Of a stretch of 64,000 nt of DNA, positions 1 to 64,000 are shown in pieces. Position 1 is the stretch's first letter, and each line of letters starts with the position of its first letter. Both the position numbers and the translations under genes were made by a program. The notes beneath the pieces are model-generated. The model ran no database searches. It was not told the DNA's origin and worked only from the letters and a program-made list of their open reading frames with translations. The stretch is from Sinohyriopsis cumingii (lineage: Eukaryota > Mollusca > Bivalvia > Unionida > Unionidae), in contig CM068828.1 of assembly GCA_028554795.2 (NCBI GenBank), positions 14,746,814-14,810,813 on the forward strand, given 5' to 3'.

Positions 1-1062
1 TTGGATATCCTGGTGTCTGCTTGCCAGCAACCCGATGTCGTCGGCATAATCCAGGTCATCCAGCATTGTGGTCAGCGTCCACTGTATTCCTTGCCTCCTG
101 CCCTCTGTGGTGCGGCGCATGATCCAGTCAATGGCCTGTGAGAAGAGGATCGGCGAGAGAATGCATCCTTGCTTCACTCCGGTTTCCACCTTGAATGGTT
201 CAGTGAGTAGGTTGTTGTGGATGACTCTGCACTCAAAGTTCTCATACAGGGGCCTGATCACGTTGACAAGTTTCTGGGGGATGCCATAGTGTCGTAGGAT
301 CTTCCACAGAGAGGCTCGGTGCAGGCTGTCGAAGGCCTTCCCAAAGTCCACAAAGACAACATAAAGGGATCCATTCCACTCATGGGACTGCTCAAGGATC
401 TGTCTCAGAACGAAGATGTGGTCGATGCAGGATTTGCCCTTCCTGCCTGCCTGTTCCTGGCGTAGGATGCCGTCCACAGCTGTTGTGATGCGTTGGAGAA
501 TGATGCGACTGAAAATCTTACTGGAGATGGATAGTAAGGTGATTCCTCGCCAGTTGTTGCAGTTCCCCAGATCTCCTTTCTTGGGAAGTTTGACGATGAT
601 TCCTGTTTTCCAGTCATTCGGTGCTTCTTCACTATCCCATATCTTTTGGAGACTCTGGCAAAGAAGCTGCGGTGTATTTGTGTCTTCTGCCTTCAGCATC
701 TCGGGGCATCCTGCATCATCGCCAGGTGCCTTCCCATTCTTCAGCTTGTGGATGGCCTGCTTGACCTCCTCAACAGTGATGTCGTCGCAGTTGATGTCAA
801 GGTCCTTCTCTGCTTCAGGAATGTCAGCGAGTACTGGTGGGTCTGGGCGATTCAGTATGGACTCAAAGTGTTGCTTCCATCTTTTCAGCTTCTCCTCCTC
901 CACTGTGACATAAGTTCCATCTTCATCTCTCACTGGAAGGTCGTGGTGCTGGCCGTAGTCGCCCTTCAGCTTCTTGGTGTTTTGGTACACCGTCGACATC
1001 GTCGCGTTTCTGTTTATGTAGTACAACTTTTCCCACCCGCAGGCGCGTTCCTTCTTCCGTCA
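1..1062 (-). mobile_element. LINE (non-LTR retrotransposon) reverse transcriptase fragment
   Basis: Reading the minus strand gives a long open reverse transcriptase frame from an in-frame stop near 1062 to the window edge. Visible RT features, in order, are a KNGKAPGDD-like block (around 735), a GNCNNWRGITLL block (around 555), FVDFGKAFDS (around 340), TGVKQGCILSPILF (around 170) and the catalytic YADD box (around 45). These are standard finger/palm motifs of non-LTR retrotransposon RT, which makes the cDNA at the insertion site. No endonuclease domain lies upstream, and the C-terminal part is cut by the window start. The frame looks undamaged, so the copy may be fairly young but 5' truncated. 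The clade is not assigned. Confidence 0.88.
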
Positions 1063-1809
1063 TAACGCGACCAAAACCGGTTTAAACGGGATCATATCAT
1101 TTGCCTGACTGTGCCTAAAAATTTCGATGTGCGTTGTCAGTGAATTGGCTTTTAAGCATTTTTAGAGGAATTTATATAGAAATCGTCAATGGAATTTTGA
1201 TGGACAATGCACGAAATAAAGTTAATAAACCCCATTTAAAGGTACGCGTAATCTCCAAAATGACACATATAGCTGCAAAATGTGACTTAGAGCGAGTACA
1301 TGAGCTATGTGACTTGTAGTAACAGGGTCGACAAGGGAGGGGAGACAACACATTTTAATTTTATAAAAGAACAATTTTGTTTGAACGATAACTAGGAGAG
1401 ACCCTGGTGTTTCTTACCCCAGGGCCCGTGATCGCTCTCTACGGCCCCGTGTACTAAGATGCACGTGGCTAAGATGGCTTGAACGATTCTGTTAAGAAAT
1501 GGTTTTAAACGTTCTTTATGTGATATGATACCTGAAAAAGATAATAAATAAAGAATATAAACTAAATTAAATTCACAAGGTTGATGCCCTGGTGTTTGCA
1601 GTCCTTACAGTACGCTGTAACGAAATGACGAGTAAAGGGACCGAATTGTGGTTTAACAGTAATAGTTCTTTGAATCAAGCAATATGAATGGTATATGGTT
1701 ATATAGATAATATGCACTGCATTCCATCAGTGCATTTAAAACCAAAATTATGAAAGTATATATTTCCATCTTCATTCTCCACGTTAATCTACTGCAAGCA
1801 TCCACCGGA
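1063..1809. other. Intergenic, no gene recognised
   Basis: AT-rich sequence with no coding motif I recognise. Short open frames here have no supporting features. Confidence 0.5.
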
Positions 1810-2079
1810 CATGATGGTACCATCAAGACTCTAGAGCATGGTACCATCACGACTCTAGAGCATGGTACCATCACGACTCTAGAGCATGGTACCATCAATA
1901 CTCTAGAGCATGGTACCATTAAGACTCTAGAACATGGTACTATCAAGACTCTAGAGCATGGTACTATCAAGACTCTAGAGCATGGTACCATCAAGACTCT
2001 AGAGCATGGTACCATCAAGACTCTAGAGCATGGTACTATCAAGACTCTAGAGCATGGTACCATCAAGACTCTATAGCAT
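1810..2079. repeat. 24-bp minisatellite, about 11 copies
   Basis: Direct head-to-tail repeats of a 24-bp unit containing GGTACC and TCTAGA, with only scattered substitutions. Because 24 is a multiple of three, both strands show long artificial frames with an 8-residue period. I treat these as non-coding. Confidence 0.95.
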
Positions 2080-3319
2080 TAATAACTCAGAGTTTATATA
2101 ATGATTTTGAGACGCCCCTAGTTCTCTCATCTCAGCTTTAAACCATTTTCCATATAGGCTGGAAGTGTCTATCTCCACTGTAGGTTTTGCCCAGTCTTCT
2201 ATTTCTTCTTTCTCCGTCTTATTGATCAAAATAGCCCCGTATGTACAAGCAGATTTTCCGCAAAACACGTTTCTTCTTCTAGGATATGCGTTTCCGATAA
2301 TCTGAATGTTTACATGCACTCACGAGCTTCTACGGTAACACCCGTAGTTGTTCGAAATTATTTCTGTTCGCTATTTACGGAACTCAAAATTGATGTCGCC
2401 GTTTTCTGAAATCTGGAAGCTTGACTTGGATTATCTATGCCGGTTCAAATTTTTGACGTGTACTTTGTGGAGAAGAAAGTTGTGTTTTTACAAGGACAAC
2501 ACTAATTTTGACTTTACTGGATTTTTTTATTTTTTGTATTTATAATAGTGCTCTTCTAAATCAACCAGGAGGAAAAACATTACCGTATTTGACCTCAAGA
2601 TCTTACGGATCAATAGCAATAGCGTTTATACACTGAACGTAAGGACGGAAATCTCCGCCGCTGCGAGCGATTAATGTCCTTGTTTTGGATAATATACCAA
2701 GTCTGACCAACTTTGCGTACACTTATATATGTTACGGGACTAACAAAGTAGTTCCAAACACTTGACCCATTTACGTAATTTGGTGTGGTGACTTGTAACT
2801 CAAAACAAAATTCTTTGTCAAAAGAGAGTTAAAATGTGATTTTGACAAGCGTAAAATTGTCAATGATCAGTGGAGCATTTCCACTGTGTTATCTTCAGTT
2901 CTTGCACGTTGTCAAGCTCGTCGTTTCGGAGGTAAGCAATCCTTACGTGTCATCCTCATTCCCATAACATTTAAATCGGAAAAATCAGGTTTGAAAAATG
3001 AAACAGGAACTTATGGAGTAAGCAAAAGCATCTGCTTTTGTCATATGTTAAATTTACAATCTTATTCAATCCATTCGGACTACCTCGATTGTTTGCAATA
3101 CGAGCTAGAAATCTAAATTGGAGTAGCAATTCGCAAAACGTAAAGTGTTCGGAATAATAAAATAACAACAACAAAAAAACACGAAACACACTGAAATCAC
3201 TTCGGCAATTTTTTACGATTAAATTGAGCGTGGGATTGAGTGAAAAGCTGCGAATTCTAGAACTGACCGAAAAGTTGAGAATGTAGCCAACCCTCGCGGC
3301 AAACTGGTAGGTATAACCC

Positions 3320-3336
3320 TCCCCTCTCTCTCTCTG

Positions 3337-3374
<38 letters not shown>
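3320..3374. repeat. (CT)n microsatellite
   Basis: Nearly uninterrupted CT dinucleotides with a few G substitutions. Confidence 0.95.
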
Positions 3375-3585
3375 AATCAATCAACGCTTATGGTCTGTTC
3401 ATTTGACAGCGCATAACTGTTGAAGGTGCTGAGCAGGTATGTTCACAGAGTTTAATTTTGTACTAGTTTATATGCAGTTTTCGATTTTGTATTTTGTACA
3501 AATCCCTGCTTATCATGCAAAAGACCGGGTATGTACTCCCTTTCAGGAGAGATGCGTAAAAACATTTTGCAACTGTGTTTTCAAC

Positions 3586-3618
3586 GTGTGTGTGTGTGTA
3601 TGTGTGTGTGTGTGTGTT
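3586..3618. repeat. (GT)n microsatellite
   Basis: GT dinucleotide run with one interruption. Confidence 0.95.
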
Positions 3619-4184
3619 GAAACTAATACATGTGCATCTTTTTATGGGGGGGAGGGTGCTTTTGCTTGGGGTTTTCTTTGGAGTGGGGGGGGGTCTTTTA
3701 GGGTTTCTTTTCACAGGCAGATATGAATTTTACGCAGGTACTCCTGTGTAGAGTCCATATGATGTCAGTCTAAGTTGCATTTATAAATTTCAACTTGTCT
3801 TATATACCATGATTTTTATTGGGATTACGTTCATTGGATCTTAACTAAGGGATCTTCGCAATGACTCTGCTTGCGATTCTTTAGGCATTTAATATTTACT
3901 TAAATCAGATATAAAGGTATACCAAAAACACGTGAAAGTGATGTCACATGAATTAATATGTCTGACTGGGCATACAGATATCTGAAAAATGTATTTGTAA
4001 TTACTAGGGAATGAAATGTAGATCCTTTCTCCATCTCTTGAAAATAATACGTATTTCTGGAAAATGAAAATCCAACATCTGCAAGAATAGTCATGACTTA
4101 AATCGATTACTAGACACCTAGTTCAACTTTCTGTCACTTACTTTTATTTTAATTTATCTTTTTTTCTTCTATTTAACGGTCAAA

Positions 4185-4445
4185 GAAAATGAACTAACTA
4201 TATCATTATGGTGAGTTAATACTTATTTTGGATATTAATATCACATCATGAGAAATAATGTTTATGCAAAGATTAATTGTAAATTCTTATGTCTTATATA
4301 TTAGCGTGTAGATCCACCTGTACTTGTTAGATGTGTTATTCCCATATTAAATGCAACCACACGACAGCGGAAACTGGCAACATCATTCTTTACACTTTTG
4401 ATCTATCGAAGATGAACACATGCGACAATTGAGACTGTTCACACT
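4185..4445. repeat. Paralogue of the sequence flanking Polinton P1
   Basis: The first half resembles 25540-25650 (left of P1) and the second half resembles 35030-35145 (right of P1; shared runs include GGCAACATCAT and GAACACAT). It therefore looks like a diverged copy of the P1 target region without the element. Similarity seems to extend leftward to about 4080 (shared CAAGAATAGTCAT). Divergence is high and the alignment was done by eye. Confidence 0.6.
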
Positions 4446-4882
4446 TTATTTGAAAATTATATGCAAAGAAATTCAGCTTATTATAAGACGGCGCAGATAT
4501 TTCATCATTTGTTATTTTCTTTTCATTTTCTGCTTTCTCGTTTCTGTTGACGTTTGCGATCGAGATTGCGTTCTATTGTAAACAACATTAAAACAAGAAA
4601 CAAATAAAATGAGTAAAATCACCTTCCTCTATCTTTCCTTAGTTGTAGATTCCCAATCCAATTATCCGAATCCTTTTCCTTACATGTCCTGATTTCGACA
4701 TCAGCAACTCCATATATGCCCCAAGATTTGAATTCTCTAGGCACACTGCATAGGCACAGTTTATGAGAAACTGTACACACTTAGAACCATAATGGGTAAA
4801 TAGACTTAATGTCAAAATCACTAATGACGTATCTAACGAAGTATGTAAATTTCTTTTAAGTTGGACAAAGAACTCTTTCAGA

Positions 4883-7800
4883 TCATTGTATTTTGATTGA
4901 TCGATTGAACTGGTTGAATCTATCTGGACCATTTCCTCTCCATATCATATCGTAAGGATAGCATGACAGTCTGGGACTGGCTGCATCCAGGGTTGCCATC
5001 TGCAATGATATAATACGGCAAATTGAGAATATCTACCTATTCTTTATAAACCGAAACTTTTGGTCAATCAGCTATAAATATAGAACTGTTATACATAGTA
5101 GTTAAAGCTCCGTTAAAAATCCAATCACACAAACACACACAGAAAACTTAGTTTGTTCTCTTGTAATATCAATGATTGTATTTTTGGACTCAAATATTCA
5201 TTATTAAAATTGAAAGAAAATAGTGAAACAGAATTTCTTACGAAAAGTATTCTCGGCGGCATTACAGATCAACCTATTTTAAAGGTTGTCTGAGGACAGT
5301 ATACAAGCAAATAAAAATTCATAAAGATTACATTTGATAGTAGCTATTACTGACTGTCTGTCTGATTTTCCTCACAAACACTATTATTGCTTTTCGGACT
5401 CTTGGTTGATAAGGGTTGCCGCGGAAGTTAGCAGAGCAACAGACACCTAATCTATGGGTCGCGGGTTGGAACCACGCCCAGGTCAGCCTGTGTCGCCTGC
5501 CTTTTCATATCGTTGGCAAAAGCATTAGCTCCTATTTCATCGGTATGATATAGCCCATGGTGGTGAAATCCTCTTTGACAAGTGTCATTTGTTTGTTTTA
5601 GGAACGGATATTACGGACAATATACATCTGCACTCATAATTTCCTTACTACGCACAAAAGCTTTAATTTAAAAAAAATACATACCCATGATCTTAGCGTC
5701 ATTGTTTACAATCAATCCATGGGACAAATATTAAAACCAAAGCGATGTATATATTAAACATAAAGGCAGTAAAAACACACACACAAACACACACACACAC
5801 ACACAGACACAGATACATACATTTATACATACATGCATGCATGTATGCATGCACGCATACATACATACATACATACATACATACATACATACATACATAC
5901 ATACCTACATACGTGAGATATATTTAACGAGATTGTTTTGGACGAAGAACTATCAAAGCCGACATTAGCAAACTTTAAAAAAAAGTGATGGCTGTTTGAT
6001 AATGGTTGTCATTTCTGTGGAAGGAACTATGGTGATTCAAACAAATAAAATGTCGACCATAATTAGAGTTGCCTTCTCGATCATATATGAAGACTTTTCT
6101 TACCTCCTCTTTGGTGAGTTCCCAGCCTGTCGATGCCCCCATGTTGTCCTCCAACTGTTTTACTGAGGTGGCACCTATGATTACTGAGGCCACAACTTCT
6201 TGTTGGAGCAACCACCTGATCGCCACTTGGGGAATAGATTTACCTAGAAACATGCAAAATATTAGTTCAGTATTTCATCGAATAAACTGCATCATTCGCC
6301 TGATGAAAAGATTGAATGGCATTGCTGTACACATCCATAAGTTGTAGCTAGCTGCAAACATTGTAACCACAGGGATAGTAAAGCAACCGATACTACTGAA
6401 ATGTAATGGTGGTACCAAACAGTATGTAAACCCCGTACAATATTTGCAAATTACAGTGTTGATAAAACAAGGATGAATTTTATTCAAAGTCCAGTATATT
6501 TAATGTCAGCTTGATGTAGGTTTTTGAACGGTTAAATCAGTTTAGATAAAACATGTCGTGTTTAGAGTTGTAACAATATCACTGAATCATAGATCAAATC
6601 ACATACTTTATGCATATGTGTGTTTTGAGCGATAACAGAATCATCCAATCATAGATCAGATTACATACTTCATGTATACATGTGTTTAAAGTGAGAACAA
6701 AAATCATCCATAGAAAGATTAGATTACATACTTCATGCATACATGTGTTTAGAGTGATATGAAAATCATCCAATCATAGATCAGATCACATATTTAATGC
6801 ATTCAAGTGTTTAGGGTGATAAGAAAATCATCCAATCATAGATCAGATCACATACTTCATGCATATATGTGTTACATACGATTAAATTTTCTATATAATA
6901 AGTATAGTATATGCTGTTGATTATAATCTGTTCTCATATACGGAAACTTAGATTGATAACATAATTATTTAATCAGATACCGTATCCATTGATACTGGTC
7001 GTCATCAAACACACGTTTGGTCTTAAAGCCCCAATTAAAATGAAAATATCCACCGATCATCAACCCTATCAACTCATTAAAATTTGTATGTGTCAGTCAT
7101 ATTTTAAATAGACATCCTGATATATATATATATATATATATGCACACACTTAGTTCAAACACTGGTTTATTTGTTTCGATAAGCTTAACGAGGGGAAACG
7201 AGTTCGGTTCGTCAGGTTATCAGGTCAGTTACTTAATACTCTAGTGTGAACCTCGAATGGATGCATACCAATTCTAGTAAGCTTTCCTAAGGAACTCTTG
7301 TAATTCAGTTGTGCACCCAACGCAGAATTGCAAACGTCATTAGTAAGCATGCGATACATAAAAGCTGATAAATTACAGACGAATCATGACGGCTTATGCT
7401 TGACTGACACAAGTCAGCAAATTGTATTATCATCCAAATCCAAAATAGTGTATGTATATGTGTATAGTTTTTTTTATATAGTTTTGGGGGGCGCGTAAGA
7501 ATGTTAATGATAATTACCATGCGAGGTAGCTATTTTGCCCATTTTGTCTATAAGATCCCAGTAGGCATCGTTTGCAGCGTAGTCATCCCAGGAAAGACCA
7601 CCTTGTTTGGCTCGTTTATCATCATCGTTGTAAAATCCAATCCTGCTCTGTGTTTTGTCCGGCTTTGTCCCACGCTTAAACTTTCCCGTCAAGTATCCGC
7701 TGAAATGAAGAAAATGACATGGTGTTTAAAGACATCGTGCATAATTAAGAGTATAAGAATTTAAAGGTAAGGATATTCTACAACTCCTACCTCTTAAGGG

Positions 7801-10800
7801 GACTCCATGGCAAGACTCCAAGTCCTTCATTCTTGCATACCATGAACTCCTCCCATTCGGATTGCCTACACAGAAGACTGTACTGTTGCTGTAACAAGAA
7901 CAGTTTAAACATTGTAAACACATTAAATCAGTCCTCATAAATTGGGGATTTATTATGATATAAAATAATATAAATAATTCACGGACTTTTTTGAGTAATA
8001 TTCCTTAATCTGGTGGAGCCTTTCAAACACTTTCTTACTCTGTCAGCAATCGCTTGTACACAGCAAAATGTTAGTATCCCTTTATGGAATTATAAAGAGA
8101 TAAAACAATACACATAAATCCAAGCTCTAAGCTCGTCTCGGTCCTCAAAATGGTCCAAATTGCAGTTGAGTCCCAAACACTCAATCCAGTGTTAAGTTTC
8201 TACCTCCAAAAATGTAGGAAGAGTTGCTTGACACTCTGTGCGCAGGCGTACAGGCTAATGCAGGCTGACTCGCGTAACATTTAAACACTGGGACAAAAAG
8301 CAGCTTAGCTAAAGTTTAAAATGTATACATTTTTTGAGGATTTACCTGTGGATTGTAAAAACTGTATCCAACCACATTTTATATATATCTCTAAAAGTGC
8401 GGTATCTTTACTTGAATATATACCTGTAAGCTGATTGGTCGATTCAGTCCATTCGATTCTGAAAAATCGACAATTTTCTGCAATTGCCAGCCACACACGT
8501 TACTGAAACCATAGTAACGGATTTTCCCACAACGAATAAGGTCATCAAATGTCCTGAGAGTCTCAGCTATAGGTGTGCCGTTATCCCAAGCATGAGCCTG
8601 CGAGTGAATATAAAATAATAGTATTCTTAGAGCCTGTGTGTGAAAATAAAATATTTATTATATCCTTACAGCCTGTTTGTGAATATTAAATATATATATT
8701 ATCCTTACAGCCTACGTGTCAATATAGAATATATATTATCCTTACAGTTTGTTTGATTCAAAAACTCTGATCCTTCTTTTCCACAATGAGGAGGGCAAAT
8801 CCTGTCAGCTTAAATAAGAGGTTAGTGTGTCCCTTTCGCACAGAAAAAGAAACCAGTGTTAATTGATTCATCCTTTTCTCGTTTTCACTGTACTGGTGAT
8901 AAATTATAGATTGGAAATTATTTTCTGTAAAGCATACAAAACCGTGTATTGCCGCTAAGCTTCCGTATAATTTTTATCGCATGCACTTCGTCAAATTTTA
9001 ACGTTCCCTGTCAATCACTGAGGCTAATCAATAACTGAACTATTTTGCTTCTATCTTTGCAATTTTCTCTATATTTCAATATTAATTATTATTATTTAAA
9101 AAAAAAAATATATTTATAACTTTGAAATCAATATAGTCGTAATAAATAGCCTATTTCCTGCAGATTTCTTAAAACCTCGAACAATCTGGATAGACAAATT
9201 GTGTTATTTTGAAACAGTTTTTTATTTCTAATCTGAATTTTAAAAAAAGTTAATGTAAACTGTGGACCCCAAAAAATCATATTTAATGGTCGATCTGTGG
9301 AAATGTATCGGTTTCGAAGATTAAACTGGGATTGGAAATGTCGTATAGACTATATAGTGTTTGCTTTTAAAGATACGGCAGCTGCTGTCGTTTAATTAGC
9401 GGAGAAAGGTAAACAAAAACAAGTGAACTTTTTTGGCAGACAATAAGTCAAAAGATGTGGACTTTCTGCGAAGTTTTCAGAGTCCACTATATGTTGATAT
9501 ATGCGTCGACAAAGAGATATCGTCCTCAAAGTTGTGTGGTGTACGTACGGGAATATATTTGTACAGTGCCTCTAATTCGAATACCTGAAGTAAACTACCT
9601 ATTATAAATCTGTCGTCAGTGTAGTCATATTAGAACTAATACAATCTCCGCTGTAAAACTGAGTTTAGCATTTTAAAGAAATTGAAAATAGATCCAACTT
9701 TAAGACAAAGTTACTTCACTTATAACTTGATTTTGAGAACAATGATGGATCGACCCAAAAAGAAACATGCCTGCATAAGGTCAATGTAATTTGTTTTGAG
9801 TCTAGCCAGACTTTCTTCCACACTTTGCACAATATGCCGTCTACTCAGTCCGCCTTTATTAATATCATTGGGATCAACCTGGAATCGACACTTGGTGGCC
9901 ACAACAAACTTGTCACGCTTTTGTCTAAAAATAAACAAAATTAAACATGCAGTAAGTAATATGTTACAGTGATTGCTTGTTGATTCCTTATCTATGCTTC
10001 TTCTCAGTCGTGCAGCTATAATTCATTCCAGAAAAGTGTGACTCCATCAAAATGAAGCTGAAGTTTCTTTACAAATGGTTCAAGAGTTTCAAAATCTGTA
10101 TCAAGTTGGACGATACTTGAACAACAGATGTTGATATGTCTCTTTACGATCTGTAAGAAATTTTTCTAAGCGCATAAATTTGAAAATCTTTTGAGAACTG
10201 TACTAATGTGATATGCCCTGGAACTATTTATTAAAGAAGTTATGGAAAAGATCGTGCAACATTGTATTACTGAAATCGATCCGCTTCATATCCTGACAAT
10301 GTGTGTGCAACATTGTGTTACTGAAATCAGTCCGCTTCATATCCTGACAATGTGTGTGCAACATTGTATTACTGAAATCGATCCGCTTCATATCCTGACA
10401 ATGCGTATACACCTGCCCCTTTATACAAAATGAATTATAAACCTATAAAAGAAAACCTAATTATTTGAAAACAAACTTCCCGCTAAAATGTACGAACTGA
10501 TCAACAAAAAATACGAGTTTGCATTTATTAATTCTAATTTAGAGTTGCCTTCATTCCAAATTATATCGTTTCTAGTCCATGTTGATGCGTAAAATGAAAT
10601 ACGATGAACACGACAAAGTCAAAGGAAACATTGAATGGTCAAAAACATATAATAAGTAGATATCAGTCATTTCGAGACTCCATTCTATCGAAACTGCAGT
10701 TAGGAAGGCTTTTTCATGGACGCTTATAACAAACAAAGATATTGACTATTTTATCAAGAAAAATAATCAAGTAGGTGATAGCGTACTTTTGAAGCCAATT

Positions 10801-11155
10801 TCCCACAATTTCCTCTGACTTTCCTCCAGCATAAATGTTTGCCGTGTCCAGAAAATTTCCACCCAGCTCCGCATATCTGTCCATGACCTTGAGAGCCTTC
10901 GCCTCGTCTAACTGTGTCTTGGATTCAAACACCTGAAGTTATATATGAAAATTTAACATTATAAATGTGAAAACTATCACCTTTAGGTTTGTTAGCTCTG
11001 TCCGTTTTGAGTGTATTATTTATCAACCAGATTATCCAATGTCATCTGGTAAAATTGGTGCCAGACATTTAAAAAATAAAACCTAAATATACATCTAAAT
11101 AGGAATGTAGGCAAAACTATGTTATTAATAAATGTCCGTCAGAATCATTTTAGGT

Positions 11156-11191
<36 letters not shown>

Positions 11192-13581
11192 AGAAAAGAA
11201 GTACTAGGCCGATACCGAAGAACCATAAGAACACATCATTTTATGCAACTATTATACACCGTTTTTGTCTTTTTTCGTACGTTAATATAAAGAAATCAAA
11301 TATAAATTAAAATATATAAAATGGCCAGTCCTAACACAAACGCGATATAGCATGAATAAAACAATATACCATAACGCCAACATAACATTAGATTTGGCCG
11401 AAATTTAGAGAGTATGCTATAGAAACCAGCCGCAAGACCTAGAGGTGTTGTTGTTGTTGTTGTAGGGTTTAACGCCATTTTTCAATACAGGATAGGATAT
11501 ACATGGCGGAAAGTATTAATGGTGGAGGAAGAACCCGGGAAATCCCCGGAAAGAACCACCGACCCTCGAGAAGCTACTGGCAAGCTTTCTCACATACCCA
11601 CATTAGCCGAATCCGACACTCGAACCCACGCATACAGGGGTACCTAGAGGTGTAATCCAGTACAATCTGGATTGAATGTCGCGCGCCATTATGTCACAAT
11701 GAAAGCTGAGCATAATGATAAACAAATTTGTTCTGCCCTACATTGCTACAATTAGACGCAACATAATCCTTTCTTAACCCATTCTAGTACCTGGCCACCT
11801 TTTGTAAAGATTTTCTTGCACTATTTTGTAATGTTTTAAGTCCTTATTTTAATTCGATTTGGAGACATTATACCCGTGAAGGGAAATTACATTAATGATA
11901 ACGTGTCTATTCTCTTCTTTGAATAGCTCTTGAATTAAAACGTTTAGGAACTTAAGCGTCGACCCTAAACACTGAACTATGAACTGCCAAGTTACAGGTG
12001 TTTGGATTACAGTTGATTTACGTGTTTTAATTACGACTGACCAAACATTTGTCTAAGTTCTATGCTACTGAAGCGTCACAATGCTGTTTTTTGTTTGCAA
12101 ATATCCGTATAATTTGTTTACTTATCTGAGCGAAGTCAAATGATCTATACTCTGCAATAGGGGTAAAAAAATAGAGGAGATTTGCTTGAAACGAGATAAC
12201 AATGAAGCCAAGAGTGAAACATTCTTGTGTTTTTCACCAACAACATGAAATATATCCGTTATTCACTCGTTGAAAGCAACTATTCTTTTTGTTTATGTTC
12301 AAATTTATTGGCTAGCAAGATATATCGTATAACAGGATGAAGTAGCCGATTTCTTACTGGATCCCGCGTGATGTCCACTTTTTACCGTTTATGTTCTGCT
12401 AAGTTTTGTCATTAATCATACAGAACATATAGTTTCATGATGATTCTCCTTCCCAATTCAAACAAAAACAGCACTTTAAGAAATGCAATCCTTTGCTCTT
12501 GCTGGATTTGAATTCAAGTCGTTTATATCGGGAGGCGGCAATTTCAACACTCCACCATGTAAGCGTCTATAAATAGCTATCTTGTTATCAAAGCGGCGGA
12601 GAAATTATTTATCGTAATCCACTCCTGTGAATTATCACATCTATTTTTCTAGGAAAATCCAGTAATTCGCGGCCTATCATAAAATAAAGACAATACAAAA
12701 TAGCCATTTTCGGTAACCTCATTATCTGCTCTTTGTTTCCGAACTCTTTAATGTATGGAGGTTGCGCTAGAAGTATTTCCGGTAGGTATTATCGCTGGTC
12801 GAAATTCACTGATTGCAATACAGAATGAAGTTATTGAAATTGTATTTTATTTCCACTGCGTACAATTTTTCCATGTCAAACGGAATTCAGAAAAATAAAA
12901 GTATTTCTTATTTTTGCTCAGGAGTTGCTCTTTCCTATTTGCATTTTATTGTTTTACGGTGGGTCGTAATCACAAGGTCCCTGGAGGTCCCTTTTTTCCC
13001 TTCCCAGTATATTTTATAGCATATACTTCCCTCCTCAGACACTAGGTCTTGCAGCTGGTTTCTATAGCATACTCCTTAAATTTCGGCCAAATCTAATGTT
13101 ATTGGTGTGTTATGCTATACTGTTTTATTCATGCTATATCGTGTTTGTGTTAAGACGCCATTTTTTTATATTTAATTTATATTTGATTTTTTATATATTA
13201 ACGTACGATGAAAAGAAAAATGGTATATAATAGTTGCATAAAATTATGAATTATGTGTTGTTATAGTTCTTCGGTCTCGGCCAAGTATTTCTTTTCTTTC
13301 GATCAATCGAGAGAGAGAGAGAGAGAGATTTTCGTTATTGTGTCGCTGTATACATACGTATTTACCCAGTCCTTTCCCCATATTAATTGTATGCTGTGAG
13401 ATGGTTTAGAAATCACTCAGATATACACCATGGTTAACATAACTAAATACAAAACACGTGACAAAGACAGATTTATTAGAGACGCGATCAGTCATATTCT
13501 TGACCTACCGTAGTAAATACCTAATACGAGAGGGAGATAACCAGGTTACCGAAAGCGCCCCATATACTCACATTATACTAA

Positions 13582-13620
<39 letters not shown>

Positions 13621-14777
13621 TTTGGATTTTTAACATAACTTTAACACATTTTCAGTTATATTGCTACGATGTCTGCAGAGTGGCAGCTTATAGTAATGTC
13701 TAGCACTGGGGCATCATCCCGCAGACGTGTAGCATGATATCCCACCCAGTCACATTATCCTAACACCAGGTCGACCGTCCTGACACTAACCTCTTAATGC
13801 TGAGCGCCAAGCGAGGCATCTGTTAGTACCATTTGTATAACTCTTTGGTATGATTCGACCGGGGATCAAACCCACGACCTCCCACATCCGAGGCGGACGT
13901 TCTAACCACTAGGCCACCGGAGAGGTAAAGCTGTTGCGTAAACTTTCACATGCACATTCTTTGGATAAATCAATGAAATGCATTTGCCACCGTTGGATAC
14001 ACAATGTACGACCATTTTCGGAACATGTGCTTGGATAATGAAGATGCCTATTTTATATTCAACAAAAGAACTGAGTCAAGACTGTAACATTTGCAAGTGT
14101 CAACCTTAGTTAACTGGCACATATGTACCGCCCATCGTCTTAATCCACAAGGTACATTTAGGGATAATTAGGAATTAAAATAATTAACTGTTACAGAAAA
14201 ACGATTTCTTCCACATATTCGTTTTGGAGGAACCAACAAAATGAATTGTTAAAAGACAAATATTCCTTCCATAGATTCATGTTGTCGAGATCACCAGAAA
14301 GTTTTAGCAATTAAAGAAAACGATTCCTTCCAATGAGTCCCCGGCCGAGTCATACCAAAGACTTACAAAAATGGTACTAACAGCTGCCTCGCTTGGCGCT
14401 CAGCATTAAGAGGTTAGTGTTAGGACTGGTCGGCCTGGTGTCAGGATACTGTGACTGGGTGGGACATCATGCTACATGTCTGCGGCATGATGCCCCAGTG
14501 CTAGACATCACTATAAACTGCCACATTGCAGACATCGTAGCGATATGACTGAAAAATTGTTAAAGCTAAGTTAAAAATCCAAATCACAAACACATTTCAA
14601 TGAGTCAGATTTGTTGGGATCAAAACAATGAGTCGTTAAAGACAAACGATTCCAAAGACTCTATTTGTCGGGATCAAACTATCTCATACATTCTGTTTTA
14701 AAAACATCATTTACGTTAAAGAAGGTGTATAAGGAAATTGATAAGAAAGAAAGGACATGTGCCAAGACTACTCATGC

Positions 14778-14812
<35 letters not shown>

Positions 14813-15977
14813 GAAGTTGGAGAAAGAAATCTATACAACCACCCTTCAAATTCGTTAAACCATTATTAAAAACCTCTTTGTATGAAATAATGGGCTTCTC
14901 CGTAGAAATATCTTGAGTTCATAGTTTTAGTTCTGCATCCTTAACACAGTTCTGCAACTTCGTTTGTTCTCACCATGTCTTACCCTTTTGACGTACAAAA
15001 TATACCTGAACAGTGTATCTAGTAAGGCTGATTTTATGTATATACGGAAAGAAACTAATGGCCCAGTACTCCTCGTAATTTTCTAAATTTCGAGTTTAAT
15101 GCACTTTTGAATCAATAACACTTTTATGACTGAAAGAAATATCAATCAGAAGAAAAATCTCCTACGTAATTATAACGACCACTTCAAGCTTTGTACACTT
15201 AAGACGGATTTGCTCTATACTTGTTTTGTGTTCAAGAATGAAGCTTTAACAAATTTCTCAAGTTTCGTCATCAAGATCAGATGGTTTTAATATTCTCCTT
15301 AATTCTTTGTGAGTGCTAATTCAATTTAGACTTGACATTAAACTTTTTGATTAGATTAAATTGAAGTCATTACATCTTTTAGAGCAATTATGTTTTTATG
15401 AGGAGAAAAAGTAGTGAATTACCTTAAAGTTTTTAATGAAATCATTTTTGTGGGATGAATATAGTCCCAGTGTCAGCATTTACAGGTCAACGACTTAATG
15501 TTATGGCATTCATTATCTACATAGAATTTCCAATGTTGTAAGCAGCATAATAAGCATGAAAATGTGATACCTAAATTCGAGGAGAATGTTCTGAGAACTT
15601 TAATGAAACCACTGTTTGAAACTAGCTTTGTGTTTAGACCTTTTAAGTGCCCATTCGTTTCCGGTTTAATCCTTGAAATTGACACGAGCAGGTTAATTAT
15701 GGCACAGGTATGATATAGTAATATTTTCTTTTACTTGGTGCTTTTTCCGAACAAAGATATTCATTAGTTTCCTTTTCAAGCGCACTCTATTTGATTCTTG
15801 CAATTGTGATATTAATAAATGGTTTCATTTTTAATTATTATTTTGTAAATTACTGGTTATACTTACGGGGTAAGATCCTTTCAGGATTCCAAATGTCATG
15901 GTTCCGAGGCAAATGTTGGAAACTTTCATTCCTGATGCGCCTAGATAATTGTAGGAGATATTGCCATTTGATGCCAT
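4883..15977 (-). CDS. Aldo-keto reductase, 8 coding exons, 373 residues
   Basis: NADPH-dependent aldo-keto reductase family protein, cytosolic by family; the substrate cannot be read from sequence. Coding exons (minus strand): 15867-15977, 10787-10932, 9771-9924, 8424-8597, 7791-7888, 7518-7699, 6104-6243 and 4883-4999. All phases join without stops. Exon 1 starts with ATG and carries the [20 protein letters not shown] start typical of the family. The catalytic tetrad is present: D66 and Y71 (FLDTANIY), K97 (ATK) and H139 (QAHAWD). The [15 protein letters not shown] segment near the C-terminus is the cofactor-phosphate binding region, and the last exon ends with YPYDMIW, usual for bacterial-like YajO/Tas-type AKRs. 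Splice sites are GT-AG except intron 3, which needs a GC donor at 9770-9769. UTRs and the promoter are not resolved. A decayed copy of exon 1 lies at 55.6 kb. Confidence 0.9.
5774..5908. repeat. Compound (CA)n/(ACAT)n microsatellite
   Basis: CA repeats grade into ACAT tetranucleotides, in the AKR intron between exons 7 and 8. The tyrosine/histidine-rich open frames across it are artefacts of the repeat. Confidence 0.95.
6565..6875. repeat. Tandem repeat of about 60-65 bp, about 5 copies
   Basis: Repeated unit containing AATCATAGATCAGATCACATACTT followed by a GTGTTTAGAGTGAT-like block, in the AKR intron between exons 6 and 7. Copies are diverged. Confidence 0.85.
8600..8755. repeat. Short diverged tandem repeat, about 3 copies
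   Basis: Copies share TATTATCCTTACAGCCT followed by GTGAATAT. The unit is about 55 bp, directly upstream (intronic side) of AKR exon 4. Confidence 0.7.
10254..10406. repeat. 51-bp tandem repeat, 3 copies
   Basis: Three nearly identical 51-bp units, each starting GTGCAACATTGT and ending CTGACAATG. The unit is a multiple of three, so long frames open on both strands. It lies in the AKR intron between exons 2 and 3 and is not coding. Confidence 0.95.
11160..11447. repeat. Left arm of a long inverted repeat (partner 13042-13330)
   Basis: The arm begins with a (TC)n tract and continues with sequence whose reverse complement is recognisable at 13042-13330, which ends in a (GA)n tract. Shared landmarks are a CCGAAGAACYATAA block, a GTACGTTAATATA block, and an ATGCTATAGAAACCAGC block ending in AAGACCTAG. 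The arms are about 285 bp and diverged. Together with the spacer this could be a non-autonomous DNA transposon or foldback element in AKR intron 1. Confidence 0.8.
11448..11641 (-). mobile_element. tRNA-derived SINE family A, 5'-truncated
   Basis: Matches the tail and body of the complete copies (21.5, 24.9, 38.4 and 58.1 kb), reverse oriented, starting with the CAA-rich tail (seen as TTGTTG). It is flanked by an 11-bp direct repeat ACCTAGAGGTG (11437-11447 and 11642-11652), a target-site duplication. The tRNA-like head is missing, as expected for 5' truncation during reverse transcription. It sits exactly at the inner end of the inverted-repeat arm. Confidence 0.9.
13042..13330. repeat. Right arm of a long inverted repeat (partner 11160-11447)
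   Basis: Diverged reverse complement of the left arm, ending in a (GA)n tract at 13308-13329. The 1.6-kb spacer holds the SINE and no coding sequence I recognise. Confidence 0.8.
13585..13619. repeat. (GT)n microsatellite
   Basis: Perfect GT dinucleotide run of about 35 bp, adjoining the SINE-like repeat on its right. Confidence 0.95.
13621..13925 (-). mobile_element. SINE family B (tRNA-like head)
   Basis: On the minus strand it begins with a tRNA-like head (GTGGCCTAGTGGTTAGA A box; GGTTTGATCCCC B-box-like) followed by a body containing the CTGCAGACAT and GCGCTCAGCATTAAGAGG landmarks shared with 14336-14600 and 28336-28613. A Pol III-transcribed retroposon is the likely nature. It forms an inverted pair with the next copy about 400 bp away. 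Confidence 0.85.
14336..14600 (+). mobile_element. SINE family B copy, head truncated
   Basis: Direct-strand copy of the same body as 13621-13925: it starts in the B-box region (CCCCGGCCGAGTCATACC) and ends with AAAATCCAAATCACAAACAC. The A-box half is missing. Confidence 0.85.
14779..14811. repeat. (GATA)n microsatellite
   Basis: About eight GATA units. Confidence 0.95.
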
Positions 15978-16100
15978 TTTTGCCGTTTAAAGAATCGTAT
16001 TCTGTTGATTTACGAGTATCAAGTAATGGTTCCACGCCTGGATATTCTATGTGAATAAGCAAGCTGGTAGTATGGTACAATCAAACACGTGTGCTCGACA
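14815..16100. repeat. Segment duplicated at 54540-55870 (contains AKR exon 1)
   Basis: Extended similarity by eye to 54540-55870 in the same orientation. Shared blocks include CATTTACAGGTCAACGACTTAAT, ATTCCAAATGTCATSGT and the exon 1 start. The copy here is the functional one (exon 1 intact); the other carries disabling changes. Confidence 0.8.
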
Positions 16101-16380
16101 CATCTGTTTTGGGGGGTATTTATATGTAGCCTGGAACGGGCATGAGTGGATATAGTATCATGATCCGTTGCTAGTGACAACAAAAAAAAAAAACAAAACA
16201 TGTTCTGAATTAAGACAGACACTGGAAAATTTACGTCAAAACTAAGCCAGAGAAACCCAGTGAGGTTTCCTCATATGCAAACCAAATCAACCTACAACAC
16301 ATAATATATTTACCTTAAACTACACCGCAAGGATCGTCTTTCGGGGTGAAAAATTGGTCAAGGTGTACTTTAGAACACTT

Positions 16381-16590
16381 TGCACTAAAAATGTATCAAG
16401 ACTATTTTTCAGTACATCAAGGATATTTTCAAGAACATCGATAAAGGTACTCTTTCAGTACATGTTCTGAAAAGCGTTAAGTCTATTATTAAAAACATCA
16501 ATAAAGGTAATCTTTCAGTACATGTTCTGATAAAAATTAAGTCTATTGTTAAAAACATCAGTACAGGTAATCTTTCAGAACTTTCCACAA
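16381..16590. repeat. 60-bp tandem repeat, about 3 copies
   Basis: The unit contains CTTTCAGTACATGTTCTGA and AAAAACATCAATAAAGGTA. The period is 60 bp. Confidence 0.9.
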
Positions 16591-16727
16591 TATCTACGGC
16601 ATTAACCAATTGAGAGAAACTTCTGTATGGAACTGAATAAATATGAAAATGTTTGACATAAATCGTATTGGAATTTATGTGAATGTCATTGAAATTATAT
16701 CATTATAGCATACATGCCTTTTTCTAT

Positions 16728-16901
16728 ACCTATCTATCTATCTATCAATGTATGCATACATACATACATACATACATACATACATGCATTCATACATGCA
16801 TTCATATATACAGATATACATACATACATACATACATACATACATACATACACGCATGCATGCATGCATCCATCCATCCATCCATGCACATCCATGCATA
16901 C

Positions 16902-16937
<36 letters not shown>

Positions 16938-16994
16938 GCACGCACGCACGCATGCATGCATACATACATACATACATACATACATACATACACA
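16728..16994. repeat. Compound tetranucleotide/dinucleotide microsatellite
   Basis: TATC, ACAT, GCAT, TCCA, CA and CGCA blocks run into each other. All long frames over it (His/Tyr/Ile- or Cys/Met/Val-rich) are repeat artefacts on both strands. Confidence 0.95.
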
Positions 16995-17789
16995 CGAAGA
17001 CTTCATTGTTTCGTAAGGGTCCCATTTTATTGAGAGATATATTTCCGTCATCAACAATTTACTTGCATTAATAGAAGTGTAATTATGAAGGATTCCGATG
17101 ACTGTTAAGATTTATATCCAAAAACTCAAATTTGCCTTTATTTATCGATGACATTATTTTGTCTGATAGATTGATACAATCTAATGTCAGTAAAGTATTC
17201 TAGCACAGACATCGCATTTTTAATGTGCATTTCTTGGGACAAAATTTAAACAAAATATCAGGCCATATTAGCGCATAAACACAAATAAGATATTTCATTG
17301 GATTGGTCAGTCTTTCTACCTATCATTAAATTTCTTTCACCTCAGGTACAAAGTCCTGCAAGAATTTTACAGTATCCTTCCACTCGTAAAGCGACGGGAT
17401 CTGTAATGCAACATTTAGTAAGATTTAGTAAAAAGGAAAAATTTAACATAATTTATTTAAAGAAAATCAAAGCTGTCTATAAAGATAATGTTTGGTCCAG
17501 GTTGTATCAATCATTTAGGACAAGCACATAATGTCGTCACTTTTACAGGTTCGATGGTATACGCTGTGAGATATGAACATTGATGTCATTCAATCTTTTC
17601 CATTCAAATGTAATTTTGGTCATAAAGTGTTCAGACGTGACACACGAATAATAAGAGTTTAGATACGTCTAGTCTTTCGGGCATACCAATGATCCATAGC
17701 AATAGTTCTATCCATATCACGCGGTATCTAGTATGGGGTCATGTAACTAAAGTTAGGTCAGTGATCTACATCCAATCGAGTACAATTAA
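16995..17789. other. Intergenic, no gene recognised
   Basis: AT-rich. A 77-codon frame at 17298-17531 has no features I recognise. Confidence 0.5.
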
Positions 17790-19112
17790 GGACAATTCTC
17801 TATGATGCATTAAGGACAGTTCTCTATGATGCATTAAGGACAGTTCTCTATGATGCATGAAGGATAGTTCTCTATGATGCATGAAGGACAGTTCTCTACG
17901 ATGCATTAAGGACAGACTTCTATGATGCATGACGGACAATTCTCTATGATGCATGAAGGACAGTTCTCTATGATGCATGAAGGACAGTTCTCTATTATGC
18001 ATGAAGGATGATTCTATAGGATGCATGAATGACAGTTCGGTGTTGCATGAGGGATGGTTCTTTGTGTTGCATAAATGACAGTTATCTATTATGCATTAAG
18101 GGCATTTATCTATTATGCATGAAGGACGGTTCAATATGATGCATGAATGACAGTTCTCTATGACGCATGAAGGACAGTTCTCTATGATGCAGAAAAGACA
18201 GTTCTCTATTATGCATTAGGGACAGATCTCTATGATGTACGAAGGACAGTTCTCTACGATGCATTAAGGACAGTTCTCTATGATGAATGAAGGACAGTTC
18301 TATATGACGCATTAAGGACAGTTCTCTGTGATGCAATAAGGACAGTTCCCTGTGTTGCATGAAGGACAGTTCTTTATGATGTATTAGGGACAGTTCTCTA
18401 TGATGCATTAAGGACAGTTCTCTATGATGCATTAAGGACAGTTCTCTATGATGCCTTAAGGACAGTTCTCTATGATGCATTAAGTTCTCTATGATGTATT
18501 AGGGACAGATCTCTAAAATGCATGAAGGACAGTTCTCTATGATGCATTAAGTTCTCTATGATGTATTAGGGACAGATCTCTAAAATGCATGAAGGACAGT
18601 TCTCTATGATGCATTAAGTTCTCTATGATGTATTAGGGACAGATCTCTAAAATGCATGAAGGACAGTTCTCTATGATGCATGAAGGACAGTTCTCTGTGT
18701 TGCATGAAGGACAGTTCTCTGTGTTGCATGAAGGACAGTTCTCTATGGTGCATTAAGGACAGTTCTCTGAGATGAATGAAAGACAGTTCTCTATGATGCA
18801 TTAAGTTCTCTATGAAGCATTAAGGACAGTTCTCTATGATGCATTGAGGACGGTTCTCTATGATGCATTAAGGACAGTTCTCTATGATGCCTTAAGGACA
18901 GTTCTCTATGATGCCTTAAGGACAGTTCTCTATGATGCATGAAGGATGGTTCTCTATGATGCATGAAGGATGGTTCTCTATGATGCATGAAGGACAGTTC
19001 TTTGTGACTCATGAAGGACAGTTCCCTATGATACGTTAAGGACAGTTCTCTGTGACTCATGGCGGACAGTTCTCTATTACGCATGAATGGCAGTTCTATA
19101 TGATGCATGACG
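17790..19112. repeat. 24-bp minisatellite, about 54 copies
   Basis: Tandem array of a diverged 24-bp unit with the core GACAGTTCTCTATGATGCAT. Several units are interrupted or partially deleted, and three larger units are repeated as a higher-order block (18481-18660: AAGTTCTCTATGATGTATTAGG followed by AGATCTCTAAAATG). Minus-strand frames with the period MHHRELSF follow from 24 = 8 codons and are not taken as genes. Confidence 0.97.
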
Positions 19113-19240
19113 TCCTGGAAATAGGGAATATAAGTTCATAGATAAATGCGATCAAATGTCAGACTTTCAATAACATTGAGTATTCGCGAAGTAATGAGCC
19201 GATGAATCCATCCATCGGTCCGTTCGTACGTCTCTCTTTC

Positions 19241-19241
<1 letters not shown>

Positions 19242-19330
<89 letters not shown>
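19242..19330. repeat. (CA)n(TA)n microsatellite
   Basis: CA dinucleotides followed by a long AT/TA run. Confidence 0.97.
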
Positions 19331-19332
<2 letters not shown>

Positions 19333-19773
19333 TGCTAGGGAGATGATAGATCTGTTATATCCTCTGATACGATAATATACCTGTTATGATGCTTTTGTTA
19401 TAGTTACCTAGGAGATGACCGACTAAGGTGTCATTGACCCGCTCGAGTAATTAATAATATCAGATATGAAATTAATGGATGGAATAACAGAGATCTCAGC
19501 AAATATATAGAACAGAACAACACGAGCCCCGGTATGCAAAATATCTCAGTTTAATGAGCTACATAACAAAATGAAATTTGACATATCATTCGAATGATAC
19601 ACTTTCTCTTAGAAATATAATTAAACAATGTGTGCGAAATGCAATTAGCCGTTCCGTTATACAGATAAAACAAATTTCATCATATGATCGAACCCTAATT
19701 ACCGGCATACTATGATAACCTGGTTGCTTCGTGTCCTTTCCAAATTACTGTTAGTGACAGGTCAGAGTTGCCG

Positions 19774-19809
<36 letters not shown>

Positions 19810-20281
19810 GCCTCTTCAGGTGATCAACCTAACATGGCTATCTGCTGTCATTTCCTACTACCTGGAGCACTGGTATGGAGCTATTTTCCCTTGAACTAAG
19901 AAACGACGCAGCCAAAATATTTGTCAGGTTTTTCTTTTCTGGTGTCGATCAATATTCCCACTCTTGTTACGGACGATATTGTCTTATTGTAACTCGACAG
20001 ACTAGGGCTTAGTCAGTTTGCAACCTGATATTGATACAGACAGCCATCTTATCAAAAATTAATGTCTTTTCCCTCGATTGCTAGCCGCATTCCTAATGGA
20101 ACCACGACATAACTAAACTTCTTGGGTAAATAGTGCTACGCCCCTGTGGGATCTAAATAACAAGCTGGACTATGTCGGTCGACACACTCCGATTTTCCTC
20201 GGTTAAGAGAACTCACAATTTAATTAAACAAATGAATTAATGGACTTCACGTCTTGTCCTAATTACATTAGCGATTCATTG

Positions 20282-20347
<66 letters not shown>

Positions 20348-21517
20348 AATGAATGCTTATCATACATGCTGCATATTATTTAAGAAAGATAAATTAATTC
20401 TCACTATTTTGTATCGGAGTAATGACATTCATACAATACATGATTTCTATTACATCTGAATGAGGTAATTCAAAACAACATTCATATCAATTAGAACAAA
20501 TTCATACGATACTATACAAAAGTCATATAACATTCGAGACAAATGAGTGCAAACCCTCATCTTTCGAAACCACGGTAAATTGATGTATGAATTTAAAACG
20601 AATAACCTGAACAAATGTTTACAAACTTATATCAATGAACATGTTGTATGCTGTTGATACAATACCTTGTGCTTTCCAGAGACTCGCGCCCTTTCTATCA
20701 AGCCGAATCTCTCTCCGGTTCCGGGTCTCTCAAATTATTCCAGACCCACGTCCTTTGGAAGATTTATTTAACGATATAAATTAATTATTAATTTCCTCGG
20801 AGTCTCTCGGACTTCTCATTCGGCAGAACAACTTGGACCGACTAATTTCAAGAGGGAGATTACTTTTTACATTGGATTTCTTTTGGGAATACACACCACC
20901 TGGATTAGCTTGGCTAATCCGGATTATCTTTCCCTAACCGCCAAAATTTTAACACTCCGTTCGAAGTCAGAAGAATTCTTTCAAGTGAGTCTTTATTGAT
21001 AACTATTCTGGAAAATATCATTTTATGACACCTATTTCAACTGGCCCAAGATTTCCCAAAATTTGACTGGTTTGTCTCAACCCCATCATTTCGTCCACTT
21101 AATCCTACACTGACTTATCTGTCTGACCAGTATCCTAGTGGTTCCCAATTAAAATCTACTCATGCCTCCAAACAAGATAGGTAAACCATCGCAAGCTACA
21201 GAATTTATTGTGAGCCCATCACATACGTCAGTCTTGATGGTTACGTGTCACACTGACCACTACAACATGTACTGTGAAAATATCTACAATAAATCTATCG
21301 TTATGAACGCATTTCTACCAAACTGTCTAACTTTATATCTAACTATATATTTATATAGCACCCTCTCGGTTATCTACCTATTCATATGCCTATGTTTCTA
21401 TCATGTATATATCGCCCTCAGCTTATGTGTATGACGATGTGTTTTTATATTGTTTTCTTGTGTTGATCTCGATTAAAACCCCAATGCCGCCATTTATCTA
21501 TTCTTCCAATCCAGCTC
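19331..21517. other. Intergenic, simple repeats only
   Basis: Holds a (CT)n tract (about 19779-19808) and an (AT)n tract (about 20283-20342). No coding motif was recognised. The 90-codon plus-strand frame at 21162-21434 is Tyr/Leu-rich with no recognisable domain. Confidence 0.5.
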
Positions 21518-21529
21518 ATGATTGGAAGT

Positions 21530-21778
21530 GGGCCCCGAATGGCCGAGTGGTCTAAAGCGTTCTCCGTTACGGATCACTGCCATCTCACCTCTGTCTGCGT
21601 GGGTTCGAGTCTCGGATTCGGCTAAAGTGGGTATGTGAGAAAGCCTGCCAGTAGCTTCTCGTGGGTCGGTGGTTCTTTCCGGGGTTTTCCCGGGTTCTTC
21701 CTCCACCATTAATACTGGCCGCCATGTATAGCCAATCGCGTGCTGAAAAATGGCGTTAAGCCCTACAACAACAACAAT
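21530..21778 (+). mobile_element. SINE family A, full length
   Basis: Starts GGGCCCCGAATGGCCGAGTGG with a tRNA-like A box (TGGCCGAGTGG) and B box (GGGTTCGAGTC), followed by a unique body and a GTTAAGCCCTACAACAACAA tail. It is flanked by a perfect 12-bp target duplication ATGATTGGAAGT (21518-21529 and 21779-21790). The head shows it derives from a tRNA (Leu/Ser-like arm order); it is not a functional tRNA. Confidence 0.95.
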
Positions 21779-21794
21779 ATGATTGGAAGTAAGG

Positions 21795-21999
21795 GGGCCC
21801 CGAGTGGCCGAGTGGTCTAAAGCGTTCTCCGTTACGGATCACTGCCATCTCACCTTTGTCTGCGCCAGTAGCTTCTCGTGGGTCGGTGGTTCTTTCTGGG
21901 GTTTTCCCAGGTTCTTCCTCCACCATTAATACTGGCCGCCATGTATAGCCTATCGTGTGCTGAAAAATGGCGTTAAACCCCACAACAACAACAACAACA
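21795..21999 (+). mobile_element. SINE family A, internally deleted, in tandem with the previous copy
   Basis: Same family directly downstream. About 46 bp covering the B box and its 3' neighbourhood are missing (TCTGCG joins straight to CCAGTAGCTTC). Tandem placement with related flanks (ATTGGAAGTAAG left, ATTGGAATAAAAG right) suggests insertion next to or into the first copy's duplicated target. Confidence 0.9.
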
Positions 22000-23329
22000 A
22001 TTGGAATAAAAGAAATGATTTGGTGAAGAAAAAAAAAAGCTTTCTGACCTACATCGTTCTTAGAAATAATCAAGACGTTAGGTTTGAACGACGTTCAAGT
22101 ATTCAGTTTAGAACTGATAGGTGCCATCCAATTAATTCAGTCAACGATGTCTCTCGTGATTCCGTTCTTTTTCGGGAGTACTCCAAAAGTAGTGATGTGA
22201 TACATTGACGGTATGTTAATGACTAATCTAATAACAACAAAAAATTCACACGTGGAGCACAAAAAAATTCAAGAGGGAATGAAGGCCCGCTTTTATTGAG
22301 CGGAAGTGGGAAAAAATTGTGCATTAGATACAAATAAGACTCGGGTGAATATTGGTGATCACATGTGGAGCGAGAATGATTGGAAATGCGAACTTGGGGT
22401 AAAGACAATCCAACATAGTGCAGTGTTAATGTCTTAACGTTTATAACGGTGACGTCATCAAATTTTGTTGTTCCAGCTTTCGACTGAAATCGGCTCACCC
22501 ACTGAAGTCGCTGATCAACATCGGATTAATTCGTGCACATAAAAAATAGCTGGATTTCTAAGTTCGAGGAAGAAAAGGAAGAAATTACAGGACTCATAAT
22601 GTGATGAAACGTCGATATTATCTGGCTTTAATGGAACCCAACGATGCTTAGAACCAATAACTTTTAAGATTCAGTATTATTCATATGATTTGCCACATAC
22701 GGCTTTTTGCACGTAACGGAGGAAATGGGGCTTAAATATGGCGTTTTGCTAAAAGTTCATACAGTTTTGTCTTATAAACCTTCATGGGAAAATGTCTTAT
22801 TTACAAAGTCTGTCGTGTCCAGTCAGTGGCCGTACTATTATTCTAATAGATACTAAGTTATTTGCTAAGATACGGTCGTTGCGGAATGATTAAACCTCTA
22901 TCTGAAACTAAGAATTTGTGGTATGTTGCCGCTACCAAGTTCAGATAAAGAAGGGAAGTTGTGGTTTGCTGCCGCTCTAAGTTGAAATAAGGAAGGGGAG
23001 GTGTGGTTTACTGCCGATTACAAATTCAAGTAAAGAAAGGGTGTTGTGCACAAGACTCAAAATCAGACAACGAAAAAACCTAAAACATTCGTCACTGCAT
23101 CCCTAAGACAGACGATATAATCTCTTCAACATCACCATTACCGCCATCAACATCACCATTACCGCCATCAATATCACCATTACCGTCATCAATATCACCA
23201 TTACCGCCATCAATATCACCATTACGTCACTAATAACTATTCCTATGATCGTGAGTCTGATGATGACGTAATGTGGTCAATAATGATAATAATAATAATC
23301 ATAATAATTAATGCGATTATTATTATAAT

Positions 23330-23365
<36 letters not shown>

Positions 23366-24857
23366 TACAATAAAAAATGGTTTTTAAATGTTAAGTCCAC
23401 ATACATGTGTTGAATTAGTTTTACTGGAGCAGACGTACAATAATGGGAACAACAACTACGTCCTTGAACGTTTGCCAGCTTAAAGCAATCTTTCGTTATC
23501 AGGTTACGTAGAACTACCTATGGTATTTAAATCTAGTTCACTGTGTGCTCGTCGTTTGATTAGTGGCACGTGTCAACTCTGTAAGAGGACGTTTGTCGCA
23601 GGGTGGTGGAGGTGGTTAATGTTCTAGAACTTGCTCGTTCATATGACATTTTTCCGATTTTATTATATATTTGTAGTTACTGTTTCACGGTTTCATTTGA
23701 CATTAAGCAGACATTTCATCACTGAATGCAGACACGGATCTGCGAGTAACAGCACCCATCACCTTGCCGGCGCGCACCGTCTCTATACTCTCACAACCTG
23801 GCACGTAAAACAATTGAACTTCGGCGTGAATATATGCATTCAGGCGTAGCAAACAAACTCATTTGGCTACTGAGTATTAACTCTCCTATCAATCCACGGC
23901 TATATACAGCGTGCCAAGCCAGTGGTTCCATTGGTCATATTATTAGTGTGACACATAAGAAACTCAGCTGTACCAGCGGAAAACCAGTTAGATCCGGACC
24001 ACTGAAAGAGCGACAGACAGCTAACGATAACGGAAATGAAGGGAATGAATCGACTTGACGTCAGAAATAAATTGAAGATTTTATCCAACTCCTCTATATG
24101 TTGGGAAGTTTAGAAAGTATGAACATTGGTGAATCCCCAGATGCGTCGCCATAAGCTCCATTTTCTGTAACTTCCATACATAATGCAATATAAATGCCAC
24201 GGTTTAAAGGAAAATGTTGACGAAATAAATCTTCTGCTTCACAATCGCGAACATTGTTAGGAAAATGATAGAGGTCATCTAAAATATTTCATGACCTGCC
24301 ACTGCGTTTCAGGACATACTGGTACGGCTGTTGTCTGTGAATTTATGGTCATACATATTAGGATTCCTTAAAACCAAATTAATCTCCTTACTGCATTGCA
24401 AGCTAAAGATGTTCGTTTGTCCATACACAAAATTCTTTAACTTTGCTACATATATCTTCTTACAATCAGTCCAATCAACTACCTGATTTCGACCATCTCA
24501 TTGAACAGTTCCTTGTGTCTTGTATTCTACTTTGCGAGTTTAAAGGCAGGAAAGATATCAATGAGAGATGGAAGAAATAGAAGACTTTGTTTCAAACCAC
24601 AATCTTTCAAAGAGAAGTCATATACCTGCAACTGCCACTTTGTCCCACTTGTCCTTAGATTTTTTAATGTGTGATCCATCTCTTTTACATGCCTTATGTT
24701 GCGATGTTGGTGACGAATTATACGCTTGTGACAACGGTATGCTTAAGATGTAGTGCTCAGAAGTAATACCCCCAAGACTCAAGAGTTAGAAAGAGATACA
24801 AGTTGAACAAGGCCGATAGGGAAACGTTCCATTCCCAGTTCGAATCACATTGAATGG
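22000..24857. other. Intergenic with tandem repeats, no gene recognised
   Basis: Includes three diverged copies of a unit of about 56 bp (22915-23042, TTGTGGTWTGYTGCCG), five 21-bp units (23112-23226, CACCATTACCGCCATCAA) and an AAT/ATT tract with inverted symmetry (23280-23370). Short frames have no recognisable domain. Confidence 0.6.
23112..23226. repeat. 21-bp tandem repeat, about 5 copies
   Basis: Units of the type CATCACCATTACCGCCATCAA with few substitutions. Confidence 0.9.
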
Positions 24858-25103
24858 AGGGGCCCCGAGTGGCCGAGTGGTCTAAAGCGCTCTCTGTTAC
24901 GGATCACTGCCATGTCACCTCTGTCTGCGTGGGTTCGAGTCTCGGATTCAGCCAATGTGGGTCTGTGAGAAAGCATGCCAGTAGCTTATCGTGGGTCGGT
25001 GGTTCTTTCTGGGGTTTTCCCGGGTTCTTCCTCCACCATTAATACTGGCCGCCATGAATAGCCTATCGTGTGCTGAAAACTGGCGTTAAACCCTACAACA
25101 ACA
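24858..25103 (+). mobile_element. SINE family A, full length
   Basis: Complete head (GGGGCCCCGAGTGGCCGAGTGG), B box, body and GTTAAACCCTACAACAACA tail, highly similar to the 21.5-kb copy. A target duplication is not clear. Confidence 0.93.
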
Positions 25104-25662
25104 GCATATTCAATAGTTGATCTTTCCAGAACACGTGTATCGTATAAACGTATTTACAAATATGATCTAGGGTGTTACTGAAGATATAATACCAAACAAT
25201 AAGGTGATTCCTAAACATGTCAACAAAATATGGCTTACTGAAAATTTCAAAGACACCAACCTGAGACTGGATAAGGACCCTAAAAATGTCAACAACCAAG
25301 AATCTTAATAAATAACGTATATACCGTGCAAAAGTTCTTCGTATTGTTACAGAGAGTAAGAGGAAAATATGACAGTGTAATTAAGAAGTAATACTATTAA
25401 GCATCCAGTCGAATTACAAGAATAGTCATTGATTAAATAGACGACCTGACCCAGTACTCTTCTATCTTCTATCACTTATATTTATGAAATGATTCTTTAT
25501 GTAATGACCAAAACATGAATACAATATAATGAACCCTTTAAGCATTATGGAAAGCTAATACTTATTATGGAAATGCTATGGCAAAGTGAGGGATAGTGTT
25601 TTTGTAAAGAGTAATGTCATATTCTTAAAGCGTAAATATTAAGTAGTATATAAATGAGTATT

Positions 25663-25866
25663 TTGCCTCATACTCTACCATCTGTGTCCACAGACGGCCG
25701 TCCTCGTCTGTAACCCATAACAAGTTATCTCTCGTAGATGCTTTGTTTACATTTTGTCCAGAGGTTTCTAGAGGTGTAAACGTACACGTAACGCGAGTGT
25801 GTCGGCATGGGAATTAGATTCTCGTGCGGCCGACCGTGTTTCCATAGTATAGAATAAGGCCAAGCA
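25663..25866 (+). repeat. Left TIR of Polinton P1
   Basis: About 205 bp that match, in reverse complement, 34751-34967. Shared blocks are GCCTCAT at the outer end, GCCGTCCTCG, GAGTGTGTC and the inner end AATAAGGCCAAGCA. The arms are diverged with indels, consistent with an old element. Confidence 0.85.
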
Positions 25867-25949
25867 ACTCTGATGTACTGGTCTAGTCTGCAGCGACTGT
25901 GGAAAGGAAACTCCCTGCAGAGAGAGGTTCTACTCGGACAGGCAGGCCA

Positions 25950-26400
25950 AATATATGGTAAAGATCAATAAACATTCTGCGTGAATATCGCTTTTTTTTT
26001 TTTTTAAACTCAGTCTTTGCTGTCTGTAAATTTGCAATCACGCGTTTTCTTATTTGAGCTCGGAGTTGTCTGTGATTTTCCATTTCTGTCAGCACAATCT
26101 CAAACTCGGTCGCGCTGAAAATTTTATCTTCGATTGCCACGGAGTACAATTTACTCATCGTATTGAGACTACCCTGTGTGGTCGCAAGCAGTTCGGAATC
26201 GACGTGTATTCGTGAATACAGTCGCATCGAAATTTATTTGCTCGCATCACCGGAGACACCGGTTACTATCTATATAGCTCCGACAACAATACCAATTGGT
26301 GCACCTAGAATGGTGGATGTTGTCGTGATACCAGTCACACCAAGAACAACAGTTGCTTCCGCAGAGAGACCGCAAATAACATATGCGACCAGACACGCGC
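25950..26400 (-). pseudogene. Remnant of the two-helix membrane protein (P2 51587 homologue)
   Basis: The minus-strand translation, over two frames, shows a hydrophobic glycine/isoleucine-rich stretch (GAPIGIVVGAIYIVTGVSGDA) followed by a segment aligning with the P2 protein region SDAYSKLSGLI...DVEFSTMVQLYSSAM (P1: TMSKLYSVAIEDKIFSATEF). Frameshifts separate the parts. The conserved placement in P1, P2 and P3 suggests a real virion or lytic role; the function is unknown. Confidence 0.7.
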
Positions 26401-26639
26401 ATTTTGTATTTTACGATCAACGGGGTTCTCTTGGTAGTTTCCTCTCGTAGCTGCTGTTCCACTCCGATTATTTTTTCACGTCGGTACGGCTTAGGGTCTG
26501 TGATAGTTTTCTATCAATAACACCATTGCGCTTTCAATGTACGACAGGCAGACCTTGTCCGGTATCATCATCACGTGCAGGCACAACACGCAAGCGCAAC
26601 TCTAGCCAATTACCATTTTTTGACTGGCATCGGTGAATT

Positions 26640-26807
26640 CTACTCCGCTATTGCAGAACAATCCCATAGCATTTTCGCACATGTTGCTGCAGTCAACGCT
26701 TTGGCATTTTCACGTGCTAATGGAATAACATCTAGCTGACCTCGAGTTGGATTTGTTACACCAAGGTGGTTCCAGCTGTCAATTATTTCTATCTGGTCTT
26801 TAAACAT
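26640..26807 (-). pseudogene. Unknown P1 protein remnant, about 55 codons
   Basis: Opens with ATG overlapping the end of the next upstream frame (26800-27084) and stops at 26640-26642. The tight overlap resembles compact viral coding. No family recognised. Confidence 0.4.
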
Positions 26808-27084
26808 CGTTATATTTTAGCGTAAACGAGGGTATGGTAACACCATTCTGACGCATATATTCGTCTACAAACTGAACAAAATTCTCATTAATGTTAGCAT
26901 CCGCTGCCAATTGCTTCAACACCCTATCGCTAAATTCCGTAATCACATCACTGCGATCAGATTCCATCAAGTATATACCAAGATGAAATCTAATCTTAAA
27001 CACAAACGCAAAGACGGTTAAGTAACTGATGTGATCAATGTACATTGCCTCAAAATGAATTTTTTCTTTAGCTATCAATGCCAT
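26800..27084 (-). CDS. Unknown P1 protein, 94 residues, probably a remnant
   Basis: An open frame with a C-terminal part rich in charged residues (ESDRSDVITEFSDRVLKQL, FVQFVDEYMRQNG), inside P1 and on the same strand as the surrounding virion-gene remnants. No counterpart was recognised in P2. It could be a remnant of the fibre/vertex gene by position, but no sequence evidence shows that. Confidence 0.35.
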   Translation of the reverse strand: MALIAKEKIHFEAMYIDHISYLTVFAFVFKIRFHLGIYLMESDRSDVITEFSDRVLKQLAADANINENFVQFVDEYMRQNGVTIPSFTLKYNDV

Positions 27085-27373
27085 TGCTGTCGTACATATA
27101 GAAGATTTTTAAAGACAAGTATCGGATTCGTTACGTATTATTATTACTCGTGGACCAGGCAGACTATTTACAATTGCTGCCATTTGACTACATCCGCTGT
27201 AGTAACCAGATATAATAAATATATACGATCCAAACTTGCGTACTGTTAAGATTTAGGTTTATCAATGCCATTTATATTATCCAAAACAAATCCGACCATT
27301 TGCTATTTTATTACCATCGGTTATTTTTCTGCTTTCCTGCTCAAAATATGTAAGTATGTTGTAAATGAACTTC

Positions 27374-27568
27374 CTATGCGTGTTGGTGCGAGCAAGCTAG
27401 AGATTTGATTAATTGTATATTATCTTGTTGTAATATTCCCACTACCGACATATTCGTTGATAAATGCAACCGACACGCCGCTGTCCCTGATTCAAGCATT
27501 TTCAGTGACCTCAGCCAAGTTCTTTGCGACAGGTCTTTCAACTTGAGAATAATATTTTGAATGTCCAC
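27374..27568 (-). pseudogene. Unknown P1 frame downstream of the protease remnant
   Basis: A 64-codon frame that follows the protease remnant, where P2 has its fibre-like gene. No shared motif was found, so no function is assigned. Confidence 0.3.
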
Positions 27569-27599
27569 TTCTTACATTTTCTGTTTGCAAGGTTGATCT

Positions 27600-27965
27600 T
27601 CGAAAATCACAGGCCACTGACAACACGACTAGTAAACCATTCAAATCCGCTTTGTGGCAAATTGGCTTAGATCCACTGTGAGCTCTACAGTGCAAGCACC
27701 TCCTCAACGACAATAAGACCGCATATGTAACCATCCAACCGTGATTTTACTGGCATAGTCCAATGAAAGAACGGCAGATGATTTGGTCGTCCAAGTCCAC
27801 CAGGTCCCGGATAAATAATTAACCGCTTCGACTGGTCTCGCAAGTCCATGCCAGTGAACATACAAACTATGTTGAGGTAACACTACGTATGCCACCCACT
27901 GAGTGCCAGGGACTGTTGATGAATCCAGGTTGGTGATACCAGTTTTGCGTGTGCGTTGCATCACG
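27600..27965 (-). pseudogene. Adenain-type maturation protease remnant (P1)
   Basis: One frame shows KTGITNLDSSTVPGTQWVAYVV, aligning with the P2 protease segment ETGIINLDGSSGAGTHWVAYAI; the catalytic His is replaced by Gln here. A second frame downstream shows SKPICHKADLNGLLVVLS, aligning with the catalytic-Cys region DPPICGREVLNVLAAIS. The frameshift and the lost His make it inactive. Family knowledge: this cysteine protease processes virion proteins in adenoviruses and Polintons. Confidence 0.85.
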
Positions 27966-28135
27966 ATGCAAGTTCATCGCGCATAAAAACACCAAGAAAA
28001 TGTTTAATTGATTTATCCATCGCGAGTAAGTTTAGACTGGTCAACAGCGCGATCTTCTGCGACTGGGTAATTGAAGACTCGTGCCGGGAAATCGAATGCC
28101 TCTTTGTTTTCTATGCGTCCTCCGACAGCCTTTTA

Positions 28136-28335
28136 AAACAAGGCCATTTCTGATGTAGTTCCGACAGCTTCTAAAGCTGCATCTTTTGCAATCGTTGGGA
28201 CCGCTGCTGATAACAATGCTGGAAAGGCCGCAAGCAATGGAAATATTCCACCGGTCTTTTGCATTTGTGCCACCTCTGACTCGGATAATGGTAATGTTAC
28301 TGAAGTGTATTTGTGTTTGGGCGAGCTGTGTTTTG
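28136..28335 (-). pseudogene. pX-like virion protein, C-terminal part (P1), split by a SINE
   Basis: Contains QKTGGIFPLLAAFPALLSAAVP, matching the hydrophobic KxTGGIFPLLAAIPALIAAAAP segment of the P2 and P3 proteins. The N-terminal part of the same gene lies at 28614-28725, beyond an inserted SINE B. Confidence 0.85.
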
Positions 28336-28613
28336 GTCCGCCACATCGCTCTGGTGGCATCGGTGGTAGAGCGTCCGCCTGTGAAGCGGGAGGTCGCGGG
28401 TTCGAACCCCGGCCGAATCATACCAAAGACTTATAAAATTGACACTAACAGCTGCTTCGCTTGGCGCTCAGCATTGAGAGGTTAGTGTTAGGACTGGTTG
28501 GCCTGGTGTTAGGATAATGGGACATCATGCTACACGTCTGCAGAATGATGTCCCAGTGCTAGACATTATTATAAGCTGTCACACTGCAGACATAAGTCAG
28601 CCACACTGGAACA
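28336..28613 (+). mobile_element. SINE family B, inserted in the P1 pX-like gene
   Basis: The head is a good tRNA mimic with an A box (TGGCATCGGTGGTAGAG), an anticodon-like loop with GTG (His-like) and a B box (GGGTTCGAACCCC). The body matches 13621-13925. Short similar sequences GCCACA flank it (a weak target duplication). It separates the two halves of the P1 pX-like gene, so it postdates P1 insertion. Confidence 0.88.
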
Positions 28614-28725
28614 TTTCAAGTTAATTTTGCTGCAGAGAGTTTCATTGTGTCCCCACAATTATTTTCAATTGCTTGTTTGATTTTCAGCTAACTTTGAGTA
28701 AGTTCGAAATTTACTTCGTGATAGG
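28614..28725 (-). pseudogene. pX-like virion protein, N-terminal part (P1)
   Basis: The minus-strand frame starts MSYHEVNFELTQS and contains an in-frame stop. It aligns with the MSYSVVSVELTDGQVKKL start of the P2 protein. It is the upstream half of the gene interrupted by the SINE at 28336-28613. Confidence 0.8.
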
Positions 28726-28793
28726 ACATTATTATTCAAATACGTAACACGTTCAATTATGAATTTCCAACAGGTGCATGGATCACCAGCACC

Positions 28794-29196
28794 TTACAAC
28801 AACAGCGTCTTGTCGGAAAGTATCACATCATAGTATCTATAACCAGAACCAGAGTTACCGATACGTGCATGAAAATACTTGTTGACAACGGACTGCCTGA
28901 ACAACTCCAGATTTTCCAATAAAAAGTAATAAATCGGATACAGCGCACGAAAGTCTTGTTGAGAAATCTGCAAACCAGTGTCGAAGTTTTGATTCCAGTC
29001 CATGTAGGGCCGCAGACAGTGATATGCCCGTGCAATTTTGCGGAGTGGTTCCAGCATAGTTAAGCTGAATCCCTTCCAAAGGTTCGTGACTGCCGTTCAA
29101 CCTCAAAGAGGCCTCAGTCACGTCTGAGTTGTCAAATACCATTTGGCTCTGTGTTTGGTCATTTACTAGCACTGTAAGTTGAAACTCCAGAAACAC
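28794..29196 (-). pseudogene. Major capsid protein, C-terminal remnant (P1)
   Basis: Two overlapping frames align with the end of the P2 capsid protein: RLNGSHEPLEGIQLNYAG against RINGQQEPSEDIQLNYGD, then NFDTGLQISQQDFRALYPIY against NVDTGLQISQLDFKNLYPIY, and finally ILSDKTLLL. The frameshift and the absence of the N-terminal two thirds show a pseudogene. Confidence 0.9.
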
Positions 29197-29859
29197 GTGT
29201 TTTGGTGCAGTAAGACCATGCTGAGTACTTATTTACCAGGTAAACTGCCTCACAATAACAGTGGGTGGGTGTTCGTCTGTGGTATGCGCGAGAAATGACA
29301 ACGTTGACGAGGATCCGGACTGTATAAACGACAACACGCGCGAGTCTCTACACAGTGAAGGGGTTAATACAGTCATACATAATGTCAATATATCTAACTC
29401 AAACCTGCCATCAGCAGCATCTTCATCACGTCAAATGGTATCATTGGAGTTGATTTTATGAAACAAGGAGACTGTGTATTTTATCTCCAAATATCACATT
29501 GCGAACATATCTGCAAAGCCCTTCACTTCCAAAAATATCTCACATGAAAGGAAAGATCTTGCACTTGCAGTTCTATTTTTAACTGATTGGGATCTCTGGC
29601 TGGATAGGAGTAATACTGAAAATCTCGTTAGCTTCGATCCACTAAAACTGGCGCTCCTATGTCAAAAAATGGATCAAATGCTACTTTAAGCTTTGACATG
29701 TTTAATAGATTAATGATTCTCTTTAATGTGTAAATCCACTCCCTACGGCCAGATTTGCGATCTCGGAATGTGACAATCGCTGTTGACCGGTTTCGTTAAC
29801 GATTTGACTGGTTAATTCAGTCGATGACAAAGTAACTGGAGTCGTCTTTGGTGCTCATG

Positions 29860-30125
29860 TTACTGATCGACGTATTCGATCTCGAAGAGTCTGAGATGCC
29901 TGCGAGTCCAGTTCTTTTAATCGATCCACGGCGGAACTTTTAACACTATCCACAACAGGCATAACCACTTACTTTACTATGGGAACTGCATATGAGGTCA
30001 GAGCTGAGTGACTTCGGTACGCTCACAAATAATCCATGAACAACGTCAATGAGCCCAGTTCCGTAGTAGGTCTTGCGCACAGGTTTTCTCGCGTTAACTA
30101 CACACGTCTGTAGTTGTTGTTATTA
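29860..30125 (-). pseudogene. pVI-like virion protein remnant (P1)
   Basis: The minus-strand translation contains VVNARKPVRKTYYGTGL and then a hydrophobic GLF segment, aligning with VVNSRLPVYRAYYGDGL...AGLF at the start of the 162-residue P2 protein (47106-47594). In-frame stops follow. Confidence 0.75.
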
Positions 30126-30164
30126 TTAAATCGGGTCGATCTCTAATATACAATTGCATCGTCA

Positions 30165-30870
30165 ATGTTTCACCCGCAGATCCACCACGTCTTGATCAAT
30201 CACGTAAAAACGAATATGGGTCAGCCGATTATTACATGGCCGATACATAGGTGCTGCGAACTGAATCGAGATCAAATCACCTGGTTCCACCGGTGATGAA
30301 AACCCAAACAAAATATACCACAGTTACGCCTGTCGCGTCGGTCCTGTTTCGTAACTGCTACTGATGGCACCACAGGTTATATTGACTTGAATCGTTGAGA
30401 TTATTCTCACAATGTCAGGCAAGATATGACATCCAGTCGCTTTAGGTCCTGCATGCAAAATGTGCATGCTTTCGGGAAGATATTGGAACCATCCAAGCAC
30501 AGTTTTCAACAATGTCTGTCCAATGTTAACCAGATGTTGTTAAGATTCAATGGCAGTAACGGAGCTGAGTTTAGGATCGTGTTCGCGAATATAAATTTTG
30601 GAGTCCTTGTCAGTCAACACCGAAATTCTACGTCGAACCTAGATATTGATTGGGGGCAATATCGTACGCCCCAGAGGGAGTTTGATGGTGTGCCAAGTAG
30701 TACCATTATCTGATGAAAACACAAGGGAATTATCCGCGGGCAGACCACCAAATGGTTTGGATTGGATATTAGGCTAACAGTAATATGCTCGATACGAGTG
30801 TGCGTTAGTCGCAACAGTCACAGGTGCAGAAAGAGTTACACTGAATTCCGGTTTGGTGGACGAGATGGTA
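30165..30870 (-). pseudogene. Penton-like protein remnant (P1)
   Basis: Three blocks in changing frames align with the P2 protein: MITISSTKPEFSVTLSAPV (start), SKIYIREHDPKLSS...TVLGWFQYLPE (middle) and WYILFGFSSPVEPG...MYRPCNNRLTHIRFYVIDQ (end). The region between the middle and end blocks is short, as in P2, and lacks the extra domain of P3. Confidence 0.88.
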
Positions 30871-30929
30871 ATCATCGAGGTCACACTCTGGTGTGTGTGT
30901 ACAAACACCTGTTGCGTTGAAGCATAACT

Positions 30930-32085
30930 TTAAAAAAAAAACCGTCTCATTTGTTTCAGGATTCATCATCGGTGTTGTACATGTCATGAATATCTTCAAC
31001 AAGTGTTCGTGCATCAGCGTGCGATATGTATCTCTGTCTATGAGATCGTTGCTGATGCGCCACTGGCAAATCGATGTAGTCTTATTAATGATTTTGGGGA
31101 CATTGTTGATCGCATGAACTGATCCGACAAGTATATCCAATCGATCAGCAAGTTAGTGAGAGTCTCACAGACCACGGTGTGCAAGCACCCCATGTCCTTT
31201 CCTTGTTTTGGTGGCAGTGCTTGATCGTTTGCTGGTATTAATCTTGGTAACGGCTGATGTGTCAAATTATTTACTTGTTCTTCTAATCATTCTGATATTT
31301 CTTCCAACGCACGAGATTCAGCTTTTTTTCTTGTTTTTCAGGTGTTTTGCAAATTTTTTCTCTTTATTATTATTTGTGGAGGCACACGTTTTGGTTGAAG
31401 TGCGGTTGCTTGATCCAAATATTATTCTGTCTCAATTTAAATGGTTTGTTGAAGTTCTTTTACTTCTCCATGCAAGAGTCTTATATAATGTCGAATCTCT
31501 TGAATTGATGAAATCATTTTCCCATCTTTAGCGAAATTAAGTACGCCATTATAATGCTCGAACAGTTCACCAGAGGTGTGTTTAAACCCAGTAAATTCCC
31601 TTATACCCATGTGGCCCATACGTTTCTTTTATGTTTTGAAATGATTATTTGATCACTAAATCTCTTTAGCTATGGGATGAAGTCAAACCTATCTAAATAG
31701 GGTCTTAAAGATCCATTGGAGGTCTTTTTCATTAAACTTTTGTGTAGGTGTTTCCAGCTTTGACTGCTGCATAGGTGGTGGCTCTTCATGTTCTCCGACA
31801 TCTTTGACTGAAGTAGGCATATCTGGCAAATGTGTAATTAAGTCTGTAGTTGCTTGTGTCACTTTTTTATAGCCTTGGTGTGCTTAGTTATCTTACGAGC
31901 TGGACTGGTCCTTCTTCTGTTCTCGCGGACAATGTCACTTGCTCCGCTGTGGCCTTTGTGGCTATTTTAATTTCCTAGGCACGTTCCGCAGTTTCTTTCG
32001 TGAGTTTTGATCAGCGGCTCAAATGTTTATTCCAACCCCGCTGTGAGGTTTTCTCGCGCAGTCTGTCACGAATGTAACATATTTT
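30930..32085 (-). pseudogene. Remnant of the conserved 314-residue P2 protein
   Basis: The C-terminal block LDILVGSVHAINNVPKIINK...DRDTYRTLMHEHL aligns with LEVLIGGKRAGNNSPEIINE...DINAYRTLIDELV of the P2 protein 46133-47077. An IRDRLREKTSQR block near 32040 matches its N-terminal LRDRVREKLQTR. The middle is not alignable. Shared between two distant lineages, so it is probably a core structural or assembly gene; the function is unknown. Confidence 0.75.
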
Positions 32086-32199
32086 TGACATTTTTGCGGC
32101 TTTCAATTACTTTGTGAATTAATTATTGCTGTTCACGGTCGGCTTCAGGGAGTTTTCTCACATATTCTATGGTATTGTTGCCAGGCATTTTTTTAATAG

Positions 32200-32935
32200 G
32201 ATTGTTTGTTAAATTTACATATTCGTGTCCAAACCCGCACGATACTTGCATATCCTACCATTAGTCAAATCAATCGTGAGAAAAATATTCGGGTTTGTAG
32301 TAATCCACAAAAGCATGTCACGAAATTCATCCCAGGAATGGTCGGCGGCACACCAAGTTCAGTGGATATTTCCAAGACCATGCGAATCAACGCCACGAAA
32401 TATTGTCAGCATGTTACAGTTGTCACGGATCACTTTGAGCACAGGTGGATCATTCAGTCAATTAAATCAGATTTATGTTTTTGTGCCGTGTTTTTATGCC
32501 GGCCTCGAGAAAATATTTGTTTCGGGATTGACTTGATTCTCGAGAATCACATCGTCGTACACCACCATCTTACTTTTGCTGGCATCCTAATCGCCAACGA
32601 CAGAGACGTCATCAATGTTTGAAAAGAAATCGATCTTGAACGACAAAGTCATTTTAATATTGCTACTACTTCTTTATGCATTCTGAACATATCTGAGCAC
32701 ATTATAAACCTGTTTATCATCAGCCGACATTACGTACAGCCGATCCCAGGTTAACCATCGTAAAACCATTTTCAGCAACAATTGAGTTTTACCGGAACCG
32801 GCAGGGTGAATTATGAGTCCCCGAACTGAATTTGGGAACACGGTTTCATCAGTATGCTTGGCCGGTTTATGTGTTGCTTGTGCGGAGAAATCAGTGATGG
32901 CAAAATCATCTGCTCATTTTCTTTTGCTTGATCAC
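32200..32935 (-). pseudogene. FtsK/A32-type packaging ATPase remnant (P1)
   Basis: The minus-strand frame near 32900-32700 reads ITDFSAQATHKPAKHT...FPNSVRGLIIHPAGSGKTQLLLKMVLRW. It keeps the Walker A motif and matches the P2 ATPase N-terminus. Blocks further down (32500-32250) match the Walker B and sensor parts in other frames. As in P2, it is divergently arranged with the zinc-ribbon gene. Confidence 0.88.
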
Positions 32936-32967
32936 ACTGAATAATTGACTGTCGTTATAATGCGATC

Positions 32968-33267
32968 ATGTCTTTATATTGCGTAAGATGTCTTGCCAAA
33001 ACACGTACCAGAAATCCAACTCAAGTTCAGACACGGAAAGGACGACCAGCTGTTACGGGAACTTTTGCTCAATGTGGAGCAAAGAAATTTACTTTTATCG
33101 GAACCTCCGGTATCACGAAATGCCTCTCACACGTCCGCCAGCAACAATACGTCAGTGGACACATACAAACCGTGATAGTCACCGAGGATTTTTGCACTCG
33201 AACGCAGACCAAACTTTCTTGCATGTTCGTTGTCCGCGGTGGAAATACCTTCTTGCACCAGCGATAA
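32968..33267 (+). pseudogene. Zinc-ribbon protein (P1)
   Basis: Starts MSLYCVRCLAKTRTRNPTQVQ and retains both Cys pairs (CVRC, then AQCGAKKFTF with the first Cys changed: FAQC). It aligns with the P2 zinc ribbon. Similarity ends after about 45 residues, and no phospholipase domain follows in any frame. Confidence 0.8.
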
Positions 33268-33529
33268 ATAAAACGCTTCAATCGGTGGCAGCTGAGTTTA
33301 GGCAGATTTGTTCCTCTCGTTCATATACTCGTACGAATCCATGCCCTTCGTCGTGATTAGGTCCGTATTGCTGGGACAGTATCGAAAAATGATTTTGAAG
33401 ATCTCCGCCGTTACATTGCTAATTCCCCAGGGACGAATTCATAAACTGGATCGAATCGATGAACTGCAATTGTCTCAGCCGAAGCATCATGTATTTTTTT
33501 TTCTTGTTGTTTGGGATCAGGCTAATCGG

Positions 33530-34050
33530 TGAGTTGGATGCCGTGGCTACTGGTTGCATGATCAAGTGACATCGTACCCACGCAGGTTATGAAGCACCAC
33601 ATGAATTTTGGTTTTGTCGGGATAAATTCTCAATTACAGATTACACGCGTTGTGTGCGGAACCTCTGTATGAGTCATTGATGTGATCATAAACTTTGGTA
33701 TCGCTGGAAGTGAAAGCTTTTTCACAAATCCAGCAGTGACTGGATGAGGAGAGCTCAAGAATGTTATCCTCCGTCACAATTGCTCCTGCTGGTGAATCGA
33801 GCTGCTGCCGAATCTATCTCTATTTGACTTCGATCGATCTGAGAAATACATACGCTGTGACTGGAGTACCTTTAGCACGATAAAGGCCTGGCGACTCTGT
33901 TTTATCATCACATAGAACCACAAAACATAGCCCACCCCCTTATGGAATTTGTCTAGAGACTTACACAGTCTTATCAATATCAGACTCATTTGGTTCTTTG
34001 TTTGCAGAGCTGCTTTCCACTGCAACATTCAGGCATTCAAAATTCACGTA
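33530..34050 (-). pseudogene. Conventional Polinton DNA polymerase B fragment (P1)
   Basis: The minus-strand frame at 33760-33540 reads CWICEKAFTSSDTKVYDHI...YRGSAHNACNL, then (after a stop) KIHVVLHNLRGYD. This Cys-pair finger plus HNLxGYD signature is typical of protein-primed family-B polymerases of Polintons and related viruses. A further block (VGYVLWFY) lies upstream. The catalytic palm motifs are absent, so most of the gene has been deleted. It is unlike the P2 polymerase. Confidence 0.8.
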
Positions 34051-34750
34051 AATGATATACGAGACTTTCATCTTTCACTGCATTGCTGTAAATTTGACAG
34101 TGTATTTTTACCAGGCTCGGGCATGATTGTGCGCTGAGGTTTTTCACTGATACCACCGCAGTATTGGTGAGTAGTTCCTGTGTGTTAAATACATGCATAG
34201 AATGTCTGCACCGATAATTCTTGCCGTGGCACTTGCTGTGCTATTTAAGTTAACTGCCAAATTTACCAATTTTTAATGTACTATGAATTTATTTCAGAAA
34301 ATCCCTACAACATTTATGTACCTCTTTAATGAACTTATATGACGCATTCAGACAATTCCACAATATCTATTTGTTGGACACATTCTTCAGATTGCATTCG
34401 CTTGGAAAACGGACGCAGCCATTTTTAACTTCAATAAGCTCTTTCACCAACTTCTGAGAATCAATAGTCTCACTGCCTCTCAATGGCATATATATAGCTG
34501 CTAAAAATTTATTATACATGAGATATTCACAATTCGACTATATTTTCCTCGGTACATATACCTGTGGTTATAAGGACCATAACACAAACTGTGGAAGAAA
34601 TCAATACACAGCATATACTGATATAGGCACAATAATAAACGAATGTACCATATAGGCTTGGCAAAGTGTGTATATCAATCACTACTGTAGGCGCAGTCAA
34701 TGAGTGTACTATATTGATCACTATAGTAAACTTGAGTGGTAAGAAAATGA

Positions 34751-34967
34751 TGCTTGGCCTTATTCGATACCCTATGGGGACACGACCCGCCGTTTAAAAC
34801 TCTAACCCCATGACTGACACACTCGCGTCACATTGTGTTTACACTTCTAACAAACCCTCGACAAAAAAAGTAACCAAAATATACACGGGTCAAGTTGAGG
34901 TTAACTTGTCATGGGGGTAAGAGGCGAGGACGGCTGTCCGGGGACACAAAGCGTAGGGAATGAGGCT
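34751..34967 (-). repeat. Right TIR of Polinton P1
   Basis: Reverse-complement partner of 25663-25866. The inner end TGCTTGGCCTTATTC and the outer end GAATGAGGCT are well conserved. Confidence 0.85.
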
Positions 34968-35144
34968 AAACAGCCATCTAGTACTACTTATTATCATGGA
35001 GAACGGTATATAATATTTTGATAATTGTTAGTCTTATCTTAAATACGACCACATGTAAGCAGAAACCGGCAACATCATGCTCAACAAGCTAGATAATTTA
35101 TGGAAGACGAACACATACGACAAATGGAGTCTGAGATTGTTCAC

Positions 35145-38100
35145 TCTTTTTCCACTGTGTCCCAGACCCAAGCTAATTATGAATGTTATGGTTGTCACGG
35201 TGCCCCAGGTAATTATGAATCTAATGGGAGCATGATCTGAGATGAGACGCTAGGGTCAGAACGAGGCAGAAGAGTTTGAAGGTACCAGAGGGTTAAGATC
35301 GATGATGATGTAGAAGATAAAAGTGTACTCATTGTTAGACTTATAGTTGTGTAATAGTAAATACAGGAATAAGAACATCGTAATGTTATTGATACCACGA
35401 AGAATAATATGCATAAATAGCAAGGCCTCCTTGACATTAGTGGTGTCATAAGTGGTATGGGAGAAGCTTAAAATTATTCTTTTATGTGGACCTTGGGAAG
35501 TGGAATAAAATTAAAAAGAACAGACGAAACGGTGTTGATTCGTGCTCTGACGAAACGGAGCTAAAACATTAAATAATTACACCTCCAGACGTTTAGAGAG
35601 AAATGAAAGAAAATTTTGCAACTGGCATAACAGCTCTGAGAATATATCCCCAGAAAACAGATATAATAATGATAGAAAATTTGAGATGCTTCCAACACTG
35701 CAAAGAGGCCGGACGGCAGACTACTTTGAAGATCCTGATGTCACGGAATTGTGAGTACTTGGTGTTTTAGCATTATAGCTGAACGAAAATGTGCTCGTGT
35801 TTTGGTGTTTTTTTTTTTTTTGACTGCGTACAGAGTTTTCCAGAGTGGTTTATTTACGTCGTAACCTATTTTAAAATACTGAGTTCGGTTCAACCAATGC
35901 TGCACGAGCAACGTGTCTGTATTGAGGAAACCGATTACCTTAAGCCTTCTGGCCGTGGGTTTCACCATAACCAGGGTACTTACAGAGTCAAGTCTGATGA
36001 CTGTGTTATCAAAATACAACGAAGTTTGTCAGGAAGCTGTCTACTTTACGGCTGGCTTACTGTATGGAACAAAAATCCTGTAGGGCAAAATATATTACAG
36101 AGTGATTGTCACGGAATGGTGTAAATGTTGTTAATTAAATACATGTACTCGGGTTTCGTTTCTTTTTCTCTGTACAACGATACCCGAGGGTGATTATAAT
36201 ATGGTCTATGTATTTCGAAATTGTGAGTACGATTCGTCCTGTGCCACACGTGCAAGGTGCCTTTGATAAAGAATAACGAAAATTCTAAAGGTATAAATAC
36301 GTTACTACCTGTAAAGGACCTTTACAATACTAATGGTTTTGTCAGCAAGCGGCCTGCTTAAAGGATTCGCACAACTCCAGCTGTAGGGGTAGGTAATGTT
36401 TTGGGTTTTAAGTGATAACTAGTGTATTACCATATTTGCCTTTGCATGTTTGTTATAGTTTTCTTTACATACCATAATGCGTGCATTTTTTATTCTTGTT
36501 GCGACGTAGTGCAGGACTTATATTGGTAATGTAAAGCTACATTTTTTAAAAAAGAATTGTTTACTATTGTCTTATCAAGCAGGGTTAGGTTTACTATTGA
36601 ACCTCTGTTTTGTAATTGCCATTATAATATAATCTTTTTAACTTACCATGTATAACGTCCTTACGTTATGTCTGTATCAAGTTTAGTACACTGTATCGGG
36701 TATATTTTCAGCTGAGTTTTTGATGGTAGGAATATCCGGGGTGTCCGGTGTTGTCAGAGGGTAGAAACGTCCGTGTGTCCGGTGCGTTTAAGGTGCCGGA
36801 GCGTCTAATGTCTAGCGTCCGGAATGTCAAGAGTGACTAAGGTGACCCAGCTGTAGAGCCGTCAAAGGACCAGGGGGACCAGAGGGTCTAATATTTCAAG
36901 TGTCCGGAGGGTCTAATGTTTCAAGTGATCATAGTATTCCGAGGGTCCGGAGTCTATATTGGTTGTGAAATTGATTCGGAGGAGCTGTGGAGCGGATATG
37001 GTGCACGGGTGACGGAGTGCATCTCCACACGTGTATTTTTAGCTGTATGCTAATTTTGGGTTAGTAAGACCCAGTGTATTATTCAGGACTGGAAGGATAG
37101 ATTGTATATCCGTTCTTGTTTAGTGACATAATTTCGCTACCTGAGCGAATACATTTTTTTTTTTACTATGTGTAAACGCTTACATTGTTTACTATTTGAG
37201 TGAACTATATTCATCTTTCCATTATTGAATCATTTGTGAAATCATTTATCCTGTGTTTTAGGGTTACTGACCTAAATTTATTTGTACATTTTTTCCATCT
37301 TTGAAACTGTGCGTTTTTTGTTAAATAGATCCAATATTTGGATTATAAATACGCACACATCTTCATCATCCACTACTCATATAAATCGCCACATTAAACC
37401 ATATATGTGTCGTCAAAACGTGTTCTGTTGCTAATCCGAAATATCCCACCCGGTTATCTTGTTACAGTGATCTACCAAACCATTCAGGAACTGGATGTTT
37501 GTTGAAAGTACATACACCAGCAACTTTTACGGGAGCGATCTTCGGATGTAGAGGTATATAAAATATAAAATGCCTTCTTTTTCGCTGTTCGTATAATGTG
37601 ATAGAATTGTTTGATAAATTGAATGTTCTATTGTTTATTTTATATTTTACAGATGGTCAGACCAAGGTCATATAGCACCATTTTATTATTTAGACCAATT
37701 TAGATTATTTCAAGTTAGCCGTTTAATTACTGAACAGACGAATTGAATTCATTTATAAGTTGCACGTTTAGATGAACGAGAAAATGCTCGAGTTCTTATA
37801 ATTCAATGATATTAATCTTCTCGGATACAGATTCATGTACAAACCTGGTTATTATAATAACAACCTCGCACAGTAGTTCTGATGGAATGATTTAAAATGT
37901 AATTAAGCAACTTCACGTGCATTCATGTGTAACGTTTAACACTGCATTTGTACTTGACCTTGTCTCGTGAACTACACGGCTCTAATTTTATACTTTTGCT
38001 GATATTTTGGATATGGATTCGTAGAACTCTGTAGGGTTTTGCATAACGTGTGCTGCTCTTGATGGTGACGTTGGTTCGGAGAACGATAGTGGTTTTCTCG

Positions 38101-38425
38101 CGGTGAGGGACCAAACTTTCGGGACCTACGGGTCTGCAGCGAATAAGGAGGCCATTGATGGATTCTTCGGAAGACTAGCAGGGTGAGCCATGCGCGGTGA
38201 TTCCGTCACCATTCAATCAGAGCTCTAGAACCTGAAATACATCGTGCTCATTAACTTTACTCCACGAGCTGTGTATGTTCCATTGTTAGATCAGTATTAA
38301 ATATCACGTTGAGTGAAATCCATTATTTACTATCACTATGAGTGAAAATCAGGTCAATTATATTTATATACTACCTGTGGATGAAATATTATTATGCACA
38401 TTGTTGTACAAATTTTATACTTTTG
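35145..38425. other. Intergenic, no gene recognised
   Basis: AT-rich spacer between P1 and the SINE/P2 block. At 36700-36960 there is a loose, degenerate repetition of GTCCGG and GTCTAATGTTTCAAGTG motifs. A 111-codon frame at 35789-36124 has no recognisable domain. Confidence 0.5.
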
Positions 38426-38437
38426 ATCACCATGGTG

Positions 38438-38676
38438 GGGCCCCGAGTGGTCTAAAGCGCTCACCGTTCCGGATCACTGCCATCTCACCTCTGTCTGCGT
38501 GGGTTCGAGTCCAATGCTCGGCTTGCGTGGGTACGTGGGAAAGCCTGCCAGTAGCTTTTCGTGGGTCGGTGGTTCTTTCCTGGGTTTTCCAGGGTTCTTC
38601 CTCCACCAGTTATACTGGCCGCCATGTATAGCCTATCTTGTGCTGAAAAATGGCGTTAAACCCTAAAACAACAACA
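38438..38676 (+). mobile_element. SINE family A
   Basis: Head slightly deleted in the A-box region (GGGCCCCGAGTGGTCTAAAGC), with B box, body and a CCCTAAAACAACAACA tail. It is flanked by a perfect 12-bp target duplication ATCACCATGGTG (38426-38437 and 38677-38688). Confidence 0.95.
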
Positions 38677-38818
38677 ATCACCATGGTGACAGAATCGTAC
38701 CTTGTCTATTCATAATTGTGTAAATTCTATATTTTGATACCTTAGGTAACAGATGCAACATTGTTCATATTTGTTTACATTCTATGCATTAATCATCCAT
38801 GGTGTTAGATCTAATTAT

Positions 38819-38824
38819 CTATTA
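38819..38824. repeat. Candidate 6-bp target-site duplication of P2 (left), CTATTA
   Basis: The same hexamer occurs at 53220-53225 beyond the right TIR. Six-bp duplications are the rule for Polintons. The right copy overlaps the CT expected at the end of the TIR, so the assignment shifts by 2 bp depending on the exact end. Confidence 0.65.
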
Positions 38825-39063
38825 AGCAGCAGAGGGGGCGAATCGGACATTTTGTCCAATCGTTATTTGGCTTAATTATTACTTTCTGCACTCAACGATC
38901 CTGTGTCGTCAGCGCCTGGTAAAAAAAAAACGACGACGTCGTTGGGGGATCGTCGCGTCGTCATTTGGTTTAATTAACACCTTCTGCGCGTTGATCCCCA
39001 GCGTCGTCAGCGTCCGGTAAGCACATCGACGACCGCGTCGATGTCATCGTCCCCTCTGCTGCT
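38825..39063 (+). repeat. Left TIR of Polinton P2 (239 bp)
   Basis: Begins AGCAGCAGAGGGGGCGAA and ends CCCCTCTGCTGCT, so the TIR is itself bounded by a 13-bp inverted repeat. It contains two 58-bp direct repeats (38865-38922 and 38963-39020), each ATTTGGYTTAATTA to GTCGTCAGCGYCYGGTAA. Its reverse complement is at 52979-53219. The 5'-AG terminus is typical for Polintons. Confidence 0.95.
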
Positions 39064-39095
39064 AAGTGGTTATTTACAATGAAAATTATTTACAA

Positions 39096-39770
39096 CTAAC
39101 CGAATATTTGGTCAAGTCCGATACGATATCGTGTCCGAGGATCATGTAAATTTATCGTTACGAATCCATGTGGGGTCGACTGAGCATGACTAAAAAAGTT
39201 TCGAAAAACATTAAAGTCCATGTCACCGCCGCACCATGTCTGCCAAATATTTCGTAGCGTGTGTGTATCAACGCCGTTGAACACAGCAAGAATATTACAG
39301 TTGTCTCTAATTACTTTTGGAATCTGAGTGTATCGTTGAGTGACATATATCACGTCAGTGTTTTTATGCCTGCCTCTGGAAAATATCCTAGCTGGGTTTT
39401 TTTGATTGTCTAACATAACATCATCGTACACGACTAGATTGTTAACGTCGCCATCAATATCATCAATACCCGGTGCATCATTGATATCTGTAATAAACTC
39501 GATGACATTTTTTTTAGCGATCGCTGATGCATTCTCGTTGAAATCTTTCAACACCTCGTAGCATCGTTGATCATCTACGCTAGGAGCAACCAAATACAAC
39601 TTATCCCACTTCATCCATCTCATTATTAAATTGAGTAACAATTGCGTCTTGCCGGATCCAGATGGTCCGATGATAATCATCCGGATCGAGTTTGGTAACG
39701 CTGCAACATGCTTAACTGGTTCTCTTGTTTTAGTCGCCGAAAAATCAATTATATTCATATTTCTATACAT
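39096..39770 (-). CDS. FtsK/HerA (A32-like) genome-packaging ATPase, 224 aa
   Basis: ATPase that pumps the genome into the capsid in Polintons, adintoviruses and other double-jelly-roll viruses. Walker A GPSGSGKT is at residues 35-42 and Walker B LVVYDD at 112-117; a VTQRYTQIPK segment with a sensor-type Gln follows. The length is normal for this small family. It starts 5 bp from the divergent zinc-ribbon gene, so the two probably share a bidirectional promoter. It is the first gene inside the left TIR. A decayed homologue is in P1 at 32200-32935, in the same divergent arrangement. Confidence 0.95.
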   Translation of the reverse strand: MYRNMNIIDFSATKTREPVKHVAALPNSIRMIIIGPSGSGKTQLLLNLIMRWMKWDKLYLVAPSVDDQRCYEVLKDFNENASAIAKKNVIEFITDINDAPGIDDIDGDVNNLVVYDDVMLDNQKNPARIFSRGRHKNTDVIYVTQRYTQIPKVIRDNCNILAVFNGVDTHTLRNIWQTWCGGDMDFNVFRNFFSHAQSTPHGFVTINLHDPRTRYRIGLDQIFG

Positions 39771-39775
39771 AAATT

Positions 39776-40054
39776 ATGGATCTATATTGTGTGAAGTGTA
39801 GAGTGCGTACTGGCACAAATGATATGACAACCGTTACAACAAGAAATAACAGATCGGCGCTTACTGGCAAGTGTGTACAATGCGGTACAAAGAAATTTAG
39901 ATTTATTTCTATTAAACCCGGGGATGTTTTAAAAAAAAGCGAGGAGGTGACATCGCAGCCAAGTTATCAAAACTCCCCGGAACCCCGTGGGCAAAGTATC
40001 CAGGAGAAAAGCACCTCCCAGGATATAGCTACTGTGGCCCCGGAACACGATTAG
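39776..40054 (+). CDS. Zinc-ribbon protein (0-frame product of a candidate frameshift gene), 92 aa
   Basis: Two Cys pairs (C5/C8 and C34/C37) form a zinc ribbon. The first 45 residues are conserved in the P1 copy, and the rest is polar and ends in TVAPEHD. At codons 52-53 the zero frame reads through T-TTA-AAA (39928-39934), a canonical slippery heptamer. A -1 shift there leads into the phospholipase A2 domain, which otherwise has no start codon. The 92-residue protein may therefore be the unshifted product, with a longer shifted product as a virion or early protein. Comparable Polintons were not available to me for comparison. The ribbon alone suggests nucleic-acid or protein binding; its role is unknown. 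Confidence 0.85.
   Translation: MDLYCVKCRVRTGTNDMTTVTTRNNRSALTGKCVQCGTKKFRFISIKPGDVLKKSEEVTSQPSYQNSPEPRGQSIQEKSTSQDIATVAPEHD
39928..39934 (+). promoter_or_regulatory. Candidate -1 programmed ribosomal frameshift site TTTAAAA
   Basis: The heptamer fits X XXY YYZ in the zero frame of the zinc-ribbon gene (codon boundaries at 39926, 39929 and 39932). It is followed by AAAAGCGAGGAGG and a GC-rich stretch 40-60 bp downstream. I cannot fold the RNA here. The -1 frame is open from the upstream TAA at about 39913 to 40299. Confidence 0.65.
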
Positions 40055-40299
40055 ATATCAGACTCGATGATCAAAATCAGCCCAAACCCGGTGAGTATCC
40101 AATAAACGCTATCGATAAGGCGTGTCATGCTCATGATGTTGCTTACAAAAGTAGCGATCTGCAACAGCGTCATATCGCGGACGTAAAATTAATTCACGCG
40201 TTAAATGCTATTCCTGATAAATCCGTCAAAGAAAAATTGGCTTCATGGTTGGTAAAATCGGCTATGAAAGGTAAATTAATGATGGGTGCTGGTAATTAA
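39934..40299 (+). CDS. Parvovirus-type phospholipase A2 domain (-1 frame)
   Basis: The frame contains the PLA2 Ca-binding loop YCGPGT preceded by LPGYS, then the catalytic HD pair in ACHAHDVAY, the arrangement found in parvovirus VP1 unique regions, where PLA2 lets virions leave endosomes. The helix after it is followed by a basic tail ending MMGAGN. The frame has no ATG upstream of the catalytic residues (the first is at 40264), so translation must come from the zinc-ribbon gene by frameshift, or by splicing. It stops 7 bp before the integrase ATG. Alternative: an artefactual indel in the A8 run, which would fuse the genes directly. No PLA2 remains in P1. Confidence 0.85.
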   Translation, partial: KKRGGDIAAKLSKLPGTPWAKYPGEKHLPGYSYCGPGTRLDIRLDDQNQPKPGEYPINAIDKACHAHDVAYKSSDLQQRHIADVKLIHALNAIPDKSVKEKLASWLVKSAMKGKLMMGAGN

Positions 40300-40306
40300 T
40301 AACAAC

Positions 40307-41251
40307 ATGGAATCCATCTATTATTCTCCGAGAGGATACTGGAAGGGGAAGGCCGCAATTAGTAAGCTTGCAAGCGCTGCAAAGGTAACAAAGGCCACTG
40401 CGGCTAATTGGTTATCCAAACAGGCTATATGGCAAATCTATCTACCACCGCCTAAACAAATCAACTTCTCGCGCTTTGATGTCAGCGTACCTAATGAAGT
40501 TCATCAGGCTGATATATTATTTCTGCCGCATGACAACGGTTACAAATACGCGCTAACCGTAGTTGATGTTGCGAGTCGATACAAACAAGCGGAGCCGTTA
40601 AAAACAAAGTCGGCAACTGAAGTAGCCGCTGCGTTTGAAAGAATTTATCGAAGAGGCCCTCTGCGCTGGCCAAATCTATTACAAGTTGATCCCGGTAGTG
40701 AATTTCGCGGCGCTGTTTTATCAACGCTGAAACATCATAGCGTCGCGATACGACGAGGTCATACTGCGCTACATCGTGATCAGGCAATTGTTGAACGATT
40801 CAATCGGACTCTCGCTGAACGGTTATTTGGATATCAATACGCGAAGGAATTCATCCAAGAAAAACGATCTCGTGAATGGGTTAAAAGGTTGCCAGGTGTA
40901 ATTGCAGCGTTAAATAACGAGATTACCCGAGCAATCAACGTGAAGCCCAGCGACGCGATTAAATACGAGTATATACCCGGAAAATCAAAAATAAATAGCG
41001 TTTCCAAGCCGATTCTAGGCAATGTCACCGTGAGATATCTATATGAACCAGGAGAGCTTGAAGGCGGTAAAAAAAGAGCTACTGATCCTATTTGGAGTGT
41101 TACCACACATAATATATCAACGATAACACGATCAACTGGTAGACCACCGATCTACAGACTGGATTCAACTGCTCCTCAGCGCGGATTTACACGCGAGCAA
41201 CTACAAGTGATACCTGACGATACTCAATTACCCCCGCGTGGTCTTAACTAG
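40307..41251 (+). CDS. Polinton DDE integrase, 314 aa
   Basis: Retroviral-type integrase that inserts the linear element DNA into the host chromosome. An N-terminal helix-turn-helix-like segment (AAISKLASAAKVTKATAANWL, residues 16-36) precedes the rve core, with D69 (HQADILF), D128 (QVDPGSEFRG) and E163 (AIVERFNRTL). The D-35-E spacing is exactly that of retroviral and Polinton integrases. The C-terminal part is basic and ends after a GFTREQLQVIP motif. I chose the ATG at 40307; a GTG seven codons upstream is also in frame. It overlaps the polymerase end by 8 bp (convergent). Confidence 0.95.
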   Translation: MESIYYSPRGYWKGKAAISKLASAAKVTKATAANWLSKQAIWQIYLPPPKQINFSRFDVSVPNEVHQADILFLPHDNGYKYALTVVDVASRYKQAEPLKTKSATEVAAAFERIYRRGPLRWPNLLQVDPGSEFRGAVLSTLKHHSVAIRRGHTALHRDQAIVERFNRTLAERLFGYQYAKEFIQEKRSREWVKRLPGVIAALNNEITRAINVKPSDAIKYEYIPGKSKINSVSKPILGNVTVRYLYEPGELEGGKKRATDPIWSVTTHNISTITRSTGRPPIYRLDSTAPQRGFTREQLQVIPDDTQLPPRGLN

Positions 41252-44200
41252 CGCCGTTGCGTCTATTACACTCAAGACAGGTCAACCTCACATTGTTTTT
41301 GACATGACCGAGACTGTTATCGATCCTGTCCACGGTAAATTGGCGAGCGTCTTTATCCGAATAGCGCCAACTCATTATACAATTACAACTCGCGCAGTGA
41401 TTATTCTGTTGTTGTCGTAACGCAATTATTAATTCGGCATCAATATCAAAACGCCGCTGTTTTTTTTTATCCTGTTGGCGGTAACCCGAGAGTTTTCTAT
41501 CAATGACGCTTGCATCGATGGTGACTTTGTCGCCGGCTTCGTCAGTGACTCCGTCACTGGCTTCGTCAATAACAATTCTTCGAAGCTGATTTATTCTCCG
41601 TACTCGGGACACTGCAAGATAGACTAGATTCGACCATTCGATGCGATTATCAACTATCCAAACAACTGTGTCCGTGATGGTTAGTCCCTGCGAGGAATGT
41701 ATTGTCGTTGCGTATCCTAGCGTCCACGGGGATTTATCAGCACGTAGCGCGTCTTCGACGACGCTGATATCAACGAGCACAATATCATTCAGCACAAGAA
41801 TTTGTTTTTCTGTCCGGCCCGGGATTTCAACTTCAATGTTCTGCCGCCGTGTGTCCGCGGGTCTATAACACAACGGCACTGGACGCGTTGGAAACTTTTC
41901 CTTATGCAACGCAAACAATTTCCGCTGAAGTGTGTCTCTGACTATCTTTCTACTCGCTACAATCAAATCGTTTGGTCTCCATGTTTCCCAGAATTCATTT
42001 AACGGCGTTTCCGGAATCACCTCGCGGATTATTTCACATTGAACTCTATCCGGCTGTAATCTGATTAATTTTTTAACCTCGCGCAGTTGTTCATCAAGTG
42101 CTCGGTAATCAGTATCGGTTTCTTCATAATAGTCCACGAACCCGCTCAACCAATCATGTGGACCCTCGCCGACAAATGGTGGTGGTTGGCCATGGTCGCC
42201 ACACATGATTACCGCTGTATTCGCGCGCAGCAACCACTCAAGAAACATTTGTAAAGTATCTAACGAAACAGTACATATCTCATCCCAGATGATAATGTCG
42301 GGAATAAATTTTTCACCCATTCGATCAGGAGTCCACTCACCACCGCTGTATCGAAAAAAGCTGTGATAAGTAACGGCGTCAACATTTCGTTGTTTTATCT
42401 CTCGCGCTAGTCTATGGGTTGGTGTAAGCACGATCATACTTGTCCGCGTTCGAAATAATTCAATTGCCCGAGTCGTCTTTCCTGACCCGCCACAGCCGCT
42501 TAAATAAACTGTTTTATGTCTACAAATTGGATCAGAACACGGTGGTGCATTAGACCATTCCGATAGATTATCACCGCGTAGGTAATTGTTTTCAACGGTG
42601 ACATCTGCTGACGGGGAATAATCGCGTCGTATTTCATTTTTAATTCTCCATGTACCCCAACTCTCGTCCGGACTAGTAAACTCGGCTACGTTTTTCTTAT
42701 ACTTCGCGTCTATATAAAATGAATCAACGGCTACTCTAACCGCGGTATCGGGGAATCTATTTATCATCGAGAATAAATTGATAGCGGCATAACCCAGCAT
42801 AGACGCCCTCAAATGTGGATACGCCGGGCTGTCTCCATCGCTGTAGGTAACAACTGTACCCAACCTCGTTCCATTGGACAAAAAAGCTGTTTTGCAGTTC
42901 ACGTATCTATTTTTTGCCACTGCGTCCTTGATTACAAAATCATATTCTGCGTCATCTATAATCAGCCGTGAGCAATATCGTTTGTAATCGCAGTTTTTTC
43001 CACCTTGTGTAAACTTACCAATTATTCTTCTACCGAGATCTTTTGCCTCGTGGTTTCGTTGGTTGAATATCCTCCTGGACCATTCGATGATATATTCCTC
43101 GTCGGCATCAATGTGTTTTCTGGATTCATCAATTATGCTATCTAGACGCTCTGGTTCTGGTAACCAGACTTCAGTCTGCGCCCGGTATGATATAATCGCG
43201 TCGCTGACAATCAACGAAACTAGCATGCTACAATCAATCATATACCGTAGCAGCGCTATTGGCAACCACTTCTTTTCAGCTATGTGTCTACCGATCCAAA
43301 TATAGCAACAGCGATGAAGTCCTGCCGCGAACTCAAATGATACTATGCGAGCGAATCCGGTTAAATCAAAATCAGGCAGTGGTCCATTAATAGCAACACG
43401 AGTCATTTCATGTCTGGGGTGTCCAAATCGTTTGAAATACTCAGCGGCGGATCCATACCCGAGAAAACTCGCTGGATAACAGGCAACCATATCAACGGAA
43501 ATCATAGCGTCGCGGTTGTATTCAGTGTTCCATAGTCCACCGTGATAGTATTCCAAACAACTGGATTGTACATCTGGTAAAAATTCCTTGCGCGTTGGTC
43601 TCCACGCATTTTTCCTTGCTGCAACATGAGCTACAACCGATGGAATCGTAAAACAATTTGTTAGCAGTTGTTCATCATGCTCTTCAAATTCCATGGCGGT
43701 TTTTTTCATCCTGTTGTGAAATGCTTCAGTGCGATATAATTCACCGTTTGGCCTTACAAACTGATCAAAGGTATCCGCATCGTTTTCAGCGCTGCGAAGT
43801 AACCACACTGATACAGGGTCGTTTTTACACAAGTAGGCAATAGCATCAAATAGTTTCCTCTCCGCGAGAAAACCATCCCTGGAGAATTGTTCTCCTAAAA
43901 ATTCTTCGGGTATATACTTTACTGTTCTATCCCGTGGAAATATTGTGATCGCGGGCGTCCATGCGTGTTCGTTATGATCAATAATTTTGATTGGGGCTCC
44001 CTTTGATTTGTACTTTGATTCGTGTAATACTTCACCGGTTATCGTTGTAACGGTTATTGGAAATCTCAGCGATGTTTCTAATCTCGCTATGTCGCTGATG
44101 GTCGCTCCACGCTCTTTTACGGTTAGTTCCCACTGGTTGATTTTGCTACGTCGTAAATCAGTCAATTTGTTTCCTCGACACGCATTTGTAAAATGCTCTA

Positions 44201-44735
44201 TTATTCGTTCTGCTACACAATTTATCCCCGTTGACTGTTTCATCGGTTTCAGTTTTCCGATATCAGGTTTCTTATTTAACGGGTATATTCCATAAACAAC
44301 TGCTGTTTCAGGATACGCTCGTTCATAGTATGGTCTGTCAATTCCGGTTAACAACCCCGGCTTGGAGTCGCGGCTGACAATGACTGTTTTCTTGTCGCTG
44401 AGAACCGGTTCAAATTTATCACGTATGATCCAATCGCCTGATTTCACCCGGACAATGAATTTTACTCTGAAGAAATATCTTTTACCGTCAAGTTGTGATA
44501 TTATCGTTGCTGCGCGGTTGTCGTTCATGGTAGCATCAACAATGCCATCAATTCGAAATGTTGACCAACTGTGAGATGCGCCATCACGCTTGAATTCATT
44601 GATACAATCGCGTATTTTATTCAACAGGGTTTTATCGTTTATTAACGCTTTTGGTGTGTCCTTGAGGACTCTATCGAGATTGAACTTAATATTTTTCCGG
44701 GGCTTAATTGCTGCCAATCTCTCAAACTCATCCAT
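41244..44735 (-). CDS. DNA polymerase B - SF1 helicase - HNH nuclease fusion, 1163 aa
   Basis: A single open frame with three modules. (1) Residues about 385-680 are a family-B polymerase: YHGGLWN, then motif A SVDMVACYPAS (D415), motif B KDLGRRIIGKFTQ and a motif C variant VAVDSFYID (D671). (2) Residues about 740-1060 are an SF1-type helicase: Walker A GCGGSGKTT (747-755), Walker B IIIWDE (818-819 DE), motif III GDHGQ (846-850), TIHSSQG and LVYLAVSRVRR near the end. (3) Residues about 1114-1160 are an HNH nuclease: CxxC at 1114/1117, VDRIDN, KNNVRL and CLECN. No exonuclease motifs were identified in the N-terminal 380 residues. Start at MDEFERL (44735); an ATG 16 codons upstream is in frame but would overlap the neighbour. 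Polintons normally carry a polymerase without helicase. It presumably replicates the linear genome. Confidence 0.92.
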   Translation of the reverse strand: MDEFERLAAIKPRKNIKFNLDRVLKDTPKALINDKTLLNKIRDCINEFKRDGASHSWSTFRIDGIVDATMNDNRAATIISQLDGKRYFFRVKFIVRVKSGDWIIRDKFEPVLSDKKTVIVSRDSKPGLLTGIDRPYYERAYPETAVVYGIYPLNKKPDIGKLKPMKQSTGINCVAERIIEHFTNACRGNKLTDLRRSKINQWELTVKERGATISDIARLETSLRFPITVTTITGEVLHESKYKSKGAPIKIIDHNEHAWTPAITIFPRDRTVKYIPEEFLGEQFSRDGFLAERKLFDAIAYLCKNDPVSVWLLRSAENDADTFDQFVRPNGELYRTEAFHNRMKKTAMEFEEHDEQLLTNCFTIPSVVAHVAARKNAWRPTRKEFLPDVQSSCLEYYHGGLWNTEYNRDAMISVDMVACYPASFLGYGSAAEYFKRFGHPRHEMTRVAINGPLPDFDLTGFARIVSFEFAAGLHRCCYIWIGRHIAEKKWLPIALLRYMIDCSMLVSLIVSDAIISYRAQTEVWLPEPERLDSIIDESRKHIDADEEYIIEWSRRIFNQRNHEAKDLGRRIIGKFTQGGKNCDYKRYCSRLIIDDAEYDFVIKDAVAKNRYVNCKTAFLSNGTRLGTVVTYSDGDSPAYPHLRASMLGYAAINLFSMINRFPDTAVRVAVDSFYIDAKYKKNVAEFTSPDESWGTWRIKNEIRRDYSPSADVTVENNYLRGDNLSEWSNAPPCSDPICRHKTVYLSGCGGSGKTTRAIELFRTRTSMIVLTPTHRLAREIKQRNVDAVTYHSFFRYSGGEWTPDRMGEKFIPDIIIWDEICTVSLDTLQMFLEWLLRANTAVIMCGDHGQPPPFVGEGPHDWLSGFVDYYEETDTDYRALDEQLREVKKLIRLQPDRVQCEIIREVIPETPLNEFWETWRPNDLIVASRKIVRDTLQRKLFALHKEKFPTRPVPLCYRPADTRRQNIEVEIPGRTEKQILVLNDIVLVDISVVEDALRADKSPWTLGYATTIHSSQGLTITDTVVWIVDNRIEWSNLVYLAVSRVRRINQLRRIVIDEASDGVTDEAGDKVTIDASVIDRKLSGYRQQDKKKQRRFDIDAELIIALRQQQNNHCASCNCIMSWRYSDKDARQFTVDRIDNSLGHVKNNVRLTCLECNRRNGAS

Positions 44736-44774
44736 ATAATTAAAACAAGTATTTAAATGAAAGAATATAGTATA

Positions 44775-45098
44775 ATGAATCACTGCAAATGGTTGATGAT
44801 TGGGTCGACAACCCCGTGCAATAAATCATGTAGAGGTGAATTCTGCGGATACCATTTACAAAGCGTTCGTAATGGTTCTCTTGGCCCTCTCCCGTGCTTG
44901 GTTTGCCACGTCGGTGTAAGAGGAAAATCACAGTTATGTATTAATTGTGGCGGAAAGCGATACAGGGAACTAAAACGCTATTATGACAAGCGAATTAAAA
45001 ACGCCGTCATTGACCCTACCGCAGACTTCGTCATTAAAACCCCCCAAGACTACGTTGAAAGATTCATAATTAAACCAAATAATAAATTAGACAAGTAG
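44775..45098 (+). CDS. Cys-rich zinc-finger protein, 107 aa
   Basis: Contains CNKSCRGEFCGYH and CLVCHVG followed by CINCGGKRYRELKRYY, i.e. four or more Cys pairs arranged as zinc fingers. A basic helix and an acidic/polar tail follow. It is divergent from the polymerase, 39 bp away. A start at 44757 (six codons longer) is equally possible. Similar small CRGxFCGxH proteins occur in large DNA viruses; the role is not known to me. Confidence 0.8.
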   Translation: MNHCKWLMIGSTTPCNKSCRGEFCGYHLQSVRNGSLGPLPCLVCHVGVRGKSQLCINCGGKRYRELKRYYDKRIKNAVIDPTADFVIKTPQDYVERFIIKPNNKLDK

Positions 45099-45111
45099 TA
45101 TTATTATACAA

Positions 45112-45624
45112 ATGGACCAAGAATTTCAGCCGCATCCCCTGGTCGTCAATTACGAGGCGTCTCGCGACGGCATTGTTAGAAATCGTAGACTGAAGAAACC
45201 AGTTGGCACCGTAAATAATCACGGGTATTTGATGTTTACTGCTGGAGGGAAAAAATATCTCTGTCACAGAATCATCTATGAATGTTTCCACGGATTAATC
45301 GAGAATGGACTTGTGATTGATCATATTAATAGTAATAAGACTGATAATTCTCTTACAAACCTGCAAACTGTCTCTCAGAGTGAAAATAGTAAAAAAGGCC
45401 AAACCGGTAAATACCCAAAGAAAGCAAAACCCGTAAGGTCATTTGATACAACAACTCACGAGGAAAAAATATTTCAGTCGATGAATGAAGCAGGAAAATA
45501 TTTTGACATTTGTATCACCTCAATACGATTTGTTGCAGAACGAGTATATCAAACAGCAATCTCAAAAAAGACCGGGTATAGAATTCGATTTTCATATGTA
45601 GATACGAAGTCACCAGCGCCATAG
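45112..45624 (+). CDS. HNH homing-type endonuclease, 170 aa
   Basis: Looks like a phage- or giant-virus-type HNH homing endonuclease. The N-terminal strand module (YEASRDGIVRN) is followed by the HNH core CHRIIYECFHG...VIDHINSNKTDNSLTNLQ (residues about 63-98), and a C-terminal NUMOD1-like DNA-binding segment (FQSMNEAGKYFDICITSIRFV). Family knowledge: such genes are selfish and cut alleles lacking them. It sits 13 bp after the Cys-rich gene. No counterpart was recognised in P1, and P3 is not covered here. Confidence 0.9.
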   Translation: MDQEFQPHPLVVNYEASRDGIVRNRRLKKPVGTVNNHGYLMFTAGGKKYLCHRIIYECFHGLIENGLVIDHINSNKTDNSLTNLQTVSQSENSKKGQTGKYPKKAKPVRSFDTTTHEEKIFQSMNEAGKYFDICITSIRFVAERVYQTAISKKTGYRIRFSYVDTKSPAP

Positions 45625-45752
45625 GCGCTGACAAGGCCACCGGCGCTGACAATAAATTGTCCGTTCCGGAAGAAAACAAAGTATGAACACCTCGGAATTG
45701 ATACACGGGGTTTCATTTTTTTTATTTAAAAACAAGATGTTTTATAAGAATA

Positions 45753-46133
45753 ATGAATATCGAAGACATCAATAATATATTAACTGAGATTTCAAAATTA
45801 AAAAATCAAGGAATTGAATTATCTGATGGTCTCGACAGTGAAAAAATATTATCCGATTATGAGATTATTAACGAACAGTCGAAACGGGGGCGTTTTACCC
45901 TGGCCCGCGAGTATTTTTTTATAAAACGATTGCAACATACGATTAATGAAAACTTGTACCACAATGACGCAAATGCATTCATTGGACTATTCACTGCCGT
46001 TGAAATAATACGAAAAAAACTCGGACGTGTTTATGAACGACGCCGGGAGATTTCTAGTAAAATCAAAAACATTAGAAGGATTATAGACGAAAACTCCGGC
46101 GAGAAATTAGAAATTGCTTCGCAATTGCAATAA
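45753..46133 (+). CDS. Unknown helical protein, 126 aa
   Basis: Predominantly charged and helical (LTEISKLKNQG, RRREISSKIKNIRRIIDENS). No family recognised. Its stop codon overlaps the ATG of the next gene by one base (TAATG), so the two are probably expressed from one transcript. Preceded by TTTTATAAGAATAATG, a variant of the late-gene leader motif. Confidence 0.75.
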   Translation: MNIEDINNILTEISKLKNQGIELSDGLDSEKILSDYEIINEQSKRGRFTLAREYFFIKRLQHTINENLYHNDANAFIGLFTAVEIIRKKLGRVYERRREISSKIKNIRRIIDENSGEKLEIASQLQ

Positions 46134-47077
46134 TGGTAGGCGAATCACTTACTACTCGGCTAGCCAGAGAGCGACTAGCAGCGCTTAAAAAGTTCATACC
46201 GTTACGAGACAGAGTGAGAGAGAAACTTCAAACGCGACAACAAATGCAAACTGATTTTGCTGTTGGAAGTGAACAGTTATTTGCCCCGGTAACTAAAGCG
46301 ACCAAAGATGTTACGGCGGCAACTGTACCCGTTCTTGGTGCGCTTGAAAAGATAGCGGCAGAGACAAAACAAACAAAAAGGTCTTTAGAAACACTTCCTG
46401 CAAAAATAGCGGCTGCTACAACACGGAGGCCGCCACCACTCGCTATAACCGAACCACAAGAACCCTATGTTACAATGGCCGATGAAGAAGAACTAGGTGC
46501 TACTGCGAAAGAACCAGAAGAAGAAATACCAGAAGAAGAAATACCAGAAGAAGAAATACCGGAAGAAAAAGAGGGGAATATACCCCGTATTGTACTCAAG
46601 AAGAGCACAATAGATCAAATTAGAGACTTCAGCAACAGGGAAGAATTAATTAATTTTACTGCCAACAATTTTGCTAAGAGCATACGAGATAAGAAGCATA
46701 TCAATAGCGGTTACGAGAAAAATATAAAGTCGTTAAAGGACTGGGCAAGAATAGTGTATTTAGCAAGTAAACATAAAGATGCATTACCACATCGTAGTAA
46801 ATCCGATTACGACGCATTCCACAAGGAAGTTAAGAGTATAACACCAAAAAAAGGAAAAGGATACTCTGTTGGTAAAGAATCCTACGGCGTTACCTGTCCT
46901 GGTAGTGTTCTCAGTGATATATCACGGCTAGAGGTACTAATTGGAGGAAAACGAGCCGGAAATAACTCTCCGGAAATAATCAATGAAGCCGCTGATATTT
47001 GCAAGCGGTTATTTGCAGGCGGTATTATGGACATTAATGCATATCGAACGCTCATAGACGAACTCGTGGATGATTAA
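46133..47077 (+). CDS. Conserved Polinton protein of unknown function, 314 aa
   Basis: The N-terminal 90 residues are basic and helical. The middle has an acidic low-complexity repeat, three to four EEEIP units (residues about 128-144). The C-terminal 150 residues form a compact domain ending DINAYRTLIDELVDD. N- and C-terminal blocks are recognisable in P1 (30930-32085), so it is a core gene of this group. It has no visible enzyme motif. Position just upstream of the capsid genes suggests a structural or scaffolding role (inference). Confidence 0.85.
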   Translation: MVGESLTTRLARERLAALKKFIPLRDRVREKLQTRQQMQTDFAVGSEQLFAPVTKATKDVTAATVPVLGALEKIAAETKQTKRSLETLPAKIAAATTRRPPPLAITEPQEPYVTMADEEELGATAKEPEEEIPEEEIPEEEIPEEKEGNIPRIVLKKSTIDQIRDFSNREELINFTANNFAKSIRDKKHINSGYEKNIKSLKDWARIVYLASKHKDALPHRSKSDYDAFHKEVKSITPKKGKGYSVGKESYGVTCPGSVLSDISRLEVLIGGKRAGNNSPEIINEAADICKRLFAGGIMDINAYRTLIDELVDD

Positions 47078-47105
47078 TTGAAAAACCGGTGTTTTTATAA
47101 TAAAG
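47078..47105 (+). promoter_or_regulatory. Late-gene leader motif before the pVI-like gene
   Basis: AATTGAAAAACCGG...TTTTTATAATAAAG immediately before the ATG. One instance of a motif also found at 49060-49089, 51560-51586, 62423-62456 (minus) and 63385-63413 (minus). Confidence 0.55.
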
Positions 47106-47594
47106 ATGATCATACACTACAACCACGATAAACCAGTACTCGTCTACGTGGTAAACTCGCGATTGCCTGTTTACCGCGCGTACTATGGAGATGGTCTCGG
47201 TAGCACCATTGCGGGGTTATTTACAAGAATGGCTCCAAAAGTAGCGCCGTTAGCCAAACAATTAGGAATGAAGGCTATTGATGTTATTCGTGATAAGGGT
47301 ATTAGTGCCATTGGAGATGTTGCCGGAAGGGCGTTTTCTGCCGCACGAGACAAACTAATGTCGTTGGTGAAATCCAAGAGATTTTCAAAAAGAAAACAGA
47401 TGCCATCAACGACAGTGATGCCTGCAAATGTCAGTAAAGTAATAAATAACGCCGTGGAAGAAAAACTAGAGTCGTTGGCGACGACTCAGTCGTTGGCGAC
47501 TTCGCCATCCGCCGATGCGGCAACCAACGCGCTCATGAACGCGATAGCGGGGAGTGGTTTAAATTCAAAGAATTTACGACGAAAACGACGTTGA
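47106..47594 (+). CDS. pVI-like minor virion protein, 162 aa
   Basis: An N-terminal part with YYGDGLGSTIAGLFTRM followed by an amphipathic, Ala/Lys-rich segment and a very basic C-terminus (LRRKRR). The arrangement resembles adenovirus pVI and related membrane-active minor capsid proteins. An IAGS-G sequence near residues 148-152 fits the adenain cleavage rule (M/I/L)xGx-G. It sits between the 314-residue protein and the major capsid gene. A remnant exists in P1. Confidence 0.7.
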   Translation: MIIHYNHDKPVLVYVVNSRLPVYRAYYGDGLGSTIAGLFTRMAPKVAPLAKQLGMKAIDVIRDKGISAIGDVAGRAFSAARDKLMSLVKSKRFSKRKQMPSTTVMPANVSKVINNAVEEKLESLATTQSLATSPSADAATNALMNAIAGSGLNSKNLRRKRR

Positions 47595-47618
47595 TGGATT
47601 TCAATTGAAAACATCAAC

Positions 47619-49061
47619 ATGATAAATAATAGAATGTTTGCGCGAACCGCTGATCCCGCGTTTGATATGGACGCCCCAGTGCGCAGGGATGATTCTGTCC
47701 GTGATTATCAATATTATTCTTATTATGCAGCGCAACCCGACCTACGATCGCGAATTGAACTTCAAGTCCAAGATACCAGTAAATATTTTTTGCCGTGTGA
47801 AGCGTTTATCGAAATCGAGGGAGAACTCGTGACAAATGCCGCCGATAATGCACCATACGCAGATGACCATCGTGTTCGAGTTGGCTTCGTCAACAACGGT
47901 ATCATGGCGTTATTTGAGAGCGCCAGATATCTTATTGACGGGCGAGAAATTGAATCAATAGAACGCGAGGTTGATGTTGCAACAACGATAATTGGGTTGG
48001 CGAGATACTCGGATGATTATACAAGATCGGCGGGCCCATCTATGATGTTTTCGAAGGACACCACCAATAACGCTGACCATCTTCAGTACGTTAACGTGCT
48101 GGCGGAAAGAGATACCGCAGTTGACCCACAGGCTGAAGCAGCCAATCCAGACCGCAGAGCAAGACCAGGCGCTAATTTCAATATTATAAAAAGCACAAAC
48201 AATGATTACAATCTAGGATTCGCAGCACGAGTAGGAATGTTGCAAGGACCACGCCGACAGTTTTCATGCGCGATTCCACTCCATCACATATTTGGATTCT
48301 GCAGAAATGTCAGAAAAGTTGTCTATGGGGCTAAGCATACAATCGCGCTGACGCGAAGGGGCGATGATAACAATGCAATATGGCGTGCTGCTGGCGTCGC
48401 TGCCGGTAAAGTCGTTTTAACTAAAATGGCATTGTGGATGCCGGTGCTGACTCCATCAGTTACCACGGAAGCACGATTGTTAGCATTTATGGAACAGGGA
48501 GGGAAATCGTTGTTGAGTTGGCTAGCGGTAACAACTGATGCTAAAGAGGATAACGTCGCCGATACGTTTACATGGCACCTGGCGTCAAAACAGGGTGTTT
48601 CAGCCCCGCGTCATATATTCATAGCGCTGCAGAATAGGGAACGATTGGGTAGTCAAGAACGCAGCCATATGATATTTGATCAATTAGGAGTCAGGGATGT
48701 TTCGCTGAGAATAAACGGACAACAGGAACCATCCGAGGATATACAGCTTAATTACGGCGACAACCATATCGCACGTGTGTATCATCGATTGCTGTCGTAT
48801 ATGGGTCGTGATCAAAACGTCGACACTGGTTTGCAAATATCACAACTTGATTTTAAAAACCTGTATCCGATTTATTATTTTTCGCTGGAACATCTTGATT
48901 TAACGAGACAATCCGTCGTTGATATACACTTCCGAGCTCGTATAGCCCCGGGTGGTGTTAATTATAGAGCGGTTGCTGTCATTCTCAGCGATAAATCAAT
49001 GCTGCTAGAAGGCGTTGGTGGACGAATGAGAATCGTTGATGCGCCAGTGGAAAACATGTAA
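47619..49061 (+). CDS. Major capsid protein (double jelly-roll), 480 aa
   Basis: Hexon-like shell protein. Features are an N-terminal arm, FIEIEGEL, a NNGIMALFESARYLIDGREIES strand/loop typical of double-jelly-roll capsids, a middle IPLHHIFGFCRNVRKVVYGAKHTIAL segment at the domain boundary, and the C-terminal strand cluster RINGQQEPSEDIQLNY to VILSDKSMLLEG. The length is in the range of adintovirus/Polinton capsid proteins. The C-terminal half is nearly identical to P3 and recognisable in P1. It is preceded by AATTGAAAAC. Confidence 0.92.
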   Translation: MINNRMFARTADPAFDMDAPVRRDDSVRDYQYYSYYAAQPDLRSRIELQVQDTSKYFLPCEAFIEIEGELVTNAADNAPYADDHRVRVGFVNNGIMALFESARYLIDGREIESIEREVDVATTIIGLARYSDDYTRSAGPSMMFSKDTTNNADHLQYVNVLAERDTAVDPQAEAANPDRRARPGANFNIIKSTNNDYNLGFAARVGMLQGPRRQFSCAIPLHHIFGFCRNVRKVVYGAKHTIALTRRGDDNNAIWRAAGVAAGKVVLTKMALWMPVLTPSVTTEARLLAFMEQGGKSLLSWLAVTTDAKEDNVADTFTWHLASKQGVSAPRHIFIALQNRERLGSQERSHMIFDQLGVRDVSLRINGQQEPSEDIQLNYGDNHIARVYHRLLSYMGRDQNVDTGLQISQLDFKNLYPIYYFSLEHLDLTRQSVVDIHFRARIAPGGVNYRAVAVILSDKSMLLEGVGGRMRIVDAPVENM

Positions 49062-49089
49062 TTGAAAGCACAAAACGCGTTTACAATAA
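49060..49089 (+). promoter_or_regulatory. Late-gene leader motif before the pX-like gene
   Basis: AATTGAAAGCACAAAACGCG then TTTACAATAA directly before the ATG, starting at the stop codon of the capsid gene. The same two blocks occur before the P3 pX-like gene. Confidence 0.55.
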
Positions 49090-49566
49090 ATGTCGTATAG
49101 TGTCGTCAGTGTAGAGTTGACTGATGGTCAAGTCAAGAAATTACGATCAAAGTCGGCTAAACAATGCGGAACCACAATAACGCTGAAGCCGTCACAGATG
49201 GCAGGTGGTAATCATAAGATATCGTTGACGGCGCGTCAAATAAAACATTTCAATGATGCGATGAAGAATAAAAAGGGTGTTCAAATAGATTTTTCAGCCG
49301 CAGCAATTAAAAACATGGAAAGGACCGGTGGGATATTTCCACTGTTAGCTGCGATTCCAGCGTTGATTGCCGCGGCCGCACCAGCAGTGGCTAAGGCGGC
49401 GGCGTTGGGGGCCGTTGGTACTGCGGCGGGGATGGCATTGAAGAAGGCAACCGGGAAAGGCTACAAAAAAAAACGACCCGTGGCCGGAAAGGGTCTAAGA
49501 CTACCGGGGACCCCGTATTCATGGTATTCGGGAAAGGGTCTAAGACTACCAGGAACCGTTTATTGA
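49090..49566 (+). CDS. pX-like hydrophobic virion protein, 158 aa
   Basis: N-terminal MSYSVVSVELTDGQVKKL, then a possible adenain cleavage site MAGG-N (residues about 52-56), then a hydrophobic Ala-rich helix (GGIFPLLAAIPALIAAAAP) and a Gly/Lys-rich basic tail with a duplicated GKGLRLPGT motif. Proteins of this type are common next to the protease in Polintons and adintoviruses, and are thought to be membrane-active or DNA-binding like adenovirus pX. The leader AATTGAAAGC...TTTACAATAAATG is shared with the P3 homologue. Confidence 0.88.
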   Translation: MSYSVVSVELTDGQVKKLRSKSAKQCGTTITLKPSQMAGGNHKISLTARQIKHFNDAMKNKKGVQIDFSAAAIKNMERTGGIFPLLAAIPALIAAAAPAVAKAAALGAVGTAAGMALKKATGKGYKKKRPVAGKGLRLPGTPYSWYSGKGLRLPGTVY

Positions 49567-49586
49567 CTCGGGAGTCAATGACTCCC

Positions 49587-50045
49587 ATGTCTAATTTTGA
49601 TTTAATAGGCGCCGCAAACGCGCTAGCGATAAAAAACTTCAGAGGTGTTTTTATGAGGGATCAATTACCGGCGGCCCCAAGGAATACTGAAACAGGCATA
49701 ATTAACCTCGATGGGTCCTCCGGAGCGGGAACTCATTGGGTTGCGTACGCGATTGATCCGCGTGCAATCGTCTATTTTGATTCATACGGGTTAGCCCCGC
49801 CGAAAGAGTTCATGCGGTATATCCGGGCGTGTTCAGCCCGGGCGTGTTCAGCCCGGGTTTTTTATTCCACGCTGCCAACACAGCGATTAAGCGACCCACC
49901 GATATGTGGCCGTGAGGTATTGAACGTACTCGCGGCGATTTCATCATCGCGGAAACCACCTCATGTGGTTGTAAACGAATACACTAGTGGGGTTGTAGAA
50001 GCTCAACGGATTTTAGAGAATAACATTTACAATAATAATGATTGA
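49587..50045 (+). CDS. Adenain-like maturation cysteine protease, 152 aa
   Basis: Catalytic His50 (GTHWVAY), Asp65 (YFDSYG), oxyanion Gln99 (LPTQ) and Cys107 (PPICGRE) are in the adenovirus protease order. It processes virion precursors. Upstream ATGs at 49521 and 49578 are in frame, but conservation with P3 begins at MSNFDL. It carries a 15-bp tandem duplication (49824-49853, ACSAR twice) absent from P3. Its stop overlaps the next gene's start by 8 bp. Confidence 0.92.
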   Translation: MSNFDLIGAANALAIKNFRGVFMRDQLPAAPRNTETGIINLDGSSGAGTHWVAYAIDPRAIVYFDSYGLAPPKEFMRYIRACSARACSARVFYSTLPTQRLSDPPICGREVLNVLAAISSSRKPPHVVVNEYTSGVVEAQRILENNIYNNND

Positions 50046-51561
50046 TATCTGGGGGCGACCGGTTTCGGCGCTGAAACAATCCGCGGAAACGACCGCCGCC
50101 GACATAAAAAAACTAATTGAGGATGAAATCGCTGATGTGTTGAACTTAACCAGTGTTGACCCAGATGAAATAGTTGTATTTCAAGACCGCCAGGGTAAAT
50201 TGAAATCCAGTAATGTGTCGCTGGATGACGTTTTAATACGACAGCGTGATACCGCCGAGGACACTATCGCGCTGTATACCAGCGACGGACGACTCAAACC
50301 GGGTGAATCCATCTTGACGATAAATGGAAAAATAGGTACACTTGGCGACAATTATATAACCATGTCAAATTCGTTAAAGGGTTTACGTAGTGAAATTAAA
50401 TTATATGAAGAACGGATCGTGTTGACGCTAACGCATTTCGACAATGTGTCGCACATCGTCGATAGTTTTTTTCGGGGACCCCCGACGGCAGACGAACCAA
50501 ATCTTGTAATAATAAAAAATGCTATTTCGGAACTTACGGCGATGTCGGCCAATTTACCCCCGTTGCGAAAAAATGTTAACAGGATCGATGACAACTTTGA
50601 TAAATTCTTTGGTAAAAAAAATACCAAGCCGGATGAGATTACAATAACTATAAATGATATCACTGCGTATGGACAGGAAATAAAAACAATCAAAACTGAT
50701 GTTGCAACAAACAAAAGGAGTGTAGACGCGCATGAACGGGAAATAGAAATAATCGGCGCTAATGTTGCAACGATCATAAATAATGTAGACTCGCATGGAC
50801 GGGAAATAGAAATAATCAAAACTGATGTTACGACGATCATAAATAATATGGACGCGCATACACAGGAAATAGGAATAATCAAAACTGATATTGAAGCGAA
50901 CAAAAAGAGTGCGGACGCGCATACACAGGAAATAGGAACAATCAAAACTGATATTGAAGCGAACAAAAAAAATGTAGACGCGTATTGGCGGGGAATAGGA
51001 TTAATTAAAACTGATGTTGCAGCGAACAAAAAAGGCATAGACGTGCATACATATGAAATAGAAACAATCAAACTTGATGTTGCAGCGAACAAAAAAAGTA
51101 TAACCGAGAATACACGGGAAATAGAAACAATCAAAACTAATGTTGCAGCGAACAAAAAAGATGTGGACACGCATATACAGGAAATAGGAACGATTAAAAC
51201 TGATGTTGAAGCGATTAAAGACGGACTACCGAGAGTAGCAGAGCAATTCGAAAAAATAAAAATCCCTCATGAGAACATCATCAACACAGTATACACAATT
51301 CGGCATGGATCATTCGATTGGACTCCTACACAGAATACAGTAAATATCACCGCAACTGTTAAGGGTATTTATCGACTGACACTGGTTTCAATGATGCAGT
51401 TTAATATATTATCGTCGAGTTCATCCGGGTTTAACAATACAATATCAACAATTATAGACAAGAACGCAACTGAAAAGTTTACAATTTATGCCGCTGATAG
51501 AAATCTAGCCGGGGCAAACATTACATGGTATGTGGAATTTGTAGCGAATCTAAGTAATTAA
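50038..51561 (+). CDS. Fibre-like attachment protein, 507 aa
   Basis: The N-terminus MIDIWGRPVSALKQ is followed by a globular region and a shaft of nine repeats of 21 residues (63 bp; pattern IKTDVxANKKxVDAHxxEI, 50680-51240), which predicts a coiled-coil trimer. The C-terminal head of about 100 residues (VYTIRHGSFDWTPTQ... to WYVEFVANLSN) is beta-rich, resembling TNF/C1q-like or fibre knobs. By position (after the protease) and layout it is likely the vertex fibre that contacts the host cell. P3 has the same head but only four shaft repeats. Confidence 0.82.
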   Translation: MIDIWGRPVSALKQSAETTAADIKKLIEDEIADVLNLTSVDPDEIVVFQDRQGKLKSSNVSLDDVLIRQRDTAEDTIALYTSDGRLKPGESILTINGKIGTLGDNYITMSNSLKGLRSEIKLYEERIVLTLTHFDNVSHIVDSFFRGPPTADEPNLVIIKNAISELTAMSANLPPLRKNVNRIDDNFDKFFGKKNTKPDEITITINDITAYGQEIKTIKTDVATNKRSVDAHEREIEIIGANVATIINNVDSHGREIEIIKTDVTTIINNMDAHTQEIGIIKTDIEANKKSADAHTQEIGTIKTDIEANKKNVDAYWRGIGLIKTDVAANKKGIDVHTYEIETIKLDVAANKKSITENTREIETIKTNVAANKKDVDTHIQEIGTIKTDVEAIKDGLPRVAEQFEKIKIPHENIINTVYTIRHGSFDWTPTQNTVNITATVKGIYRLTLVSMMQFNILSSSSSGFNNTISTIIDKNATEKFTIYAADRNLAGANITWYVEFVANLSN

Positions 51562-51586
51562 AAACACTAGCTCTTTTAAAATAAAA
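51560..51586 (+). promoter_or_regulatory. Late-gene leader motif before the membrane-protein gene
   Basis: AATTAAAAACACTAG then TTTTAAAATAAAA before the ATG. Confidence 0.5.
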
Positions 51587-52123
51587 ATGACCACCAAGGA
51601 AGTTGAATCAGAGGTATCACCGACGTCACATCAATATCGATTCGATACCGCAAAAGAATTCTCCGCGAACTTGAAAACGCTTTCCGAACAATACCGTGTA
51701 AAAATAAAAAAATACCGTCGTAAAATAACCGCCATCGACGCGGTCGTGTACTCGGTGTCGGGTATAGTAGCTGGCGCCGGTGTTATTTTATCCACGGTGA
51801 CCACGATAACCCCGATCGCTGTTCCAATCGCTGTCTCCGCAATGACAACAGTTGCTGGAGTTGCCAACGCAATCACTAGGAAGATATCATCGTGTTTTCA
51901 GAAAAAACTCAACGAGTATACAGTAAAACATCAAATAGTATCCGACGCGTACTCGAAATTATCCGGGTTGATCTCGTTATCGATTGATAATTTGTTCGTA
52001 TCCGATGTTGAATTCTCCACGATGGTCCAGTTGTATAGCTCCGCGATGTCAAAAATCGAGGATTTTCAACTGGAAGCCGGAACCACCTGGTTGTTGAAAT
52101 TAGACACTAAAGACAACGAATAA
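51587..52123 (+). CDS. Two-helix membrane protein (SLATT-like), 178 aa
   Basis: A basic coiled N-terminus (YRVKIKKYRRKI) is followed by two hydrophobic helices (VYSVSGIVAGAGVILSTV and ITPIAVPIAVSAMTTVAGVANAI) and a helical tail. This topology is like SLATT/holin-type pore proteins, but no catalytic or family signature is certain. Homologues are at 60631-61203 (P3) and 25950-26400 (P1), always beside the fibre or TIR. The leader contains AATTAAAAACACTAG. It could be a virion membrane protein or a lysis protein. Confidence 0.7.
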   Translation: MTTKEVESEVSPTSHQYRFDTAKEFSANLKTLSEQYRVKIKKYRRKITAIDAVVYSVSGIVAGAGVILSTVTTITPIAVPIAVSAMTTVAGVANAITRKISSCFQKKLNEYTVKHQIVSDAYSKLSGLISLSIDNLFVSDVEFSTMVQLYSSAMSKIEDFQLEAGTTWLLKLDTKDNE

Positions 52124-52128
52124 TAATA

Positions 52129-52980
52129 ATGTCGCTGAACCCCGAAGGGTCTCAATTACTTCAGCGGATCGCGGAGAACACCACTCCGGTACAAACAAGT
52201 ATGATATCGATAACATCAACGAAACCCGAATTCAGTGTGAACTTCCCATCACCGGTTCCAGTAAAGGAAATAGCGCTGGCAAAATTGCGAGTATATCACA
52301 GTTGGCCTAATATCCGAGCGGACGCATTTAACGGACAACAACCTAATAACTCGCTGGTTTTTGCACGGACAAATAAACCCGATGGGACCCCAAACTGGGA
52401 GGAGGTTACAATACCAACTGGGTCATACCAAATAGAGCAAATCAATAAAGAATTTCAACGCAGGATAAAATCGATCACAGGAAAGGAATCAAAAATCGCT
52501 ATTACGGTTCATGAACCGACGTTATCGTCGACGATTGAAATAAGCACACCGGGGTATATGGTTGATATTTATAACAGTTCAATAAGAACCATACTAGGAT
52601 GGCCTGAGAATCCACCCGCGGACACCCCCCCATCAACTATCCTCAGACACGATAACGGAGATGGTGGTAGGCATATTGCTCCATACAACGTAAATATCGC
52701 ATCAGTGATAGCGATCAATCTAGTGTGTGATGTTATCGAAGGGAGTTATCAGGTGGATACCAAGCAATCAAATCAAGCTCAACAGGGGTATATCCTTTAT
52801 TCGTTTTCACCAACAGCCCCTCCGGGATTTTTAATCGTTGAGAGTCCGATTAATCCGGTCTATATGCGATGCCATGATCGGTTTTTAACGAGAATTAATT
52901 TTAGAATTACCGATCAGTCAAATAACCTAATTGATCTGCAAGAGGAGGAGTTAGTGATCACTCTGTTTGTAAAATCATAG
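52129..52980 (+). CDS. Penton-like (single jelly-roll) capsid protein, 283 aa
   Basis: Starts MSLNPEGSQLLQRIAENTTPVQ, then SITSTKPEFSVNFPSPVPVKEIAL and a strand-rich body ending with PVYMRCHDRFLTRINFRITDQ and LVITLFVKS. The homologues in P3 (440 aa) and P1 (remnant) mark it as a core structural gene; a length near 280 fits the Polinton penton. The ATG is 5 bp after the previous stop. The TAG stop lies partly in the TIR: its AG is the first AG of AGCAGCAG at 52979. Confidence 0.85.
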   Translation: MSLNPEGSQLLQRIAENTTPVQTSMISITSTKPEFSVNFPSPVPVKEIALAKLRVYHSWPNIRADAFNGQQPNNSLVFARTNKPDGTPNWEEVTIPTGSYQIEQINKEFQRRIKSITGKESKIAITVHEPTLSSTIEISTPGYMVDIYNSSIRTILGWPENPPADTPPSTILRHDNGDGGRHIAPYNVNIASVIAINLVCDVIEGSYQVDTKQSNQAQQGYILYSFSPTAPPGFLIVESPINPVYMRCHDRFLTRINFRITDQSNNLIDLQEEELVITLFVKS

Positions 52981-53219
52981 CAGCAGGGGGGGGGGCGATG
53001 ACATCGACGCGGTCGTCGATGTGCTTACCGGACGCTGACGACGCTGGGGATCGGCGCGCAGAAGGTGTTAATTAAACCAAATGACGACGCGACGATCCCC
53101 CAACGACGTCGTCGTTTTTTTTTTACCAGGCGCTGACGACACTAGATCGTTGAGTTGCAGAAAGTAATAATTAAGCAAAATAACGATTGGACAAAATGTC
53201 CGATTCGCCCCCTCTGCTG
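52979..53219 (-). repeat. Right TIR of Polinton P2
   Basis: Reverse complement of 38825-39063, with small differences such as a longer G run at 52986-52995. It ends CCCCCTCTGCTG before the candidate duplication CTATTA. Confidence 0.95.
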
Positions 53220-53225
53220 CTATTA
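53220..53225. repeat. Candidate 6-bp target-site duplication of P2 (right), CTATTA
   Basis: Matches 38819-38824. Its first two bases could instead be the last two of the TIR. Confidence 0.65.
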
Positions 53226-54480
53226 TATTTGTTTTTAAATTCCATACATTGATTCTACATGTTCTGATTAGTTCTGGTTTGGAGCTATAACATTTCCTTA
53301 TATTAGTTGTGTAACTCAGTGAGCATCATTCTGTTAAATCCATTGTTAGACTTGATGCGCACGAGTTAGGTGTCAGATTCGTTCATCATTCACTTACATT
53401 ATAAATAAACATCTCATTCACTCAGTTGTTTTCAGTGTCAACGCTAGAATCTAATCCTATCTCGTATCATCCTGTTACACTTGACGAAGAAAAAAAATCA
53501 TCTTGTGATTCATTGATAAGAAAACAATTTTATGGAAAGATTTGCCCGGAGGATTTACATGAGTATTTCTTTGAACTATCTCAAAGGAAACAACTGAGTA
53601 TTGGATGTGTGGACGAATGCTGAAATTCTATACGCGTCTGGCGTGCCGAACCTATCAGTCAGAATGAAAATTACAAACCGGTAACGGAACACAACCTTCG
53701 AGGCCTGAGGCCAAGTCTATATTTATTTGTTATTATAAGTCGTTCAAAATCCTTTGAATAGGCATTCCGGATAGCAACATTTGAAAGAACACGACCAATG
53801 TCATGGAAACGCTGAAATTGTAGTACAATTTTGACTACATTTCCAACTGAAATCACATTCTTCTTAATGCACTGAATTGACCCAATAAATCCAGTCTATC
53901 ATAAGCAGAATAGCAGAATTGTTTTATTAACAAAACAACAAAATCCACCCATTCCAGACCAACTGCCAATTTTTTTCAAAGCGCATTTATTCAAAATATA
54001 ACTTTAAATTTCATGTGTAAGTAGGCCGAAATGAGACTATTTTATTAAACTGTCGAGCGCGCAGGTCGGTGTTGTGAGCGCATTAATATTGTTACTGTGT
54101 ATTGATGAATCTACGGTTGTGTACTTATTTTGAAATACAGCATAAATTCGTTTACTTTGTTTATTATAGTATATCCCTCTTTTGTTAAGCCTTGTGTAGG
54201 AAAACGAAATGGGTATATAATAAAAAGGTTACTTCGTTAGTATGTCAAAATATGAACTCGGTTTGTTGTATGGGGAAAATATGAAATCCCAAAGGCCGTG
54301 TAGTATTACTCAGAAAAAGTCTTTAATATTGTCCCATACAAATGCATAACTATAGATATTTTAATCCTTTACATAAGATTTCCATTTACGCTTACTGGGT
54401 TATTATAATCTTTTAACTAAAATAAAATAAATAATTATACTAAACTAGGAGCTGTAAAATTTCAGGTATGTGGATTACAA
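53226..54480. other. Intergenic, no gene recognised
   Basis: AT-rich. A 65-codon frame at 53426-53623 (Ser/Glu/Lys-rich) has no recognised domain. Confidence 0.5.
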
Positions 54481-54539
54481 TAGATGGATAGACAGACGAA
54501 TGCATGTATGGGATATAGGATAGATAGATAACAGGATGG

Positions 54540-55870
54540 TGAAGAACGATGGCGATAGAGGCATCCGTCAAAATTCGTTGACCGACCACTCAAGAGCGGT
54601 TTTCTTTCAAATATTAGACTTGCCTATATAAATATCATCTGTAGAGGTTTCTTTTCCCAGTTATACAATCATAACTTGCGTTTTGCATCCTCAACAAAAT
54701 GCATTTTGTTTGTTCTCAATCTGCCTTACACCCTTTATGTACGAAATACACCTGAAAATATATCTAGTAAGGCTGATATTTTCTTGAATATGCGAAAAGA
54801 AACTAATGACCCACTCATAATGTTCTAAATTCAGAGTTCTATGAATTTTTGTATCGATAATATTTTAAGGGCCAAAAGAAATGTCAATCAGAAGCAAACT
54901 TTATTGGGAAATTATAACAACTACTTCAAACTTCGCACACTTTTCTGAAGATTAAGATGGGATACCTAATATTTGCTCTAAGGTTTAACAATTTTCTTCA
55001 AACCTGAACATTTAAAAGTTTCTCTAGTTTGATCCTCAAATTCAGATTTTTGAAATATATCTTGCTTAATTCTTTGAAACAGCTAGATTACATTCAAGTG
55101 CTTTGTTTCAAAGTAGTGCAGTCGTGTTCATTTTTTGAGGAATAGTACTGAATCCACTTAGAGGCCTTTATGAAGTCATTTTGGACGGATAAATATAATC
55201 CCAGTATCAACATTTACAGGTCAACGACTTAATTTTATGCCATTCATTATCTACAAATGACTTGAAATTGGAGCTTCATTTTATCGTGCCTTTTATGTTA
55301 TTTACGATAGTGTATATCGTAAATAGCATAAAAGGCACGATAAAATGAAGCCTCAATTTCATGTATATATTTGAAGAATTTTAGTGAAATCCGCTGCTTG
55401 AACTAGGTTTGTTTTAAAACCTTTTTGTGTCCCTTTAGTCTCGGATTTATTAATTTAAATTGATATGTGCATGTTAATTATCGCACAAGTATAATGTTGG
55501 TCTTCTAAAATTAAGGTCAGCAAACTGTCGTTTTGATTTCTTTTCGACTGTATTATATATGGATGTTACAATTGTGGTATAAATGAAAGGTTTTATTTCT
55601 AAGTAGGGTTGTGTAAATTGTTTGTTATACTTACAGGATAACCTCCTTTCAAGATTCCAAATGTCATCGTCCCTAGGCAAATGTTGGACACCTGCAGTCC
55701 TGATTGCCAAGATAATTGTAGCAGATTTAGCCATTTGATGCCATGTTTGCCACTTACGAACCCTAATCTACTGTATTACGAGTATCAAGTAATTGGGTCC
55801 AGGCGTGGATATGCTACGTGAATAGGCAAGCGTGAAATATGATGCAATCATATGTGTGCTTGACACAACT
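54540..55870 (-). pseudogene. Decayed duplicate of AKR exon 1 and intron 1 flank
   Basis: Exon 1 copy at about 55630-55742 (minus). It retains the ATG (MASNG), the YNYL, NICL and TMTFGIL coding landmarks and the GTAAGT donor, but has an in-frame TAA at codon 6 and a 1-bp deletion after YNYLG. Flanking sequence matches 14815-16100. No further AKR exons were seen between P1 and here, so only part of the gene was duplicated or the rest is lost. Confidence 0.85.
55264..55360. repeat. 46-bp perfect-type hairpin (inverted repeat)
   Basis: Arms 55264-55309 and 55315-55360 pair with 3 mismatches around a 5-nt loop. The corresponding place in the paralogous segment (about 15525) lacks the hairpin, so it was inserted or formed after the duplication. 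Confidence 0.9.
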
Positions 55871-57075
55871 TTTGGGTATATGCAAATAGCCTGGGGCTAG
55901 CATAAGTGGGCATATTATCCTGGTCCGTTCCAGGACGTACTTCTGGGTTCGCATCTAACCCACACAAGTACATCATGTCTGATACAGTCATACAAGGATT
56001 GATTACGTCTGGGACCGCTCTTTTCTTTTGACGAAAAGATCTTATGTTTGATTGTTTAAAAGGAAAGGCCAACTTAACATATCTAACCGTCAAATCTAGC
56101 AGAGTACGGCTACCTGTCCAGCCCAGTTTTCCGTCCAGCAGTTACCTAGCAGAACAAAGGATTTTCCAGCCCGCCCAGCAGCCATCTTGGATTACACCGC
56201 CCCAACAGCATAATTAATTAAGTAATAAAGGAATGCTAAAAGGTAGGATTATTATATAAGCCTGCGGGCAATGAAAACTCTGTGCTGTTTTTACCAAACT
56301 TTTATTTTATTCAGACCCTTTCGCTGTAACTACTTGCTACATTATCTTAATTTTCCGCCTATTTTCTTAAACAGGCTCTAGGAACCACACTAGACTCCTG
56401 GATTGAATCCACACACGTTATTAGCACCAATATACCGCTGTGTGATTATCAATTATAGAAAATAAATACGGCAAATTACAAACCTTCTTTATAACTCATA
56501 AAGTACTCTAGCTGTTAGCACCATTCCCGAAAACAGACACTAGGATACATACTAGTAATACGCCTGAACAAAATCCTTACAAACTACAAGCACAAGTAAC
56601 CCGTGTAAGATTTTCTGTTATAGGGATAAAACAAACCAGCATCTCTTTCTACTTATACCCCATTCTAACACCCCGTTACTCCTCACACAAAAACTTGTTA
56701 ACCAAACTCAAGCTAGAAATCGCCCACCAACAAGCAAAAGAGCTAGCCCTTAATGCTAGAAGCAAACAGGTATGGCAATCAAACAAATTAAATAAGAAAA
56801 TGGCAGCATGCAATGCATCAACCCCTAAGGTATCTACCACTCCAACCAACTTGGGAAAATTAGACCTCAGCTTAAAGTCAAGTCATAGGGAACTCTGTGA
56901 AGTTAGGCTTAACTTCACCTCCACCCCTGAAAGGAACGACCTACTAATCCAAGAACAGGCGGCCAAACTAAATTTAGGCTCACCAATTGAATTTAAAACT
57001 TTAAACACTCCAGTGGAGATGGAGGAATTAGACTCAGCTCTACCAATGGAAATCATAGAATCTCAAACCCCATAA

Positions 57076-57790
57076 CAACAAAATAGGGGAAAACAAGATC
57101 AACCACCCACCCCCAAATACATGGCACTAGCGCAATCGCCGGTTAGAAAACCCATAGATATAATTATTAAACCCCAACTAAATACAGGGTAAGCCAACAA
57201 CAATAGGGTCACTACAACAAACAATAGAAAACCCCGTAACACTCGGGTAGAAAAAACAAAACTCCAATAGCGCCCAAGTGTACAACAACACACATTCCCC
57301 CCAGTCCAAATAAAGTAAACAAAACCACTTACCACGATAGCCAGACCCAGGGACATCCAAGCCATTAACAGAGGAGCAACTAATATACGGCCCAAATAAG
57401 GATAAAAAAAAAACAATCCAACCAAGCTAACTCTACCATACCAACAAATAAATCTAACTCCAACAAATGGGACGGGAAAAGGAAAGGGCACATGAACCCC
57501 AAAAAATCACAAAAGGCAGTAGTACCAATCACTACCCCCCAAATTGACAAACCTACCACCCCACCCACCAAGTAAGCCCAAAACCTATCACCAAGCCCCA
57601 AATTAACAAACCAACCACCCACCCCCCAAGTAAGCAAAAAACAACACAAATACCACCCCATATAACATACACTATTTATTAGAAGTAACTCCTCCAGATT
57701 ACTAAATCTCACCACCAACAGCATAACAGGGCCCTCCTTAGGGTACATCAGGGACAATTTACCATCATTAGACCAAACACAAGTTACATC
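57076..57790. other. LINE interior without an intact frame
   Basis: AC-rich sequence between the two recognisable ORF1 parts. Minus-strand hydrophobic frames of 130 and 145 codons here mirror the A/C-rich plus strand and are not taken as genes. Confidence 0.5.
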
Positions 57791-58082
57791 ACAGTGCACT
57801 GCAGCACTCTCAGCCAAATGGCCAAATACCTAGAGAGAGAAACAATCAACAACATCAGAATTAAAGTCGAAAGACACCACAAAGCAGGGATGAAAACACA
57901 ACAAATTAAAACAATCACTAGGAACCAAACCACAGTTGAAAATAACAATAAATCCAAAACAAATATCACAGCCACACCCACCCCTAGCACAAAACAAACC
58001 ACCATCAAAGCTATACTCTAATTCAAATGGGCAAAATAAATGCTTAAACAATGAATCACTTACCACCAAACTCAAAGAAAGT

Positions 58083-58328
58083 TGTTGTTGTTGTAGGGTT
58101 TAACGCCAATTTTCAGCACACGATAGGCTATACATGGCGGCCAGTATTAATGGTGGAGGAAGAACTCGGGAAAACCCCAGAAAGAACCACCGACCCACGA
58201 GAAGCTACTGGCAAGCTCTCACATACCCACATTAGCCGAATCCGAGACTCGAACTTACGCAGACAGAGGTGAGATGGCAGTGATCCGTAACGGAGAGCGC
58301 TTTAGACCACTCGGCCACTCGGGGCCCC
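58083..58328 (-). mobile_element. SINE family A, full length, inserted in LINE ORF1
   Basis: Complete copy in reverse orientation with the CAA tail at the left and GGGGCCCC head at the right, flanked by a perfect 12-bp duplication CTCAAAGAAAGT (58071-58082 and 58329-58340). Removing it leaves the ORF1 frame continuous across the target. Confidence 0.95.
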
Positions 58329-58995
58329 CTCAAAGAAAGTGGTACTCCCATAGATAGGGCATTTAAAGTAAAAAACTATAAAGGACAGGAAACTAATACA
58401 GCCGTCCTTGAATCCAAAGCCCCACTCTCCACCCTAGGCAGATTAAGCCCCTATGGGATAAGATATCGCCTGGAATCATACATAAGTAAGGCAAGATTAT
58501 GCAGCAATTGCCAACACTGGGGGCACTTCGCCTCAAAATGTAAATTCACCAAGATATGCCAACAATGTGGGGGAAACCATAGGAAAAAATGTAAAACGGA
58601 GACACCAAAATGCACTAACTGTAGGGGCCCCCACCAACCCCAATCCTCTATAAGGGAAAGCCAAATAGACTTTATGAACAATAAGCAAATGCAATACCAT
58701 GCTGCCAAATAACAAATACTTAATAATAAAAAACAATTTAGCTTTAGGAACCACAACAAACCAATTAAAGAACAAAACAAAAACAAAAACCTATTAGTCC
58801 AACCAATCCCACCCCCAAAACTAATCAAAGCACACACACCCCACCCCCAAGGAATAAAGTAATTAACACCAACCCCAACAACAAACTTTTACCTGAACCA
58901 GCAATAGAAAAACTAATTAGGGAAATTAAAACTGATTTACTTAGCAGACTTCTCTCCAATGAACGAAAAATAGAGCAAATAAATAACAAACTACA

Positions 58996-59028
58996 ATGAA
59001 TCCTAACGAAGATGACATGATACCCACC
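58996..59028 (+). pseudogene. First codons of LINE ORF2, cut by Polinton P3
   Basis: The ATG at 58996 overlaps the ORF1 stop (ATGA), followed by 11 codons (MNPNEDDMIPT) before P3 begins at 59029. Overlapping stop/start is common between LINE ORF1 and ORF2. The insertion point is inferred from where the P3 TIR starts. Confidence 0.7.
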
Positions 59029-59266
59029 AGCAGCAGGGGGGGGGCGAATCCGACATTTTGTCCAATCGTCATTTTGCTTAATTATTACTTCTGCACTCAG
59101 CGGATCCGGTGTAGTCAGCGCTGGTAAAAAAAAAAAACGACGTCGGTCCATCCTACACGACGGTGACGTCATTTGGTTCTGCGAGCCGATCCCAGCGTCG
59201 TCAGCGTCCGGTAAACACAGCGACGACCGCGTCGATGTCATTTCCCCCCCCCCCCCCCCCGCTGCT
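59029..59266 (+). repeat. Left TIR of Polinton P3
   Basis: Starts AGCAGCAGGGGGG and ends with a long C run and GCTGCT. It is closely similar to the P2 TIR, including two degenerate copies of the 58-bp internal repeat (TCAGCGCTGGTAAA and GTCAGCGTCCGGTAAA). Some indels are present. Confidence 0.93.
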
Positions 59267-59276
59267 AAGAAGTTAT

Positions 59277-60599
59277 TTACAATGATCTCACAAATAGAGT
59301 AACCACTAACTCCTCCTCTTGTAGATCAATTAGGTTATTTGACTGATCGGTAAGTCTAAAATTAATTCTCGTTAAAAACCGATTATGGCATCGCATATAG
59401 ACCGGATTAATCGGGCTCTCAACGATTAAGAATCCGGGAGGGGCTGTTGGCGAAAATGAATAAAGGATATACCCCTGTTGAGCTTGATTTGATTGCTTGG
59501 TATCTACCTGGTAACTCCCTTCGATAACATCACACACTAGATTGATTGCTATCACCGATGCGATATTTACGTTGTATGGAGCAATATGCCTACCACCATC
59601 TCCGTTATCGTGTCTGAGGATAATTGATGGACCGAGAAAATCATTAAGAGACTTTTTTAGTTCTGGCGCGTTGTATCCTGGAAACTTGAAATCGGGTAAA
59701 TCGGCTTCTGTGATATTATACTCGGTTAGGAATTTTTGTTTATTATCATCGTTGTTAGCAGATGTTGTCTTAACGATTCGTTCATTGATATATTCCATGT
59801 CTGATATAAGTTGATTTAACACCTCAACGTGTTTTCGTGCTTTTGTTTTCCGTAGCTGTTCTAGTTGTAATTGGTAATTACGATTAATCTCGGCAAACGC
59901 ACCAGTGATATCATTTAAACCAACTGTGACCGTGGCGGACGATTCAGGAGTTTGCTTATACGGAAAATACCATTGCATGGTATTCCTGTCTTGAAATATA
60001 AACCCGCTGGGTAATAGCGTGTTTCTTATAATAGACAATTCATCTTGATAACTGGGATTAATCTCATGATACGATTGCACATTTGTGTGCAAATACGCGG
60101 GGATTTCATTAGGTGGATTCTCGGGCCAACCTAGTATGGTTCTTATTGAACTGTTATAAATATCAACCATATACCCCGGTGTGCTTATTTCAATCGTCGA
60201 CGATAACGTCGGTTCATGAACCGTAATAGCGATTTTTGATTCTTTTCCTGTGATTGATTTTATCCTGCGTTGAAATTCTTTATTGATTTGTTCTACTTGG
60301 TATGACCCAGTTGGTATTGTAACCTCATTCCAGTCTGGGGTTCCATCGGGTTTATTTGTCCATGCAAAAACCAGCGAGTTATTAGGTTGTTGTCCGTTAA
60401 ATGCTTCCGCTCGGATATTAGGCCAACTGTGATATATTCGCAATTTTGTCAGCGCTATTTCATTCACTGGAATCGGAGAGGGGAAGTTTACACTAAATTC
60501 TGGCTTCGTTGATGTTATCGATATCATATTTGTTTGTACCGGAGTGGTGTTCTCCGCGATCCGTTGAAGTAATTGCAACCCTTCGGGGTTCAGCGACAT
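59277..60599 (-). CDS. Penton-like capsid protein with inserted domain (P3), 440 aa
   Basis: Identical in layout to the 283-residue P2 protein, but the segment between GWPENPP and ILRHDNGDGG carries about 157 extra residues (roughly positions 174-332). The insert has an aromatic-rich start (QWYFPYKQTPESSATV), a helical middle (RNYQLQLEQLRKTKAR) and a polar end. P1 and P2 lack it. If the protein is a penton, this is a surface-exposed loop insertion; its function is unknown. Confidence 0.85.
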   Translation of the reverse strand: MSLNPEGLQLLQRIAENTTPVQTNMISITSTKPEFSVNFPSPIPVNEIALTKLRIYHSWPNIRAEAFNGQQPNNSLVFAWTNKPDGTPDWNEVTIPTGSYQVEQINKEFQRRIKSITGKESKIAITVHEPTLSSTIEISTPGYMVDIYNSSIRTILGWPENPPNEIPAYLHTNVQSYHEINPSYQDELSIIRNTLLPSGFIFQDRNTMQWYFPYKQTPESSATVTVGLNDITGAFAEINRNYQLQLEQLRKTKARKHVEVLNQLISDMEYINERIVKTTSANNDDNKQKFLTEYNITEADLPDFKFPGYNAPELKKSLNDFLGPSIILRHDNGDGGRHIAPYNVNIASVIAINLVCDVIEGSYQVDTKQSNQAQQGYILYSFSPTAPPGFLIVESPINPVYMRCHNRFLTRINFRLTDQSNNLIDLQEEELVVTLFVRSL

Positions 60600-60630
60600 T
60601 ATTATTATTCGCAGTTTCTAGTGTTTAATT

Positions 60631-61203
60631 TCAACACCGAATATTAACAACCTGCTTGTTTTCAGGAGAATGTTTTAAGCCCATTGAAGTGGTTTCAGCC
60701 ACGTGGTTTCCAGCTTCCAGTTGAAAATCCTCGATTTTTGACATCGCGGAGTCATACAACTGGACCATCGTGGAGAATTCAACATCGGATATAAACGAAT
60801 TATCTATCGCCAACGAGATAAACCCGGATAATTTCGAGTACGCGTCGGATACTATTTGATGTTTTACTGTATACTCGTTGAGTTTTTTCTGAGAACACGA
60901 TGATATCTTTCTAGTGATTGCGTTGGCGACTCCAGCAATTGTTGTCGCCGCGGAGATAGCGATTGGAACAGCGATCGGGGCCATCATGGTCACCGTGGAT
61001 AAAATAACACCGGTACCGGCTACTATACCTGACACCGAGTACACGACCGCGTCGATGGTGGTTATTTTTCGGCGGTATTTTTTTATTTTTATACGGCATT
61101 GTTCGGAAAGCGTTTTCAAATTCGCGTAGAATTCTTTTACGGTATTGAATCGATATTGATATGACGTCGGTGATACCTCTGATTCAATTACCTTGGTGGT
61201 CAT
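60631..61203 (-). CDS. Two-helix membrane protein (P3), 190 aa
   Basis: Homologue of P2 51587-52123 with the same two hydrophobic helices and tail. The C-terminus differs (ends NKQVVNIRC), and the reading is open throughout. It precedes the penton gene as in P2. Confidence 0.82.
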   Translation of the reverse strand: MTTKVIESEVSPTSYQYRFNTVKEFYANLKTLSEQCRIKIKKYRRKITTIDAVVYSVSGIVAGTGVILSTVTMMAPIAVPIAISAATTIAGVANAITRKISSCSQKKLNEYTVKHQIVSDAYSKLSGFISLAIDNSFISDVEFSTMVQLYDSAMSKIEDFQLEAGNHVAETTSMGLKHSPENKQVVNIRC

Positions 61204-61228
61204 TTTTATTTTAAAAGAGCTAGTATTT

Positions 61229-62422
61229 TTAATTACTTAGATCCGTTACAAATTCCACATACCATGTAATGTTTGCCCCGGTTAAATGTCTATCGACGGC
61301 ATAAATTGTAAACTGTTCAGTTTCGTCCTTGTCTATAATTGTTGATATTGTATTGTTAAACCCGGTTGAACTCGACGATAATATATTAAACTGCATCATT
61401 GAAACCAGTGTAAATCGATAAATACCCTTAACAGTTGCGGTGATATATATTATATTTTGTGTAGGAGTCCAAGTGAATGATCCATGATAAATCGTGTATA
61501 CTGTGTTGATGGTGTTTTCATGGGGGATTTTTATTTTTGTCACCTCCGGTAGTCTGTCTTTAATCGCTGTAACATCAGTTTTGATTGTTCCTATTTCCTG
61601 TATATGAACGTATAACCCCGCTTTGATCGTTTCAACATCAGTTTTGATTGTTCCTATTTCCTGTGTCGCGTCTACACCCCTTTTGTTCGCTTCAACATCA
61701 GTTTTGATTATTTCTATTTCCAGTTCATTCACGTATAAACCCGCTTTGATCGTTTTAACATCAATTTTGATTGTTTCTATTTCCTGTCCATACGCAGTGA
61801 TATCATTTATAGTTATTGTAATTTCATCCGGTCTGGTATTTTTTTTACCAAAGAATTTATCAATGGTGTTATCAGCCCTGTTAAAATTTTTTCGTAACGT
61901 GTAAAATTGGCCCGACAGCGTTGTAAACTCCGAAATAGTATTTTTTATCCCCACAAGATTCGGTTCGGTTACCGTCGGGGTTCCAAAAAAACTAGCAGTA
62001 GTGAGTTGTATATCGGTGACAGACTTTGTATCCCCTCGAACTGATTTGCTTGCGCGTCAAATTTATCATACAAATTTTTTAACCAATCCGACACGGATAT
62101 ATAATTGTTGCCAAGTGTACTTATTTTTCCATTTATCGTCAAGATGGATTCACCTGATTTAAGTCGTCCGTCGCTGGAATACAACGCTATGGCGTTTTCA
62201 GCGGCATCATTATTTCGTATTAAAACGTCATTCAGCGACACATTACTGGATTTCAGTTTACCCTGGCGGTCTTGAAATACAACTATTTCGCCCGGGTCAA
62301 CACTGGTTAAATTTAACGTATCAGCGATTTCATCCTCAATTAGTTTTTTTTATGTCATCGGTGGCGAGCGTTTCCGTGGGTTTTTTCAGCGCCGAAACCG
62401 GTCGTCCCCAGATATCAATCAT
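61229..62422 (-). pseudogene. Fibre-like protein, frameshifted (P3)
   Basis: The homologue of P2 50038-51561 begins at the ATG 62422-62420 (MIDIWGRP), but the frame is broken by an extra A in an A8 run near 62350 and again at a poly-T near 61975. The downstream frame 61229-61954 retains four 21-residue shaft repeats and the complete head. Homopolymer locations mean assembly error cannot be excluded. No restored reading is given. Confidence 0.85.
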
Positions 62423-62456
62423 TATTATTGTAAAAAAAACCAGTGTTTTTAATTAA
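62423..62456 (-). promoter_or_regulatory. Late-gene leader motif before the fibre gene (P3)
   Basis: On the minus strand AATTAAAAACACTGG then TTTTTTTTACAATAATA before the ATG at 62422. Confidence 0.5.
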
Positions 62457-62479
62457 CCCGCCGGGCCTCTACGACCCCA

Positions 62480-62902
62480 CTAGTGTATTCGTTTACAACC
62501 ACATGAGGTGGTTTCCCTAGTGTATTCGTTTACAACCACATGAGGTGGTTTCCGCGATGATGAAATCGCCGCGAGTACGTTCAATACCTCACGGCCGCAT
62601 ATCGGTGGGTCGCTTAATTGTTGTGTTGGCAGCGTGGAATAAAAAACCGGGGCTGAACACGCCCGGATATACCGCATGAACTCGTTTGGCGGGGCTAACC
62701 CGTATGAATCAAAATAGACGATCGCACGCGGATCAATTGCGTATGCAACCCAATGAGTTCCCGCTCCGGAGGATTTATCGAGGTTAATTATACCGGTTTC
62801 AATATTCCTTGGTTTTGTCGGTAATTGATCCCTCATAAAAACACCTCTGAAGTTTTTTATCGCTAACGCGTTTGCGGCATCTATTAAATCAAAATTAGAC
62901 AT
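62480..62902 (-). pseudogene. Adenain-like protease with altered C-terminus (P3)
   Basis: The start MSNFDL and the His, Asp and Cys catalytic segments are as in P2. A 37-bp tandem duplication (62480-62516 and 62517-62553) changes the frame after VVVNEYT, so the last residues differ. The catalytic core is intact, so it may still be partly functional. The overlap with the neighbouring fibre gene is lost. Confidence 0.85.
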
Positions 62903-62907
62903 AGGAG

Positions 62908-63384
62908 TTAATAAACGGTTCCCGGTAGTCTTAGACCCTTCCCCAAGTACCATGAATACGGGGTTCCCGGTAGTCTTAGACCCTTTCCTGCTACGGGTCG
63001 TTTTTTTTTATAGCCTTTCCCGGTTGCTTTCTTCAATGCCATTCCCGCTGCGGTACCAACGGCCCCCAACGCCGCCGCCTTCGCCACTGCTGGGGCCGCC
63101 GCGGCAATCAACGCTGGAATCGCAGCTAACAACGGAAATATCCCACCGGTCTTTTCCATGTTTTTAATCGCTGCGGCTGAAAAATCTATTTGAACACCCT
63201 TTTTATTCTTCATCGCATCATTGAAATGTTTTATTTGACGCGCCGTCAACGATATCTTATGATTACCACCTGCCATCTGTGACGGCTTTAACGTTATTGT
63301 GGTTCCACATTGTTTAGCCGACTTTGATCGTAATTTCTTGACTTGACCATCGGTCAACTCTACACCGACAACATTATACGACAT
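62908..63384 (-). CDS. pX-like hydrophobic virion protein (P3), 158 aa
   Basis: Nearly identical to P2 49090-49566: same MAGG-N site, hydrophobic Ala-rich helix and GKGLRLPGT repeats. The leader upstream (63385-63413) has the AATTGAAAACA and TTTACAATAA elements. Confidence 0.92.
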   Translation of the reverse strand: MSYNVVGVELTDGQVKKLRSKSAKQCGTTITLKPSQMAGGNHKISLTARQIKHFNDAMKNKKGVQIDFSAAAIKNMEKTGGIFPLLAAIPALIAAAAPAVAKAAALGAVGTAAGMALKKATGKGYKKKRPVAGKGLRLPGTPYSWYLGKGLRLPGTVY

Positions 63385-63413
63385 TTTTATTGTAAACGCG
63401 TTTATGTTTTCAA
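63385..63413 (-). promoter_or_regulatory. Late-gene leader motif before the pX-like gene (P3)
   Basis: On the minus strand AATTGAAAACATAAACGCG then TTTACAATAAAA before the ATG at 63384. Confidence 0.55.
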
Positions 63414-64000
63414 TTACATGTTTTCCACTGGTGCATCAACGATTCTCATTCGTCCACCAACACCTTCCAACAGCATTGATTTATCGCTGAGAATGACAGC
63501 AACCGCTCTATAATCGGCAATAACGCCGCGAGTTACATTAGCTCGGAAGTGTATATCAACGACGGATTGTCTTGTTAAATCAAGATGTTCCAGCGAAAAG
63601 TAATAGATCGGATATAGTTCTTTGAAATCATGTTGTGATATTTGCAAACCAGTGTCGACGTTTTGATCACGACTCATATACGACAGCAACCGATGGTACA
63701 CGCGTGCAATATGGTTTTGACCGTAATTAAGTTGTATATCCTCAGATGGTTCCTGCTGGCCGTTTATTCTCAGCGAGACGTCAGTAACGCCTAATCGATC
63801 AAATATCATATGGCTGGATAGTTGATTATCAACTCTCGTCATATCCTGCAACGCAACAAATATATGACGCGGAGCCGAAATGCCTTGTTGTGATGCCAGG
63901 TTCCATGTGAATATACCATTGATATTTGATTGCTTAGTATCTGTTGTTGTTGTTAGCCAACTTAGTAATGATTTTCCACCCTGCTCCATAAAGGATAGCA
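63414..64000 (-). CDS. Major capsid protein, C-terminal part (P3), truncated by window
   Basis: At least 190 residues align closely with the C-terminal 190 residues of the P2 capsid protein (RINGQQEPSEDIQLNY, NVDTGLQISQHDFKELYPIY and ILSDKSMLLEG). The N-terminal two thirds lie beyond 64000. Confidence 0.93.
   Translation of the reverse strand, partial: LSFMEQGGKSLLSWLTTTTDTKQSNINGIFTWNLASQQGISAPRHIFVALQDMTRVDNQLSSHMIFDRLGVTDVSLRINGQQEPSEDIQLNYGQNHIARVYHRLLSYMSRDQNVDTGLQISQHDFKELYPIYYFSLEHLDLTRQSVVDIHFRANVTRGVIADYRAVAVILSDKSMLLEGVGGRMRIVDAPVENM

Follow-up and report, generated by a model that had tools for sequence, protein, structure and literature searches.

Conventional Polinton/Maverick elements carry a double jelly-roll (DJR) capsid protein and are flanked by short target-site duplications (TSDs) of 5-6 bp. 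The Tlr1-like helicases are said to have been originally described by Krupovic et al. in 2016. As described in PMC11071308, these proteins, denoted pPolB-S1H, combine a terminal-protein (TP) domain, a vOTU domain, a polymerase palm and a superfamily 1 (SF1) helicase, with an HNH or GIY-YIG nuclease at the C-terminus, and the group has lost the first Asp of motif C. The same source discusses such fusions for polinton-like viruses (PLVs), the ciliate element Tlr1 of Tetrahymena, and giant-virus plasmids or transpovirons, states that polymerases lacking the same motif C Asp are active, and suggests intein invasion as the source of the C-terminal nuclease domains (PMC11071308). A protein of a PLV from Oxyrrhis marina that also joins an SF1 helicase and a protein-primed family B polymerase is inferred to be of independent origin from the Tlr-type fusions (PMC12721341), and adintoviruses are defined by an integrase with a C-terminal chromodomain (PMC11071296). 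In the available parts of the literature on polintons of molluscs, Elysia, bivalves, freshwater mussels and animal genomes (including PMC3671162, PMC4642659 and PMC10120064), no fusion of this type is found in animals.

The window analysed here, 64,000 nucleotides of contig CM068828.1 from the bivalve Sinohyriopsis cumingii, contains a 14.4-kb element that is bounded by 240-bp terminal inverted repeats (TIRs) and encompasses the following features (profile matches are to Pfam).

38825..39063, no strand: left TIR, starting with AGCAGCAGAGGGGG (blastn, 230 of 240 positions identical to the right end)
39096..39770, minus strand: packaging ATPase, A32-like (Pox_A32, 5.1e-12)
39776..40054, plus strand: small protein with DUF5679, between the ATPase and the integrase (3e-12)
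40286..41251, plus strand: RVE integrase (rve, 7e-09)
41244..44735, minus strand: predicted pPolB-S1H-HNH replication protein, 1163 aa (open reading frame, homologues, genome copies)
44757..45098, plus strand: small Cys-rich protein, divergently oriented relative to the pPolB gene (open reading frame; weak matches only)
45112..45624, plus strand: free-standing HNH endonuclease near the fusion gene (HNH_3, 1.3e-14)
47619..49061, plus strand: major capsid protein, double jelly roll (DJR-like, 1.7e-17)
49521..50045, plus strand: putative capsid maturation protease, adenain-like (Peptidase_C5, E 0.012, below the Pfam cut-off)
52982..53221, no strand: right TIR (blastn against the left end)

The two named relatives of the capsid protein come from Sinanodonta woodiana and Potamilus streckersoni, which we take to be freshwater mussels, in line with a mollusc host. 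Wnt genes, regarded as animal-specific, give 40 matches from 43 candidates in the assembly and support an animal host; the mollusc haemocyanin family yields no match in the assembly and none in any control, so that this negative carries no information on the host. Among the element ORFs scanned, a set that leaves out antisense ORFs overlapping other genes, Pfam recognizes no second polymerase, and no clear TSD flanks the element in the window. The left TIR (38825-39063) holds an imperfect internal repeat of itself (50/65 identical), and a 507-aa fibre-like protein (50602-51294) displays 63-bp (21-aa) tandem repeats and weak coiled-coil-type Pfam matches. A second related element (59029-64000, minus strand) starts 5.8 kb past the first in inverse orientation, its longer aligned pieces being ~80-94% identical; its polymerase gene would fall outside the window. 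For the genes common to both elements, dN/dS is 0.05 (158-aa protein), 0.19 (capsid), 0.21 (283-aa protein), 0.34 (protease), 0.65 (178-aa protein) and 0.77 (fibre-like protein). Dispersed repeats at 21526-22009, 24856-25122 and 38426-38692, the last just outside the element, have a tRNA-derived, SINE-like look.

The open reading frame of the fusion gene (41244-44783, minus strand) comprises 1179 codons counted from a GTG, with no internal stops, and a start at the ATG at 44735 yields the 1163-aa product. Residue numbers below run from the GTG, so that the ATG is residue 17 and the protein corresponds to residues 17-1179. Five domains are predicted, all on the minus strand.

44304..44735 (residues 17-160): terminal-protein-like domain (weak match)
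43884..44303 (residues 161-300): vOTU-type cysteine protease domain (Cys189, His270)
42549..43586 (residues 400-745): protein-primed family B palm (YHGG, motifs A-C, profile comparison)
41568..42548 (residues 746-1072): SF1 (Pif1/Dda-like) helicase (Pfam, PHROG and PDB-chain profile matches)
41244..41477 (residues 1103-1179): C-terminal HNH (PHROG; Arg in place of the first His, two CxxC pairs)

The first-pass annotation of this DNA correctly listed the polymerase, helicase and HNH modules and overlooked the OTU-type protease and the terminal-protein-like domain upstream of it. The latter is suggested by a weak match, and the protease domain retains a conserved pair of putative catalytic residues, Cys189 and His270. 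No exonuclease domain is detected, as the first-pass annotation had also noted: only ~140 residues separate His270 from the YHGG motif, comparing the N-terminal profile with a phage PolB profile in which the exonuclease is present yields no match (E 0.28), and the known group has the same absence.

Profile searches place the helicase region in SF1. Pfam matches are to AAA_19 (7.7e-12) and AAA_30 (5.7e-08), the PHROG match is to a Dda-like helicase (2.5e-17), and the family profile matches PDB chains named PIF1 helicase (2.3e-06); the helicase profile does not match the phage protein-primed PolB profile (E 0.17). Among the family members, the Walker A Lys is kept in 58 of 58 and the motif VI Arg in 49 of 49. 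In a tblastn search of phages, only the helicase part and a little of the preceding stretch are aligned among the matches listed (20 of 26).

The palm is missed by Pfam, with no PolB match in either the window protein or the 28 family members scanned, and an hhalign comparison of the whole-protein profile with nine phage protein-primed PolBs is not significant. A signal appears once hhalign is confined to the palm and more family sequences are included: the palm region alone, represented by 66 family sequences, matches the nine phage polymerases with a score of 38.6 (E 4e-4). In a column-shuffle control with the window protein as master, the real score is reached in 0 of 200 cases; with another family member (P0006) as master the score is 28.3, which is reached by 1 of 200 shuffles. 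In a global alignment of the palm with the phage PolBs, the YHGG motif, motif A (D431), the GKF of motif B (K581), motif C (A685-V-D687-S) and a following W line up. This comparison with phage protein-primed PolBs supports the proposed placement of the middle region in family B even though Pfam misses it. The earlier observation that motif C has a single Asp likewise holds, with the second Asp (D687) retained and the first lost across the family, like in the known group.

In total, 69 homologues (55 and 14 more) were collected, the named hosts being Elysia crispata (a sea slug), Desmophyllum pertusum (a coral) and Diversispora epigaea (a fungus). When viral contigs are scanned with the fusion protein, with two alignments, and with the ATPase and capsid proteins, no relative is identified, and a scan of genome contigs yields a single one, a 3.2-kb contig with short open frames from a Diapherotrites MAG (L010), which is probably a eukaryotic contamination of the bin.

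Within the 2.90-Gb S. cumingii assembly, the gene is present in ~2,760 copies. Allowing up to 3 mismatches, there are 2762 sites for a 39-mer at the protease Cys and 2767 for a 26-mer in the HNH (none in the reversed controls), these being genome totals and not counts paired within single copies. For the TIR tip, 3088 sites are found with up to 1 mismatch, less than two for each gene copy, so that many ends must be more diverged or belong to another subfamily. All 39 scored gene copies, the best by protein score of 38048 first-look candidates, are full length and 97-100% identical, and 38 of these have no stop. A sample independent of the protein was taken as the first facing pairs of exact TIR tips on one contig, a choice that favours young copies. 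Exact 5-bp target duplications, differing between copies, flank 10 of 10 such TIR-paired copies (the window's element not among them); the gene is held end to end, including the HNH, in 10 of 10, and is open throughout in 9 of 10. The two samples of ten have nine elements in common, one that had already been picked by protein being replaced by the next pair. For the nine open copies together with the window (95.1-99.8% nucleotide identity; the copy with a broken frame, L075, excluded), dN/dS is 0.26 for the TP domain, 0.09 for vOTU, 0.27 for the linker, 0.17 for the palm, 0.14 for the helicase and 0.15 for the HNH, with 0.35 for the HNH plus the preceding linker and 0.19 for the whole gene. 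For 20 protein-picked copies, the values are 0.15 overall and 0.23 for the HNH plus linker.

The first-pass annotation further regarded the element as an otherwise ordinary Polinton, a view at odds with the conventional PolB Polintons of the same genome, which form a distant lineage. The protein-primed PolB profile PF03175 matches 150 times in 75 scored candidates, each gene being covered in two stretches (~8-216 and ~210-364, the latter sometimes extending to 426). Many of these conventional genes (75 scored places; L035-L040, L081-L083) lie in open frames of ~1359 codons. In three conventional elements, the integrase and the ATPase are 25-35% identical to those of the pPolB-S1H element. One side of 9.5-9.6 kb of each, which may or may not include the capsid gene, contains no match to the capsid protein of the pPolB-S1H element, and a 14-base piece of the TIR tip of the latter is absent from the same sides. 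The window integrase has no Chromo match in Pfam at E up to 1, whereas the same library detects a chromodomain in the one conventional integrase scanned. The low identity, the lack of a shared TIR piece and the chromodomain difference indicate that two distinct lineages exist side by side in this genome.

Taken together, these observations make it probable that this protein replicates a mobile, virus-like element of the Polinton type and that it belongs to the pPolB-S1H kind. The self-contained polymerase-helicase mode of replication suggested in the first-pass annotation is well supported as a reading. In the proposed cycle, the N-terminal domain would prime DNA synthesis at the element ends, after which the OTU-like protease, given its conserved active-site residues, might cut the adjacent priming domain off. 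The palm, which has the family B motifs and no proofreading domain, would copy the strand despite the missing Asp, while the Pif1/Dda-like helicase of the same chain, with its motifs in place, is predicted to open the duplex. The C-terminal HNH may cut branched or end intermediates that arise from copying, and the element would then re-integrate, presumably via the RVE integrase, making 5-bp target duplications of the kind found around other copies.

Three other explanations bear on this scheme. The first Asp of motif C is replaced in 64 of the 64 members with a residue at this position (A in 61, T, V and P once each), and the motif B Lys is not strictly kept (Arg in 55 of 67 members), a pattern that would also fit a catalytically dead palm; the protein would then be a helicase-nuclease, and DNA synthesis would fall to a host polymerase or to the conventional PolB encoded by the co-resident Polintons, the genes for which do occur in this genome. 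An inactive polymerase was an earlier suggestion of the authors of PMC11071308, as told there. Nevertheless, D431 is kept in 66 of 66 and D687 in 63 of 64 family members, the palm dN/dS is 0.17, and the active polymerases without the same Asp mentioned in the same source also speak against this possibility, which is thus unlikely. That separate genes were wrongly joined during assembly, or that the fusion is unique to the window copy, has a negligible probability and is ruled out by the co-linear full-length homologues from other sources, the full length of the 39 best-scoring copies, and the gene in 10 of 10 TIR-sampled copies; accordingly, the original claim of three modules in one uninterrupted 1163-residue frame stands.

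The remaining alternative concerns the HNH, which had been considered a possible captured homing nuclease, i.e., a self-spreading passenger without a part in replication. The domain matches PHROG endonuclease VII (9.1e-11) and HNH families inside residues 1089-1178, with R1153 and H1160 each kept in 48 of 48 family members. A phmmer pairing that is not significant (E about 1) aligns its VDR with a VDR in the restriction enzyme PacI, where the Arg is residue 93, which we take to belong to the PacI active site. A passenger origin would agree with the intein invasion suggested for such domains (PMC11071308), with the separate HNH_3 gene nearby (45112-45624), which itself is possibly a true homing nuclease, and with evolutionary distances: across 34 non-redundant members (35, one dropped as near-identical), those of the HNH correlate with the palm (r 0.82) and the helicase (r 0.80) less tightly than palm and helicase do with each other (r 0.90). 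However, none of 999 permutations reaches either HNH correlation, and the patchy presence expected of a homing insertion is not observed: the HNH stretch and the opposite end of the gene are equally frequent (2767 and 2762 as totals, not copy by copy), all 10 sampled copies contain the HNH, and it is present in 45 of the 49 family members whose sequence extends to motif VI (the exceptions are P0005, P0045, P0046, which ends within the HNH, and P0054). The HNH is also under purifying selection to the same degree as the helicase (0.15 and 0.14). It is therefore a fixed, selected part of the gene, and its frequency and constraint argue against a passing homing nuclease, which is improbable, and for a role in replication. 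The cutting of branched or terminal intermediates is preferred as its predicted activity because the domain is constrained like the helicase.

On a broader and more tentative reading, held with slightly less than even confidence, animals carry a recently active Tlr1-type polinton lineage apart from the Mavericks, with the ~2,760 copies found here, and all five domains of its replicase would be obligatory, the HNH acting as a replication nuclease (e.g., a resolvase of branches or ends whose active site has a PacI-like Arg) rather than as a homing passenger. Because an animal genome here holds thousands of copies, many of them very similar, the evolution of such an enzyme becomes measurable, including selection per domain and insertion ages. 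The copies also bear on the question of whether the C-terminal nuclease is carried along or does work in the protein, and their evidence runs counter to the intein-invasion suggestion of PMC11071308.

Compared with conventional Polintons/Mavericks, the element has the RVE integrase, the A32-type packaging ATPase, the DJR capsid protein and TIRs in common, as well as the short TSDs, which flank each of the 10 other TIR-paired copies read; unlike these elements, it encodes a fusion protein that is not a pPolB with an exonuclease domain. A canonical Polinton PolB is accordingly rejected, given the lack of a Pfam PolB match and of the exonuclease and the distance of the conventional lineage. The integrase has no C-terminal chromodomain, in contrast to the adintovirus definition. 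The Oxyrrhis marina PLV protein similarly unites an SF1 helicase and a protein-primed PolB in one chain, but there the helicase lies at the N-terminus and an exonuclease is retained (PMC12721341), so that this type is rejected for the mussel protein, in which the helicase is C-terminal to the palm and the exonuclease is absent. With the Tlr1-like helicases, as characterized in PMC11071308, the protein shares an N-terminal domain, vOTU with its Cys and His, an exonuclease-free palm that lacks the first motif C Asp, an SF1 helicase C-terminal to the palm, and a C-terminal nuclease of a homing type. The combination of the fusion gene with an RVE integrase is common to this element and Tlr1, whereas the C-terminal nuclease is HNH here and GIY-YIG in Tlr1 (PMC12721341). 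Thus, the fusion presented in the first-pass annotation as unusual for Polintons has an already published architecture (PMC11071308), with HNH among its known nucleases, and judging from its domain order the protein is a member of the known pPolB-S1H, or Tlr1-like helicase, kind. What appears to be new, within the parts of the literature searched, is an animal lineage of pPolB-S1H with thousands of copies.
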